From Candidatus Magasanikiibacteriota bacterium (GTDB lineage Bacteria > Patescibacteriota > Patescibacteriia > Magasanikbacterales > GWA2-37-8), in assembly GCA_023246715.1 (NCBI GenBank), contig JAHFHZ010000005.1, positions 1-50,254 of the forward strand: a stretch of 50,254 nt of DNA, written 5' to 3'. The number at the start of each line of letters is the position of its first letter. Position 1 is the stretch's first letter. Below are positions 1 through 50,254 of this stretch, in pieces. A program made the position numbers and the translations under genes. The notes under the pieces were generated by a model. That model saw only the letters and a program-made list of their open reading frames with translations. It was not told the origin of the DNA and searched no databases.

Positions 1-37
1 TAGGATAGTGGTTTATTTAGTAAACTCGCCATCCTAC
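1..37. other. imperfect hairpin at window edge
   Basis: TAGGAT at 1-6 pairs with ATCCTA at 32-37, and an inner GTTTA/TAAAC pair closes a short loop. It may be a terminator or repeat remnant of a gene outside the window. Apart from this hairpin and the repeat at 118-192, I see nothing in 1-230. Confidence 0.25.
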
Positions 38-117
38 CAGAAAATTACCAAAAATACGATGTGTTCGGTTTTATCTTTTAAATCTGTAAAAAGTGTTCGC
101 TTTTATCTTTTTGGTAA

Positions 118-192
118 CAGTAGTGGAGAAATCGCTTGACTTAGTTGGTCAAGGGATTCCTCGACTCGGCTAAGGCCTCGCTCGGAATGACA
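118..192. repeat. truncated TGTCATTTCGAG-type palindromic element
   Basis: The segment resembles the full element at 9731-9830: shared GAGAAATC, AAGGGATTCCTC and CTCGGAATGACA blocks in the same order. The left arm (TGTCATTTCGAGCGAA) is missing, so this is a partial copy. It lies between the window edge and the end of the 231-941 gene. Confidence 0.6.
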
Positions 193-230
193 GTAAAGCG
201 AGTTTCGTAATTCAAAGCTATTTAGGCCTA

Positions 231-941
231 CTATTTTCCAAATAAACTCCCCCAAAATGAATTTAAACCGCGGTAAAGTGTGCTGCCAATATTTTGTCCG
301 ACTGCATAGACTACACTGGAAACCGTAGTGCCAACTTTAAAAACTACTGACTTAACGGCGGTGCTTCCTCTGGAAACCCTCGTTTTTACTAGGATACCTG
401 TTTTTTGTAAGCTCCTAATCAAATTTTCTACAGCAGTGCTGGGGGCAACAGGTAACTGTGGTAGATTAACTATATTGGTAACCGCTGCTGCTGGCGGTCT
501 GACTATAACCAACGATGCTGGTGCGGTGGTTCGATCAATTGCTGTTTTTGGTAGAATCTTGGATAAACTAACCGGTGCAGTAATCGGAGCTGGCAGCGCG
601 GACTCAAAGTTAGGTAAATTGACTACCAGTGGCGCCGGGGGAGGCTCTGGTGGTAAAATTACAACGATTGGCACTGGTGTTGAAATCTGGTCGATTGCTG
701 GTAGTGGGGCTGGTACTAAACCGGTGCTAACAGATGGTGTATAATGATTGGTCGTGGGAGCTTTGCAGTCCGTAGGACAAGATGTTCGGTCTTCAAAAGA
801 ATCACAGAAACCATCGTTATTACATTGAATGATAGCCACCGACATTCGAGCGGTATCGGCCAAAACTTGATTGGGGAAATATGTTATGGCTATGGTTATC
901 ACTAGGACCACAGACCACTGTCTTTTATACTCTTTACTCAT
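231..941 (-). CDS. secreted Pro/Ala/Val-rich protein with a Cys motif
   Basis: The product has an N-terminal signal peptide (basic MSKEYKRQ, then a hydrophobic stretch ending near VLADTA). Next comes a short cysteine cluster, NNDGFCDSFEDRTSCPTDC, of the kind that recurs in exported Patescibacteria proteins, then a long Pro/Ala/Val linker and a Val/Ser/Gly-rich C-terminus (TAVKSVVFKVGTTVSSVV) that could be amphipathic. I chose the ATG at 941, four bases after the lepB stop. A longer reading begins at a TTG inside lepB. It follows lepB in the same direction and is probably co-transcribed, so it may be a substrate of that peptidase (inference). No catalytic domain is visible and the function is unknown. 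Confidence 0.7.
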   Translation of the reverse strand: MSKEYKRQWSVVLVITIAITYFPNQVLADTARMSVAIIQCNNDGFCDSFEDRTSCPTDCKAPTTNHYTPSVSTGLVPAPLPAIDQISTPVPIVVILPPEPPPAPLVVNLPNFESALPAPITAPVSLSKILPKTAIDRTTAPASLVIVRPPAAAVTNIVNLPQLPVAPSTAVENLIRSLQKTGILVKTRVSRGSTAVKSVVFKVGTTVSSVVYAVGQNIGSTLYRGLNSFWGSLFGK

Positions 942-945
942 AAAC

Positions 946-1512
946 TTAAAACACTTTACCAACTAGACGCGCCCGGCCAATCGGACCATAGGTCCGCGAA
1001 TCAGTGCTGTGCGGGCGATTATCGCCTAATACGAAATACTGTTCGGCCTCAAGTATAAAAGCCACGCTGGAAGTGGCTCCGAGCACATAGGTACGCACGT
1101 CATCGGCGAGGTAGGCCCGCTCATTAATCCGCCTATCTTGGCCGGTCGCATCACGCTCGTAAACCAATCCGCCTTTAACCACGATAGTTTGACCAGGGAC
1201 GCCCAGCACACGTTTGATAATTAGTTTACCGCGTTCAGGGTCCACTAGTTGTATTTTTTCAAAACGACGCGGTGGACGAAAAAGATAGATAAATTTATTG
1301 ACAAAAAATAGTTGCTCATCTTTGTAGGTTGGCTCCATAGATCGCCCATTGACGCGAGCCGGACTAACTACAAAAAAATTAATCAAAGTAATACCTATAA
1401 AAAATAAGGCCAACGTACCGCCTACTTTGACTATCAGTCGACGTAAAATAATGAGTCGATTAGGTATAGCTCTGGTTAGGATAGACTTCGGATGATGACG
1501 AGTGGGATGCAC
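946..1512 (-). CDS. lepB: signal peptidase I
   Basis: This is a type I signal peptidase (S26 family), which cleaves signal peptides of Sec-exported proteins at the outer face of the membrane. One N-terminal membrane helix (about residues 30-50) precedes the catalytic Ser58 in NGRSMEPT. The general base Lys100 lies in KLIIKRVLG, and the C-terminal GDNRPHSTDSR box is intact. The length of 188 residues is normal for the short bacterial form. The start is GTG at 1512 with no obvious Shine-Dalgarno; transcription from the palindromic promoter at 1525-1548 would leave a leader of only about 10 bases. Confidence 0.93.
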   Translation of the reverse strand: MHPTRHHPKSILTRAIPNRLIILRRLIVKVGGTLALFFIGITLINFFVVSPARVNGRSMEPTYKDEQLFFVNKFIYLFRPPRRFEKIQLVDPERGKLIIKRVLGVPGQTIVVKGGLVYERDATGQDRRINERAYLADDVRTYVLGATSSVAFILEAEQYFVLGDNRPHSTDSRTYGPIGRARLVGKVF

Positions 1513-1524
1513 AAGAAGTTAAAA

Positions 1525-1548
1525 TATAGTATAATTAATTATACTATA
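1525..1548. promoter_or_regulatory. 24-bp perfect palindrome with divergent -10 boxes
   Basis: Positions 1525-1548 read identically on both strands. Each strand carries a TATACT -10-like hexamer (plus 1540-1545, minus 1528-1533), placed to serve lepB leftwards and the 1566 gene rightwards. No good -35 is visible. The symmetry would suit a dimeric repressor, but that is inference. Confidence 0.55.
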
Positions 1549-1565
1549 AATACACGTACTATACT

Positions 1566-1913
1566 ATGGACACTAATAATTTCTTTGGTGGTTTGCGGGC
1601 GTTGGTGTCCACAGCGCGGTTATCACTGGACAGCCTCTTGATTAATCAAGGTATGATCGGTTTTTTTGGTGGAATTGTACTAACGATTTTGGTTACTTTG
1701 TTTGTCATCACCAAAGACCCACAACACATCCCTCTCATTCTGCGTTTATCTACGGCGGAAAGTTTTCAGCGCATCACTACCCAAAATAAAAAAGGAAGCT
1801 ATGAACTGGCTTTTGTGAATTTTATTAAAATATATTCCCGCGTACGCTGGCTGTCTCTGCTGGCTTTTACTGCTTTCTGTGTCATGATTACGGCCATTGC
1901 TCTGAGTAAATAA
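1566..1913 (+). CDS. small membrane protein, two TM helices
   Basis: The protein has 115 residues. A hydrophobic helix (about 28-48, GFFGGIVLTILVTLFVI) is followed by a charged cytosolic-type loop (STAESFQRITTQNKKGSYELAF) and a second helix near the C-terminus (about 92-112). It diverges from lepB across the palindromic promoter. No family is recognised. The hydrophobicity, the ATG start and its position suggest a real gene rather than a chance reading frame. Confidence 0.65.
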   Translation: MDTNNFFGGLRALVSTARLSLDSLLINQGMIGFFGGIVLTILVTLFVITKDPQHIPLILRLSTAESFQRITTQNKKGSYELAFVNFIKIYSRVRWLSLLAFTAFCVMITAIALSK

Positions 1914-1956
1914 TTTAGTTACTATGTACAGACCTCCCTTGAATTGTTAGGCTAAC

Positions 1957-1973
1957 AGGTGGGGCACCCACCT
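1957..1973 (+). terminator. possible terminator hairpin
   Basis: AGGTGGG, loop GCA, CCCACCT forms a 7-bp perfect stem just after the 1566 gene. The following bases (AAGTTTATTTAAT) are T/A-rich but not a clean T-run, so termination is likely rather than certain. Confidence 0.4.
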
Positions 1974-2004
1974 AAGTTTATTTAATAAATTTTATATAGT
2001 TAAT

Positions 2005-2388
2005 ATGATTACAAATAATCCAACTATACTGTATGTTGAAGATGATCCCTTGCTGTCCGAAGCTCTAACTGACAAATTTACGCGGGATGGTTTTACTATC
2101 CTGACTGCTAAAAATGGAGAGGAGGGTCTAGCCACAGCAGTGGCCCAACATCCAGCTTTAATACTGTCCGATATTATCATGCCAAAAATGCATGGCTTGG
2201 AAATGTTAAAACAATTACGTGCCGATCCTTGGGGGGCGAGCGTGCCGGTATTTATACTTTCTAATTTAAGTGCTTCACCAGATATTGCCGAAGCAAAAAA
2301 ATATGGTGTCGTAGAGTTCATTATTAAAGCCGATTTTACGTTAAATGAAATCGTCGCTAAAGTTTCCAGGTTACTTGTTGCCTCCTAG
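2005..2388 (+). CDS. single-domain response regulator (REC)
   Basis: This is a CheY-like receiver with no output domain, 127 residues. The acidic pocket (E12, D13, D14), phospho-acceptor Asp56 in LSDIIMPKMHG, the switch Ser86 and the conserved Lys108 are all present. It sits one base before a histidine kinase on the same strand, so the two form a two-component pair. Lacking a DNA-binding domain, it probably acts through protein contacts or as a phosphorelay intermediate (inference). The start is ATG at 2005. Confidence 0.9.
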   Translation: MITNNPTILYVEDDPLLSEALTDKFTRDGFTILTAKNGEEGLATAVAQHPALILSDIIMPKMHGLEMLKQLRADPWGASVPVFILSNLSASPDIAEAKKYGVVEFIIKADFTLNEIVAKVSRLLVAS

Positions 2389-2389
2389 C

Positions 2390-3514
2390 ATGTCGATTCA
2401 AACTAAAAAAATAAAGTTCAGACCGCCAGAAAAGGCAAATATAGAAGTTAAAATTGAAGATTTGATCCAATGCTTTCCCGAAGGGGTCGTAGTATTTAAC
2501 GCTGCTCGCCAGGTTAGTTTTGTGAATACAACCATTACTGCCATGACCGGACTTTCCAGTGCCGGCTTCGATTTATCCGCATTCCGGCGTTTGTTCCATC
2601 ATGAAAATTTAACTAATCTGGCAATTCGCCAGGTATTTTCTGGTAAAAAGTTTTTGCATATTCTGGAAATAAAATTAACCAGATTCTGGTATGAACTTTT
2701 TTTGCTACCACTACACCACGATACAACTACCAGCGGAGCCATACTCATGCTACGCGATATAACTAGAGAAAAAGAAATTGACAAAACAAAAACAGAATTT
2801 GTCTCGTTGGCTTCGCACCAACTACGCACGCCTCTTTCTATCATGAAGTGGTATGGAGATATGCTGCTCTCCGATGACGTCGGCCGACTGAACGCTAAAC
2901 AACAGCGCTATCTACGCGCCGTATATGAGAGTAATCAGCATATGGTGGATTTAGTCAATGCACTCCTTAATGTTTCACGCATTGAAATGGGGACTTTTAC
3001 GGTAGAAGCAACCATGACAAATGTCCCAGCACTGGCGCGGGACGTCATCAACGGCCTAACGCCACAAATTAGCAGTAAAAAATTAAAAATCAAAACATAC
3101 TTTAATCCGGCCCAGCTTGCGCTGAGTGTCGATCAACAATTACTCAGGATTATTTTTCAAAATATTATTTCTAATAGTATCAAGTATTCCTCTGCCGGAA
3201 CAAGTATCCACATCACACTCCAAAAAAATAGCAGTGATCTGCTTTTTACGGTAACGGATCAGGGTTGCGGTATTCCCCCTGAGCAGCAAGAGAAGGTATT
3301 TACAAAATTGTTTCGTGCTGACAACGCCCCATCGGCCTCTCCTGAAGGCACGGGCCTCGGCCTTTATATTGTTAAATCCATTCTCGATACCGTCGCTGGA
3401 AAGATTCGGTTTGAATCAAAATTCAATTCTGGTACAACTTTTTTTGTGACGTTGCCCCTCACCGGAATGAAAAGTAGTCCTGGACTACAGACTTTGATTC
3501 CGACTAAAATTTAA
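2390..3514 (+). CDS. PAS-containing sensor histidine kinase
   Basis: An N-terminal PAS-like domain (about residues 20-125) precedes the HisKA dimerisation helices with the phospho-accepting His143 in SHQLRTPLS. A HATPase domain follows, with the N box (IISNSIKYSS, Asn262), G1 box (DQGCGIPPE), F box (KLFRADN) and G2 box (GTGLGLYI). There is no membrane segment, so the kinase is probably cytosolic. I chose the ATG at 2390, one base after the response-regulator stop; an in-frame ATG at 2345 lies inside that gene. Its last 30 bases overlap the converging gene ending at 3485. The two-component assignment is firm; the signal is unknown. Confidence 0.9.
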   Translation: MSIQTKKIKFRPPEKANIEVKIEDLIQCFPEGVVVFNAARQVSFVNTTITAMTGLSSAGFDLSAFRRLFHHENLTNLAIRQVFSGKKFLHILEIKLTRFWYELFLLPLHHDTTTSGAILMLRDITREKEIDKTKTEFVSLASHQLRTPLSIMKWYGDMLLSDDVGRLNAKQQRYLRAVYESNQHMVDLVNALLNVSRIEMGTFTVEATMTNVPALARDVINGLTPQISSKKLKIKTYFNPAQLALSVDQQLLRIIFQNIISNSIKYSSAGTSIHITLQKNSSDLLFTVTDQGCGIPPEQQEKVFTKLFRADNAPSASPEGTGLGLYIVKSILDTVAGKIRFESKFNSGTTFFVTLPLTGMKSSPGLQTLIPTKI

Positions 3515-4282
3515 TTGTCGACCAGTTAATTTTTCATAACGCGCCACCAGTAGAGCCATAATTTTCGCCGGATCTTGTTTGATATTGATAATCCGACCGG
3601 TTTTGGCATCTATATCTAAATCAGGAATATTGAGCGCTAGCGCTAGTGCTTCATCCCCGCTATGCAAGCGCATCTGCGCAATAATATTGCTTAACATTTC
3701 ATAATAAATTGTCTCCGGCTGTGGCTTGTCGCTATAGTCAAATACCGCTTGGTGGCGTGAATTCCTTCGCATCAACAGATACAACAGGCTCCAGATCACG
3801 ACCAGAGTCAGGACAAAAATCAGGGCATAAAAAAGTAAGTCGCTCCTAAAAACCCCCCCAATTTTTGGTTCCACTTGAAAGGGAAATTTTGAGACGGCCG
3901 GCTGTTTTTGATCAGGATAGCGCAGACTGGTTACAGCTGTATATACTCCGGGTTTGAGAACAAAAGGCAGTTGAATTCTTTTTACAAAGCTAGCGGTCGT
4001 ATCGACGGCAAGCGTCTCTCTTTCTGAATGAACTCTGGTATTGGTGTTATCGAAAATACTATAGTCCATAGCTACATCTACCCGCTGGAGTGAGCCAAAA
4101 TTAACTAATTTTATCGACAACGGCAAAAATTCTCCCGGGGCGAATTTACTGCCACTGCTTTCGGAGGCACTACTAAACTCAGTCGCAATATCGGTTTGGG
4201 CAAATACTACTGACACCGCGCCGACGGTGAGGAGTAGCAGCAGACAGCCAAATATTATAATTTGGTGAGCAACGTACTTCAT
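3485..4282 (-). CDS. membrane-anchored protein with an exported Ig-like domain
   Basis: A signal peptide (MKYVAHQIIIFGCLLLLLT..) leads to an extracytoplasmic beta-rich domain (about 40-140, with PLSIKLVNFGSL and VLKPGVYTAVTSLRYP, resembling a bacterial Ig-like or alpha-2-macroglobulin-type fold). One strong membrane helix follows (about 152-172) and then a cytosolic tail of about 90 residues rich in charged helices. It is the last gene of a four-gene surface operon, and its ATG overlaps the stop of the previous gene (ATGA). Its 3' end overlaps the converging kinase by 30 bases. No enzyme motif is present; a structural or scaffolding role in the envelope is inferred. Confidence 0.75.
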   Translation of the reverse strand: MKYVAHQIIIFGCLLLLLTVGAVSVVFAQTDIATEFSSASESSGSKFAPGEFLPLSIKLVNFGSLQRVDVAMDYSIFDNTNTRVHSERETLAVDTTASFVKRIQLPFVLKPGVYTAVTSLRYPDQKQPAVSKFPFQVEPKIGGVFRSDLLFYALIFVLTLVVIWSLLYLLMRRNSRHQAVFDYSDKPQPETIYYEMLSNIIAQMRLHSGDEALALALNIPDLDIDAKTGRIINIKQDPAKIMALLVARYEKLTGRQLNFSRNQSL

Positions 4283-5604
4283 AGTAATTTTTTAGGCTCC
4301 CCTTCTGGCGACTTCTTAGCTGATGGTATGTTTTGTGGTTCCGAGCTTATATTTTCAAACTGATTAATTTTGGCGATCTTGACTCGTCGTCGGTAACGAT
4401 ACAACTTATAAAATAACCCGGCCAGCAACCCCGCTATAAATACTAACAATAACAGTAGTCGTATATTTTTTGACTGGGCCTGGGCACCAAAAATTTGACT
4501 GGAGACATCAAAGAGTGCTAACGCACGAGTAGGTGTGTCTGGCTCGGTCGTCGTTATCGAACTAAGGGTAGGGTTGCTATTGCGGGCAGACACCGTGGTG
4601 TTTGATCCGGTAGGTGTGATTAAAGCTGCCGGTGGTACGGGCACGCTAAAAATAGCGAATTTAGTCAGGTGATTCACCGTAAAAATAACTTTGTTACTGG
4701 CAAATGTCGCTCCTGGTATTGGTATCCACTGTTGGGTAGTTTCGTCCAGCCAATAGACTCCCAAATTAGTCAGACCAGCGAGATTGGCGGGCAAGGGCAA
4801 GGTGATCGTTAGTGGAAAATTAAACGAATGTACAGTCTGACCATTACTGTCGACAGCAGTGATATTAAAAAATGCGCCATTAATCAAGGTGCTTCCGAAC
4901 AAAATAGCTGGGGAGTCGACACTCGTTACTGGTTGTTCATCAATATTAAAAGTAGTCTGACTCACTAGTGTGTTTGGTGGTATTTCCAAGACAATCGTAC
5001 CTACAGTCGTCTGCTCAGATAAAATACCCGGTTCGTTGGGCGCGATGGTGAACGGTACCTTGAAACTATCGACATGTTGTCCTGCCGGAGCAGTCGGAAG
5101 GGATATGCTACCGCCGCTGCCCACCGTAGCACCAGTATTTGCCGCAGGCGTCGTTACCACCGTGCGCGCCGCTACCGGACGCCAATCTGTATGAACAGCG
5201 CAGTTAGCGCAATCAAATTTTATCCGTCCGGCCGTGCTACTGGTGATTCCAGTCGTGCCGACAAATCTACCCGAAGCATCAATCGTTACACCCGCCAGCG
5301 GTAGCCATCCTTTGTGGCTTGACCAGGCATAGCCGCCCAGTTGCCCCGAACTATTATTCGTCACACCGCCCCCGGCAGGCGAAAAATTAATCCATCCCCA
5401 ACCTTGACTCCAGACATAACCAGTGACCACCGTGTCCGTGATAGTTAATCCGCCAGTATCGGGTTTAAAATTTATCCAACCAAGATTTTCACCCCAAGCA
5501 TATCTGAAGGGTGCCTTAATAGTGCCATTGGTTTCAGAAGCAAAAACGGGGCGAACAAAGCAGGCGAGCGCGGAAAAAAATAAAATTGTTGCCAGCTTTT
5601 TCAT
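4279..5604 (-). CDS. surface protein with AWGENLGWINF repeats, C-terminal anchor
   Basis: After a signal peptide (MKKLATILFFSALACFVRPVFA) come three tandem aromatic units: AWGENLGWINFKP, VWSQGWGWINFSP and AWSSHKGWLPLAG. Copies of this motif are common in secreted proteins of Patescibacteria. A CANCAVH cysteine pair follows, then a beta-rich region resembling ZU5/Ig-type domains (about 195-320), a Thr/Ser linker, and a single C-terminal helix (about 378-398) with a basic tail (KLYRYRRRVK). The layout is that of a C-terminally anchored surface protein. It overlaps the downstream gene by 4 bases and begins 6 bases after the upstream one. The exact function is unknown. Confidence 0.8.
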   Translation of the reverse strand: MKKLATILFFSALACFVRPVFASETNGTIKAPFRYAWGENLGWINFKPDTGGLTITDTVVTGYVWSQGWGWINFSPAGGGVTNNSSGQLGGYAWSSHKGWLPLAGVTIDASGRFVGTTGITSSTAGRIKFDCANCAVHTDWRPVAARTVVTTPAANTGATVGSGGSISLPTAPAGQHVDSFKVPFTIAPNEPGILSEQTTVGTIVLEIPPNTLVSQTTFNIDEQPVTSVDSPAILFGSTLINGAFFNITAVDSNGQTVHSFNFPLTITLPLPANLAGLTNLGVYWLDETTQQWIPIPGATFASNKVIFTVNHLTKFAIFSVPVPPAALITPTGSNTTVSARNSNPTLSSITTTEPDTPTRALALFDVSSQIFGAQAQSKNIRLLLLLVFIAGLLAGLFYKLYRYRRRVKIAKINQFENISSEPQNIPSAKKSPEGEPKKLL

Positions 5605-5610
5605 ACAAAC

Positions 5611-6099
5611 CTATGGTTGAGGGGTGAGCGCGCTGGGGGATTGGGGTTGTTCCACGGGGCCGACATTAACGATGATATCGCGTGACGGGCTGTAGAGTAC
5701 CGCTTGGACACTGCCGCGAAAAATTAATAACTTATCGCCATTGACAGCATGTTGAAAAAATAACTGCTCTTTGGCCAACGCTGGCGCATCGAGCACCGTG
5801 GCGACCACGGGAGCGGCGCCCTCCGGAATCAGGAAATGCCGACCAACGCGCTTAAGCAGCGTGGTCATTTCGTCATTCTTCACTTGGTTTGCGACCGATT
5901 CAGGCGCAGGTTTTTGTGGTTGGGGAGAGTCAAGCTTCCAGCCTATGAATAGCAAGATCACGATACTCAGCGTGGCAATGGCACTGATCGGAAGCCAGCG
6001 TCGGCGCAGGTATAAAAATGCCGACATATGGGGCAAAGCAGGTGGCTGAGTAGGAGTCGGGGTCTTTTCGGTGGCCCCTAATCTTTTTTGAATCGGCAT
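5611..6099 (-). CDS. single-pass membrane protein of the surface operon
   Basis: A short Pro/Thr-rich cytosolic N-terminus and basic residues (YLRRRW) precede one membrane helix (about 35-53). An outside domain of about 105 residues follows, with a compact core (FLIPEGAAPVVATVLDAP, then FFQHAVNGDKLLIFRGSV and RDIIVNVGPV). The core is well formed and not low-complexity, so it is a genuine gene, but I do not recognise a named family. Position between two surface proteins suggests a role in displaying or processing them (inference). Confidence 0.7.
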   Translation of the reverse strand: MPIQKRLGATEKTPTPTQPPALPHMSAFLYLRRRWLPISAIATLSIVILLFIGWKLDSPQPQKPAPESVANQVKNDEMTTLLKRVGRHFLIPEGAAPVVATVLDAPALAKEQLFFQHAVNGDKLLIFRGSVQAVLYSPSRDIIVNVGPVEQPQSPSALTPQP

Positions 6100-6117
6100 A
6101 GATGCTACAAATCAAAA

Positions 6118-8877
6118 TTAACTCTCCGGTTCAGCAACGGTGCTGCTGGGGGCGATGACTGTTGACTCCCCATCAGCGCTCGCGCTACTAACCGGCTCGG
6201 TGGCTTCGGCGGCCACGGCAGGCTCAGCAGAAATAACCGGTGGAGGCGCGCTAGCAGTTGTTCCGCACTGGCCTTTGGTTTTCTGCCAGTCGCCGTTGAC
6301 TATTTGTAAGCAATAGATTTCTCCGGTCGCCGCATCTTTCATCTCGAGATTATTGGTTTGTACTCGTTCAAATACTCCCAAAACGGCAGTAATTTTTTGG
6401 GCAAAAAATTCTTTAACTACGTTCAGACCCTGGTTGATTTTAGTGGTGAGATAGTCGATAGCGCTGCTTGAGGGTTCGGCGAAAACGTCAGTAAGCGCCT
6501 GAGCCGTTTCCGAAACAGGTGGTTGGTCGGACGGTGAATAATAATTATTTTTTACAAATACCAGTACTGTTCCCACTTCAGACCCGCTATAACCAGCCAA
6601 TGCCTGGCCGATCACTGGCCCGGGGGCAGTGGCTTTCATGGCCACGCCCGGGATAGCCGAACTGGTGAGAAAATCCCCGGCCGTAATCGAGCCATTGCTA
6701 GTAGAAACATTAACCGGCACGCGGCCAGCCAAAGCGACTGGTACCGCTCCGACGCCCTCCTTGGGAACGTTGCCCACTAACAAGGCAGGTTTGGTGGAAA
6801 TGATTCCCAAGACTTTGGGGTCATAGGCTTGGTCAGATTTTTTAACGCCAGCCGTGAGCGCGGGGTCGAAAGTTACCACATCGCCCACGGTGAGCGTGGT
6901 GTCGTTGGTCGTGTATAGCTCAGCCACGTCCGCGCCAGTATCAATAACGAGCAGATCGAGTGACGAAACGCGGATATCATGACTCTGGGTAACGGCGCTG
7001 CCGCACAGGGCATAGGTTTGTGCCGATGTTCCCGGGTCAATATCTGTTCCGTTAAATTGCAACGACCCAACCAACGTGTTGTTACTAACAGTCACTTGTA
7101 CTTTGCTTTGCGCAATAACAGTTCCGGTGCAGTTTGTTTTCCGGATAGCAAAAATAAGTGTGCCGTCGGTATTGCTACCACTGACAATGAAGGTCTGGGC
7201 AGAAATATAGACATCTCCTTGCGCTGTGGTGGGGGTGATAGCCAGCGAAAGGATAGTGGTAGTGGCGGCCGTGCTAAGCGAGGTGTTTGAATCATTACCG
7301 GAATCAGTGTGCGCTCTGTCAATATCAGAGCCACGAATGCAGGTACCGTTCATGGCAATACAGCCGCCCGTGACATTAATGCCGCCGGCAAATGTTGACG
7401 TGGCCGTGGTGGAGGTGGCGGTAATATAGTTGACCGTGGGGGAAGTGGAGGCAGTGATCGCGGCGCCGTCGCCAGGCGACGACAACCAGCCTTGGTTAAA
7501 GCTAGTGACACCCGTCCCACCATTGCCCACCGTGAGCGCTGAAGCCAAAGTCAGTACCCCAGCGCTGGAAAACGACGACGTGGCCGTTGCTCCAAAGTAG
7601 GCCTTGTTAAAAACAGACAATTGGGTTGACGAAGCATTGGTAAAGGCCAAGAGCGACGGTAACGACAACGTAAGCGCCCCAGTTGAACCCGAAGCAGTAA
7701 TTTGATTGGCAGTACCAGACAGCGAGGTAACCCCAGTATTGGTGATGACTCCAGTGGCCGAATTGTAGGAAATACCGGTGCCTGCCGATAGGGACGATGA
7801 TGAAATTTTATTGTTAAACACCCCCCAGTTCGCCGCGGAAAGAAATCCGCTCAAACTGGCACTGGCCTGCGCCACTTGGATCGTCGTGCCACTACCCAGT
7901 ACCGCGTTACTTCCGCCAGTAATGGTAAGCACCGTAGAACCAGTTTCAGTCAGGTTAGAACGTGTCGTGGTAGCGAGCGAACTGCCGCCGTTGCCGAGGA
8001 GTACACTGCCTGCCGCCAGGTTTGACCAGCCGGTGCCGCCGCGCGCTATGGATAATTGACCCGAGGTTATCTGCCCGGCATCAATCGACAGACTGCTGGT
8101 AGAAATATTGGTGAGCCGGCCATCAGCGTCAACGGTGAGAGTCACTGCCTGGGCAGCACTCCCATATGAACCGGCGCTGACGGCAGTAGCAGCCAACTCA
8201 CTTGATCCAACTGAATCTACTGGCAAAGAAATAGCGCCATTCACTGTCAGGTTAGTGGCGGTGGCATTCGTAGTAATTAAATTAGTCGTAGTAGCCGTCG
8301 TAAATACCGCGGTGCTGGGAGTAGTTGCCCCGATAGGCGTGTTATTAATAGTGCCTCCGTCAATTGCCAGCGCGTCGCTGACAAAAGGATTAGTCAGTGC
8401 CGTGCCATTCCATACCCCGGTAGTAATGGTACCAACGCTCGCGAGCGCCGGAGCAGCCAAGAGCGTGCTGAGGCTAGAGGTGGCATTCAGGCGGGCGTCG
8501 GCACGAGCATTGGTGAAATACAAGTTTCCGTATTCACCGACGGCGCTCGTGAGCAGAGCTAAGCTAGAAGTAGTAAAAAAATAATAATTTCCCGCCCCAT
8601 CGCCGCCGAGCAACTGGCCAAAGGCCGGAATGGTTGAGTTTCCCGTACCGCCTCGGCTGATGCCAAGTACACCAGTAATACCGGTGCTTGGGGTGGTGGT
8701 AGCCACGGCACAAGTTGGATCGGTGGGCAGACAATCGGGATCAAGCGTTTCGCCTGGGCTGAATATTTTTGCGTCCACTATTCTTGGGAAAAACAAAAGA
8801 ACTGCTACTATAATAAGGCAGTATCTAACGTGAGGTGGCCTAATACGTGCAATACATTTTTTCATCGTACGCTCCAT
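6118..8877 (-). CDS. large tail-fibre-like repeat surface protein
   Basis: The product has 919 residues: a signal peptide (hydrophobic CLIIVAVLLFFPRIVDA), a short DPDCLPTDPTC segment, and about 480 residues of Ser/Thr/Gly-rich repeats such as LGISRGGTGNST, ARGGTGWSNL and GNGGTGVTSF. GGTG-type repeats are typical of phage tail fibres and trimeric adhesins. A globular C-terminal part follows (about 655-780, DVAELYTTNDTTLTVGDVV, VLGIISTKP, VALAGRVPVNV), then a short helical segment and a Pro/Ala tail. It leads the surface operon. Two starts are possible: ATG 8877 (AAGGA five bases upstream) and ATG 8865 (GGAG six bases upstream). An adhesive, fibre-like role in contact with host cells is inferred. 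Confidence 0.85.
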   Translation of the reverse strand: MERTMKKCIARIRPPHVRYCLIIVAVLLFFPRIVDAKIFSPGETLDPDCLPTDPTCAVATTTPSTGITGVLGISRGGTGNSTIPAFGQLLGGDGAGNYYFFTTSSLALLTSAVGEYGNLYFTNARADARLNATSSLSTLLAAPALASVGTITTGVWNGTALTNPFVSDALAIDGGTINNTPIGATTPSTAVFTTATTTNLITTNATATNLTVNGAISLPVDSVGSSELAATAVSAGSYGSAAQAVTLTVDADGRLTNISTSSLSIDAGQITSGQLSIARGGTGWSNLAAGSVLLGNGGSSLATTTRSNLTETGSTVLTITGGSNAVLGSGTTIQVAQASASLSGFLSAANWGVFNNKISSSSLSAGTGISYNSATGVITNTGVTSLSGTANQITASGSTGALTLSLPSLLAFTNASSTQLSVFNKAYFGATATSSFSSAGVLTLASALTVGNGGTGVTSFNQGWLSSPGDGAAITASTSPTVNYITATSTTATSTFAGGINVTGGCIAMNGTCIRGSDIDRAHTDSGNDSNTSLSTAATTTILSLAITPTTAQGDVYISAQTFIVSGSNTDGTLIFAIRKTNCTGTVIAQSKVQVTVSNNTLVGSLQFNGTDIDPGTSAQTYALCGSAVTQSHDIRVSSLDLLVIDTGADVAELYTTNDTTLTVGDVVTFDPALTAGVKKSDQAYDPKVLGIISTKPALLVGNVPKEGVGAVPVALAGRVPVNVSTSNGSITAGDFLTSSAIPGVAMKATAPGPVIGQALAGYSGSEVGTVLVFVKNNYYSPSDQPPVSETAQALTDVFAEPSSSAIDYLTTKINQGLNVVKEFFAQKITAVLGVFERVQTNNLEMKDAATGEIYCLQIVNGDWQKTKGQCGTTASAPPPVISAEPAVAAEATEPVSSASADGESTVIAPSSTVAEPES

Positions 8878-8924
8878 TTCCTTCCTTTTTCAACAAACCT
8901 GTCTACCAGAGGTAGCTTCAAAAT

Positions 8925-8933
8925 AGTATATCA
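8925..8933 (-). promoter_or_regulatory. extended -10 promoter of the surface operon
   Basis: On the minus strand TGA-TATACT forms an extended -10 about 50 bases before the large surface-protein start. No -35 is recognisable. The leader holds a small CTACC/GGTAG hairpin. Confidence 0.45.
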
Positions 8934-9083
8934 CAAATTACGTTATGGGGGTATTGGACCCATTAGATAGTACAACCCATTAGATAAATAAATCCGGGAC
9001 TCTCACCAGGGAAGACATCAAACGCCATTTTAAAAGGAATTTTGTCAAGTAGCATGGCTATACTTAATATTGTTTTTAATTAT

Positions 9084-9237
9084 ATGGAAAACGCCATTCT
9101 GTCCAAATGGACCGGTTCAGTGAATACCGCCGAGCTTGTCCGCAAGCAGTTTTTGAGTGTTACGGCCAAGATGAAGCGAACAATTACGACCCTAAACGTA
9201 TCTTGCGTTTCCTTTCTGCTTTGTTTGAGAGTGAATG
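9084..9237 (+). pseudogene. frameshifted remnant of a small gene
   Basis: Two reading frames join into a protein-like sequence. ATG 9084 gives MENAILSKWTGSVNTAELV and runs to about 9152; the next frame then continues CYGQDEANNYDPKRILRFLS.. to TGA at 9235-9237. An upstream piece in another frame (LTREDIKRHFKRNFVK, 9001-9050) ends at TAG. The composition is protein-like, so this looks like a gene broken by at least one frameshift. No family is recognised. The rest of the 363-base gap (8878-9240) holds only the operon promoter. Confidence 0.4.
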
Positions 9238-9240
9238 AGA

Positions 9241-9639
9241 TTACTTGAACCGCACCGCAAAATTATACATGCCCATCGCACAGAGTCCCCGAATGGTCGT
9301 GCCTGGCTTTTGAGGAGGCACCTTTATAACGGTTTCCCCTGAAGTAGGAAGATTTTCACGATAACCGAGACCAGGAATGGTCAAGGCCGACGAACAGTCA
9401 AACGTTCCATTCGTTTTAACCTTTAGGACAGTCGGCATATTCGCCTTGGCTTCGGTGCTGCGCGGGGAATAGCCGCCCTTCGCCGTAATGTCTATTAGTT
9501 GTGTGCCAGCTGCTATGGTCACGTTAGTTGAGGCTCCTGCGGTTGTTATTTTATTTCCGTCCCCCTTAAAAAGTAATATGCCGCCCCCAATAAATACGAT
9601 CGTCAGGCCAATGGAAAGAATAAGAGTTTTGGTTTTCAT
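9241..9639 (-). CDS. membrane-anchored cupredoxin-like copper protein
   Basis: One N-terminal helix (residues 5-24) anchors a beta-sandwich of about 95 residues with the pattern of the cupredoxin proteins found beside copper transporters: TFDCSSALTIPGLGYRENLP and TTIRGLCAMGMYNFAVRF. Probable metal ligands are Cys82, Cys120, Met122 and Met124. It lies downstream of, and in the same direction as, csoR-copA-HMA/TauE, separated by a palindromic repeat. A role in binding copper outside the membrane is inferred from the family and context. Confidence 0.75.
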   Translation of the reverse strand: MKTKTLILSIGLTIVFIGGGILLFKGDGNKITTAGASTNVTIAAGTQLIDITAKGGYSPRSTEAKANMPTVLKVKTNGTFDCSSALTIPGLGYRENLPTSGETVIKVPPQKPGTTIRGLCAMGMYNFAVRFK

Positions 9640-9730
9640 ATGCGAATGAGTATATATCGTAGATATAAAATTTAGTATTTCTGCTAATTTTTATTTATAA
9701 TTAGCCAAAACAATACTATCAATGTGTACC

Positions 9731-9830
9731 TGTCATTTCGAGCGAAGCGTAGTCGAGAAATCCCTTAGCGTTGGTTTACCAACTAACACCAAGGGATTCC
9801 TCCACTCGTGCGAACTCGGTCGGAATGACA
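9731..9830. repeat. TGTCATTTCGAG-type palindromic element (full copy)
   Basis: A 100-bp element has terminal inverted arms TGTCATTTCGAG and CTCGGTCGGAATGACA and internal AAATCCCTT/AAGGGATT arms. It separates the cupredoxin gene from the copper-transport genes and could act as a transcript-processing or termination structure. A truncated relative lies at 118-192. Confidence 0.75.
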
Positions 9831-9877
9831 ATGAGGAGAAACCCTAAATGAATTCTATGTATGATTAGTATAGCACA

Positions 9878-10903
9878 TTAAAAGTTAAACACCGGCGGAA
9901 TCAAGCCAATCGCTACCAAGCTATTGATGATATTAAAAATCGCAAACAAAATCACGATCAGCCCGGCGCTTTTGAAGAATATTCCGGCTTTCGCGCTATT
10001 CTGAATGCTGAACGAACTAAAACTAATCAAGGCCAAAACCGGCAAAGTGCCGAGCGCAAAGATAAACATGGTCAACGCGCCTTTCAAAAAACTGCCGGTC
10101 GATAAGGTATAAATCTGCATGGATTGGGTAAAGCCGCAGGGAAAAAAGAAGGTGGCAATGCCGATCAATGCGGGGGTCAGCGTGTGGTTAAGTTTGGTGA
10201 CCGTAAACGCTTGGCGCGAAATGAATTTCGGCATGGCTGGTTGCAGGTGTTTGGTGAAGTTAAAAATATCTAAGAGGTTAATCCCGAGGAGTAGCATGGA
10301 GAGGCCAATAATAATGCCGAGCACAAACGTACCGACTGCTCCGAGTTGAAACGCAGCTCCGAGCGTGCCGATCACGCCCCCCAGAATAAAAAACGATGCT
10401 AAACGCCCGCCGTGAAACAAAAGTTGCGGACGGACTTTGTCGCCCTCTTTGGCAAACGTGGCGGACATAGAAAGCACGATCCCACCCACCACGGCCATGC
10501 ACGTTGACAACGAAGCGATAACGCCAATCACAAAGGCCGTACCATAGGTAACGCTTCCGGCATTCACCAAGTTCACAATCCCCAGCTTTTGGAGCAAGAT
10601 AAACAAAAAAGCAAAACCAAGAGCAACTGGAATGGCAATGGTAAATTCTTTCCAGTTAATCTGTTTCTTTTCCGGCTCCGTAGAAAGGGAATGCTCCGAC
10701 AGCAAACCGCTTAATTCTGCGGCAATTTCTGCTAATGGTTTATCACCAAAATCCCCGCATATTTCTACCGTTCGAGCGTGCAAGCTCGACTTAGCGGATG
10801 CTACGCCGGGGTGGTCAACCAATTCAGTTTCGGTCAGGATGACGCACGAGTTGCAATGCATGCCGTGAACGTGAAGGGTGTATATTTTTTGATTTGTATT
10901 CAT
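9878..10903 (-). CDS. HMA domain fused to a TauE/SafE-DsbD-type membrane protein
   Basis: An N-terminal heavy-metal-associated domain (GMHCNSC, Cys17 and Cys20, within residues 1-75) is joined to a membrane part with about six helices. The latter has the two conserved cysteine sites of the DsbD/CcdA-like transporters: SLSTCMAVVGG and FFFPCGFTQSMQ. HMA-plus-TauE/SafE proteins are known from copper-handling loci and are thought to move copper or reducing power across the membrane. The start overlaps the copA stop (ATGA at 10900-10903), so the two are translationally coupled. Copper transport is inferred from the fusion and its neighbours. Confidence 0.85.
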   Translation of the reverse strand: MNTNQKIYTLHVHGMHCNSCVILTETELVDHPGVASAKSSLHARTVEICGDFGDKPLAEIAAELSGLLSEHSLSTEPEKKQINWKEFTIAIPVALGFAFLFILLQKLGIVNLVNAGSVTYGTAFVIGVIASLSTCMAVVGGIVLSMSATFAKEGDKVRPQLLFHGGRLASFFILGGVIGTLGAAFQLGAVGTFVLGIIIGLSMLLLGINLLDIFNFTKHLQPAMPKFISRQAFTVTKLNHTLTPALIGIATFFFPCGFTQSMQIYTLSTGSFLKGALTMFIFALGTLPVLALISFSSFSIQNSAKAGIFFKSAGLIVILFAIFNIINSLVAIGLIPPVFNF

Positions 10904-13194
10904 AATTTTTTGGTTTTAAGCCGTAGGGAATTAGACACAACCGAGACGCTCGAAAACGCCATCGCTAGCCCAGCGAACACGGGATTCAACAGCCAGCCAA
11001 AGATTGGATAAAATACTCCGGCCGCCAGGGGAATGCCGACAATATTATAGATAAAGGCCCAGAATAAATTCTGTTTGATTCCTCGCATGGTCATCTTGGA
11101 GAGCTTGATCGCTTTAATGAGTTTAGAAATATCCCCGCGCAGGAGCGTAATACCAGCGGATTCGATCGCCACATCCGTACCGGTCGCCATCGCAATCCCA
11201 ACATCAGCCTGGGCCAACGCCGGTGCGTCATTCACGCCGTCACCCGCCATCGCGACAATTTTGCCTTGTTTTTGTAGTTCTTTAATCTTTTTCAGTTTAT
11301 CTGCCGGTAGTACCTCGGCCACTACTTCGTCAATACCCACTTGATCGGCAATGGCGCGGGCGGTAGTTCTGTTATCCCCGGTGAGCATGACTACGCTGAT
11401 GCCAAGCCGGTGCAGCTCGGCCACAGCTTCTTTAGCTTCCGGCTTTATCGCGTCCGCGACAAACACCAGGCCCAGTATTTTTTCTTTCGTGGCCAAAATA
11501 ACTGGAGTTGCACCGGCCTGAGCTTCTTCGGCAATCACCTCAGGCGCTACTGACAGACCCAAGTCTTGAATCAAGGCGGTATTACCAGCGTAATATTCGA
11601 CATCATTAATAATTCCGGTAAGCCCTTTGCCTTTGATCGCCTCGAATTTTTCGACGGATACGAATGACAATTTTTTTTCGGACGCATAGGTCACGATGGC
11701 GTGAGCTATGGGGTGCTCGGATTTTTTCTCGAGCGAAGCCAGTATCGTCATGAGTTCGTCGTCTTTTTTATCGGAAAGATTTTTTATACCGATCAGTTCT
11801 GGCTTGCCTCTCGTGATGGTGCCGGTTTTATCCATTACGACGACAGTGGCTTTATGCAGTTTTTCAAGTGTTGCCGCATCTTTAATAAGAATTCCTTCTT
11901 TGGCACCTTTGCCCACGCCGACGATTATGGCGGTGGGTGTGGCGAGGCCGAGCGCACAGGGACAAGCGATAACGAGAATTCCCACAAAGGAAACCAAGCC
12001 GTATGATAGTGCTTGCGAAAATCCTAAGTAGCCCGTACCGATACTTAGCCAGGCAGCTAAAGCAACAACTGCTAGGATAAGTACTATCGGCACAAAGACG
12101 GCAGAAATTTTATCGGCGAGGGCTTGGATGGGGGCTTTACTTCCTTGTGCTTCTTGCACCATGGTAATAATTTGGGCAAGCATCGTTTCTGACCCGATTT
12201 TCGTAGCCCTGAATGTAAATGATCCGCTGGTATTGATGGTTCCGGCGACAACTGTATCGTCGGTATTCTTTTGTACCGGCATGGGTTCGCCGCTCACCAT
12301 TGATTCATCGACATAGGACGACCCTTCGGTAACAATTCCGTCCACGGGAATTTTTCCAGCCGGTTTAACAATTATTAGATCATCGTGTAACACTTGAGTA
12401 ACTGGGATTTCAATTTCCTGGCCACCCCGAATAACTAAGGCAGTCTTAGCTTGCAGGTTGAGGAGTTTTTCAATCGCGTCACCGGTTTTTAATTTTGACC
12501 GGGCTTCTAAATATTTGCCCAGAGTGATAAAAGTCACCACCACAATCGTCACATCATAATAGGTATGTTCGACATTAATAAACGGGCGCAGTGTTTCTTC
12601 AAACGCCGTAATAACGAAGCTGTAGATAAAAGCGGCCAGCGTGCCGATTCCGATCAGCGTATCCATATTGGCCTTGCCATAGCGGATAAACCGATAGACG
12701 CCGACGAGATATGGTTGGCCGACGACAAAGAGGGTGTAGGTCGCAAAAATGGGGAGGAGGTGATGGAAAAATTCTTTCCAAATGTAGGGAGTCGCTGGGA
12801 CTAGGTTAAATTGCGCCAAAATATCTGAGGTCATGACAAAAATACTGAAAATAGTCAACGGGATGACGGACAGCACTTTGCGTCTGAAAGCAGCGAGTTC
12901 GGCTAATTTTTCTTCTTTGGATTGCTGCAATCCCAGATGGGTCGCGTGTTCATCTGGGGACATGCCCATTTCTTTCGTTGCGGGGATAGCTAAAGAATAG
13001 CCAAACGGTTCGATCTTTTTGGAAAGCTCATGCGGATTAGTTTTAGTCTCATCCCAATTCACCTTGGCGGTTTCCGTGCCATAGTTCACTTCGGCCGAAG
13101 CAACACCCGGCACTTTTTTAAAGGTTTTTTCAATCGTACCGGCGCACGAGGCGCAATGCATGCCTTTGATTCTGAAAATTTGATGAGCGTTCAT
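10900..13194 (-). CDS. copA: Cu+-exporting P1B-type ATPase
   Basis: The ATPase has 764 residues. It has one N-terminal HMA domain (GMHCASC, Cys14 and Cys17), the actuator motif VSGEPMPVQ, and the transmembrane CPC motif of Cu+/Ag+ pumps (Cys411-Pro-Cys413 in ACPCALGLATPTA). The phosphorylation site is Asp455 in DKTGTITRG, followed by the HP motif (SEHPIAHAI), TGDN and GDGVNDAPALA. It pumps monovalent copper out of the cytosol. It starts two bases after csoR, so one copper-responsive transcript probably covers csoR, copA and the HMA/TauE gene. Function is secure; strict Cu versus Ag preference cannot be read from sequence. Confidence 0.95.
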   Translation of the reverse strand: MNAHQIFRIKGMHCASCAGTIEKTFKKVPGVASAEVNYGTETAKVNWDETKTNPHELSKKIEPFGYSLAIPATKEMGMSPDEHATHLGLQQSKEEKLAELAAFRRKVLSVIPLTIFSIFVMTSDILAQFNLVPATPYIWKEFFHHLLPIFATYTLFVVGQPYLVGVYRFIRYGKANMDTLIGIGTLAAFIYSFVITAFEETLRPFINVEHTYYDVTIVVVTFITLGKYLEARSKLKTGDAIEKLLNLQAKTALVIRGGQEIEIPVTQVLHDDLIIVKPAGKIPVDGIVTEGSSYVDESMVSGEPMPVQKNTDDTVVAGTINTSGSFTFRATKIGSETMLAQIITMVQEAQGSKAPIQALADKISAVFVPIVLILAVVALAAWLSIGTGYLGFSQALSYGLVSFVGILVIACPCALGLATPTAIIVGVGKGAKEGILIKDAATLEKLHKATVVVMDKTGTITRGKPELIGIKNLSDKKDDELMTILASLEKKSEHPIAHAIVTYASEKKLSFVSVEKFEAIKGKGLTGIINDVEYYAGNTALIQDLGLSVAPEVIAEEAQAGATPVILATKEKILGLVFVADAIKPEAKEAVAELHRLGISVVMLTGDNRTTARAIADQVGIDEVVAEVLPADKLKKIKELQKQGKIVAMAGDGVNDAPALAQADVGIAMATGTDVAIESAGITLLRGDISKLIKAIKLSKMTMRGIKQNLFWAFIYNIVGIPLAAGVFYPIFGWLLNPVFAGLAMAFSSVSVVSNSLRLKTKKL

Positions 13195-13196
13195 AC

Positions 13197-13466
13197 TTAA
13201 TTGGAGAGATTATAAATTTTGAGCAGTTCGTCAATCGCTTTCTTTTTATTATCGATGAGCTGGTGAGCTACGCAGGTGTCGAGATGCCCAGCCAGGAGCT
13301 CGCGTTTGGCGGTTTTAAGGAGGCCAATCACGCTATCCACCTGTTGGATGATTTCGGGGCAGTAACGATCCGCTTCGACCATCTCCACGACTTTGCCAAG
13401 CGTGCCCCGCGCCTGTTTGGCGCATTTGAGGGATTTTTGTTTATTAGATTTTAATAGTTTTACCAT
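13197..13466 (-). CDS. csoR: CsoR-family copper-sensing repressor
   Basis: This all-helical repressor of 89 residues has the Cu(I)-binding Cys36-His61-Cys65 set (RYCPEI and GHLDTC). Copper binding releases CsoR from operator DNA. It is the first gene of the copper operon, 2 bases before copA, and the inverted repeat at 13491-13509 lies about 25 bases before its start, so it probably represses itself and the pump. The ATG at 13466 is the only sensible start. The family also holds nickel, formaldehyde and persulfide sensors; the copper neighbours settle the choice. Confidence 0.93.
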   Translation of the reverse strand: MVKLLKSNKQKSLKCAKQARGTLGKVVEMVEADRYCPEIIQQVDSVIGLLKTAKRELLAGHLDTCVAHQLIDNKKKAIDELLKIYNLSN

Positions 13467-13483
13467 AGAATTATAGGATTAAG

Positions 13484-13509
13484 TAACCTATAACCTATAG
13501 TATAGGTTA
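13484..13509 (-). promoter_or_regulatory. putative CsoR operator
   Basis: TAACCTATA (13491-13499), a central G, and TATAGGTTA (13501-13509) form a perfect 19-bp inverted repeat. A third, overlapping half-site TAACCTATA begins at 13484. It lies just upstream of csoR and overlaps the likely -10 (TATACT on the minus strand). The placement and ACCTATA-TATAGGT symmetry fit copper-operon operators. Confidence 0.7.
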
Positions 13510-13660
13510 TTTCAATTTTTGATGCAAATTCTGTAATGAGCCAGAAAAAGATTTTGGAAGAAGAAGTTATCCGTTCTGAACAAAAGCAGTATGATCGGCT
13601 CGAACCTTGTTCTCGAAACGAAAAAAGCCCACGGGTTAGCCACGGGTGCATGGTCGTTGT

Positions 13661-13735
13661 TGGTAGCCCCAACGGGAATCGAACCCGTGTTACCACATTG
13701 AAAGCGTGGTGTCCTAGCCACTAGACGATGGGGCC
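13661..13735 (-). tRNA. tRNA-Glu (anticodon TTC)
   Basis: The minus strand gives a full cloverleaf: acceptor GGCCCCA/TGGGGCT (first pair G-U), D arm with AGTGGCTAGGAC, anticodon loop CTTTCAA (TTC), T arm ACGGGTTCGATTCCCGT and an encoded CCA. The bases between csoR and this gene (13510-13660) hold no other feature I can support. Confidence 0.95.
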
Positions 13736-13865
13736 ATTATTTGGTACTAAGCGTTCAATCGCCGCCCTACTTTTTCATTTTTTAGTTGTTGTAAATCATC
13801 AGTGCTGCCGACGTAATTCGATCAAAACCGAAATCGGTATGGGGCCGCTTAAATTGAACGGTGCT

Positions 13866-13894
13866 ATAGTATATTTTTTTGCAAAAGAAGTCAA
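13866..13894 (-). promoter_or_regulatory. sigma70-type promoter for tRNA-Glu
   Basis: On the minus strand TTGACT (13889-13894), 17 bases, TACTAT (13866-13871). The transcript would run about 120 bases before the tRNA. No gene is seen in 13736-13952. Confidence 0.5.
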
Positions 13895-13952
13895 TAGTTT
13901 GTTTAAAATAAAAAAAGACCTTTGTAAGTCTGTGTTACGTGAGGAAAGGGGG

Positions 13953-14002
13953 GTGGCGGAGCCGCGCGCCACGGGGTGAGGGGGGCTGCCTGCGGTGGCA
14001 GC
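13953..14002 (-). terminator. two G+C-rich hairpins after the 14.0-kb cassette
   Basis: GCTGCC/GGCAGC (13985-14002) abuts the stop codon of the cassette gene, and GTGGCG/CGCCAC (13953-13972) follows. Neither has a T-run, so this is not a standard intrinsic terminator, but the other two intact cassettes also end in a T-less G+C-rich stem. Confidence 0.4.
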
Positions 14003-14356
14003 TTAGTATAGATCGGGGTCGGTCGAGCTCCCGCCCCCAATTGGGCGGAAATTTTCCCTCAGGATCTTGATTAGCATGGCAATTTTGAACCCTTCAAAAT
14101 GCACAAACTTCTCCGCCCGGAGCGGAGCGAGGAAGTGGACCGGAGTTTGATACCCCGGTCCGCGCGCCTCGAGGAAAGCTGCGCGATCCTCGGCGTTGAG
14201 CACCACCGGGATCTGCCCGGCGGTTAAACGGACCGTGATCGCGGCTGGTGTGTCCGCGCTCGGGGGCAGCGAGATCAGGTGCTGCGCTGGGGCGGTCCTG
14301 GCGGTCGGCACGGCCGGCGGTGCAACCCCTTTGCGAGCATGTGGTCGACGCGACAT
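14003..14356 (-). CDS. unknown protein on a G+C-rich cassette
   Basis: The protein has 117 residues and starts at ATG 14356, preceded by a strong AAGGAGG seven bases upstream. An Arg/Pro/Ala-rich N-terminus (MSRRPHARKG, then VPTARTAPAQ) leads to a compact C-terminal half with TVRLTAGQIPVVLNAEDRAA and an Ile/Leu/Phe-rich end (GFKIAMLIKILRENF). There is no signal peptide or membrane helix. Codon use is far more G/C-rich than in RNase J next door, which suggests transfer. No family is recognised. A longer in-frame reading to 14551 is unlikely because it crosses the promoter and leader. Confidence 0.6.
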   Translation of the reverse strand: MSRRPHARKGVAPPAVPTARTAPAQHLISLPPSADTPAAITVRLTAGQIPVVLNAEDRAAFLEARGPGYQTPVHFLAPLRAEKFVHFEGFKIAMLIKILRENFRPIGGGSSTDPDLY

Positions 14357-14389
14357 GGCGCCCTCCTTTTCAACTCTGTGATGTTGAGC

Positions 14390-14427
14390 GTGATGTCTGA
14401 AAAATAGCGTTATTTTCCAAACATCAC
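14390..14427 (-). other. bipartite hairpin in the cassette leader
   Basis: The outer stem GTGATGT/ACATCAC encloses an inner GAAAATA/TATTTTTC stem with an ACGC loop. It sits between the boxA-like motif and the ribosome-binding site of the 14003-14356 gene. Confidence 0.5.
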
Positions 14428-14430
14428 ACC

Positions 14431-14450
14431 CAACAATCGTTAAAGAACGA
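14431..14450 (-). promoter_or_regulatory. boxA-like motif
   Basis: The minus strand reads CGTTCTTTAACGATTG, close to the rrn boxA antitermination core TGCTCTTTAACA. It lies just after the start of transcription predicted from the 14457-14485 promoter. A similar motif occurs in the 23.7-kb leader. Confidence 0.35.
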
Positions 14451-14456
14451 CACTGA

Positions 14457-14551
14457 AGGCTAGCACATTTTCGGGGTTTTGTCAAGATACCCCGGTGCTC
14501 GCCAAAAATATATAATGGTCTTACTGTAGCACATTTTTGCTTGGTCAACAA
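14457..14551 (-). promoter_or_regulatory. tandem promoters of the 14.0-kb cassette
   Basis: The proximal promoter is TTGACA (14480-14485), 17 bases ending in TGC, TAGCCT (14457-14462), an extended -10 of the TGCTAG type. The distal one is TTGTTG (14546-14551), 17 bases ending in TGC, TACAGT (14523-14528). Two tandem promoters followed by a boxA-like motif recall an rRNA leader. Confidence 0.6.
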
Positions 14552-14588
14552 CGCTTTGGCTTGCTCAAAAATTGAGCTTGTTTAGATA

Positions 14589-14620
14589 ACAAAAAGCCTG
14601 AATCGGTAATATTCAGGCTT
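14589..14620 (-). terminator. intrinsic terminator of rnj
   Basis: AAGCCTGAAT/ATTCAGGCTT is a 10-bp stem with a 7-base loop, followed on the minus strand by a T-run (14589-14593). It lies 29 bases beyond the rnj stop. Confidence 0.85.
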
Positions 14621-14648
14621 GTTGGTTGTGTGTATGTGGGTAGGGCGA

Positions 14649-16670
14649 TTAGACTTCGATTACCACCGGCAGGATCATGGGGCGTTTTTCGGTTTTGGTG
14701 AACAGGAACTGGCCCACGTAATCGCGGATTTTATTGCGGATGTTGTTCGTATCTGTCCACGACAGGGGGTCGGATTCCACCACCATCTTTTTCACCCGGT
14801 GCCGGAGGTCTTCGATGAGTTCTTTATGATCTTTTAGAAAGACAAAGCCGCGGGAAATAATATCTGGATTCTGGACGAGTTTGCCGCTCTTGCTGTCAAC
14901 AGTGGCGATAATAACGACCATGCCGTCTTCGGCGAGTACTTGCCGGTCGCGCAGCACGACATGCTGCGAGTCCGAAATGCCAAGGCCATCCACGAACACA
15001 TATTCGCTGGGGGCTTTTTTGTTGGTCATTTTCAGGCTACCTTGGGAGAGTTCGATGATTGATCCGTTATCTGGCACCAGGATTTTTTCGAGCGGGAAGC
15101 CGTTTTTGACAGCCAAGTTGCGCGCTTCTTTGAGGAAGAAGTGGTTGGCATACACCGGGATGTAATAATCCGGTTTAACTTGGCTGAGCATGTCCACGAT
15201 ATCGCGCCGGGTACCGTGGCCCGACACATGCACGTCCATGAGGTCGCCGTGAATAACATAATCGACCTGGCGGTAAATATTGTCTTTGAGGCGCTGCACG
15301 CTGCGTTCGTTGCCGGGGATAACCGAAGAGGAGAAAATAACCGTGTCATTTTTACGGAAGCGCAGATACTTATGTTCGCGCCGCACAATGCGATTAAGCG
15401 CCGCGTTTTCTTCGCCTTGCGCCCCGGTACAAACGACTACTATTTTATTCTCGGGGTATTTATCGGCTTCGCGTACGTCAATTTGCACGCCTTTGCCGAC
15501 TTTTATATAACCAAGTTCACGGGCGATTTCGATATTCATCTTCATGCTGTAGCCTTCAAGCACTACAAATTTACCAAGTTTTTGCGCCGCTTCAAGCACC
15601 CACTTCACCCGTTCCACCATAGAAGAGAAGGTGGCCAAAATCACGCGCCCCGGAGCATTTTGTAGAATTTCTGTCAGGTTTTTATAGAGTTCTTCGTGCG
15701 TGGCATGGCGGCCTTCGCGAATGGCCCCCAGGCTTTCGAGCATGAGAACGCTCGGACGCTTCACTTTTTGGAGTTGATCGTAGTAAATATGGGTTGAACC
15801 ATCGTCTTCGCGTTCCATGGTCCAATCGCCGGCATGTATGACGCTGCCCGCTGGGGTTTCGAGGATCGTTCCCATGGAATCCATGATGGAGTGTTCTACC
15901 TGGAAAAATTTTACGCGGAAAATACCAAGCTGAATGACATCGTGGATGCTCTTAACCGCAATGGTTCTGAGTCGATTGCCAGTATCTTTTTTATAATCTT
16001 CCTGGCGGTGTTTAATCATGGCGAGCGTCAGCGGCATGCCAACAATCGGAGGATTGCCCAGTTTTTCCAGCAGGATAGGAGCCGCGCCGATATGATCCAG
16101 GTGGCCGTGGCTAAAAATAACGCCGCGGATATTTTTTTCCTTGCCGATTAAGTACTTGGTGTTCGGGATCACATAATCAATACCCGGCATATCTTCTTCG
16201 GGGAACTGCACGCCCATGTCGAGGATAATAATATCGTCGCCATATTCGTAAATGGTCATGTTGCGCCCGACTTCTTCGCAACCGCCGATCGGAATAATGC
16301 GCAGGATGCCTTTGTCGTCAGTCGGCATTTCGCCGGAAGCATGTGTCGGAACAAAACGATTTGGCCGCGGCCCGCGGGCTGGAAAGCGGTTAGTGTCGGG
16401 AAAGGGTCGACGGCCTGTGCTTGGTTTGCCGGAGGCAGGCCGCGGGCTCAATTGGTGGGGGCTCTTGGGAGCTACTTTGAATTGTGGAATGGGGCTGGCG
16501 GCAACAGGGGCGGGGATTGTGCTTGGGGCAGAGGAGGGGGCGGCGCGGCGCACAAAGGGTCGGCTGGTGCCAGCGGCAGCGACCGGGCGGGGCCGACGTT
16601 CAAATGGTGTCGGGGCAGCGCGAAAACGTTTCGCTCCGCCAGGGGGAGGGGAGAAAGTTGGGGAGTTCAT
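14649..16670 (-). CDS. rnj: ribonuclease J
   Basis: This metallo-beta-lactamase/beta-CASP RNase acts in mRNA turnover and RNA 5'-end processing in the cytosol. The metal-binding motif is SHGHLDHIG (His188, His190, Asp192, His193); HAGDW, the beta-CASP region and HVSGHG follow. About 130 N-terminal residues are a low-complexity Pro/Ala/Arg extension (PPPGGAKRFRAAPTPFERRP and similar) that the usual ~555-residue enzyme lacks; the rest has normal length. The extension may bind RNA or protein partners (inference). The ATG at 16670 is the only good upstream start. RNase Y lies a few genes upstream, so both main mRNA-decay nucleases are in this stretch. Confidence 0.95.
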   Translation of the reverse strand: MNSPTFSPPPGGAKRFRAAPTPFERRPRPVAAAGTSRPFVRRAAPSSAPSTIPAPVAASPIPQFKVAPKSPHQLSPRPASGKPSTGRRPFPDTNRFPARGPRPNRFVPTHASGEMPTDDKGILRIIPIGGCEEVGRNMTIYEYGDDIIILDMGVQFPEEDMPGIDYVIPNTKYLIGKEKNIRGVIFSHGHLDHIGAAPILLEKLGNPPIVGMPLTLAMIKHRQEDYKKDTGNRLRTIAVKSIHDVIQLGIFRVKFFQVEHSIMDSMGTILETPAGSVIHAGDWTMEREDDGSTHIYYDQLQKVKRPSVLMLESLGAIREGRHATHEELYKNLTEILQNAPGRVILATFSSMVERVKWVLEAAQKLGKFVVLEGYSMKMNIEIARELGYIKVGKGVQIDVREADKYPENKIVVVCTGAQGEENAALNRIVRREHKYLRFRKNDTVIFSSSVIPGNERSVQRLKDNIYRQVDYVIHGDLMDVHVSGHGTRRDIVDMLSQVKPDYYIPVYANHFFLKEARNLAVKNGFPLEKILVPDNGSIIELSQGSLKMTNKKAPSEYVFVDGLGISDSQHVVLRDRQVLAEDGMVVIIATVDSKSGKLVQNPDIISRGFVFLKDHKELIEDLRHRVKKMVVESDPLSWTDTNNIRNKIRDYVGQFLFTKTEKRPMILPVVIEV

Positions 16671-16821
16671 AATTTTAGAGTAACGAGTAGTTCAAATTAA
16701 ATTAAGTTTTAAATTAAATCAGAAGTTTTAACTAGTGGTGATAAGATTAAGAATAAGAGGAAAGAAACGCGTGAGGCGTTTTAAATGGGGTGAGTTTACA
16801 AAATGGTATGGACCGATTATG

Positions 16822-16905
16822 TGCCGAAGAGAGGACTCGAACCTCCAAGGGGTTGCCCCCACTAGCTCCTGAAGCTAGCGTGTCTACCAGTTTCACCACT
16901 TCGGC
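16822..16905 (-). tRNA. tRNA-Leu (anticodon CAG)
   Basis: Class II cloverleaf: acceptor GCCGAAG/CTTCGGC, anticodon stem CTAGC/GCTAG with loop TTCAGGA (CAG), a long variable arm (TGGGGGCAACCCCTT) and T arm GAGGTTCGAGTCCTC. CCA is not encoded (the next bases read CA after the discriminator A), unlike tRNA-Glu. The remaining bases of 16671-16950 are A/T-rich with no other feature I can support. Confidence 0.93.
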
Positions 16906-16950
16906 CTAGTTTGCGCCTTAGAGTGTAGGGTAAAGCGTTGAAAAAGTCAA

Positions 16951-18900
16951 TTATTGCCAGTGCCGTTTAGTTTTTACATACCAGTTGGTGAGTTTGCTGT
17001 AACGTTCAGAGGGCTCCGAGAGGAGTTTATCGAACGCTACCCCCTTGATTGTTTTACGACTGGCCAGGGAATAGGTTGGCTCATACAGGAAAATTGCCGG
17101 AAGTTCGTCGGCCAATAGATTCTGGAATTTAATTAATAATTGATTGCGTTCACTATCACTGCCACTGGACCGGGCTTGTTCGAGCAGTTTATCGCCAACT
17201 CGATCCGAAAATTGAGCCAGGTTTAATCCGGGGTAATTGCCTTGGGAAGAGTGCCAAAAGGCGAACAGATCAGGGTCGCCGCCCAAAATTTCACTATAGA
17301 GCAACACATCATACCGCCGGTTGCGTACTGCGTCTTTGGCCAGCTGATCGCTATCCACTTCTTCGATGGTGGTTTTGACGCCAATGGCTTCCCAGGCTTT
17401 GGCTACCAATTCGGCAATCGCTTGGTATTCCGGTGCGGCAGTAGTGGTGAGGGTTAAACTCAAAATGCGATTTTGACTGTCTTTGCGGTAAAACGCTTGA
17501 GTGGGGCTCATTTCCGCGCGCACGGCGGCAGTGATTTCGTCTTCAATTCCCTGCAGCGTGCTGGAAACTGTGCCGGGGTCGGTACTCGTGCTGCTTTTGA
17601 GTGCCGCGATTTCTTCGTCGTAGTTTTTGAGCAGTATGTTGTGCCGCAATTGGAAGTATTCTTCGGGTTCAACGCGGTTCCAGTTTTTGTCGAGTAGTTC
17701 GTTGGCGGCGGTTACATCTAAGGGGTATCTTTTTACTTCCGGGGCAAACGCGGGGCTGCCAGGCGCGATTGGGCCATCGAGGATTACGGTGGGGTTTTTA
17801 AGGGCGGTTTTGACTAGCTGGGCTTTATCAAAGCTTTTGGCCAGCGCTTGGCGCAGCGCCAAATCTTTTAAAACGGGTTGTGATTCTTGATTAAAAAAGA
17901 GGGCGACGTATTGCGAGAGCCGTAAGGAGTAAAAGTTGAATTCTCGGTTGGATAATTTTTCGGTCGCGGAGAGGGGAATAAAACTCAGTACGTCGACGTT
18001 GCCACTTTGTAATTCCGGCACCGGTTCTTCGTAGTTATCAAAAAAATTGAAGGTTAATTCGTTTAGGAACGGTTTTTTTTGATAGTAGTTGGTATTTTGC
18101 GCTAACGTATAATTTTGAATTCGCCCCGAATCATCTTTGGATAATTTCAGGAATTTCCACGGGCCGCTGCCGATGGGCTGTAAATTATATTTTGCCAAGC
18201 GTAATTGGCTGGGGGCAATGTCGCCCCAAATGTGTTCGGGAATAATGCCGAGCGTAAGCGACGCGATAAACGGCGCGAAAGGCTCTTTAAGGGTGAAACC
18301 AACGGTCAGGTCGCTGAGTTGATTCACCGTAATGCCTTGCCAAGCGCTGATCAGAGGGCTGTTGGTTTCGGGGTTTTGAACACTTTGAACGGTGAATACA
18401 ACATCGCGCGCGGTCAAAGGTTCGCCGTCGCTCCAGCGTAAATCGGGCTTAAGAGTCACTTCGTACGTGAGGTGATCAGCGCTGGAAGTGACTGATTGAG
18501 CCAAATTCGACACCGGGTTGCCGGCTCCGTCGTAACGCAACAGGCCGGAATAAATCAGCGAGGTAAGATCGGTGTCAACATCGCTGCCGCCCGCAAATAA
18601 CGGGTTGATATATTTGGGCTGCCCGATGAGTGCTTCTTTATATGTGCCACCGGCGGCAGGTTGTTTGACGTAGTGTTTATTGATGGCTACCGCTCCCCAC
18701 AACACCGTGGTCAGGGCAATGATTCCGTTGAGCGCGACAACAATTCGGCGTTCCGGTACGCTTAAAAATTGCCAAATATACTTAATTTGCGATCAACCGG
18801 GTAGCGAGCGAGCTGAGAGTTTGGTCAGCCATTTTTTGTCCAAATCCGCGGAAGTCGGCGCCGGTTTTTTGGAACGGTTGAACAGATTGATTAACTTCAC
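16951..18900 (-). CDS. oligopeptide-binding protein with in-frame TGA stop
   Basis: The long part (from about 18705) is an SBP_bac_5/OppA-type substrate-binding protein of ABC peptide importers: YKEALIGQPKYINPLFAGG, YEVTLKPDLRWSDGEPLTA, LGIIPEHIWGD and LNFTLRQALAKSF-like segments (here DLALRQALAKSFDKAQL). Upstream, the same frame continues through the rest of the membrane helix (RRIVVALNGIIALTTVLWGA) and a basic N-terminal tail (KLINLFNRSKKPAPTS) up to a GTG at 18900. That tail is cut by a TGA at 18793-18795, between RSLPG and SQIKYIW. Starting after it would require the GTG at 18705 inside the membrane helix. So the gene is either nonsense-mutated, read through, or affected by a sequence error. 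No permease genes are nearby. Confidence 0.8.
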
Positions 18901-19010
18901 AAACAGACACGTTATTAAGAGAGTGCCATTTGAAGGCGAGAATTCGGAAGCAATATTCTAATTTGAAGCAAGTCTGCGATTGCCAACGAGTGCGGGAAGG
19001 CGCCGATGTT

Positions 19011-19229
19011 TTAGAACACCAAGCGAATCAAGGCGATGGCAAAAAAAGCAACGGAGAGGCCAATGGTGAAATAATGAAGTATTTTATCTACGCCGCGTTT
19101 GGTGCTATAGATGTTGCTGGAGCCACCAAAAACACCGCTTAACCCGGAGCCTTTTTGCTGAAGCAAAATGCTGATCACCAATAGCGCGGAGAGGCCGATT
19201 TCAATACTGTTGTAGATCGTTTCTTTCAT
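19011..19229 (-). CDS. secG: preprotein translocase subunit SecG
   Basis: A 72-residue SecG with two membrane helices (about 8-25 and 52-70) and the conserved connecting loop LLQQKGSGLSGVFGGSSNIY. It is the small subunit of the SecYEG channel. The many exported proteins in this window depend on this pathway. Confidence 0.93.
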   Translation of the reverse strand: MKETIYNSIEIGLSALLVISILLQQKGSGLSGVFGGSSNIYSTKRGVDKILHYFTIGLSVAFFAIALIRLVF

Positions 19230-19268
19230 AGATGGATCAAACCTTCAAAGGGTAAGAATGTAGCGTTT

Positions 19269-19297
19269 AGTGTACTATACTAGCCCGATATTGTCAA
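19269..19297 (-). promoter_or_regulatory. sigma70-type promoter of secG
   Basis: TTGACA (19292-19297), 17 bases, TACACT (19269-19274) on the minus strand, about 40 bases before secG. Confidence 0.6.
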
Positions 19298-19302
19298 TGC
19301 AT

Positions 19303-19346
19303 AAAAAAATCTCTCCTGTATTTTCAAGAGAGATTTTTTGTTTTTT
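19303..19346. terminator. bidirectional terminator after hup
   Basis: AATCTCTC/GAGAGATT is flanked by an A-run on the left and a T-run on the right, so it is an intrinsic terminator in either direction. It ends hup transcription just before the secG promoter. Confidence 0.85.
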
Positions 19347-19352
19347 AGAGTC

Positions 19353-19628
19353 TTATTTGAGCGCGTCTTTGAGCGCTTTACCAGCTTTGAATTTGGGAAC
19401 TTTTACGGCCGGGATCTGGATTTTTTGAGTCGGATTTTGTGGGTTGACGCCGGTGCGCGCCGCGCGCATTTTAACGCTGAAAGCGCCGAAACCGGTGAGG
19501 ACCACTTCTTCGCCTTTTTGTAATTGCATGGTGATGACCTCAACGATGGTATTGATCATGTCTTCGCCTTCGCGTTTGGAGACATTCAATTTTTCCGCTA
19601 AAACCTGGGCTAATTCTGCTTTGTTCAT
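19353..19628 (-). CDS. hup: HU-family DNA-binding protein
   Basis: The 91 residues match HU/IHF: N-terminal helices (MNKAELAQVLAEKLNVSK), the GEEVVLTGFGAFSV strand, a DNA-binding arm (ARTGVNPQNPTQKIQIPA) and the closing VPKFKAGKALKDAL. It bends and compacts DNA as a dimer. A strong AGGGGGTG lies five bases before ATG 19628. HU versus IHF cannot be separated with certainty; a single HU-type gene is usual for small genomes. Confidence 0.93.
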   Translation of the reverse strand: MNKAELAQVLAEKLNVSKREGEDMINTIVEVITMQLQKGEEVVLTGFGAFSVKMRAARTGVNPQNPTQKIQIPAVKVPKFKAGKALKDALK

Positions 19629-19796
19629 AGTGTCACCCCCTTTCGAGTCGGTAGGTAGTACGACATAGGATTGATCAAGCTTAACAACAAAATTACTTGG
19701 CGGCCAGTAAAGGGAATGGAGACGGAAACTGCCTAGCGTTTAGCCAGCATAGCATTTTTTGGCTAGCTGTAGCAAAACAGTTTTCCACACCCGCGT

Positions 19797-21329
19797 TTAG
19801 CGGGCGTATTCTACGACGCGCGTTTCGCGGATTAACGACACGCGGATTTCACCGGGATATTTTAGTTCTTGTTCGATTTTGTGAGCGATGTCTTTGGCTA
19901 GTTGGTAAGCGGCGTAATCGTCGATTTCGTTGGGGCGGACAAAGACGCGTACTTCGCGACCAGCCTGAATGGCGTAGACTTTTTCGATGCCCGGGAAAGC
20001 GCCAGCAGTTTTTTCGAGGTCTTCGAGGCGGGTAATATATTGTTCGTAGGTGTCGCGCCGCGCGCCCACACGCGCGCCAGAAATAGCGTCGGCGGCTTTG
20101 GCGATAGACGAAAAGATGTTGTATGGTTTGTCGTCGTGGTGGGTGAGGGCCGCCTGGCAGACATCTTCATCCATGTTGAATTTTTTGAGGATCATGTAAC
20201 CGATCTGCGGGTGCGAGCCTTGGGTTTCCTGATCGACGGATTTGCCAATGTCGTGGAAGAAGCCGCATTTTTTGGCTTTCGCTTGGTCTACGCCGAGTTC
20301 GGCGGCGATAAGCGCGGCCAAATAACCGACTTCGGTGGAGTGGTTCATGATGTTTTGACCGTAGCTGGTGCGGTATTTGAGACGGCCAACAATATTTACC
20401 AGCTTGGGATCGATGCCCGTGATGCCCATTTTATACAATCCTTCTTCACCGGCTTTTTTGATGTCGAGTGCCAGATCTTGTTTGGCTTTTTCCACGAATT
20501 CTTCGATGCGCGCGGGCTGAATGCGGCCATCGGCGATGAGTTTTTCCAGAGCAATTTTAGCCACCTGGCGGCGGATAGGCGAGAAACCCGAAACAATGAG
20601 CGATTCCGGAGTGTCGTCGATAATAATCTCGCAGCCGGTGAGTTTTTCGATGGTTTTAATATTACGCCCTTCTTTACCAATAATCCGGCCCTTCATTTCT
20701 TCGCTCGGCAGCGTGATAATGGTGGCCGTGGTTTCGGCCGCATGGCTGCTGGCGCAGCGCTGAATGGCGTCGGTAAGGATTTGACGGCCTTTTTCTTCAA
20801 ATACTTCCAGAGATTCTTTTTCTAATTTAAGCACGCGGATCATCAGATCGTTTTTGCTGTCTTCTTCGATTTTTTGCAGCAGGATGCCTTTAGCGGCTTC
20901 GCGATCCAGGCCGGCGACTTCTTGCAGTTTCAAGGTTTGCTGCTCTTTGACCTGTTCTACTTCCTGTTTAATTTGTTTGACTCGTTCGATTTTTTCTTGC
21001 AGCTTGTTTTCTTTGTCTTGGAATTCCAGGATTTTTTGATCGAACATTACTTCGCGGCGTTCCAGGCGTTCTTGGATGGCGTGCACTTCTTGGCGCAGTT
21101 GTTTTTCTTCGCGTTTGGCTTCGTCAAGGAGTTTGACGGATTTTTCTTTGGCTTCAAGGAGCAATTCCTGTTGTTTGTTTTTGGCTTCAATCAGGATTTT
21201 TTCGGCCTTGGCTTCGATGGAGTTGGCCTCGGCCTGGGCAAGTTTTTTGCGCAGGAAGTAGCCGAGCAAGAGCCCGAGCCCACTGCCAAGCGCCACCAGC
21301 ACGGCGGCGATGATGTATTTGATGGCCAT
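19797..21329 (-). CDS. rny: ribonuclease Y
   Basis: RNase Y is a membrane-bound endoribonuclease that starts mRNA decay. One N-terminal helix (about 4-24) is followed by a long coiled coil rich in Glu/Lys/Gln (about 30-190), a KH RNA-binding domain (GRIIGKEGRNIKTIEKLTG) and an HD domain (NHSTEVGYLAALIA, FFHDIGKSVD, LTHHDDKP). At 510 residues its length is normal. It is transcribed alone from a promoter about 290 bases upstream. Confidence 0.95.
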   Translation of the reverse strand: MAIKYIIAAVLVALGSGLGLLLGYFLRKKLAQAEANSIEAKAEKILIEAKNKQQELLLEAKEKSVKLLDEAKREEKQLRQEVHAIQERLERREVMFDQKILEFQDKENKLQEKIERVKQIKQEVEQVKEQQTLKLQEVAGLDREAAKGILLQKIEEDSKNDLMIRVLKLEKESLEVFEEKGRQILTDAIQRCASSHAAETTATIITLPSEEMKGRIIGKEGRNIKTIEKLTGCEIIIDDTPESLIVSGFSPIRRQVAKIALEKLIADGRIQPARIEEFVEKAKQDLALDIKKAGEEGLYKMGITGIDPKLVNIVGRLKYRTSYGQNIMNHSTEVGYLAALIAAELGVDQAKAKKCGFFHDIGKSVDQETQGSHPQIGYMILKKFNMDEDVCQAALTHHDDKPYNIFSSIAKAADAISGARVGARRDTYEQYITRLEDLEKTAGAFPGIEKVYAIQAGREVRVFVRPNEIDDYAAYQLAKDIAHKIEQELKYPGEIRVSLIRETRVVEYAR

Positions 21330-21620
21330 ACAAAATTAAAAACCACAATCGCGTTTAGAGCGAGTGCGGAACGTGTTCCTTAGATAGCCGGTTTGGAGAG
21401 GGTAACCCCCGGCAGGGTTAGCCAGAAATCAGTAACAGAAGACAACGGCGGTTAGGCCGTTTTATAGCACGTACGTTTGGGTAGGAGTGACGAAGACATT
21501 TTGAAGACGATTGAGGTGCATAACTTCTTTGGGAACGGGCCATTCTGGGCTAGGTCGGAATTGGGAATAAGGATGTTCCGCGATTCGCTACACGATTTTA
21601 ATTAAAGTACGCGTAAGCGT
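21330..21620 (-). other. long 5' untranslated leader of rny
   Basis: About 290 bases separate the predicted rny transcript start from its ATG. The stretch holds an AACGGC/GCCGTT hairpin with a 6-base loop (about 21450-21467) and a GGTAACC/GGGTTAGCC pairing (about 21398-21421), and no reading frame I can support. Leaders of this length on RNase genes elsewhere take part in autoregulation; whether that holds here is inference. Confidence 0.4.
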
Positions 21621-21627
21621 TGAGTAT

Positions 21628-21656
21628 AGTCTAGCATTCATCGAAAGTGGTGTCAA
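21628..21656 (-). promoter_or_regulatory. TGCTAG-type promoter of rny
   Basis: TTGACA (21651-21656), 17 bases ending in TGC, TAGACT (21628-21633) on the minus strand. It has the same form as the promoters of three of the G+C-rich cassettes, which shows that the form is native. Confidence 0.65.
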
Positions 21657-21723
21657 TTTAGCGGTTTTTCAACGCTTTATCAGAATCTTGTTGATAACAG
21701 TGCTCTGATAAGGGGTTGAAGCG

Positions 21724-21765
21724 GGCGGCGGGCTCTACCGAACCGAAGTCCGGGAGCCCGCCGCC
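21724..21765 (-). terminator. G+C-rich hairpin after the 22-kb cassette
   Basis: GGCGGCGGGCTC (21724-21735) pairs perfectly with GAGCCCGCCGCC (21754-21765), an 18-base loop between. No T-run follows on the minus strand. It lies 55 bases beyond the stop of the cysteine-rich gene. Confidence 0.5.
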
Positions 21766-21819
21766 GCAGGGGAGTTGAGAAGAGAGGGGGGGTGCTCGGC
21801 GCCCTGGCCCGCGCCCGGG

Positions 21820-23076
21820 TTAGAAGCCGTAGTGCTTCTCGCCTGCGCCGGCCGCGGCGCCGCAGACCGAGTGGGTCTCGTTGTTGGAACGGTGACCCTC
21901 GCACGCCCGGTCGGCGTATGTGGCGCAGTTCGTGCCCTCTACGGTCGTCCAGATGTAGTCTGACCCGACCGGGCATGCATAGAACAGCGACGCCATGGCC
22001 TCGATGCACGAGACCATCGACCCGTCGGCCTTGGAGCAGCGGATGCCGCCGGGAGCATCCAACCGAGCGGACTTGACCGCCGGGGTGGGGGCGTCAATGC
22101 AGGCAAGGGGCGACGGTGGGGCGAAGTCGGTGCCGATCGCCGCGCTCGGCAGGGGGACGGCGTGCAGGCTGAGGCAGTTTTTTGGTGTCGTGACCTCCTC
22201 GCCTTTCTTGCAGGCGCTCTTGCAGGGCTCGGGCGGTTTTTCGACGCAGCTGTTATTCACGCTGCATACGAAGCCGTCCAGACACTGTGTCGAGTTGGCG
22301 CACTTCCCGCCCTTGCTAGACTTGCAAATCATGCCGAAGCAGGTTGAGGGTTTGGCGCAGTCGGCCGTGCTCATGCACGCGCCGCCGACGGCCTGTTTGC
22401 AGGCGTTGACCTCCCCGATGTCACAGATGAGGCCGTTTGCGCAGTCCTTGTCGGACGCGCAGATGCTGTTCTGTGGCGCGCGGCAGACCCGCGCCCCCGC
22501 CGTGCCCTCGCATTTGGGCTTGCTGGCGGGGCAGTCGCGGTCCTGGGTGCACTCTTCGTTCGGGTGCGTGTTGCGGGTGCACGCGCCCTTAATGCCGCTC
22601 ATCTTACTTGGCGTGCCGGCGTTCTGCAGCGTGGTGCAGACATCGATGTCGAGGCAATCGCTGTCCACGTAGCAGGGCCCCCCGGTGATGGAGTGCCAGA
22701 GGCCGTTTTGGCATGTCACGTTCTTGTGGGCGGGGGATTCGGCCGTCGTGCACGCCACGCCCTGCACGGGCTGGCAGTACGAACGGTTGTCGTCTGCGTA
22801 GCAGCCGGCCTCGCAGTTCTCGGCCCGGTTTGGCGGGGCGCAGCGGCTCAGGGTGTTGAGGCACTCCAGCCTCCCGTTCCACCGATCTGTCGGGCACTCT
22901 CCGCAGCCGACCTGCGGCAGGGTGGTGGCCGCCACGGTGGCGGTGGCCGCGATGCCAGCGGCGCCGGGGGTGATGCCGGTGGGCGCGAGCGCCAGGAGCG
23001 CCGCGCCGATCAGGCCGATGATGCCCCGGCGCCCGGTGTGGGCGAGCGGCGGGGTCGTAGACAGTCGTTTCTTCAT
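21820..23076 (-). CDS. exported cysteine-rich protein on a G+C-rich cassette
   Basis: An N-terminal basic region and hydrophobic stretch (GRRGIIGLIGAALLALAP) form a signal sequence. The mature part has over 40 cysteines in repeated units with a C..D.DC core (PCYVDSDCLDIDVC, ECTQDRDCPASKPKC, ICASDKDCANGLIC, ACMSTADCAKPSTC, KCANSTQCLDGFVC). This resembles the Dickkopf-like cysteine-rich repeats frequent in myxobacterial and related secreted proteins. AGGAGAG lies nine bases before ATG 23076. Codon use is strongly G/C-biased compared with rny and infB on either side, which suggests transfer from a G+C-rich donor. It probably forms a disulfide-stabilised extracellular protein; its target is unknown. 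Confidence 0.75.
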   Translation of the reverse strand: MKKRLSTTPPLAHTGRRGIIGLIGAALLALAPTGITPGAAGIAATATVAATTLPQVGCGECPTDRWNGRLECLNTLSRCAPPNRAENCEAGCYADDNRSYCQPVQGVACTTAESPAHKNVTCQNGLWHSITGGPCYVDSDCLDIDVCTTLQNAGTPSKMSGIKGACTRNTHPNEECTQDRDCPASKPKCEGTAGARVCRAPQNSICASDKDCANGLICDIGEVNACKQAVGGACMSTADCAKPSTCFGMICKSSKGGKCANSTQCLDGFVCSVNNSCVEKPPEPCKSACKKGEEVTTPKNCLSLHAVPLPSAAIGTDFAPPSPLACIDAPTPAVKSARLDAPGGIRCSKADGSMVSCIEAMASLFYACPVGSDYIWTTVEGTNCATYADRACEGHRSNNETHSVCGAAAGAGEKHYGF

Positions 23077-23088
23077 GGTCGTTCTCTC

Positions 23089-23622
23089 CTATTTGGGGTG
23101 GTTGGTCCGCCAGGTCTTGAAGCCCTCCGGGGGCATGTTCGGTTCCGCGCAGATGTCGCTCAGGCGGCTGGCCTTCTCCTGGCCCTGATTGACCTTCTTG
23201 ACGAGCCCGGGGCAGCTCTCCTGGATGAGCACGAATGCGTCCTTGCACCGCGGGTGCATACCGTTTAGCTCGGGGTCCGTGTTCTGTACACTCATGACCC
23301 AGTCGGTGCAGTGCTCAACTAGCTGGGCGAACCACTCATCGGTCTGGCCCTCCTGCTCGAGATCGTATTTGAACCAGTCGAGCTCGGGGACGGCTCTCAG
23401 GTTTCCGCCCTGGAGTATCCATCCGATCCTGGTCGGCGATGGCTCGCCACGGGCATTTTTGTTTTTCACGTACTCGTCGACCGCCCCCGTCTGGTTGGTG
23501 TCCGACGACGGGTGGGGGTCTGGCACGGTGGTGGCGGTTGGCGGGCAGCCCAGCAGACTGAGCAGGATCAGACTGGCCGCCAGGGGGCGGCGGCGCAAGG
23601 GACGGGTCGTGGTCGTGTTCAT
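23089..23622 (-). CDS. lipoprotein on a G+C-rich cassette
   Basis: The protein has 177 residues and starts at ATG 23622, with GAGGAGG seven bases upstream. A twin-basic N-terminus and hydrophobic stretch end in a lipobox (LLSLLGC), then a Pro/Thr/Asp linker and a polar globular domain (TRIGWILQGGNLRAVPELDW, HPRCKDAFVLIQESCPGLV) with three further cysteines. It precedes the cysteine-rich gene by 12 bases, so the two form an operon and may act together at the cell surface (inference). Composition is alien to the neighbours. No family recognised. Confidence 0.65.
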   Translation of the reverse strand: MNTTTTRPLRRRPLAASLILLSLLGCPPTATTVPDPHPSSDTNQTGAVDEYVKNKNARGEPSPTRIGWILQGGNLRAVPELDWFKYDLEQEGQTDEWFAQLVEHCTDWVMSVQNTDPELNGMHPRCKDAFVLIQESCPGLVKKVNQGQEKASRLSDICAEPNMPPEGFKTWRTNHPK

Positions 23623-23662
23623 GGACGTCCTCCTCTTCGAGTTTGCCGTGCCGGTTGGTGGT

Positions 23663-23710
23663 CCCGGCATCGGAGCAAGGCGTTTGGCGCCGCATTACTC
23701 TGATGCCGGG
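23663..23710 (-). other. strong leader hairpin of the 22-kb cassette
   Basis: CCCGGCATC (23663-23671) pairs with GATGCCGGG (23702-23710); inner GGAG/CTCT and GGCG/CGCC pairs extend it. It lies in the 5' leader between the boxA-like motif and the lipoprotein start. Confidence 0.55.
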
Positions 23711-23746
23711 ATTTGGCTTATTTTTGCTAAAATTTTGGTTTCTCTT

Positions 23747-23765
23747 CTCAACTTGTCAAAGAGCA
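23747..23765 (-). promoter_or_regulatory. boxA-like motif
   Basis: The minus strand reads TGCTCTTTGACAAGTTGAG, matching the boxA core TGCTCTTT-AC at nearly every position. It lies about 30 bases after the predicted transcript start. Confidence 0.4.
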
Positions 23766-23801
23766 TTCCGATGGCCACTCTCGGCTCTCGAAATACAAGG
23801 A

Positions 23802-23830
23802 ACGCTAGCACTTTTTGGCTAAGCTGTCAA
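23802..23830 (-). promoter_or_regulatory. TGCTAG-type promoter of the 22-kb cassette
   Basis: TTGACA (23825-23830), 17 bases ending in TGC, TAGCGT (23802-23807) on the minus strand. The leader to the lipoprotein gene is about 175 bases. Confidence 0.6.
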
Positions 23831-23876
23831 GGGGGGTGAGGGGTACTGTACATCCTGGCGACCTGCATTTATAACG

Positions 23877-23905
23877 TTGACGCGCCGTTGGTAGTAGGAT
23901 ATAGT
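23877..23905 (+). promoter_or_regulatory. sigma70-type promoter of infB
   Basis: TTGACG (23877-23882), 17 bases, TATAGT (23900-23905), about 38 bases before infB. It diverges from the cassette promoter about 50 bases to the left. Confidence 0.65.
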
Positions 23906-23943
23906 GATGTGAAGTTTAACCCACAATTTAACTAAGTTTTCCA

Positions 23944-25962
23944 ATGAACGTCTCTGAACTGGCCCGCCAATTACGCATTCATCCACAGAAGCTGCTGCAA
24001 GTACTGCCCGAGTTTGGTTTTGATATTGGCGCGCGCGCCGTAAAAATAGATGATCGTGTGGCCACGCAGATTCAGCGCGAATGGCGGCGGATTAAATTTG
24101 TGTTGGAAGATCGCGAACGCAAGGAAAAAGAAAAACAGAAAGAACTAGAAAAAGAACAACGGCGCGAAAGCGGCGCGACCGTTTCGATTCCGGGCGTGGT
24201 GAGCGTGCGCGACTTTGCCGATAAATTACAAATGCCCGTGAATAAAGTGATTATTGAACTGATGAAAAACGGCGTATTGGCCACGCAGAACGAAAATATT
24301 GATCATGATACGGCGGTGTTGTTGGCCGAAGAAATGGGGTTTAAAGTTTTAGCCGAAGACAAAACGAACGAAGTTGCCGAAGAAGTAAATGCCCACGTAG
24401 AACATTTGGCAGCAGCGCTCGGAGCCGAAGCAACCACTCCCCGCGCGCCCGTAATTGTGGTCATGGGTCATGTTGACCACGGTAAAACTACTTTGTTGGA
24501 TTCAGTGCGCAGCGCCAACGTGGCGGCCAAAGAAGCCGGTGGTATCACCCAACATATTGGGGCCTACCAAGTAGAATGGACCGACCCTAAAACTAAAGTG
24601 GTGCGGCCAATTACGTTTATCGATACCCCGGGCCACGAAGCGTTTACGGTAATGCGCAGCCGTGGCGCCAAAGTGGCCGACATCGCTATTTTGGTGGTGG
24701 CCGCCGACGACGGCATTAAGCCCCAGACGGTGGAAGCGATTAACATTATTAAAGCGGCCAAGCTGCCCTTTGTGGTGGCGATTAATAAAATAGATAAACC
24801 TGGTGCCGACCCTGAACGCGTGCGTAGTTCGCTTTCGCAATATAATATTATTTCCGAAGCGTGGGGCGGTGACACGGTGATGGTGGAAATTTCGGCCAAA
24901 CAAAATTTACATATTGACGTGCTGCTGGATTCGCTTTTGTTGGTGGCCGACGTGCAGCAAGATTCGATCAAGGCTAATCCTAAGCGCGCCGCGGCGGGCA
25001 CGGTGATTGAAGCGCGTGTAGATAAGAACGAAGGCGCGGTGGTGACAATTTTGGTGCAAACTGGCACGCTCCGGCTGAATGATCCGTTGGTGGTGAACGG
25101 CGAACTGTATGGCAGGGCGCGCGCCCTGCGTAATTACCGGGGTGAACAATTAACCGAAGCCGGCCCCAGTACTCCCGTGCGTATTTTGGGTTTTAAGATT
25201 GCCCCGAAAGTCGGCGATATTTTGGATGTTGGCCAGGCGGGTAACGCCACGCCGGTGAATTTGAAAAACAAACGTTCACAACAGACCGGCGCTGAACAGC
25301 AATTGGTTGCCCCAGCAGGTGAATCCGAAGAAGACGCCAAGAAAATTTTGAACGTGATTATTAAAGCCGACACGCTTGGGTCGCTGGAAGCGGTGATCGG
25401 GTCGCTGGAAAAAATTAAAAATGATCTGGCGGCGGTGAAGGTAGTGGGCAAGGGGCTCGGCAACATTATGGCCGACGATGTGACGCTGGCTCACACAACC
25501 GGCGCGATTATTTTTGGTTTTAGCGTTACCACTACGCCGATTGCCCAAGACATGTTGCAAAGTACAGGCGCCGTCTTTCGCCCGCATAAAATTATTTACG
25601 ACTTACTCGATGAAGTGAAAGATGATTTGGAAAAAATGCTCAATCCAGAGCTGATCACCACCGAGCTGGGCACGCTAAAAATCCTTGCTGTTTTCCGCAC
25701 CGAGAAAAATTTTATGGTGGTCGGCGGCCGGGTGGAATCGGGCAAGTTACAAAAAGAGTGCAAAGTTCGGGTGCGCCGAGGCGGTGAAATTATTGGCCTG
25801 GGCAAGCTGCCGCAACTGCAAAGCGGCAAACAAAGCATGAATGAAATTCCGTCGGGCAGCGAATGCGGTGTGCAATTTGACGGTAAATTAAAACTAGAAG
25901 TGAATGACGTGCTGGAGGCATACAAAGAAGAAAAGAAAGTGCGTAAATTAGTTTTGGCATAA
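23944..25962 (+). CDS. infB: translation initiation factor IF-2
   Basis: IF-2 is the GTPase that places initiator tRNA on the ribosome. Two IF2 N-terminal-type segments ([20 protein letters not shown] and [19 protein letters not shown]) flank a Lys/Glu-rich helix. The G domain has G1 at residues 175-182 (GHVDHGKT), DTPGHEAF and INKIDKPG; domains II-IV follow. At 672 residues it is the short form, without the long N-terminal extension of E. coli. The gene starts a co-directional run with thioredoxin and four more genes. Confidence 0.96.
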
Positions 25963-25971
25963 TTTTTATCT

Positions 25972-26295
25972 ATGATGGAACATATTTTTACCGACGCTAA
26001 TTTTGATCAAGAGGTTTTACAATCCGACAAGCCGGTGTTTGTTGATTTTTGGGCGCCGTGGTGCGGCCCCTGCCAGCAGATGGGGCCGATCGTGGCAACG
26101 CTGGCCCAGGAATACGAGGGCAAAAATATCAAAATTGGAAAATGTAACGTGGACGATAATCCTAACACCGCCGGACAGTACGGTGTGTTGAGCATACCTA
26201 CGTTTATGGTCTTCAAGGGGGGCCAGCAGGTTGGCCAAGCTGTTGGTGGAATGCAGAAAGAAAAATTGCAAGCCCTTATCGATGCACATCTTTAA
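25972..26295 (+). CDS. trxA: thioredoxin
   Basis: A 107-residue thioredoxin with the redox-active WCGPC (Cys31, Cys34), the buried Asp25 region VFVDFWAP and the cis-proline loop SIPTF. It reduces protein disulfides in the cytosol. It follows infB by 9 bases. Two adjacent ATGs (25972, 25975) are equally possible starts. Confidence 0.95.
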   Translation: MMEHIFTDANFDQEVLQSDKPVFVDFWAPWCGPCQQMGPIVATLAQEYEGKNIKIGKCNVDDNPNTAGQYGVLSIPTFMVFKGGQQVGQAVGGMQKEKLQALIDAHL

Positions 26296-26317
26296 AAAAA
26301 ATTAATCGTTGCCGCGT

Positions 26318-27283
26318 ATGACTAAGCCGCTTAAAATTTTTTTGTCGGTGCTTTTGATGGCCGTGCTGGGTGTTGTTGGATATTTTGCCTGGCAAGCCCG
26401 CTACCAGCTCTTGGCTGGTAATTATGGCGTGGCCAATTCTTCGGGTTCGACCGGCGAAATGGCTGGCGCCTCGGGAATGGCCTATGGTCGCGCAACTGGC
26501 TTGGTCGCGAAAGATATGGCTCTTGGTTACGCCAGAAGCGAAGAACCACGGAGCGCGCCGCAACCAACGCCGCCGGGTGGTGGTGGCGCCGACGAGTCGG
26601 TTGAGCGACTGGTTATTCAAACGGCCCAGGTTTCGATTTTAGTGAAAGATGTGCGCGCGGCGGCCAAAGCCGTGGCGGATTTTGCTATCGCGGCGGGTGG
26701 TTTTGTGGTGGAAAGTAATTTGTATAAAAATGATATTGCTCCCAGGGGAACCGTAGTGGTGCGCGTTCCGGCCGCTAAATTCACTTCTGGGCTTTTGGAG
26801 ATGAAAGCGCTTGGCGAAGTGCAAAGTGAAAATACGAATGGCACCGATGTTACCGAAGAGTATGTTGATTTGAATGCCCGTTTGCGGAATTTGCAGGCAA
26901 CCGAAAAGCAATTTTTGGCGATTTTAACCAAAGCAGAAAAAATTACGGATATCTTGGCGGTACAGCAAGAGTTAAGCCGGGTCCGCGGCGAGATTGAATC
27001 GTTCCAAGGGCGAATTAAATATTTAAAGCAAAGCGCTGATTTGTCTAGTATTACGGTCAATCTTACGACCGATCCGACTTTTCAACCGGTGGTGGAGCCG
27101 GAGCGCCCGGTTTGGAAGCCGTTGGCGACTTTGAAAGACGCGGCCCGCAGCCTGGTGGAAGCTGGAAAAATAATCGGAACGCTTTTGATCTGGGTGGTGG
27201 TGTTTATCCCGGTATGGCTGGTGGTGGCACTTGTCTTGTGGCTCGTGTACCGGTTCTTGTTTAAGCGCCGCGCTACGCCGTAA
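26318..27283 (+). CDS. DUF4349-like membrane protein
   Basis: An N-terminal helix (about 5-25) is followed by a Gly/Ser-rich linker, then an extracytoplasmic domain with VERLVIQTAQVSILVKDV, GGFVVESNLYKND, PRGTVVVRVPAAKF and EEYVDLNARLRNLQATE. A coiled-coil stretch ends with SSITVNL, and a second helix near the C-terminus (about 285-310) precedes a basic tail. This order matches the DUF4349 family, whose role is unknown. I chose ATG 26318 over a TTG at 26309. Confidence 0.82.
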   Translation: MTKPLKIFLSVLLMAVLGVVGYFAWQARYQLLAGNYGVANSSGSTGEMAGASGMAYGRATGLVAKDMALGYARSEEPRSAPQPTPPGGGGADESVERLVIQTAQVSILVKDVRAAAKAVADFAIAAGGFVVESNLYKNDIAPRGTVVVRVPAAKFTSGLLEMKALGEVQSENTNGTDVTEEYVDLNARLRNLQATEKQFLAILTKAEKITDILAVQQELSRVRGEIESFQGRIKYLKQSADLSSITVNLTTDPTFQPVVEPERPVWKPLATLKDAARSLVEAGKIIGTLLIWVVVFIPVWLVVALVLWLVYRFLFKRRATP

Positions 27284-27316
27284 TTGATTATATTTAACCT
27301 TTTCTTTAGTTGATGT

Positions 27317-28552
27317 ATGTCCACCGCGTTTGAAAATGCCCGGCAACAGTTGGCCGCTGCCGCTCGTGTATTGAAACTTGATTCGCAATTGCATTCACAG
27401 TTGGAATATCCCGATCGGGTGATTAAAGTGGCGATCCCGCTTCGTCGTGATGATGGGCGGATTGAAGTATTTGAAGGCTTTCGCAGTCAATATAACAATG
27501 CTCGTGGCCCATACAAGGGTGGTATTCGGTATCATCCGGCGGTGAACGAAGATGAAGTTAAAGCGTTGTCGTTTTGGATGGCGATGAAATGCGCGGTAGT
27601 AGGGCTGCCACTTGGCGGTGGCAAGGGCGGTATTATTGTTGATCCGAAAAAATTATCCGTTGCGGAATTGGAACGTTTGTCGCGCGGGTATATTCGTTCG
27701 TTATATAAATATTTGGGGCCTGACCAGGATATTCCGGCGCCGGATGTGTATACGACGCCACAGGTCATGGCCTGGATGCTCGATGAATACGAAACCATAA
27801 CCGGGCATCATGCGCCGGGGATGATTACCGGTAAGCCGTTGTCCCTCGGCGGTTCGGCGGGGCGCAGTTTTTCTACCGCCCAAGGGGGTGTTTATGTATT
27901 AACGGAAGCGGCCAAAAAATTGGGATTTGAACCGGCCAAAACCACGGTCGCCATTCAGGGTTTCGGTAACGCAGGAGCGCATATGGCCAAATTGCTGGCT
28001 CACTTAGGGTACATCATCGTGGCCCTCAGCGATTCGCAGGGTGGTATTTATATTCCGGCTGGTATTGATCCGTTGGAAGCGGAACGTTTGAAAAATAGCG
28101 AACAAGGGTTGGCTGGATATGCCGGATCTAAAAAAATTACTAACGAAGAATTACTGGCTTTACCGGTTGATATTTTGGTTCCGGCCGCGTTGGAAAATCA
28201 AATTACGGCGGCAAACGCAGACGCTGTTAAAGCTAAATTAATCGTGGAGTTGGCTAACGGCCCCACCACGCCCGAGGCGGACGCGGTGTTGTTTAAAAAG
28301 GGGATTGTGGTCGCTCCGGATATTTTGGCTAACGCCGGAGGCGTCACGGTATCGTATTTCGAGCAGGCGCAGAATGCCAGCAATTATTATTGGAGCGAAG
28401 CGGAAGTATTGGAGAAATTAAAAAAGATCATGGTGGAAGCGTTTGATTCGGTCTGGGAGAAAAAAGAAAAATACGCGGTTGATCTGCGGACAGCCGCGTT
28501 TGTTTTGGCGGTGGAGCGTGTGGCCGAGGCGATGAAAGCGCGAGGGAATTAA
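27317..28552 (+). CDS. gdhA: Glu/Leu/Phe/Val-type dehydrogenase (glutamate dehydrogenase)
   Basis: The 411-residue enzyme has the glutamate dehydrogenase substrate site (KGGIRYHPAVNEDEVKALSF and KCAVVGLPLGGGKGG, with catalytic lysines) and an NAD(P)-binding Rossmann domain (VAIQGFGNAGAHMAKLLAHLG). It interconverts glutamate with 2-oxoglutarate and ammonia. A stand-alone amino-acid dehydrogenase is notable where few other metabolic genes occur; it may serve nitrogen or redox balance. Cofactor preference is not clear from sequence. Confidence 0.92.
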   Translation: MSTAFENARQQLAAAARVLKLDSQLHSQLEYPDRVIKVAIPLRRDDGRIEVFEGFRSQYNNARGPYKGGIRYHPAVNEDEVKALSFWMAMKCAVVGLPLGGGKGGIIVDPKKLSVAELERLSRGYIRSLYKYLGPDQDIPAPDVYTTPQVMAWMLDEYETITGHHAPGMITGKPLSLGGSAGRSFSTAQGGVYVLTEAAKKLGFEPAKTTVAIQGFGNAGAHMAKLLAHLGYIIVALSDSQGGIYIPAGIDPLEAERLKNSEQGLAGYAGSKKITNEELLALPVDILVPAALENQITAANADAVKAKLIVELANGPTTPEADAVLFKKGIVVAPDILANAGGVTVSYFEQAQNASNYYWSEAEVLEKLKKIMVEAFDSVWEKKEKYAVDLRTAAFVLAVERVAEAMKARGN

Positions 28553-28558
28553 AATATT

Positions 28559-29422
28559 ATGCCCGAACTTCCCGAAGTCGAAACCATTCGCCAAGACTTG
28601 CGTAAAAAAATAATCGGCAAAAAAATTAAGGCCGTGGAAATTATTTCTTCGACCGTGGCCCGCGGGTGCGGGCCGGCCACGGCTAGTTTTTTAAGGGGAA
28701 AATGTATTCAAGAGGTTGACCGTATCGGCAAGCTCTTGATTTTTTTATTCGCCAAAAATAATCATAGCTTGACACTGCACCTCAAAATGACCGGCCAGTT
28801 GATTTATGTTTTTAAGCAGACAATTATTGGCGGGGGACACAGCTTTGCAACTTTGAACGCCAAACTACCCGACCGACACACGCGAGTTATTTTTACCTTC
28901 CACGATGGCTCAAAATTATTTTTTAACGACCTTCGAAAATTTGGCTACATCAAACTCGTTGATCCAGCCGAAAAAGCCAAAATTATTGCTGGCTTTGGCA
29001 TTGAGCCGCTTACCCCAGTGTTTACTTTAAAAGCTTTTGCTCAAGTTTTTAAAAATAAAAAGACGAATTTAAAAGCCTTGTTATTAAATCAGAAATTAAT
29101 TGCCGGCGTTGGTAATATTTACGCCGATGAAATTTGCCATGCTGCCCGAATATTGCCATTCCGCCGGGCGGATTCTTTAAAGACCGCCGAAGTTAAGCGG
29201 CTGTTTCTGGCCACGCAGGCTATTCTTAAAAAAGCGATTACATATCGCGGCACTACCTTTAATAATTATGTTGATAGCGAAGGGAATGTCGGTAATTTTT
29301 CCAAACACCTTAAAGTATACGGCGCACAGAATGCCCGTTGCAAAACTTGTCGCAGCGGCCGGATTCAAAAGACTGTCGTTGCCGGGCGAGGAACGCATTT
29401 TTGCGTCGAGTGCCAAAGATGA
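28559..29422 (+). CDS. mutM: formamidopyrimidine-DNA glycosylase
   Basis: Fpg/MutM removes 8-oxoguanine and other oxidised purines and nicks the abasic site. The N-terminus is the catalytic MPELPEVETI (Pro1 after Met removal, Glu2). The H2TH region contains NQKLIAGVGNIYADEICH, and a C-terminal zinc finger is complete (CKTC and CVEC). At 287 residues it has normal length. It follows gdhA by 6 bases and ends before a terminator at 29440. Confidence 0.95.
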   Translation: MPELPEVETIRQDLRKKIIGKKIKAVEIISSTVARGCGPATASFLRGKCIQEVDRIGKLLIFLFAKNNHSLTLHLKMTGQLIYVFKQTIIGGGHSFATLNAKLPDRHTRVIFTFHDGSKLFFNDLRKFGYIKLVDPAEKAKIIAGFGIEPLTPVFTLKAFAQVFKNKKTNLKALLLNQKLIAGVGNIYADEICHAARILPFRRADSLKTAEVKRLFLATQAILKKAITYRGTTFNNYVDSEGNVGNFSKHLKVYGAQNARCKTCRSGRIQKTVVAGRGTHFCVECQR

Positions 29423-29439
29423 TTTTTTTAAAATTAGCC

Positions 29440-29477
29440 AAAAAGCACCCTGCTCCCCTTGACAGCCGGGTGTTTTT
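29440..29477. terminator. terminator of mutM, overlapping a promoter
   Basis: AAAAAGCACCC (29440-29450) pairs with GGGTGTTTTT (29468-29477), with a T-run at the end. The loop contains the TTGACA -35 of the next cassette (29459-29464), so terminator and promoter share the same bases. Confidence 0.65.
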
Positions 29478-29487
29478 GTGCTAGAGC
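29459..29487 (+). promoter_or_regulatory. TGCTAG-type promoter of the 29.5-kb cassette
   Basis: TTGACA (29459-29464), 17 bases ending in TGC, TAGAGC (29482-29487). AGGAGG follows at about 29503, and ATG 29513 four bases after it. Confidence 0.6.
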
Positions 29488-29512
29488 ATGTACAAGTCAA
29501 TCAGGAGGTCCC

Positions 29513-30049
29513 ATGCGTAACCGTACTTTGATCCCCGGCCTTGCTCTCTTGGCCGCCTGCGCGCACACCCCGGTCGGTCCGGTGCCGCCGCCTGCTCTGC
29601 CCCAGCAGCCCGCGTTCCCAGCAGTGATGGCGTCTGCCCCTCTGGCGCCTGTGCCGGAGGACGCTACTCTCGCGGCTGATCTGGCGGAGATATCTGCCTC
29701 CGAGGCCGAGCCGTACAAGGCGCGGTGGGAGAAGTCAAAGGATGCCAGCGTTCGGCCCCTCGCGCCCGGCAAGTCCGTGAGTTGCCCTATTGAGGGTGGA
29801 GTGCTGGTGCTCGAAGCGGCTACGCAGTTCGCGGCCTATTGCGGCACTGGCCTGATCTACCGTTTCGGGCGGCGCTACGAGGTGGTCACTGTGGCGCTCA
29901 ACCGCGGCCGCGAGGTCTACCCGTACGACATCAGGCTGCCCGCGGCGGGGATCACGATGCCCCCCAGGGCCTTCCGTTTCGGCCAGTGGCGGCACCCAGG
30001 CACAGATCAGCCGGGCGATAAGTGGACGCTGGTCGTGAATCGGCCGTAA
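29513..30049 (+). CDS. lipoprotein on a G+C-rich cassette
   Basis: The 178-residue protein begins MRNRTLIPGLALLAAC, a short signal with a lipobox (LLAAC), then a Pro/Ala linker. A polar beta-rich domain follows, with SCPIEGGVLVLEAATQFAAYC, YRFGRRYEVVTVALNRG and PPRAFRFGQWRHPG. Its two further cysteines may form a disulfide. Codons are strongly G/C-biased compared with mutM and the phosphatase on either side. Probably surface-anchored; function unknown. Confidence 0.65.
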   Translation: MRNRTLIPGLALLAACAHTPVGPVPPPALPQQPAFPAVMASAPLAPVPEDATLAADLAEISASEAEPYKARWEKSKDASVRPLAPGKSVSCPIEGGVLVLEAATQFAAYCGTGLIYRFGRRYEVVTVALNRGREVYPYDIRLPAAGITMPPRAFRFGQWRHPGTDQPGDKWTLVVNRP

Positions 30050-30072
30050 CCCGGTTTTCAACCCTCCGTTCC

Positions 30073-30106
30073 GGGCAGAGCGTGGCATGCTAGCCGCCCT
30101 CTGCCC
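30073..30106 (+). terminator. G+C-rich hairpin after the 29.5-kb cassette
   Basis: GGGCAGAG (30073-30080) pairs with CTCTGCCC (30099-30106), with inner GTGGC/TAGCCGC-type pairing. There is no T-run, as with the hairpins after the 14.0- and 22-kb cassettes. Confidence 0.45.
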
Positions 30107-30168
30107 GCCCAACTTCCTTAGTGTTGTATCAAGTCTGAGTATAACCCACCGGCTATTTTTTTGTTTAC

Positions 30169-30197
30169 TTGCCAGCTCAGTTTTTTTAACCTATGCT
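30169..30197 (+). promoter_or_regulatory. sigma70-type promoter of the phosphatase gene
   Basis: TTGCCA (30169-30174), 17 bases, TATGCT (30192-30197), about 20 bases before ATG 30218. Confidence 0.5.
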
Positions 30198-30217
30198 ACG
30201 GGCACTTATTATTTTGT

Positions 30218-30976
30218 ATGGATGAATTTTTAAAAATCACTATTCGCTCCGCAGGCGAGATCGCTAAGGAATATTTTACTCAGGGGGTCAGCGCGACCAC
30301 CAAGGCCAATTTGGGTGATTTGCTCACTGTCGCGGATAAAGCGGTAGAAAATTTTTTAGTCCAGAAAATTTTGGCAGAATACCCCGATCATCATATCCAC
30401 AGTGAAGAGCTGGCCGAAGATATTAACCCCGGCGGAGAGTATGAATGGGTGATTGATCCGATCGACGGTACGCGCAATTTTGCGGGGGCTATTCCGTTTT
30501 GGTGCCATTTGATAGCCATTCTTAAAAATGGAGAGCCCTATCTGGCTGCCGCGTATAATCCAATTGCCGATGAATTATTTTTTGCCGAAGCAGGTAAGGG
30601 CGCATATTTAAATGGTCGCCAGATTAAGGTAAATTCCGTTGATACATTGGATTTTTCTTTTGGCCACATTGTGCGCAACACCGCCCAAGATGTCGCTGGT
30701 TTTAAACAATTGGCGCTCCGGGTTATCAACGAGACAACTGCGTGGGCTCATAATTTTGGCACCATGCTTTCGGCTTGCTATGTGGCCGCGGGGGGTGCGG
30801 ATTTTTTTGCTATTAATTGCGGTTATGATCATGATTACCTTGCTCCGGCCTTGATTTGCGCCGAAGCTGGGGCACAAGTTACTGATAGCGAGGGCAACCC
30901 CTGGGTTCGTGGACGTCGCGATTTGGTAATTGCTAATCCGTTGCTTCACGCCAAGCTCTTACAATTTTTTAAATAA
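30218..30976 (+). CDS. inositol monophosphatase family protein
   Basis: The metal-dependent phosphatase fold shows its signature residues: HSEELAED (metal ligand Glu), WVIDPIDGTRNFAGAIPFW (the DPIDGT motif) and the C-terminal YDHDYLAPALICAEAGA. The family hydrolyses inositol phosphates, 3'-phosphoadenosine phosphate or fructose-1,6-bisphosphate, and the true substrate cannot be chosen here. I use ATG 30218 (MDEFLKITIR); an in-frame start at 30161 would overlap the promoter. Confidence 0.9.
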   Translation: MDEFLKITIRSAGEIAKEYFTQGVSATTKANLGDLLTVADKAVENFLVQKILAEYPDHHIHSEELAEDINPGGEYEWVIDPIDGTRNFAGAIPFWCHLIAILKNGEPYLAAAYNPIADELFFAEAGKGAYLNGRQIKVNSVDTLDFSFGHIVRNTAQDVAGFKQLALRVINETTAWAHNFGTMLSACYVAAGGADFFAINCGYDHDYLAPALICAEAGAQVTDSEGNPWVRGRRDLVIANPLLHAKLLQFFK

Positions 30977-30981
30977 AAAAA

Positions 30982-31027
30982 TTCCCCTCTGATTTGTATC
31001 TTTAAGTATATACAAACCACAGGGGAA
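30982..31027 (-). terminator. terminator between convergent genes
   Basis: TTCCCCT/AGGGGAA with an inner TTTGTAT/ATACAAA stem. On the minus strand a seven-T run follows (30975-30981), so it ends the 31045-31362 gene. It may also slow transcription from the left. Confidence 0.75.
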
Positions 31028-31044
31028 CGAAGGGTCAGAGAAGA

Positions 31045-31362
31045 CTAGCTTTTTTGACGCCTTTGGTGGGTGGATCGGCGCGCTCGATCCTGTTCATGGC
31101 GACGGCGCTTTTTTGTGGTATCGGGAGGCGCGCGACGATTGGCGCGAGCTGAATTTTTTCGGAAGTCTATTTTTTCCGCTCTGGCAGCGTCATGCATGGC
31201 TTCTTGGCCAGCGATGGCGCCAGCCAAGAAGATAAGTGGCAGGACAAGCGGGGCCATGAGCAGGGCTGGGTGCGCAGGAAAGAGCGAAGGGTCGACGAAA
31301 CTACAATACAGCAGCAGCCAGAACTCGTAGAGCACGAGCCAGGCAAAAATTAGATTGGTCAT
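31045..31362 (-). CDS. small two-helix membrane protein with basic tail
   Basis: The protein has 105 residues: two membrane helices (about 4-22 and 33-52) followed by a strongly basic, probably cytosolic tail (KKRRRHEQDRARRSTHQRRQ). I chose ATG 31362 with GAGGA upstream; a longer reading to 31419 would cross the promoter. It has its own promoter and terminator, which supports a real gene. No family recognised; the tail could bind nucleic acid or membrane phosphates. Confidence 0.6.
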   Translation of the reverse strand: MTNLIFAWLVLYEFWLLLYCSFVDPSLFPAHPALLMAPLVLPLIFLAGAIAGQEAMHDAARAEKIDFRKNSARANRRAPPDTTKKRRRHEQDRARRSTHQRRQKS

Positions 31363-31390
31363 GAATTCCTCGAGTGGTTGTCTGCTTTTC

Positions 31391-31441
31391 TTTGTAGTCC
31401 TAAAAATGCTGATTGTCAAGATAAAAAAGACGTAGTAAGAT
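31391..31441. promoter_or_regulatory. divergent promoters sharing one -35 block
   Basis: TTGTCAA at 31413-31419 gives the plus-strand -35 TTGTCA (31413-31418), 17 bases, TAAGAT (31436-31441) for leuS. It also gives the minus-strand -35 TTGACA (31414-31419), 17 bases, TACAAA (31391-31396) for the membrane protein. The two polymerases could not bind together. The same layout recurs at 46863-46913. Confidence 0.6.
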
Positions 31442-31471
31442 AAGCCGGTCTGCTAGAAACCTTGTTTATAT

Positions 31472-34400
31472 ATGAAAAAATACAATCCGAAAGAAATCGA
31501 GCCTAAGCGCCAGAAGGCCTGGGAAGAAGACAAGACATTTTTGACCACGGAAAAAATGAATCAAGAGAAGTTTTTTGCTCTGGTTGAATTCCCGTATCCG
31601 TCTGGCGCTGGGCTGCACGTTGGGCACGCCCGGCCCTACACGGCCATGGATGTAATAGCGCGCAAAAAACGAATGGAAGGAAGAAATGTGTTGTTTCCGA
31701 TCGGGTTTGACGCGTTTGGTTTGCCGACTGAAAATTACGCCATTAAAACCGGGCGGCCGCCCGCCGAAGTAACGGCCGAAAATATCGTCACGTTTACGCG
31801 TCAACTCAAGGCGCTTGGATTTAGTTTTGATTGGTCGCGAGCGGTGGATACGACTGATCCTAAATATTATAAATGGACACAGTGGCTTTTTTTGCAATTT
31901 TTTAAACAAGGACTGGCCTATAAAAAAAACCAGCCCATCAATTGGTGCCCGAAAGATAAAATTGGCTTGGCAAATGAAGAAGTGGTTGCCGGATGTTGCG
32001 AGCGGTGCGGTACGGCGGTGGAGAAACGCAACAAGGAACAGTGGATGTTGGCGATTACCAAATACGCTGACTCGCTTTTGGCCGGGCTCAACGAAGTAGA
32101 CTATATTCCGCAGGCGCGGGCGCAACAGGAAAATTGGATTGGCCGGAGCGAAGGGGCGCTCATTCGTTTTGTCATTGCGAGGAGGGCCGGTAGCCACCGG
32201 CCCGACGAAGCAATCCCCCCGTTAACAGAATTACCCCCTACCGAACTCCAAGGGATTGCTTCACCTCGTTCCTCGGCTCGCAATGACATGAGGGAAATCG
32301 AAGTCTTCACTACCCGCCCGGATACTATTTTCGGAGCGACTTTCTTGGCCATCTCGGCCGAGCTGGCTAACAAATGGCTTGGTATTGGCTGGCAGACCAG
32401 CGCCGAGGTGCAAAAATATATCACCGATACACTGGTTGAACAAGCCGTGAATACGACGCGTGAAGAAAAAGAAAAAACTGGTATCGCGACTGGCGTTAAG
32501 GCCATTAACCCGGCGAACGGCGAAGAGATTCCGGTGTGGATTACTAATTATGTACTTGGTACTGTTGGCACTGGTGCCATCATGGCGGTACCAGCGCATG
32601 ATGAACGGGATTGGGAGTTTGCCAAGAAATATAATTTGCCACTTAAAGAAGTGGTATTAAAAATAATAGGGCGGCCACTTCCTAATGCTATTCGGCGCGA
32701 TGGAGCCTGCGCTGTGATAATGAAAGGTAACAAAGTCCTGGTTCTGTATACCAAAAAATTTGATTTTTTCTCTTTGCCCTCAGGGGGTTATAACCCCGGA
32801 GAAACACCCACAGAAACTATTCGTAGAGAAATTAGGGAAGAAACGGGCTATATCAATTTTAAAATTACTGATTATTTAGGAGAACTCGAAAAGAATGTAT
32901 TTGCCGTGGGGCGGAATGAAAATCGATATAGACTGCATAAGGGGTACTTAGTACAGCTTCTTGATGAAGAGAAAGTCCCACTCCAACTTGATGGTTATGA
33001 AGATTATGTAAGTGAATGGGTTACGCCGGAAGAGGCTATAAAGAAGTTATCAGAGAATCCCTATAAATATGGCGATGAGGAGTTTGTAAGGCGCGCTTTG
33101 AACGAGAGCGATCGTTGTTTTACCGGGGATGGGACGGCGGTAAATTCTGATTTTTTAGATGGCCTTTCCACTCCAGAAGCCAAAGCAAAAATAATTGCCT
33201 GGCTGGAAGAAAAAGGTGTTGGCAAACGCCAGGTAAATTACAAACTGCGTGATTGGGTGTTTTCTCGGCAGCGCTACTGGGGCGAGCCGATACCGCTGGT
33301 ATTCTGCGAAAACTGCCGCAATCATAAGTACAACTACGTCATTATCCACGGCTTTGGTTCCGATTCCACGCAAGGGTTTAAACCATGGCTCAAAAAAGAA
33401 TTGGAAGAGGCGGGGCATAGCGTTTTTCTACCTAATTTACCGAATACTAATAACCCGAGTGTAGATGAACAAGTTGACTATATTTTAAAAAATACCCAAC
33501 TGAACGAAGACACGATACTTATCGGCCATAGTTTAGGTGGTACGGTGCTGCTTAAATTATTGGAAAAAATTTCTACTCCGGTTGCCAAAGCCGTGATTGT
33601 GGATGCACCAATTGCCCCTCGATACAGCGATGGTGATCGGCCCGACGTAAACAAAAGTTGTGACTGGAATTTTGATTTCGCCAAGATTAAAAAAAATAGC
33701 CGCGAGTTTGTGGTTTTGGGCGATAAAAATTTTAGCGTGATTCCCGAAAATCAGTTGCGTGAGCTTGGCCAATTGGTAGGTTCGCCAACGCGTTTGGTGC
33801 AGCCAGAAGGGGCACATTTTAGCAGGGGTAGCACGCGTGAACCCGAAGTTTTACAAGCGGCTCTTTTTGCCGGTTGGATTCCGCTTCCCGCGGAACAGCT
33901 TCCGTTGGAGTTGCCCCAAGTTCAAAAATACGAACCAACCGACACTGGTGAATCACCGCTTGCCACAATGTCAGAGTGGGTAAAAACCACTTGCCCCAAG
34001 TGTGGCGGCGCAGCTCGGCGCGAAACCGACACCATGCCCAATTGGGCCGGGTCAAGCTGGTATTGGTTGCGTTATTGCGATCCAAAAAATGATCAAGAAT
34101 TTGCCAGCCAGGGAAAACTTGTCTACTGGCTCAAGAATAAATCTGTCATTCTGAACGAAGCAGAGCGCAGTGAAGAATCCCTTAAGGCAAAACAAGGAAA
34201 CGACCTTAGTGTTAAGGGATCATTCGCTAACGCTAAGGATGACAGGTGTGGGGGCGGCGTGGATTGGTACAACGGCGGCATGGAACATACGGTGCTCCAC
34301 TTGTTGTATTCTCGTTTTTGGAACCAATTCTTATTCGATTGCGGATTAGTGCCGACGCGCGAGCCCTATAAAAAACGCACTTCGCACGGCATAGTCCTGG

Positions 34401-35161
34401 CCGAAGATGGAGAAAAAATGAGTAAAAGCCGGGGCAACGTGATTAACCCGGATGATATGGTGGACAAATACGGCGCCGATGCGCTGCGCACTTATATCAT
34501 GTTCATGGGGCCGTTCGATCAGGCCGTAGCCTGGAGTACTAATGGCCTGGTGGGCGTGCGCCGGTTTTTGGATCGCGTCTGGAATTTAAAGGAACATGTC
34601 ATTGCGAGGAGCTACAGCGACGAAGCAACCCCTTCGTTTAAAGAATTAATTCCTTCTGAACACGAGGGGATTGCTTCGCCTCGTTCCTCGGCTCGCAATG
34701 ACAAGTTGACTACATTACTTCACCAAACCATCAAAAAAGTCACGGAAGATATTGATGGAATGAGATTTAATACGGCGATCTCGGCGCTGATGCAACTCAC
34801 CAACGAAATGACTAAACAGGAGGCGGTGACTTCTGGAGACTATAAGATTTTAATTCAACTTTTGTATCCTTTCGCCCCTCATCTGGGCGAAGAAGTCTGG
34901 TCCGCATTGGGTGCGAATGTAACTATCGCCTACGAACCGTGGCCGCAATACGACCCGGCACTAGCCAAAGCAGAGGAATTCAGTTTGGTCGTACAAATAA
35001 ATGGCAAAGTCCGCGATACCTTTTCCGTGTCTTCTGATACCAGCGAAGACGAAGCCAAACGCCTGGCGCTCGGGAGTGAAAAAATCCAAAAATGGCTGGA
35101 AGGCAAGGAGCCAAAAAAGATAATTTACGTGAAGAACAAACTGGTAAGCATTGTAATTTAA
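31472..35161 (+). CDS. leuS: leucyl-tRNA synthetase with inserted Nudix and hydrolase domains
   Basis: LeuRS charges tRNA-Leu and edits mischarged products. The core is complete: HVGH (49-52), a zinc-binding segment (CPKDKIGLANEEV to CCERCG), the editing domain (TTRPDTIFGATFL and MAVPAHDERDWEFA), DWVFSRQRYWGEPIPLVFC, KMSKS (982-986) and the anticodon-binding C-terminus. Total length is 1229 residues against roughly 800-870 for the family. The excess is a Nudix domain (about 401-548), a serine-hydrolase domain (about 617-801) and three translated palindromic repeats (about 234-272, 891-925 and 1042-1078). Removing these leaves about 790 residues. No frame is broken and all catalytic motifs survive, so it is probably active. 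Confidence 0.95.
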   Translation: MKKYNPKEIEPKRQKAWEEDKTFLTTEKMNQEKFFALVEFPYPSGAGLHVGHARPYTAMDVIARKKRMEGRNVLFPIGFDAFGLPTENYAIKTGRPPAEVTAENIVTFTRQLKALGFSFDWSRAVDTTDPKYYKWTQWLFLQFFKQGLAYKKNQPINWCPKDKIGLANEEVVAGCCERCGTAVEKRNKEQWMLAITKYADSLLAGLNEVDYIPQARAQQENWIGRSEGALIRFVIARRAGSHRPDEAIPPLTELPPTELQGIASPRSSARNDMREIEVFTTRPDTIFGATFLAISAELANKWLGIGWQTSAEVQKYITDTLVEQAVNTTREEKEKTGIATGVKAINPANGEEIPVWITNYVLGTVGTGAIMAVPAHDERDWEFAKKYNLPLKEVVLKIIGRPLPNAIRRDGACAVIMKGNKVLVLYTKKFDFFSLPSGGYNPGETPTETIRREIREETGYINFKITDYLGELEKNVFAVGRNENRYRLHKGYLVQLLDEEKVPLQLDGYEDYVSEWVTPEEAIKKLSENPYKYGDEEFVRRALNESDRCFTGDGTAVNSDFLDGLSTPEAKAKIIAWLEEKGVGKRQVNYKLRDWVFSRQRYWGEPIPLVFCENCRNHKYNYVIIHGFGSDSTQGFKPWLKKELEEAGHSVFLPNLPNTNNPSVDEQVDYILKNTQLNEDTILIGHSLGGTVLLKLLEKISTPVAKAVIVDAPIAPRYSDGDRPDVNKSCDWNFDFAKIKKNSREFVVLGDKNFSVIPENQLRELGQLVGSPTRLVQPEGAHFSRGSTREPEVLQAALFAGWIPLPAEQLPLELPQVQKYEPTDTGESPLATMSEWVKTTCPKCGGAARRETDTMPNWAGSSWYWLRYCDPKNDQEFASQGKLVYWLKNKSVILNEAERSEESLKAKQGNDLSVKGSFANAKDDRCGGGVDWYNGGMEHTVLHLLYSRFWNQFLFDCGLVPTREPYKKRTSHGIVLAEDGEKMSKSRGNVINPDDMVDKYGADALRTYIMFMGPFDQAVAWSTNGLVGVRRFLDRVWNLKEHVIARSYSDEATPSFKELIPSEHEGIASPRSSARNDKLTTLLHQTIKKVTEDIDGMRFNTAISALMQLTNEMTKQEAVTSGDYKILIQLLYPFAPHLGEEVWSALGANVTIAYEPWPQYDPALAKAEEFSLVVQINGKVRDTFSVSSDTSEDEAKRLALGSEKIQKWLEGKEPKKIIYVKNKLVSIVI
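32171..32287 (+). repeat. in-frame palindromic element 1 in leuS
   Basis: A 117-bp element (39 codons exactly) with arms GTCATTGCGAG and CTCGCAATGAC. It is translated VIARRAGSHRPDEAIPPL.. to ..IASPRSSARND. It sits at the edge of the editing domain, between LIRF and the EVFTTRPDT motif, a variable loop in this family. Confidence 0.85.
32672..33115 (+). other. Nudix hydrolase domain inserted in LeuRS
   Basis: Residues about 401-548 carry a full Nudix box (GGYNPGETPTETIRREIREE, then TGY), with the strands before it (GACAVIMKGNKVLVLYTKK) and a C-terminal VSEWVTPEEAIKKL. The insertion point is between NLPLKEVV and CFTGDGTAVNS, which are adjacent or nearly so in ordinary LeuRS. Nudix enzymes cleave nucleoside diphosphates linked to another group. 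Confidence 0.88.
33320..33874 (+). other. RBBP9/YdeN-like serine hydrolase inserted in LeuRS
   Basis: Residues about 617-801 form a complete alpha/beta hydrolase: YVIIHGFGSDSTQGFKPWL at the N-terminus, nucleophile Ser687 in GHSLGG, Asp751 in VVLGDKNFS and His782 in EGAHFS. It lies between the CENC pair and WIPLPAEQLPLELP. In ordinary LeuRS a CEKC-type pair leads almost directly to that Pro/Leu segment. Confidence 0.85.
34143..34245 (+). repeat. in-frame palindromic element 2 in leuS
   Basis: About 103 bp with arms CTGTCAT/ATGACAG and inner CCCTTAA/TTAAGGG pairing, a different subtype from elements 1 and 3. It is translated SVILNEAERSEESLKAKQG.. and falls between LVYWL and GGVDWYNGGMEHTV, just ahead of the catalytic core. 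Confidence 0.8.
34597..34703 (+). repeat. in-frame palindromic element 3 in leuS
   Basis: About 107 bp with arms TGTCATTGCGAG/CTCGCAATGACA, the same subtype as element 1. It is translated HVIARSYSDEATPSF.. to ..GIASPRSSARND, between VWNLKE and LTTLLHQTIKKV. This is the short linker where the anticodon-binding domain begins. Confidence 0.85.
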
Positions 35162-35802
35162 TGCGTATGAGAATAACTAAATTTGGCCACTCGTGTCTTT
35201 TGGTTGAAGAGGTTGGAGTGCGGATTTTGATTGATCCGGGGATCTGGTCAACTTTGCCGGAGGATTTAGCCAACCTCAATGCCATTCTAATCACCCACGA
35301 ACACCCCGATCACCTAGGGATTGAGCATCTGCAAAAAATTCTGCCTCAAAATCAGCAGGTCGTGATTTATACCAACAAAGGAGTGGGAAAAAAGTTAGCA
35401 GAAGCCGGGCTGCCGTTTCAGGCGCTGGAAGATTCTCAAGGCGTGGTGGTGGCGGGGGTAACGATTCATGGCTATGGTACAGACCACGGGATTATTTATC
35501 CTGGACTCCCGCATTGGGATAATACTGGGTACCTTATTGGTAACAGGCTATTCCACCCTGGAGACGCTTTTACAGTTCCGCCCGCGCCAGTAGAAGTTTT
35601 GGCATTACCAGTGTGCGCGCCGTGGAGTAAGATTGCCGAGGCGATTGATTACGCCAAAGCAGTAAAGCCAAAAATGGCTTTTCCCATCCATGACGCCATG
35701 CTCAAAATTTCTACGGGTTTTCATAAATGGCCCGAAAGTTTTTTACCGGCTGCGGGAATTGAATGGAAGGTGGTTGAGGAGGGTTCTAGTATCGAGGTTT
35801 AA
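35161..35802 (+). CDS. MBL-fold metal-dependent hydrolase
   Basis: The 213-residue protein has the metallo-beta-lactamase fold: GHSCLLVEEVGVRILIDPG, the metal-binding THEHPDHLG, GYGTDHG, FHPGDAF and a final PIHDAM. It resembles the UlaG-like/YtkL branch; the substrate is unknown. ATG 35161 shares a base with the leuS stop, so translation is coupled. Confidence 0.88.
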   Translation: MRMRITKFGHSCLLVEEVGVRILIDPGIWSTLPEDLANLNAILITHEHPDHLGIEHLQKILPQNQQVVIYTNKGVGKKLAEAGLPFQALEDSQGVVVAGVTIHGYGTDHGIIYPGLPHWDNTGYLIGNRLFHPGDAFTVPPAPVEVLALPVCAPWSKIAEAIDYAKAVKPKMAFPIHDAMLKISTGFHKWPESFLPAAGIEWKVVEEGSSIEV

Positions 35803-35806
35803 AAAT

Positions 35807-37474
35807 ATGGCAGGGGAGGGGGTGTGCACAAAAATTATTCAATCGAAAAACAAAACCTTTCTGGCGTTTTGTTTTTTGTTTATGCTTGGTGCTGGTTTGG
35901 CGTCGGTGGTGTTTGATAGTTATGATTTTTCTGTTATCCAGACGGGGAAACTGGCGCTCGGCATAACTTTGGTTGTTTTATTTTTTCTGGGAACCCTTTT
36001 TTGGAACCAACCGCCCCGCCGATTTATTTTTATCACTTTGATTGGATTCCTTTTGGGAATTAGCCGGTTTTTAATTACCATTGCTGATCCGGCAGCCCCT
36101 AATGTGGTGGCGGAACATGGCAGGTTGGCTGAATACTCCGGTTGGGTACGGGCCGAACCAGACCGCCGCTTAGATAAAGCGAATTATGTGGTCCAGATTG
36201 AAAGCGTTAAGGATGCATCGGGAGAACGCCCGCTACTCGGCCGTTTATTACTTACCAACCGATTGTATCCAGAATATTTTTATGGCCAGCGTTTGCTAAT
36301 TTCTTGTAAGATTGATGCTCCCTACGTGGCCCCGGACAGTAGATTTCGTTACGATATGTACCTGGCACGCCAAGGGATTTGGTCGGTGTGCAATCAGCCT
36401 CGGGTGATAACAATTTTAAACACTGATTTTGCGGGAAATTTTTTGTTTAAATACCTGTTTGCTATTAAGAGCGCCGTGCGTGGGATGATTGATCGTTTGT
36501 GGGCCGAGCCGCTGGCTAGTTTTATGGCCGGACTGTTATATGGCGATAAAAACGGATTGCCGGCCGCTGTCGCCGAAAATTTTAGCCGTACTGGCGTAAC
36601 GCATATTATCGCTGTGTCGGGTTTTAATATCACCATTATCGCTACAGTTCTATTCCGATTGTTGATCACGGTTGGTTTCTACCGTCGCCAGGCATTTTGG
36701 GCGATGCTCGCCGGGATTGGGCTCTTTGTGTTATTTACCGGTGCCTCGGCTTCGGTAGTGCGGGCTGGTATTATGGGCGTGCTGGTCCTGATTGCCCAAC
36801 AACTCGGCCGACCGTCGGCCATTGCCACCACCCTGGTTTTTACGGCTGCTTCCATGACCGCAGTTAACCCCTATGTGTTGGTATGGGATGCCGGTTTTCA
36901 ATTATCTTTTTTGGCCACTCTGGGGCTGGTATATATTTCTCCGGTCCTTGAGATTGTCATTGCGAGGAGTCTCGATCGGCATCAAGACGACGGAGCAAAC
37001 CCCTTGAGTACAGGCTCCTTTTTTAAAAAAATAAAAACCTCAATTTTTAAGGGATTGCTTCGCTACGCTCGCAATGACAGTAATAAAATAGCCCATGTAC
37101 TGTATGAGAATTTTATTGCTACCCTCTCGGCTATTATTGCCACCTTGCCGCTTATTTTGTATCAGTTCGGACGATTATCGATTGTGGCCCCGTTGGTGAA
37201 TGTTTTGATTTTATGGATTATTCCTTGGCTGATGTTGGCTGGTTTTATAGCTGTTTTGGCCAGCGCGATTTGGTTTCCGTTTGGCCAGATTCTGGCCGTG
37301 TTCGGCGCGGCGGGGCTCCAGTATGTTATACTAATCGTTGAGTTTTTTGGCACTCAGAGCTGGGCCGCCGTTGAGCGACAGTTGAGTGTGTGGGCGATGT
37401 TAATTTTGTATGGAATAATGATCTGGTATGTCCAAAGGAAAAATAAAAATTTTAAATTCAGAACAGGGGTATAA
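35807..37474 (+). CDS. comEC: ComEC/Rec2 membrane channel, lacking its MBL domain
   Basis: ComEC forms the inner-membrane channel for transforming DNA. This 555-residue protein has N-terminal helices, the DUF4131-like/OB region (LAEYSGWVRAEPDRRLDKAN, GQRLLISCKIDAPY) and the Competence domain (GLLYGDKNGLPAAVAENFSR, TGVTHIIAVSGFNITIIA, GASASVVRAGIMGVLVLIAQ). It stops after the last helices, and the usual C-terminal metallohydrolase domain is instead encoded at 38046-38984. A palindromic element (36955-37079) is translated in frame within one loop. I chose ATG 35807 over an internal start at 35690. Confidence 0.92.
   Translation: MAGEGVCTKIIQSKNKTFLAFCFLFMLGAGLASVVFDSYDFSVIQTGKLALGITLVVLFFLGTLFWNQPPRRFIFITLIGFLLGISRFLITIADPAAPNVVAEHGRLAEYSGWVRAEPDRRLDKANYVVQIESVKDASGERPLLGRLLLTNRLYPEYFYGQRLLISCKIDAPYVAPDSRFRYDMYLARQGIWSVCNQPRVITILNTDFAGNFLFKYLFAIKSAVRGMIDRLWAEPLASFMAGLLYGDKNGLPAAVAENFSRTGVTHIIAVSGFNITIIATVLFRLLITVGFYRRQAFWAMLAGIGLFVLFTGASASVVRAGIMGVLVLIAQQLGRPSAIATTLVFTAASMTAVNPYVLVWDAGFQLSFLATLGLVYISPVLEIVIARSLDRHQDDGANPLSTGSFFKKIKTSIFKGLLRYARNDSNKIAHVLYENFIATLSAIIATLPLILYQFGRLSIVAPLVNVLILWIIPWLMLAGFIAVLASAIWFPFGQILAVFGAAGLQYVILIVEFFGTQSWAAVERQLSVWAMLILYGIMIWYVQRKNKNFKFRTGV
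36955..37079 (+). repeat. in-frame palindromic element in comEC
   Basis: About 125 bp with arms TGTCATTGCGAG/CTCGCAATGACA. It is translated VIARSLDRHQDDGANPLS.. to ..LLRYARND in the same frame relative to the element as leuS copies 1 and 3. It lies between membrane helices, after LGLVYISPVLEI. Confidence 0.85.
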
Positions 37475-38042
37475 TTTAGCCGCTAGCCGGTACGATCTTC
37501 GCGCAGGCTATTTAAATAGTTTTGAAAAGAGCCGTCTACTGCCCCTGTTAAAGGGTGTGGCTGGAAAAAAAGTGCTGGATGTTGGCGCTGGAACCGGGCG
37601 ATTAAGCGGTGAGCTGTTGAAAGCCGGCGCGTGGGTAACCGCGGTAGATGTGTCGGAGCGAATGCTGTTGATTTTGAAAAATAAATTTAAAAAATCTATC
37701 GCAACTGTGATTGGCGACGCGGAACGACTGCCGTTTGCGGATGCGCAATTCGACTTCGTGGTAGCGGTCTTTTTGATTGTTCATTTGAAAGATCCGATTA
37801 GATTTTTTAATGAAGCCTACCGGGTGCTGAAGCCCGGGGGGAAATTAATCATTACTAATATTCATCAAAAAGAAGCGCCGGAAGTGCCGACTGATCAAGG
37901 GATTATTAAAATAGAATCATATTATCATCGGCCGGATAAGATTCGAGAAACGCTCGAAGAACTGGCTTTCCAGGTTAAAGAGGAAATTTTTATTATGGAA
38001 GGTGAAATACGGGTTAATCAAATTATTTTGGCTAAAAAATAA
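37428..38042 (+). CDS. class I SAM-dependent methyltransferase
   Basis: The SAM-binding motifs are clear: VLDVGAGTGRLSGELLKAGA, AVDVSERML, GDAERLPFADAQFDFVV and the post-motif YRVLKPGGKLIITN. The order is that of the UbiE/Methyltransf_11 group; the acceptor is unknown. It overlaps comEC by 47 bases and ends 3 bases before the MBL part of ComEC, so it lies between the two ComEC pieces. Confidence 0.88.
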   Translation: MSKGKIKILNSEQGYNLAASRYDLRAGYLNSFEKSRLLPLLKGVAGKKVLDVGAGTGRLSGELLKAGAWVTAVDVSERMLLILKNKFKKSIATVIGDAERLPFADAQFDFVVAVFLIVHLKDPIRFFNEAYRVLKPGGKLIITNIHQKEAPEVPTDQGIIKIESYYHRPDKIRETLEELAFQVKEEIFIMEGEIRVNQIILAKK

Positions 38043-38045
38043 CTT

Positions 38046-38984
38046 ATGAGCCTCGAGGGAGTGCCGTCGGCCCCGCACCGGACATTTTTTACCAAATCGC
38101 GAATGATTTTGTGCGCGGTGTTATTAGTGCTGGTTGGAGGGGCTGGTTTTGTTTACTGGCACTATTGGCAAGTGAGCAGTCGCCAGTTTCGAGTTACTTT
38201 TTTAGACGTGGGCCAGGGCGACGCGAGCTTGATTCAATTTGGCAACGGCGAAAAAATGTTGGTTGATTGTGGGGCGAATAAAGTTATTCTGGCCCGACTG
38301 GGCCAAGCGCTGCCATTTTATGATCGCACGATTGATTATTTGTTGGTCACACATCCCGATTTGGATCATTATGGAGGTTGCTTGGATGTGCTTAAACGTT
38401 ACCGGGTAAAAAAAATCATTACCAATGGCAAATCAAAAGAAGGGGATTCGTATTGGCAGGCCTGGGATGGCTTGCTGCGAACTGTTGTTGACGGCGGCGC
38501 GCGGCAGACAATTATTACCGGGCACGATACAGAGCGTATCGGCCAGGTAACTTTAGAATTTTTTTCACCAGATCCACGCTTAAAACTACAGGTAGCCGAT
38601 GACGACAGCAATAACTATTCCATCGTGTTTCGATTGATTGATCCGACGGGAAAAAGTTATTTGTTTACTGGCGATATGGAATTGCCGCTCGAACACGCGC
38701 TCCTCGCGGCCTATTGCCCGGATTTAGTCACCTCAACGTTATTTGCGCAGAGCCGCGGTTGCATGCGTTTGGCCGCGAATGTTCTCAAAGTCGGCCACCA
38801 TGGCAGTAAGAGTTCAACTGGTTGGGAGTTTATCGAAGCGGTGCGCCCGGTTACGGCGGTGGTGCAGTCGGGCAAAAATAATCGTTATGGCCACCCTTCG
38901 CCACGCGTGCTTAAAAACTTGGAGCGATCAGGGGCGCGAATTTTACGCACCGATGAGTTGGGTGATATACTATTGCCATACTAA
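38046..38984 (+). CDS. ComEC-type MBL hydrolase, stand-alone
   Basis: A single N-terminal helix (about 20-40) precedes a ComEC/Rec2-type metallo-beta-lactamase domain: FLDVGQGDASLIQF, VTHPDLDHYGGCLDVL, FTGDMELPLE, LKVGHHGSKSST and a closing NRYGHPSP. This is the domain missing from the ComEC encoded just upstream. It probably faces the outside and digests the non-transported strand, or binds DNA, together with the channel (inference). Confidence 0.88.
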   Translation: MSLEGVPSAPHRTFFTKSRMILCAVLLVLVGGAGFVYWHYWQVSSRQFRVTFLDVGQGDASLIQFGNGEKMLVDCGANKVILARLGQALPFYDRTIDYLLVTHPDLDHYGGCLDVLKRYRVKKIITNGKSKEGDSYWQAWDGLLRTVVDGGARQTIITGHDTERIGQVTLEFFSPDPRLKLQVADDDSNNYSIVFRLIDPTGKSYLFTGDMELPLEHALLAAYCPDLVTSTLFAQSRGCMRLAANVLKVGHHGSKSSTGWEFIEAVRPVTAVVQSGKNNRYGHPSPRVLKNLERSGARILRTDELGDILLPY

Positions 38985-38995
38985 GGCAGTTATTT

Positions 38996-39769
38996 GTGAA
39001 ATACATTTCTATTCTTTTGAGTTTTTTTGCTTTGCTGGCGCTGCCAGTTTCGTTTGTTCGCGCTGTTGAAAATGCTGACACGGATGGTGATGGGTTATTT
39101 GATGGCCAAGAAACGCAACTGTATCATTCTGATCCCAAGAATCACGACACCGATGGCGATGGTTTTGGCGACGGGGAAGAAGTGCATAATGGCTACTCGC
39201 CACTGGTTTCCGAAAAAAAGAAGCTGGCTAAACTCGATACCGACAAAGATGGTTTGAACGACGCGGTGGAAATCGCCCTGACGACAGATTTGACCAAGTC
39301 CGATACAGATAATGACGGTTACGCGGATGGGACCGAAGTTTTTCAGGGTTATAATCCGCTGAGCGGCGACCGTGATCGAGCGGTGAAGCGCGTGGCAAAA
39401 GTTGATTTAACCACACAACAGCTACGGTATTATTTGAACGACGTGGAGGTTGGGTCGATGCCGATTTCAAGCGGCGTTCTGGCCACGCCCACCCCGACGG
39501 GTGAATTTGCGATTATGAGAAAATTGCCCGTACATCGCTATGTTGGCCCGGGGTATGATTTGCCTAATACGAAGTGGAATTTGGAATTTAAACGAAGCTT
39601 TTATTTGCATGGCGCTTATTGGCACAACCAGTTTGGCATTCGCCCAATGAGCCATGGTTGCGTGAATATTGCCACAAAAAATGCTGAAAAATTATATGCT
39701 TTTTTGGATGTTGGCGACATGGTGAGTATAGCAGGAAAAGCGCCGCGACGGGTGGCGCAGATTAAGTAG
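38996..39769 (+). CDS. L,D-transpeptidase with calcium-binding TSP3-like repeats
   Basis: After a signal peptide (YISILLSFFALLALPVSFVRA) come four thrombospondin type 3-like calcium-binding repeats (DTDGDGLFDGQE, DTDGDGFGDGEE, DTDKDGLNDAVE, DTDNDGYADGTE). A YkuD catalytic domain follows, with YLHGAYWHNQFGIRPMSHGC and VNI; His in HGA and the SHGC cysteine are the active-site residues. It forms or exchanges L,D cross-links in peptidoglycan. The start is GTG at 38996. The calcium repeats probably stiffen the link between membrane and wall. Confidence 0.9.
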   Translation: MKYISILLSFFALLALPVSFVRAVENADTDGDGLFDGQETQLYHSDPKNHDTDGDGFGDGEEVHNGYSPLVSEKKKLAKLDTDKDGLNDAVEIALTTDLTKSDTDNDGYADGTEVFQGYNPLSGDRDRAVKRVAKVDLTTQQLRYYLNDVEVGSMPISSGVLATPTPTGEFAIMRKLPVHRYVGPGYDLPNTKWNLEFKRSFYLHGAYWHNQFGIRPMSHGCVNIATKNAEKLYAFLDVGDMVSIAGKAPRRVAQIK

Positions 39770-39778
39770 CATGCAGGA

Positions 39779-39807
39779 TTGACAAAGGGGGGCTTTTATA
39801 GTAGAAC
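39779..39807 (+). promoter_or_regulatory. promoter of the 39.8-kb cassette
   Basis: TTGACA (39779-39784), 17 bases, TAGAAC (39802-39807); ATG 39847 follows after a 40-base leader with GGAG. Confidence 0.5.
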
Positions 39808-39846
39808 GATCAAGCGACTCCCAGTAAGAATCGTTTGGAGACTGTC

Positions 39847-39977
39847 ATGAAGTCTGGAAATACTCTGTCCTTGCTTGGTCCGTGGCCCTGATTCTGACTG
39901 GCTGCCTGAGCGCGGTACAGCGGGGAGAAGAGCGGCCCGTGTTGCCGCCGCTGCCCGGACATTTTCTTTCTTCATGA
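39847..39977 (+). pseudogene. frameshifted small lipoprotein gene
   Basis: From ATG 39847 the frame stops after 14 codons (MKSGNTLSLLGPWP). One frame over, from 39852, it reads VWKYSVLAWSVALILTGC then LSAVQRGEERPVLPPLPGHF to TGA at 39975-39977, a lipoprotein signal with lipobox LTGC. Adding one base after ATGAAG joins the two. The gene is therefore either broken by a 1-base deletion or misread. It is G+C-rich with its own promoter and ribosome-binding site, like the other cassettes. The rest of 39770-40141 holds only promoters and the nusA leader hairpin. Confidence 0.5.
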
Positions 39978-40030
39978 CCCACTCCTTATTATTTGTTTAT
40001 ACAGCTGCCGAATACTGGGAAAATTGTAGT

Positions 40031-40059
40031 TGACACATTTTAGCTTTACTGGTATTCTG
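40031..40059 (+). promoter_or_regulatory. sigma70-type promoter of nusA
   Basis: TTGACA (40031-40036), 17 bases, TATTCT (40054-40059). Confidence 0.65.
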
Positions 40060-40064
40060 TGGGA

Positions 40065-40093
40065 AAGAGCATTAACAAATGCTCTTTCTTTTA
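40065..40093 (+). terminator. terminator-like hairpin at the nusA transcript start
   Basis: AAAGAGCATT (40065-40074) pairs perfectly with AATGCTCTTT (40079-40088), loop AACA, then CTTTT. It lies immediately after the predicted transcript start and before nusA, so it is either an attenuator or a 5'-protective hairpin. Confidence 0.55.
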
Positions 40094-40141
40094 TCGCTAA
40101 ACTCATTTATACTTAACTCGTATTTAAACTCACCTCATTGT

Positions 40142-41371
40142 ATGTCGGAAATCACTAAAGCTATCCAGTCACTGTGCGATGAAAAAAATTTGTCATATCA
40201 GGCCGTCATGGACACGATCGAAATCGCTTTGGCCGCGGCCTACCGCAAAGATTTTGGTAATAAACAACAAAATATCAAGGTTAAATTTGACCCCGAAACC
40301 GGTGACATGCAGGCTTGGGACGTAAAAACCGTGGTAGAGGATATTGCGGAAGAAGCGTTAGAAAAAGCCCAGGAGGAATTGGCTGGCCGACGCCAAAAAG
40401 CCAAAGATGAGAGCCGGGAATTGACCGATGAAGATACGGCTGATTTGCCGCGTTTTAATCCTAAGACGGAATTGATGATGACGCCGGCTAAGGAATTTAA
40501 GAAAAAAGCTACCGTTGGCGAAGTGCTGGAAATACCTCTGGAGATACCGAGTGCGTTTGGCCGTATGGCCGCCCAAACGGCTAAGCAAGTAATTATCCAA
40601 AAAATTCGCGAAGCGGAACGGACGATCGTGTTTGATGATTTTAAAAATCAGGAAGGCCATATAATTACCGGCACGATTCAGCGCGCGGAGGCGCACCGAG
40701 TATTGATTGATTTGGGCAAGATTACCGGTACCATGCCGAGCGAGGAACAAATTCAAAACGAACATTACCGCCCGGGCACTCGGTTTAAATTGTACGTGGT
40801 CGCCGTGGCGATGAGCGTGCGCGGGCCGGAAATTATTTTATCCCGCGCGCACCCGGGAATGGTGCGTGAAGTTTTTCGCCAGGAAATCCCCGAGGTGAAT
40901 AGTGGCGTGATTGAAATAAAGGGCGTGGCCCGCGAAGCCGGGTTCCGTTCTAAAGTAGCCGTGTTTACCACCGATCAATCGATTGATCCGATCGGCTCGT
41001 GTATTGGCCAGCGCGGTAGCCGGATTACCACGGTTATCGAAGAATTGGGTGGCGAGAAAATAGACGTGATTCAGTACAATGAAGAAGCCCGCCAGTATAT
41101 TACGCATGCCTTATCACCGGCCAAAGTCTTGAAAGTGGAGCTTCGCGAAGCCGAACATATTGCCGACGTGACGGTAGCCAGCGAACAATTTTCGCTTGCC
41201 ATTGGTCGGAGCGGACAGAATGTGCGGTTGGCTTCGGAGTTAACCGGTTGGAAGATTAATGTGCGCGAGAATGAAGCACCGGTGGAGGTGTCGGCCGAAG
41301 CGGCAAGTGAAACTCCGGCCGAAACTCCAATAGTGGAACCAGCCCCCGAGCCAGAAGCGGCCAGCGTTTAG
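40142..41371 (+). CDS. nusA: transcription factor NusA
   Basis: NusA controls pausing, termination and antitermination. The N-terminal RNA-polymerase-binding domain (AIQSLCDEKNLSYQAVMDTI), S1 domain (GHIITGTIQRAEAHRVLIDL), first KH (GSCIGQRGSRITTVIEELGG) and second KH (SLAIGRSGQNVRLASELTGW) are all present. The C-terminus is a short Pro/Glu/Ala tail with no acidic repeats. I chose ATG 40142 (MSEITKAIQS); an in-frame start at 40079 lies inside the leader hairpin. Length of 409 is normal for forms without the C-terminal repeats. Confidence 0.95.
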   Translation: MSEITKAIQSLCDEKNLSYQAVMDTIEIALAAAYRKDFGNKQQNIKVKFDPETGDMQAWDVKTVVEDIAEEALEKAQEELAGRRQKAKDESRELTDEDTADLPRFNPKTELMMTPAKEFKKKATVGEVLEIPLEIPSAFGRMAAQTAKQVIIQKIREAERTIVFDDFKNQEGHIITGTIQRAEAHRVLIDLGKITGTMPSEEQIQNEHYRPGTRFKLYVVAVAMSVRGPEIILSRAHPGMVREVFRQEIPEVNSGVIEIKGVAREAGFRSKVAVFTTDQSIDPIGSCIGQRGSRITTVIEELGGEKIDVIQYNEEARQYITHALSPAKVLKVELREAEHIADVTVASEQFSLAIGRSGQNVRLASELTGWKINVRENEAPVEVSAEAASETPAETPIVEPAPEPEAASV

Positions 41372-41413
41372 CAATAATCGTCGTTACTTTCGTTTGTTTA
41401 TTACCTCGTACTT

Positions 41414-42187
41414 ATGGTGGGTCAAATCTTCCACGTTATTTTGTACCAGCCGCTCTTTAATCTGTTCATTTTTTTGTACAATATCATTCCCGGACACGAT
41501 TTGGGATTGGTGATTGTGGCGGTGACCATTCTGGTGCGTTTGGCTTTGTACCCGTTGACGTCTTCGGGCATTAAAGCGCAACGGGCCTTACAGGATTTGC
41601 AGCCTAAGCTGGCGGCAATAAAGAAACAATACGCGACCGATACCCAGGCGCAGGCTCAGGCAACTTTGGAAATGTATAAGAACAACAAAGTGAGCCCATT
41701 TTCTTCCTGCCTGCCGCTTTTATTGCAGCTCCCGATTTTGATTGCTTTGTATCAGGTGTTAGCCAACGGCATTGTATCTACCGATTTGAGCGCAATTGTG
41801 TATCCGTTCATTCATAATCCCGGCACGTTGAATCCCCTGTCTTTTGGTTTGGTAAATTTAGCAAAGCCACAAATTATTTTGGCGGTATTGGCCGGAGCAG
41901 CGCAATACTTCCAGGCTAAAACGTTGATCCGCAAGAGCCCTCCGGCCACGGCCGGGATGGCTGGCAAGGATGAGAACATGATGGCGATGATGAACAAACA
42001 GATGCTGTACTTCATGCCGGTTTTAACCGTGATCATTGGCGCCAGGCTTCCGGCCGGTTTAACACTATATTGGTTTTTCAGTACCGCTTTGATGGTGTTG
42101 CAACAGCACTTGCTCGGTCTTGATTCAAAAACTTCTGGTACCACAACTCCCCCAAACGGCGTGATTGAAGGTACGATCGTGAAGTAA
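41414..42187 (+). CDS. yidC: YidC/Oxa1-type membrane insertase
   Basis: YidC inserts and folds membrane proteins. The core of about five helices is present, with the cytosolic coiled hairpin (IKAQRALQDLQPKLAAIKKQ) and the LPLLLQLPILIALYQVL segment. The conserved GLTLYWFFST helix closes it. It lacks the large periplasmic domain of E. coli YidC, as in Gram-positives. The usual rpmH-rnpA neighbours are absent; instead it lies behind nusA. Confidence 0.93.
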   Translation: MVGQIFHVILYQPLFNLFIFLYNIIPGHDLGLVIVAVTILVRLALYPLTSSGIKAQRALQDLQPKLAAIKKQYATDTQAQAQATLEMYKNNKVSPFSSCLPLLLQLPILIALYQVLANGIVSTDLSAIVYPFIHNPGTLNPLSFGLVNLAKPQIILAVLAGAAQYFQAKTLIRKSPPATAGMAGKDENMMAMMNKQMLYFMPVLTVIIGARLPAGLTLYWFFSTALMVLQQHLLGLDSKTSGTTTPPNGVIEGTIVK

Positions 42188-42208
42188 TCTTCTTAATTTG
42201 CGGGCGAT

Positions 42209-43174
42209 ATGCTTGAGCGTGAACTCGCGACTAGCGTACGCCAGACCTTGGCGTATTTCGATTTATTTTCGATGCCACTGACCGTCGAGGAATGTTTTCG
42301 GTTTTTGTGGCAGCCCCCAGCCGTTGGTTTTGAGGCATTTCGGAATTTTTTGGTTCAACAGACAGAGCGGGGTGATACCCAGTTGTGCGAAGAACAAAGT
42401 GGCTATTATTTTTTGCCCGGACGTGCCGAGTTGGTAGAATCGCGTCGGCGTTCCACTGTGCCCAGTGAACGATTGTTTGCTGTGGGGCGACGGGCAGCCA
42501 GATTGATCGCTTGGGTTCCTTTTTTGCGAGCGATTTTTGTCTGTAATTCGGTAGGCGCCGAAACCGCCACCTCCCAAAGTGATATCGATTTTTTAATTAT
42601 TGCTTCACCCCGCCGTTTATGGCTGGTGCGATTTTTTTGTAACGTAATCTTGCGTTTAGCGGGCCTGCGGACTTATGGGGCAAAAACAGCTGGCCGTGTG
42701 TGCCTGTCATTTTTTTTAGATTCAGAAAATCTAGATCTCTCCGCGTGGCGCGTGGCGTCTGACGATGTTCATTTTGCCTATTGGCTGCTACAGATGCTGC
42801 CGTTGTATGATCCAGAGGTAAACTACGGCCGATTTTTGACTGCTAACCAGTGGGCGCGAGCATTTACCCCCTATGCCGGGGGCCACCACCGCGTGCCACC
42901 AATCGCCGCTCGGAGCACTGAACCCGGAATACTTGGCCGTATTGTTAAAAAAATCGGTGAGGCTTTTTGGCGGGGCGCGTACGGCACGATGCTCGAAAAT
43001 CAATTTAAGCAGGCTCAGCTATTAAAGATTCCTTTTTCGGTGCGCGAAGCGGCTCGGCGCGGTGATTGGGGAGTGGTGATCGCGTCGGGTATTCTTAAAC
43101 TACACGAACGCGATACCCGCCGAGAAGTTCGCCGCCAATGGCTGAAGAAAGTAAAAAGTTTATGCGTAACGTGA
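42209..43174 (+). CDS. nucleotidyltransferase-fold protein
   Basis: An N-terminal part that resembles a winged helix (VRQTLAYFDLFSMPLTVEEC) is followed by a nucleotidyltransferase-superfamily site: FVCNSVGAETATSQSDIDFL, with a DxD metal pair but an Asn-Ser where the usual Gly-Ser stands. The C-terminal half is helical and basic. The substrate is unknown. It ends inside the next gene, which suggests coupled translation with the O-antigen ligase-like protein and a role in surface glycans (inference). Confidence 0.72.
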   Translation: MLERELATSVRQTLAYFDLFSMPLTVEECFRFLWQPPAVGFEAFRNFLVQQTERGDTQLCEEQSGYYFLPGRAELVESRRRSTVPSERLFAVGRRAARLIAWVPFLRAIFVCNSVGAETATSQSDIDFLIIASPRRLWLVRFFCNVILRLAGLRTYGAKTAGRVCLSFFLDSENLDLSAWRVASDDVHFAYWLLQMLPLYDPEVNYGRFLTANQWARAFTPYAGGHHRVPPIAARSTEPGILGRIVKKIGEAFWRGAYGTMLENQFKQAQLLKIPFSVREAARRGDWGVVIASGILKLHERDTRREVRRQWLKKVKSLCVT

Positions 43175-44562
43175 CCCTTGAAAGCATCACTAATTATTTA
43201 ATTATCGCACTGCTTTTTTTGTTACCCTGGCAGACTCGATTGATTTATGGCCCACGTTTTTTGAACGGCGGTTTTTGGGAATATGGTACGGCCAGCTTGT
43301 ATGGCACCGAAATTTTGGCGTGGATGGTTCTTGTTTTATCTTTGGCGGGGTGGTGGCATAATCGCCCTACCCGGCAATTCAGTCCTCCACGCGGTATCCA
43401 GCGGGCGGTTAGTTTGGTGTTAGTGTTTTTTTTGTACGGTAGCTTATTTTGGAGTCTGGATTCGACGAGCACCTACCAATATATTTGTCGTTTGTTGCTT
43501 GGTTTTGGCTTGCTCGTCATTATTCGTTATCAACGCATCGATACGTTCCTTTTGTACGTCGCCTTTTGGTTGGGCGGGGTGGGCCAAGGAATATTAGCGT
43601 TGGTTCAATTTTTTACGCAAATTATTCCAGCCAACAAGTGGCTCGGTTGGGCCGCGCACTCGGCGGCCGATTTGGGCGCAACGGTTATTGAAACCGGTAG
43701 CGAGCGCTGGCTGCGCGCGTACGGCAGTTTTGGTTCGCCAAATTCGCTTGGGATTTATTTGGCGATAATTTTTGTCGTCGGATTATTTTTACTGTTTCAA
43801 TTTCAGAATAAAAAATATTACCCGGCGCTTTTGGCGGGGCAGTTGGTGATAGCGGCCGGGCTGCTGGTTTCTTTCTCGCGCGGGGCGTGGCTGGCGGCAG
43901 TGGTTGGTGTTTTGGGGTACGCGTGGTACGCGCGGCGGGATGCGATAAGGCAACTCGTGCCGATTGGCGCGGTGCTGCTGATTTTATGTGGTTTACTCCA
44001 GCCGTTATTTGCGGCGCGTTTTGATTTGCAAAATCGGCTCGAGGCTCGCTCGGTGGGAGAGCGGGGGGCGCAAGTTACTACCGCCTTGGTGCTGCTTAAG
44101 GATCATTTTGTTTTGGGTGTCGGCCCGGGTGCGTATACCAAGGCGTTGTTCAAACTTGATCCGCACAAGCAGGTATTTGCCTACCAGCCGGTACATAATG
44201 TGTTTTTACTTACGCTGGTAGAATTTGGGTTTTTTGGTTCCTTCCTTTTATTTGGCATGCTTGTGGTGTTGGTGCGAACGGCAGGGGGAAATAGGATTTT
44301 TTTTATATGTATCGTCACGATTGCCGTGGCCGGATTATTTGATCATTGGTTGATGAGTATGTTTACTGGCCAATTGTTGTGGCTAGTTACATTCGCTCTG
44401 GCACTGCGGCCCATAGAATTTGTTCCACATGTACGTAGTTCACGCCTAATCACACCCTGTCATTCCCGCGCCAGCGGGAATCCAGGCCATAGCACAGTAC
44501 TGGATCCCCGTTTTCACGGGGATGGCAGACTAGGTATGCGCCAAGTGGGTACATGTGGATAA
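43138..44562 (+). CDS. O-antigen ligase-like polymerase (Wzy_C family)
   Basis: About ten membrane helices surround the Wzy/WaaL signature: RAYGSFGSPNSLGIYLAI, LVSFSRGAWLAAV, GVGPGAYTK and PVHNVFLLTLVEFGFFG. The family joins or polymerises lipid-linked glycans on the outer side of the membrane. Two starts are possible: ATG 43138 (used) and ATG 43162, both inside the previous gene. The last about 45 codons lie within a palindromic repeat element (44424-44559) and give the low-meaning tail CHSRASGNPG.. DPRFHGDG, so the native C-terminus was probably replaced by the insertion. Confidence 0.85.
   Translation: MAEESKKFMRNVTLESITNYLIIALLFLLPWQTRLIYGPRFLNGGFWEYGTASLYGTEILAWMVLVLSLAGWWHNRPTRQFSPPRGIQRAVSLVLVFFLYGSLFWSLDSTSTYQYICRLLLGFGLLVIIRYQRIDTFLLYVAFWLGGVGQGILALVQFFTQIIPANKWLGWAAHSAADLGATVIETGSERWLRAYGSFGSPNSLGIYLAIIFVVGLFLLFQFQNKKYYPALLAGQLVIAAGLLVSFSRGAWLAAVVGVLGYAWYARRDAIRQLVPIGAVLLILCGLLQPLFAARFDLQNRLEARSVGERGAQVTTALVLLKDHFVLGVGPGAYTKALFKLDPHKQVFAYQPVHNVFLLTLVEFGFFGSFLLFGMLVVLVRTAGGNRIFFICIVTIAVAGLFDHWLMSMFTGQLLWLVTFALALRPIEFVPHVRSSRLITPCHSRASGNPGHSTVLDPRFHGDGRLGMRQVGTCG
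44424..44559. repeat. nested palindromic (MITE-like) element
   Basis: TCCACATGTAC (44424-44434) and GTACATGTGGA (44549-44559) are perfect 11-bp terminal inverted repeats. Within them lie two hairpins, CATTCCCGCG/CGGGAATC and GGATCCCCGT/ACGGGGAT, of the widespread CATTCCCGCG..GGGAATCCAG type. The element forms the end of the ligase-like gene. Confidence 0.75.
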
Positions 44563-44595
44563 AGGTTGTTGAGATAGGTTGTTGAGAGGGGGTAC

Positions 44596-44623
44596 TTGAC
44601 AGGGATTTTTAATTCGTTAGAAT
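44596..44623 (+). promoter_or_regulatory. promoter of groESL
   Basis: TTGACA (44596-44601), 16 bases, TAGAAT (44618-44623), followed 10 bases later by the CIRCE element. Confidence 0.7.
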
Positions 44624-44632
44624 GCCTTCATA

Positions 44633-44659
44633 TTATCACTCAAAATAATAGAGTGATAA
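44633..44659 (+). promoter_or_regulatory. CIRCE operator (HrcA-binding)
   Basis: TTATCACTC, 9 bases, GAGTGATAA is a perfect inverted repeat that differs from the CIRCE consensus TTAGCACTC-N9-GAGTGCTAA by one symmetric base in each arm. It lies between the promoter and groES, the place where HrcA represses chaperonin genes. HrcA itself is not in the window. Confidence 0.9.
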
Positions 44660-44696
44660 TCTAACCTTTATTAATAAGCTTAATATATTAGGCCAT

Positions 44697-45005
44697 ATGT
44701 CTGCTATTAGACCGCTCGGCGACCGTGTATTGGTACTACCGCATAAAGAGGAGGAAGTTACCTCTTTTGGCATTGTGTTGCCCGAAACTGTAGAGAAAGA
44801 GAAACGCGCCCAAGGCACCATCGTCGCCGTTGGCAACGGTGAATGGATCGCCAAATTGGGGTTGAAAGTAGGGGATAAGATTTTATACAAGAAATGGGGT
44901 GGCGAAGATATTAAGATTGGCACCGGCAAAGACGAAGTGGAATACAAAATTTTGTACGTGGGTAAAGACGACGACAAGAGCGACGCGGTCGCCCTGATCG
45001 ACTAA
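44697..45005 (+). CDS. groES: co-chaperonin GroES
   Basis: A 102-residue GroES: IRPLGDRVLVLPHKEEEVTS, the mobile loop (FGIVLPETVEKEKRAQGTIV), VKVGDKILYKKWGGEDIK and a final YKILYVGKDD. It caps GroEL during folding. It is the first gene of the CIRCE-controlled groESL operon. Confidence 0.96.
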   Translation: MSAIRPLGDRVLVLPHKEEEVTSFGIVLPETVEKEKRAQGTIVAVGNGEWIAKLGLKVGDKILYKKWGGEDIKIGTGKDEVEYKILYVGKDDDKSDAVALID

Positions 45006-45031
45006 GCCCAGCAAATTATTTATTAAATTGA

Positions 45032-46675
<1,644 letters not shown>

Positions 46676-46698
46676 ACAAGAGCACTAGTCAGTTACAT

Positions 46699-46730
46699 AA
46701 AACCCACCGGCGTTAACGCCGGTGGTTTTT
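46699..46730. terminator. terminator of groESL, probably bidirectional
   Basis: CCACCGGCG/CGCCGGTGG with a TTAA loop, preceded by an A-run and followed by a T-run. It can end groEL transcription and also a minus-strand transcript from 46863. Confidence 0.88.
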
Positions 46731-46856
46731 ATTATACTTACGGATAGTTGGTTTGCCTGGCAGAACGGCCCGCTGATCAGGCATGGGTGAGCAAGACGGG
46801 CAGAGGCAAATATTTTTGCTTCAGCCCGCTTTGCTCATAATCGAGCGCAAAACCGA
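46702..46856 (-). ncRNA. candidate structured small RNA
   Basis: A strong minus-strand promoter (46863-46891) points into this stretch, and the bidirectional hairpin at 46699-46730 would end the transcript after about 155 bases. The RNA has a long imperfect stem, GAGCAAAGCGGGC with GCCCGTCTTGCTC, enclosing GCAAA/TTTGC. GAGCAAA could instead pair with the earlier TTTGCGCTC, and GCCTG/CAGGC closes a third stem. No start codon gives more than a five-residue frame after the predicted transcript start. It does not match SRP RNA, tmRNA or RNase P landmarks. Confidence 0.35.
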
Positions 46857-46862
46857 CCAGCC

Positions 46863-46913
46863 AGGCTAGCACAAAATTGGCCATTTGTCAAGGCTGCCGC
46901 GGTAGGTTAAACT
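46863..46913. promoter_or_regulatory. divergent promoters sharing one -35 block
   Basis: TTGTCAA at 46885-46891 gives the plus-strand TTGTCA (46885-46890), 17 bases, TAAACT (46908-46913) for prfB. It also gives the minus-strand TTGACA (46886-46891), 17 bases ending in TGC, TAGCCT (46863-46868) for the candidate RNA. Confidence 0.6.
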
Positions 46914-46949
46914 ATGGGCAAGTTAGGCTTACTTTAGGTTAATTTTGCT

Positions 46950-48026
46950 ATGTCCGCCGAAAAGATCGAAAAGCTGCGTTCGGCCATCGCCGCGGCCACC
47001 CAGCTGTTAAAATTAGAAGACTTGGAGCAAAAAATGTCGCAATTAAGCGAAGAAATGAATCGGTCGGATTTTTGGAACCATCGTGAAACGGCTCAGGCGG
47101 TGACAGAGGACTATCAGGATATTAAATCCGAGGTAGAAAAATGGCGGAGGTTACAACAAAAAGCCGCCGCTTTGGCGGATCTGCAATCTTCGGCGGACGC
47201 TTCATTACAAGGGGAAATTGACGCTGAAACTGAGCAGCTGCAAACAGCTTTCACCCAATACGAATTATTTTTGTTGCTCAACGGCGCGCATGATCAAAAC
47301 AATGCCATTGTCAGTTTGCACGCTGGCAGTGGTGGTACCGAAGCGCAGGACTGGACGGCAATGCTTTTGCGAATGCTGCTGCGTTTTTGTGAAAACCAAG
47401 GATGGAAAACACGAATTGTTGACGAATCCGCCGGAGCGGAAGCGGGTTATAAATCGGTGACGTTTGAAGTCAAAGGCCGTTACGCGTTTGGCTATCTTAA
47501 ATCTGAACATGGGGTACATCGCCTTGTTCGTATTTCGCCGTTCGATGCCGAAAAAATGCGCCATACATCGTTTGCGTTGGTAGAAGTATTGCCGGAATTA
47601 CCGGCCGAAGCTGCCATTACACTTGATCCCAAAGATTTGCGGATTGATACTTTTATGTCGGGCGGGAAGGGCGGGCAAAGCGTGAATACCACCTATTCGG
47701 CGGTGCGCATTGTGCATATTCCTACCGGGATCAGCGTGTCGTGCCAGAATGAACGCAGTCAGGCGCAGAACAAAGAAACGGCTTTGAAAATTTTGCAGGG
47801 CAAATTACATCGTTTGGAACAAGAACGCTTGGCCAAAGAACGCCAAGAATTGCGCGGAGAATATAAATCGGCGGAGTGGGGGAACCAAATCCGTTCGTAC
47901 GTGTTGCATCCGTATCATTTGGTAAAAGATCATCGCAGCGATTATGAATCAACGGATCCCGAGAGTGTTTTAGAAGGCGATTTATTGGCGCTATCGGAAG
48001 CATATTTAAAATGGATTAAGGCCTAG
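46950..48026 (+). CDS. prfB: peptide chain release factor 2
   Basis: RF-2 releases peptides at UGA and UAA. It has the SPF tripeptide (RLVRISPFDAEK) that reads UGA and a catalytic GGQ (MSGGKGGQSVNTTYSAVRIV). The reading frame is continuous from ATG 46950, so the programmed +1 frameshift seen in many prfB genes is absent. At 358 residues its length is normal. Its presence supports UGA as a stop in this organism. Confidence 0.95.
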   Translation: MSAEKIEKLRSAIAAATQLLKLEDLEQKMSQLSEEMNRSDFWNHRETAQAVTEDYQDIKSEVEKWRRLQQKAAALADLQSSADASLQGEIDAETEQLQTAFTQYELFLLLNGAHDQNNAIVSLHAGSGGTEAQDWTAMLLRMLLRFCENQGWKTRIVDESAGAEAGYKSVTFEVKGRYAFGYLKSEHGVHRLVRISPFDAEKMRHTSFALVEVLPELPAEAAITLDPKDLRIDTFMSGGKGGQSVNTTYSAVRIVHIPTGISVSCQNERSQAQNKETALKILQGKLHRLEQERLAKERQELRGEYKSAEWGNQIRSYVLHPYHLVKDHRSDYESTDPESVLEGDLLALSEAYLKWIKA

Positions 48027-48027
48027 T

Positions 48028-48639
48028 ATGCAGCTGCTATCAGTAAACGACGTGTCGGTTTTCGTAGCCAGCCTGCGTTCAGGCCAGAGCGCTATTTTTC
48101 CCACCGAAACCAGCTATGGCCTTGGTTGCGATGCCACGAACCAAGCGGCGGTGGACGTAATTTTTAAAATTAAAGACCGTTCCGACACCAAGCCTCTGTT
48201 GATTGTGGTGCCAACTGTGGCGATGGCGGAGCGATATTTGGTTTGGAATCGCGCTTTAGAACAGCTGGCCAGAAAATATTGGCCAGGCCCGCTAACGATT
48301 GTGGGAGAATATAATACGAGTGCGGTGCCAGCGCTGGCCAAAGGCGTGGTGGGTGCCGACGGCACCGTGGCCGTGCGGGTGAGTGCCGACCACTGGCTGC
48401 AACGGGTTACCTCCGAGCTCAGCCGCCCGCTGGTGGCCACCTCGGCAAATATCAGCGGGCAGGAAGCTCTGTATGATTCAGCTCAAGCCGGGCACATTTT
48501 TAAGGGCCACGCGATTGGGCCAGATGTGTTAGCTGACGGTGGGGTTTTGCTGAAAGTTCCAGCTACCACACTGGTGCGAATAGTGGGTGGCGCGCTAGAG
48601 GTGTTGCGCCAGGGCGGGTTAAAGATTGTATTGGAGTAG
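48028..48639 (+). CDS. tsaC: Sua5/YciO/YrdC threonylcarbamoyl-AMP synthase
   Basis: The 203-residue protein makes threonylcarbamoyl-AMP for the t6A37 modification of tRNAs. It shows IFPTETSYGLGCDATN, KIKDRSDTKPLLIVV, YWPGPLTIV and the closing LVATSANISGQ. It starts one base after the prfB stop. Confidence 0.93.
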   Translation: MQLLSVNDVSVFVASLRSGQSAIFPTETSYGLGCDATNQAAVDVIFKIKDRSDTKPLLIVVPTVAMAERYLVWNRALEQLARKYWPGPLTIVGEYNTSAVPALAKGVVGADGTVAVRVSADHWLQRVTSELSRPLVATSANISGQEALYDSAQAGHIFKGHAIGPDVLADGGVLLKVPATTLVRIVGGALEVLRQGGLKIVLE

Positions 48640-48641
48640 GT

Positions 48642-49769
48642 ATGGTTCAGTTTGCAAAAATTAATTTTGTGGCCCTGATTGCGCTATTCGCTAGTTTTTT
48701 ATTCATAGATTTGACCCACGCAGCGCAGACAACGTCAACATACATCGCGCCCGCGACAGTAAAAGGAATTTATCTTACGGCTAATTCGGCCAGTTCGCCT
48801 AAAAAAATGACGGAAGTTATTACATTGTTAGACGCTACGGAATTAAACGCGGTGGTAATTGATATTAAAGATTATTCTGGGAAAGTTTTGTATGACAGCC
48901 AATTGCCATTGGTGCTGCAGTTCAAAACAAAACGCCCCGTGATCACGGATTTGCCAGGCCTGGTTAACAAACTACATGCGCGTAATATTTACGTGATTGC
49001 CCGGCAAGCCGTGTTTGAAGATCCGGCTTTGGCGGAACGCAAGAGCGATTGGGCAATTCACCGCTCGGGCGGGGGAGTGTGGCGCAATAATGCTGGGCAA
49101 GCCTGGGTAGATCCCACCCGGCGTGAGGTCTGGGAATATAACGCCGCGATCGCCAAAGAAGTTTTAGTGGCTGGGGTTGATGAAATTAATTTTGATTACA
49201 TACGGTTCCCATCGGACGGCAATTTGCGTTCAGCAGTGTACGCTCAATTAGACGGGCGGAAAAAATATCAAGTAATGGCGGATTTTTATGAATTTTTAGA
49301 CCTGGAGCTGCATCCTGGCGGAGCGGTTATCTCGGCTGATTTATTCGGGCTCACCATGGAGGCGGCAACGAGCACCGATTTGGGCGTTGGGCAGCGTTTG
49401 GTTGACGCAGTGAATCGGTTCGATTATATTTCGCCGATGATGTATCCGTCGCATTATGCTGCTGGACATCTGGGTTTCAGCAATCCAGCCGCGCACCCGG
49501 GCGAGGTGATTGCTTTTGGCTTAAAAAAGGCCGTGCCTCTTTTTGCCGAATCCCGCGCGCGGGTGCGCCCGTGGCTGCAGGCGTTTAATTTGGGCGCGGT
49601 GTATGACGGCGCGAAAATCCGGGCGCAAATTGCGGCCACCGAACGGTATAATACCAGCGGCTGGCTTTTGTGGAACGCGCGGAATTATTATACTGCCGCT
49701 GGCCTCAAACCCGATGAACGTTTAGCTAAAAAAGTTTTGCCTGCGGCATTGAACTTTAAAGCTGAATAG
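48642..49769 (+). CDS. exported glycoside hydrolase-like protein (DUF4015)
   Basis: A signal peptide (VALIALFASFLFIDLTHAAQ) precedes a TIM-barrel-like domain: VKGIYLTANSASSPKKM, LNAVVIDIKDYSGKVLYDS, RNIYVIARQAVFEDPALA, VDEINFDYIRFPSDG and YISPMMYPSHYA. The order matches the DUF4015 putative glycoside hydrolases, with acidic residues at the ends of strands. It probably acts on a glycan at the cell surface. It starts two bases after tsaC. Confidence 0.88.
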   Translation: MVQFAKINFVALIALFASFLFIDLTHAAQTTSTYIAPATVKGIYLTANSASSPKKMTEVITLLDATELNAVVIDIKDYSGKVLYDSQLPLVLQFKTKRPVITDLPGLVNKLHARNIYVIARQAVFEDPALAERKSDWAIHRSGGGVWRNNAGQAWVDPTRREVWEYNAAIAKEVLVAGVDEINFDYIRFPSDGNLRSAVYAQLDGRKKYQVMADFYEFLDLELHPGGAVISADLFGLTMEAATSTDLGVGQRLVDAVNRFDYISPMMYPSHYAAGHLGFSNPAAHPGEVIAFGLKKAVPLFAESRARVRPWLQAFNLGAVYDGAKIRAQIAATERYNTSGWLLWNARNYYTAAGLKPDERLAKKVLPAALNFKAE

Positions 49770-49774
49770 TTTGT

Positions 49775-50254
49775 ATGCCCGATTTATTCGATCGCAACTA
49801 TCTTTCTTCTTTGGCCGAGCGTTATGGCGTGCACCCGTCGCGGTCGTATGGCCAGAATTTTTTAATAGAGCGCCGCCCAGTTGAACAAGCAATAGCGGCG
49901 GCTGAATTAAAAACAAGCGATACGGTAGTGGAAATTGGTCCCGGGTTTGGCGCGTTGACGCTCGCGATCGCGCCTGCCGTGCGCGAGGTACAGGCGTATG
50001 AAATCGAACAGCAATTAAAGCCGTATTGGGAAAATGTTTTGAATCAGTACCGCAACATTAAGCTGATTTGGGGGAACGCCTTACAGAAATTCAGCGCGGA
50101 GCAGGCGGGGTACAAGGTAGTGGCGAATTTGCCATATCAGATTACCTCGCCAATTTTGCGGTTGTTTTTGGAGCAGGCGCAGCCACCGGATTTATTGGTG
50201 TGTATGGTGCAAAAAGAAGTTGCCGAGCGAATTTGCGTGGAGCCTGGGCAATTA
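49775..50254 (+). CDS. rsmA: 16S rRNA dimethyladenosine transferase, cut by window end
   Basis: RsmA/KsgA dimethylates two adjacent adenines near the 3' end of 16S rRNA. The 160 residues present show SRSYGQNFLIERRPVEQAI, the SAM motif VVEIGPGFGALTLAI, the acidic AYEIEQ and the catalytic NLPYQITSPIL. The frame runs past 50254. It begins 5 bases after the glycosidase-like gene. Confidence 0.94.
   Translation, partial: MPDLFDRNYLSSLAERYGVHPSRSYGQNFLIERRPVEQAIAAAELKTSDTVVEIGPGFGALTLAIAPAVREVQAYEIEQQLKPYWENVLNQYRNIKLIWGNALQKFSAEQAGYKVVANLPYQITSPILRLFLEQAQPPDLLVCMVQKEVAERICVEPGQL

What the first reader, a model, noticed from the sequence alone, without database searches (positions are those of the whole stretch)
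21820..23622. Lipoprotein plus myxobacterial-style Cys-rich secreted protein in a CPR genome
Seen: a two-gene operon with more than 40 cysteines in C..D.DC units and a lipobox protein, both G+C-rich. Known: such Dickkopf-like cysteine-rich repeats are common in secreted proteins of Myxococcota and relatives. Inference: transfer from a myxobacterium-like partner may point to the organism's host.
Basis: partly seen in the sequence, partly recalled or inferred. Interest (0 to 1): 0.62.

Follow-up and report, generated by a model that had tools for sequence, protein, structure and literature searches.

The report
GC-rich secreted-protein cassettes in Patescibacteria
The cysteine-rich gene pair is real, but it is only one of dozens of G+C-rich, mostly unique surface-protein genes scattered through this tiny bacterium's genome, each with unusually strong expression signals, so it looks like a widespread gene-acquisition habit rather than one gift from a myxobacterial host.

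Summary
Observation confirmed: a minus-strand operon encodes a lipobox protein (23089-23622) and a secreted 418-aa protein with 39 cysteines (21820-23076). GC3 is 0.85-0.87, against about 0.5 for neighbours. The Cys repeats weakly match Dickkopf_N and Myxo_Cys_RPT, below both curated cut-offs. No full-length relative turned up in 379 other Patescibacteria or in 49 genomes, mainly Myxococcota/deltaproteobacteria; only Cys-spacing matches did (best E 1.5e-6). The larger finding: the operon belongs to a genome-wide class. In 562 kb sampled there are 46 G+C-rich units, mostly without known family. Members have strong Shine-Dalgarno sites (81% versus 7% of native genes), extended -10 promoters (42% versus 6%) and lipoboxes (30% versus 1%). 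Unrelated genes of this class occur in relatives, even in the same rny-infB interval. Best reading: repeated acquisition of G+C-rich secretome genes as self-contained transcription units run from native-type promoters. Some units also carry complementary 9-13-nt arms in leader and 3' UTR, an unexplained pre-rRNA-like layout that a small second sample did not replicate. Donors and integration mechanism remain unknown.

The parts
23805..23831 (-). strong extended -10 promoter CTTGACA-N14-TGCTAG of the operon; same type recurs across this genome
23754..23765 (-). boxA-like element TGCTCTTTGACA in the leader
   Evidence: by eye; coordinates; consensus resemblance only
23741..23753 (-). 5' arm AGTTGAGAAGAGA, perfectly complementary to the 3' arm
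23662..23711 (-). long leader hairpin (21-nt arms, 86% complementary)
23627..23636 (-). Shine-Dalgarno site AGAGGAGGAC
23089..23622 (-). lipoprotein gene, 177 aa, no family, no relative found in the searches that tested it
21820..23076 (-). secreted 39-Cys protein, 418 aa, with Dickkopf_N / Myxo_Cys_RPT-like repeats at about 132-290
21773..21785 (-). 3' arm TCTCTTCTCAACT, 34 nt after the stop codon
21724..21765 (-). G+C-rich terminator hairpin
   Evidence: (I8)
29458..29484 (+). second unit of the same class: promoter CTTGACA-N14-TGCTAG
29513..30049 (+). second unit: G+C-rich lipoprotein gene, 178 aa, GC3 0.78
30072..30107 (+). second unit: G+C-rich terminator hairpin
   Evidence: I5
14003..14361 (-). 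probable third, weaker unit: gene with GC3 about 0.70, promoter 14460-14486, boxA-like CGTTCTTTAACG

Best explanation
The operon is one self-contained expression unit in a genome-wide class of G+C-rich genes that this Patescibacteria lineage has gained repeatedly from outside, from donors not yet identified. Shown: distinct composition, strong native-type promoter, structured leader, strong Shine-Dalgarno site, terminator, and an excess of lipoproteins in the class. Inferred: each gene was acquired laterally and kept because its product works at the cell surface. Inferred: the Cys-rich product is exported by its signal peptide and folded by disulfides into small stable repeats, while the lipoprotein is anchored in the membrane; together they act in contact with other cells or the surroundings.
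For: GC3 is bimodal in this genome (main peak 0.4-0.6, second 0.8-0.9) and in G018, G028, G017 and G010. Genes chosen by composition alone carry SD>=5 in 21/26 versus 15/222 native, and extended -10 promoters in 11/26 versus 14/222; relatives show 22/35 versus 46/562 and 12/35 versus 30/562. Leader G+C equals native leaders (0.46 versus 0.47), so leader composition does not explain the SD excess. Lipobox in 14/46 versus 2/238. Unrelated G+C-rich genes sit in the rny-infB interval of G018 and G009 and just upstream of infB in G010. Almost no sharing among sampled relatives. The MFS member has good matches in Myxococcota and an Oligoflexales genome (37-41%, E to 4e-55) but in only 1 of 239 other Patescibacteria. 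The trypsin-like lipoprotein matches Pfam Trypsin at 7e-17. Published work attributes up to 13% of Patescibacteria genome length to HGT (PMC12455944).
Against: No donor found for most members. A DUF4407 and a DUF3865 member have distant Patescibacteria relatives. Promoter and leader look native, not imported. No integrase, target-site duplication or common recombination site was identified. Function at the surface rests on signal sequences only; the AlphaFold models were uninformative (pLDDT 39 and 43).
Confidence: 0.6

Rival explanations
1. A single transfer from a myxobacterium-like partner or host brought this operon in.
For: Repeat architecture mostly in Myxococcota/deltaproteobacteria; Cys-repeat matches there at E 1e-6 to 1e-3; foreign composition.
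Against: No full-length relative in 49 genomes mainly of that group; no MYXO-CTERM; dozens of other unrelated G+C-rich genes need explaining too; the repeat unit also occurs in Patescibacteria and Micrarchaeota.
Confidence: 0.1
2. The genes are native, fast-evolving surface genes whose high G+C arises inside the genome, for example by biased gene conversion or selection on strongly expressed transcripts.
For: Native-type promoters and AT-rich leaders; lineage-wide occurrence; ORFans with no donor.
Against: Sharp G+C steps near gene boundaries; the normally highly expressed native gene groEL has ordinary GC3 (0.59); MFS and trypsin-like members belong to families not typical of Patescibacteria (MFS shown; trypsin by own knowledge).
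Confidence: 0.17
3. The units are cargo of a virus or transposable element, bounded by the 13-bp inverted repeats.
For: Perfect 13-bp inverted repeat 21773-21785 / 23741-23753, not reached in 100 shuffles; similar arms in four other units.
Against: Arms differ in sequence between units and lie inside promoter and terminator, unlike shared transposon ends; no phage, PHROG, viral-contig or plasmid match; no transposase in the rny-infB interval.
Confidence: 0.1
4. Assembly chimera or contamination from a G+C-rich organism.
For: Metagenome-type assembly in 44 contigs; sharp composition changes.
Against: Dozens of short units inside contigs between native genes, sharing native-type promoters, and the same phenomenon in independently assembled relatives; contamination estimate 1.16%.
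Confidence: 0.03

Closest known systems
Myxo_Cys_RPT (TIGR04201) and Dickkopf_N (PF04706) Cys-rich repeats
   Same: Repeated C-x5-C-x5-C units with D before the second Cys, in a secreted protein
   Different: Scores 15.1 and 15.8 bits, below the cut-offs of 25; only part of the protein; no MYXO-CTERM tail
Phage morons
   Same: Single genes of divergent composition with own promoter and terminator, inserted between unrelated genes (definition from own knowledge)
   Different: On a bacterial chromosome among core genes; native-type promoters; no phage relationship found
Horizontally acquired genes and genomic islands of groundwater Patescibacteria (PMC12455944)
   Same: Several percent of genome length attributed to foreign genes in ultra-small genomes
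   Different: That study reports transfers mostly between Patescibacteria, with Omnitrophota and Bacteroidota among outside donors; a G+C-rich lipoprotein class with distinct SD and promoter use was not in the passages read
Ribosomal RNA transcription units
   Same: Promoter, boxA-like leader, complementary arms flanking the product, terminator
   Different: Encodes proteins; arms only 9-13 nt; boxA label by resemblance only; the genome's own rrn leader does not carry the same boxA-like sequence

Membership tests
Myxo_Cys_RPT (TIGR04201) | Whole-protein score at or above the curated cut-off of 25 bits | tested here: not met
   15.1 bits, E 0.019
Dickkopf_N (PF04706) | Score at or above the gathering cut-off of 25 bits | tested here: not met
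   15.8 bits, E 0.018, three stretches
MYXO-CTERM surface proteins | C-terminal Cys motif, hydrophobic segment and basic end | tested here: not met
   C-terminus ...CGAAAGAGEKHYGF has no hydrophobic tail; no other NCBIfam hit at E<=10
Bacterial lipoprotein (gene 23089-23622) | n-region with basic residues, hydrophobic core, lipobox with Cys | tested here: met
   MNTTTTRPLRRRPLAASLILLSLLGC
Sec-secreted protein (gene 21820-23076) | Basic n-region, hydrophobic core, small-residue cleavage site | tested here: met
   By reading: MKKRL...GIIGLIGAALLALA...ATA; no dedicated predictor was available
G+C-rich class of this genome | GC3 far above the genome's native mode | tested here: met
   0.87 and 0.85 versus median 0.54
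G+C-rich class of this genome | Strong Shine-Dalgarno site and extended -10 promoter | tested here: met
Laterally acquired gene | Closest relatives outside the recipient's phylum | tested here: inconclusive
   No full-length relative found; only Cys-repeat matches outside the phylum
Phage moron or mobile-element cargo | Association with phage genes, integrase, or shared terminal repeats | tested here: not met
   No phage, plasmid, viral or PHROG match; arms differ between units
Integron gene cassette | attC site and integrase | not tested
   No attC model was run
boxA antitermination | NusB/NusE binding to boxA | not testable with these tools
   Consensus resemblance only; strict boxA not clearly enriched

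The most novel reading that the evidence does not exclude
This Patescibacteria lineage uses a dedicated expression module (strong promoter, boxA-like element, 5' arm, structured leader, strong Shine-Dalgarno site, gene, complementary 3' arm, terminator), laid out like a ribosomal RNA precursor, to capture and express G+C-rich foreign surface genes that its own expression system would otherwise terminate early or translate poorly.
Probability: 0.18. Interest if true: 0.78.

Novelty: new variant of a known kind. Interest (0 to 1): 0.56.

Why it matters
How minimal, mostly host-dependent bacteria gain and keep surface proteins is an open question, because their genomes are small and most of their contact proteins are unknown. 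A compositionally marked class with its own expression signals would let such proteins be listed directly from sequence in many genomes. It also warns against inferring a host from a single foreign-looking gene.

Tried and rejected
Relatives of the Cys-rich protein: none in 56 near relatives, genome contigs by peptide pattern, plasmids, viral contigs, phages, PDB or 379 other Patescibacteria. Relatives of the lipoprotein: none in plasmids, viral contigs (52) or PDB. Rfam gave nothing in the leader. AlphaFold without an alignment gave unusable models, so no fold search was made. Full duplex energies of leader against 3' UTR showed no cognate excess; ungapped tests did for some units. The shared promoter as evidence of one donor was rejected when it proved to be the genome's own strong promoter type. 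Transposon ends were considered and rejected because the arms differ between units. A native 19-nt pair near L046:9731 contains TGTTTCACGTGGAACA, a parS site by own knowledge, and explains the one strong native case in that test. In relative G028 a 13-nt match (L130:12907) probably lies in coding sequence and overlaps its terminator, so it was not counted. A concatenated multi-protein search (81, 82) is unreliable as a negative: only top candidates were scored and even the query's own lipoprotein was not recovered in its own genome.

Full report
OBSERVATION. GC3 is 0.85 and 0.87, against 0.585 and 0.548 in rny and infB on either side. The window is one whole contig of a 1.06-Mb Patescibacteria assembly, 92.8% complete.

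ANATOMY. Reading along the minus strand: promoter CTTGACA-N14-TGCTAG (23831-23805), a boxA-like TGCTCTTTGACA (23765-23754), a 13-nt arm (23753-23741), a long hairpin (23711-23662), a strong Shine-Dalgarno site, the two genes, the exact complement of the arm (21785-21773), and a G+C-rich terminator hairpin. The leader folds 4.9 standard deviations better than shuffles.

FAMILY. The repeats resemble Dickkopf_N (15.8 bits, cut-off 25) and Myxo_Cys_RPT (15.1 bits, cut-off 25) but belong to neither by score. The pattern's fixed GACTGC start favours G+C-rich genomes. In a search of 240 Patescibacteria, 22 carry weak single units at E<=0.01, four over the cut-off.

RELATIVES. The Cys-rich protein has no relative in 56 near relatives, 379 other Patescibacteria, plasmids, phages or viral contigs. 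In 49 genomes, mainly Myxococcota and other deltaproteobacteria, five give weak matches confined to the Cys-rich part (best E 1.5e-6, 36% over about 90 residues). The two ends of the protein match nothing in the loci held. So neither a myxobacterial nor a purely patescibacterial origin is shown.

A GENOME-WIDE CLASS. The promoter pattern led to many other G+C-rich genes. A sample of 298 kb held 30 such units by a rule that requires a Shine-Dalgarno site, and a second sample of 264 kb held 16 more; a few of these calls may be wrong frames. In the first sample composition-selected genes make up 7.6% of the DNA. GC3 is bimodal here and in some relatives (G018, G028, G017, G010), but not in others (G002, G036, G004). 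Genes chosen by composition alone carry a strong Shine-Dalgarno site in 21 of 26 cases against 15 of 222 native genes (Fisher p 2e-16), and an extended -10 promoter in 11 of 26 against 14 of 222 (p about 2e-6); relatives show the same (22/35 versus 46/562; 12/35 versus 30/562) (three native cells in the Fisher tests were entered one or two lower than these counts). Leaders have native base composition. Lipoboxes occur in 14 of 46 units against 2 of 238 native proteins. The promoter type itself is the organism's own strong promoter, also used by native genes.

CONTENT AND ORIGIN. Few members tested have a family: an MFS transporter, a trypsin-like lipoprotein, a DUF4407 protein and a DUF3865 protein. 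The MFS protein matches Myxococcales, Anaeromyxobacter and Oligoflexales genomes at 37-41% identity (E to 4e-55) but only one of 239 other Patescibacteria, more weakly; other phyla could not be compared. DUF4407 and DUF3865 members have distant Patescibacteria relatives. Sampled G+C-rich proteins show almost no matches to proteins of sampled relatives: one within-genome pair and a few weak hits. In the rny-infB interval relatives carry truB, and G018 and G009 also carry unrelated G+C-rich genes there; G010 has one directly upstream of infB. Repeated acquisition from several unidentified G+C-rich sources fits best; evolution in place is not excluded.

COMPLEMENTARY ARMS. In five of six units of the first sample that have both promoter and boxA-like element, the 32 nt after the box core contain a 9-13-nt stretch complementary to the first 90 nt after the stop codon (scores 23-31; 2% of mismatched pairs reach 23, none reach 29). 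In the operon the arms are 13 nt, perfect. The prediction was written down before the second sample was taken and was not met there: 0 of 2 testable units. The layout recalls ribosomal RNA precursors, but the boxA label rests on resemblance and strict boxA is not clearly enriched. I treat this as unexplained.

MECHANISM. Most likely the unit is transcribed strongly and on its own, translated through its strong Shine-Dalgarno site, and both products leave the cytoplasm: the lipoprotein anchored in the membrane, the Cys-rich protein exported and disulfide-folded. A role in cell contact is inference from signal sequences and repeat type.

LITERATURE. A study of groundwater Patescibacteria attributes up to 13% of genome length to HGT, with most single-gene transfers between Patescibacteria and with Omnitrophota and Bacteroidota among outside donors; 'Myxococc' does not occur in its main text (PMC12455944). 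MYXO-CTERM sorting is described as specific to Myxococcota (PMC11980579). I found no paper on a G+C-rich class with its own expression signals; the library holds open-licence papers only.

LIMITS. Genes were called by a simple ORF rule; samples cover about half the genome; relatives were sampled thinly and are unnamed; the concatenated search cannot be used as a negative result; the lipoprotein 23089-23622 was not searched across Patescibacteria in a valid way.

Noticed in passing
31472-35161 (+): Leucyl-tRNA synthetase of 1229 aa with an in-frame NUDIX domain (408-530) and an alpha/beta serine-hydrolase domain (622-783) inserted.
   Followed up: partly
29458-30107 (+): A second G+C-rich lipoprotein unit with the same promoter type and its own terminator, downstream of mutM.
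   Followed up: yes
L293 (G000:C37:35001-50471), 9208-15027: Cluster of six G+C-rich genes in one direction, most with lipoboxes; larger than the usual one- or two-gene unit.
   Followed up: partly
L086 (G016), 6017-7456: A gene with GC3 0.83 against a median of 0.56 that looks like purB (adenylosuccinate lyase) by eye, read on the strand as fetched: a metabolic gene of the same composition class, useful for tracing a donor.
   Followed up: no
L044 13366-15098 (+): 16S rRNA gene about 200 nt longer than the bacterial model, so it probably holds an insertion.
   Followed up: no
21330-23943: truB, present between rny and infB in most relatives of the family, is missing from this interval and was not found in the first sampled stretches or the second.
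   Followed up: partly
L046 9731-10486 (-): Native gene flanked by a near-perfect pair of TGTTTCACGTGGAACA-like sites, which read as parS sites next to a chromosome-partition gene.
   Followed up: no
46866-46892 (-): Strong promoter of the same type between groEL and the next gene with no protein gene downstream; perhaps a small RNA.
   Followed up: no
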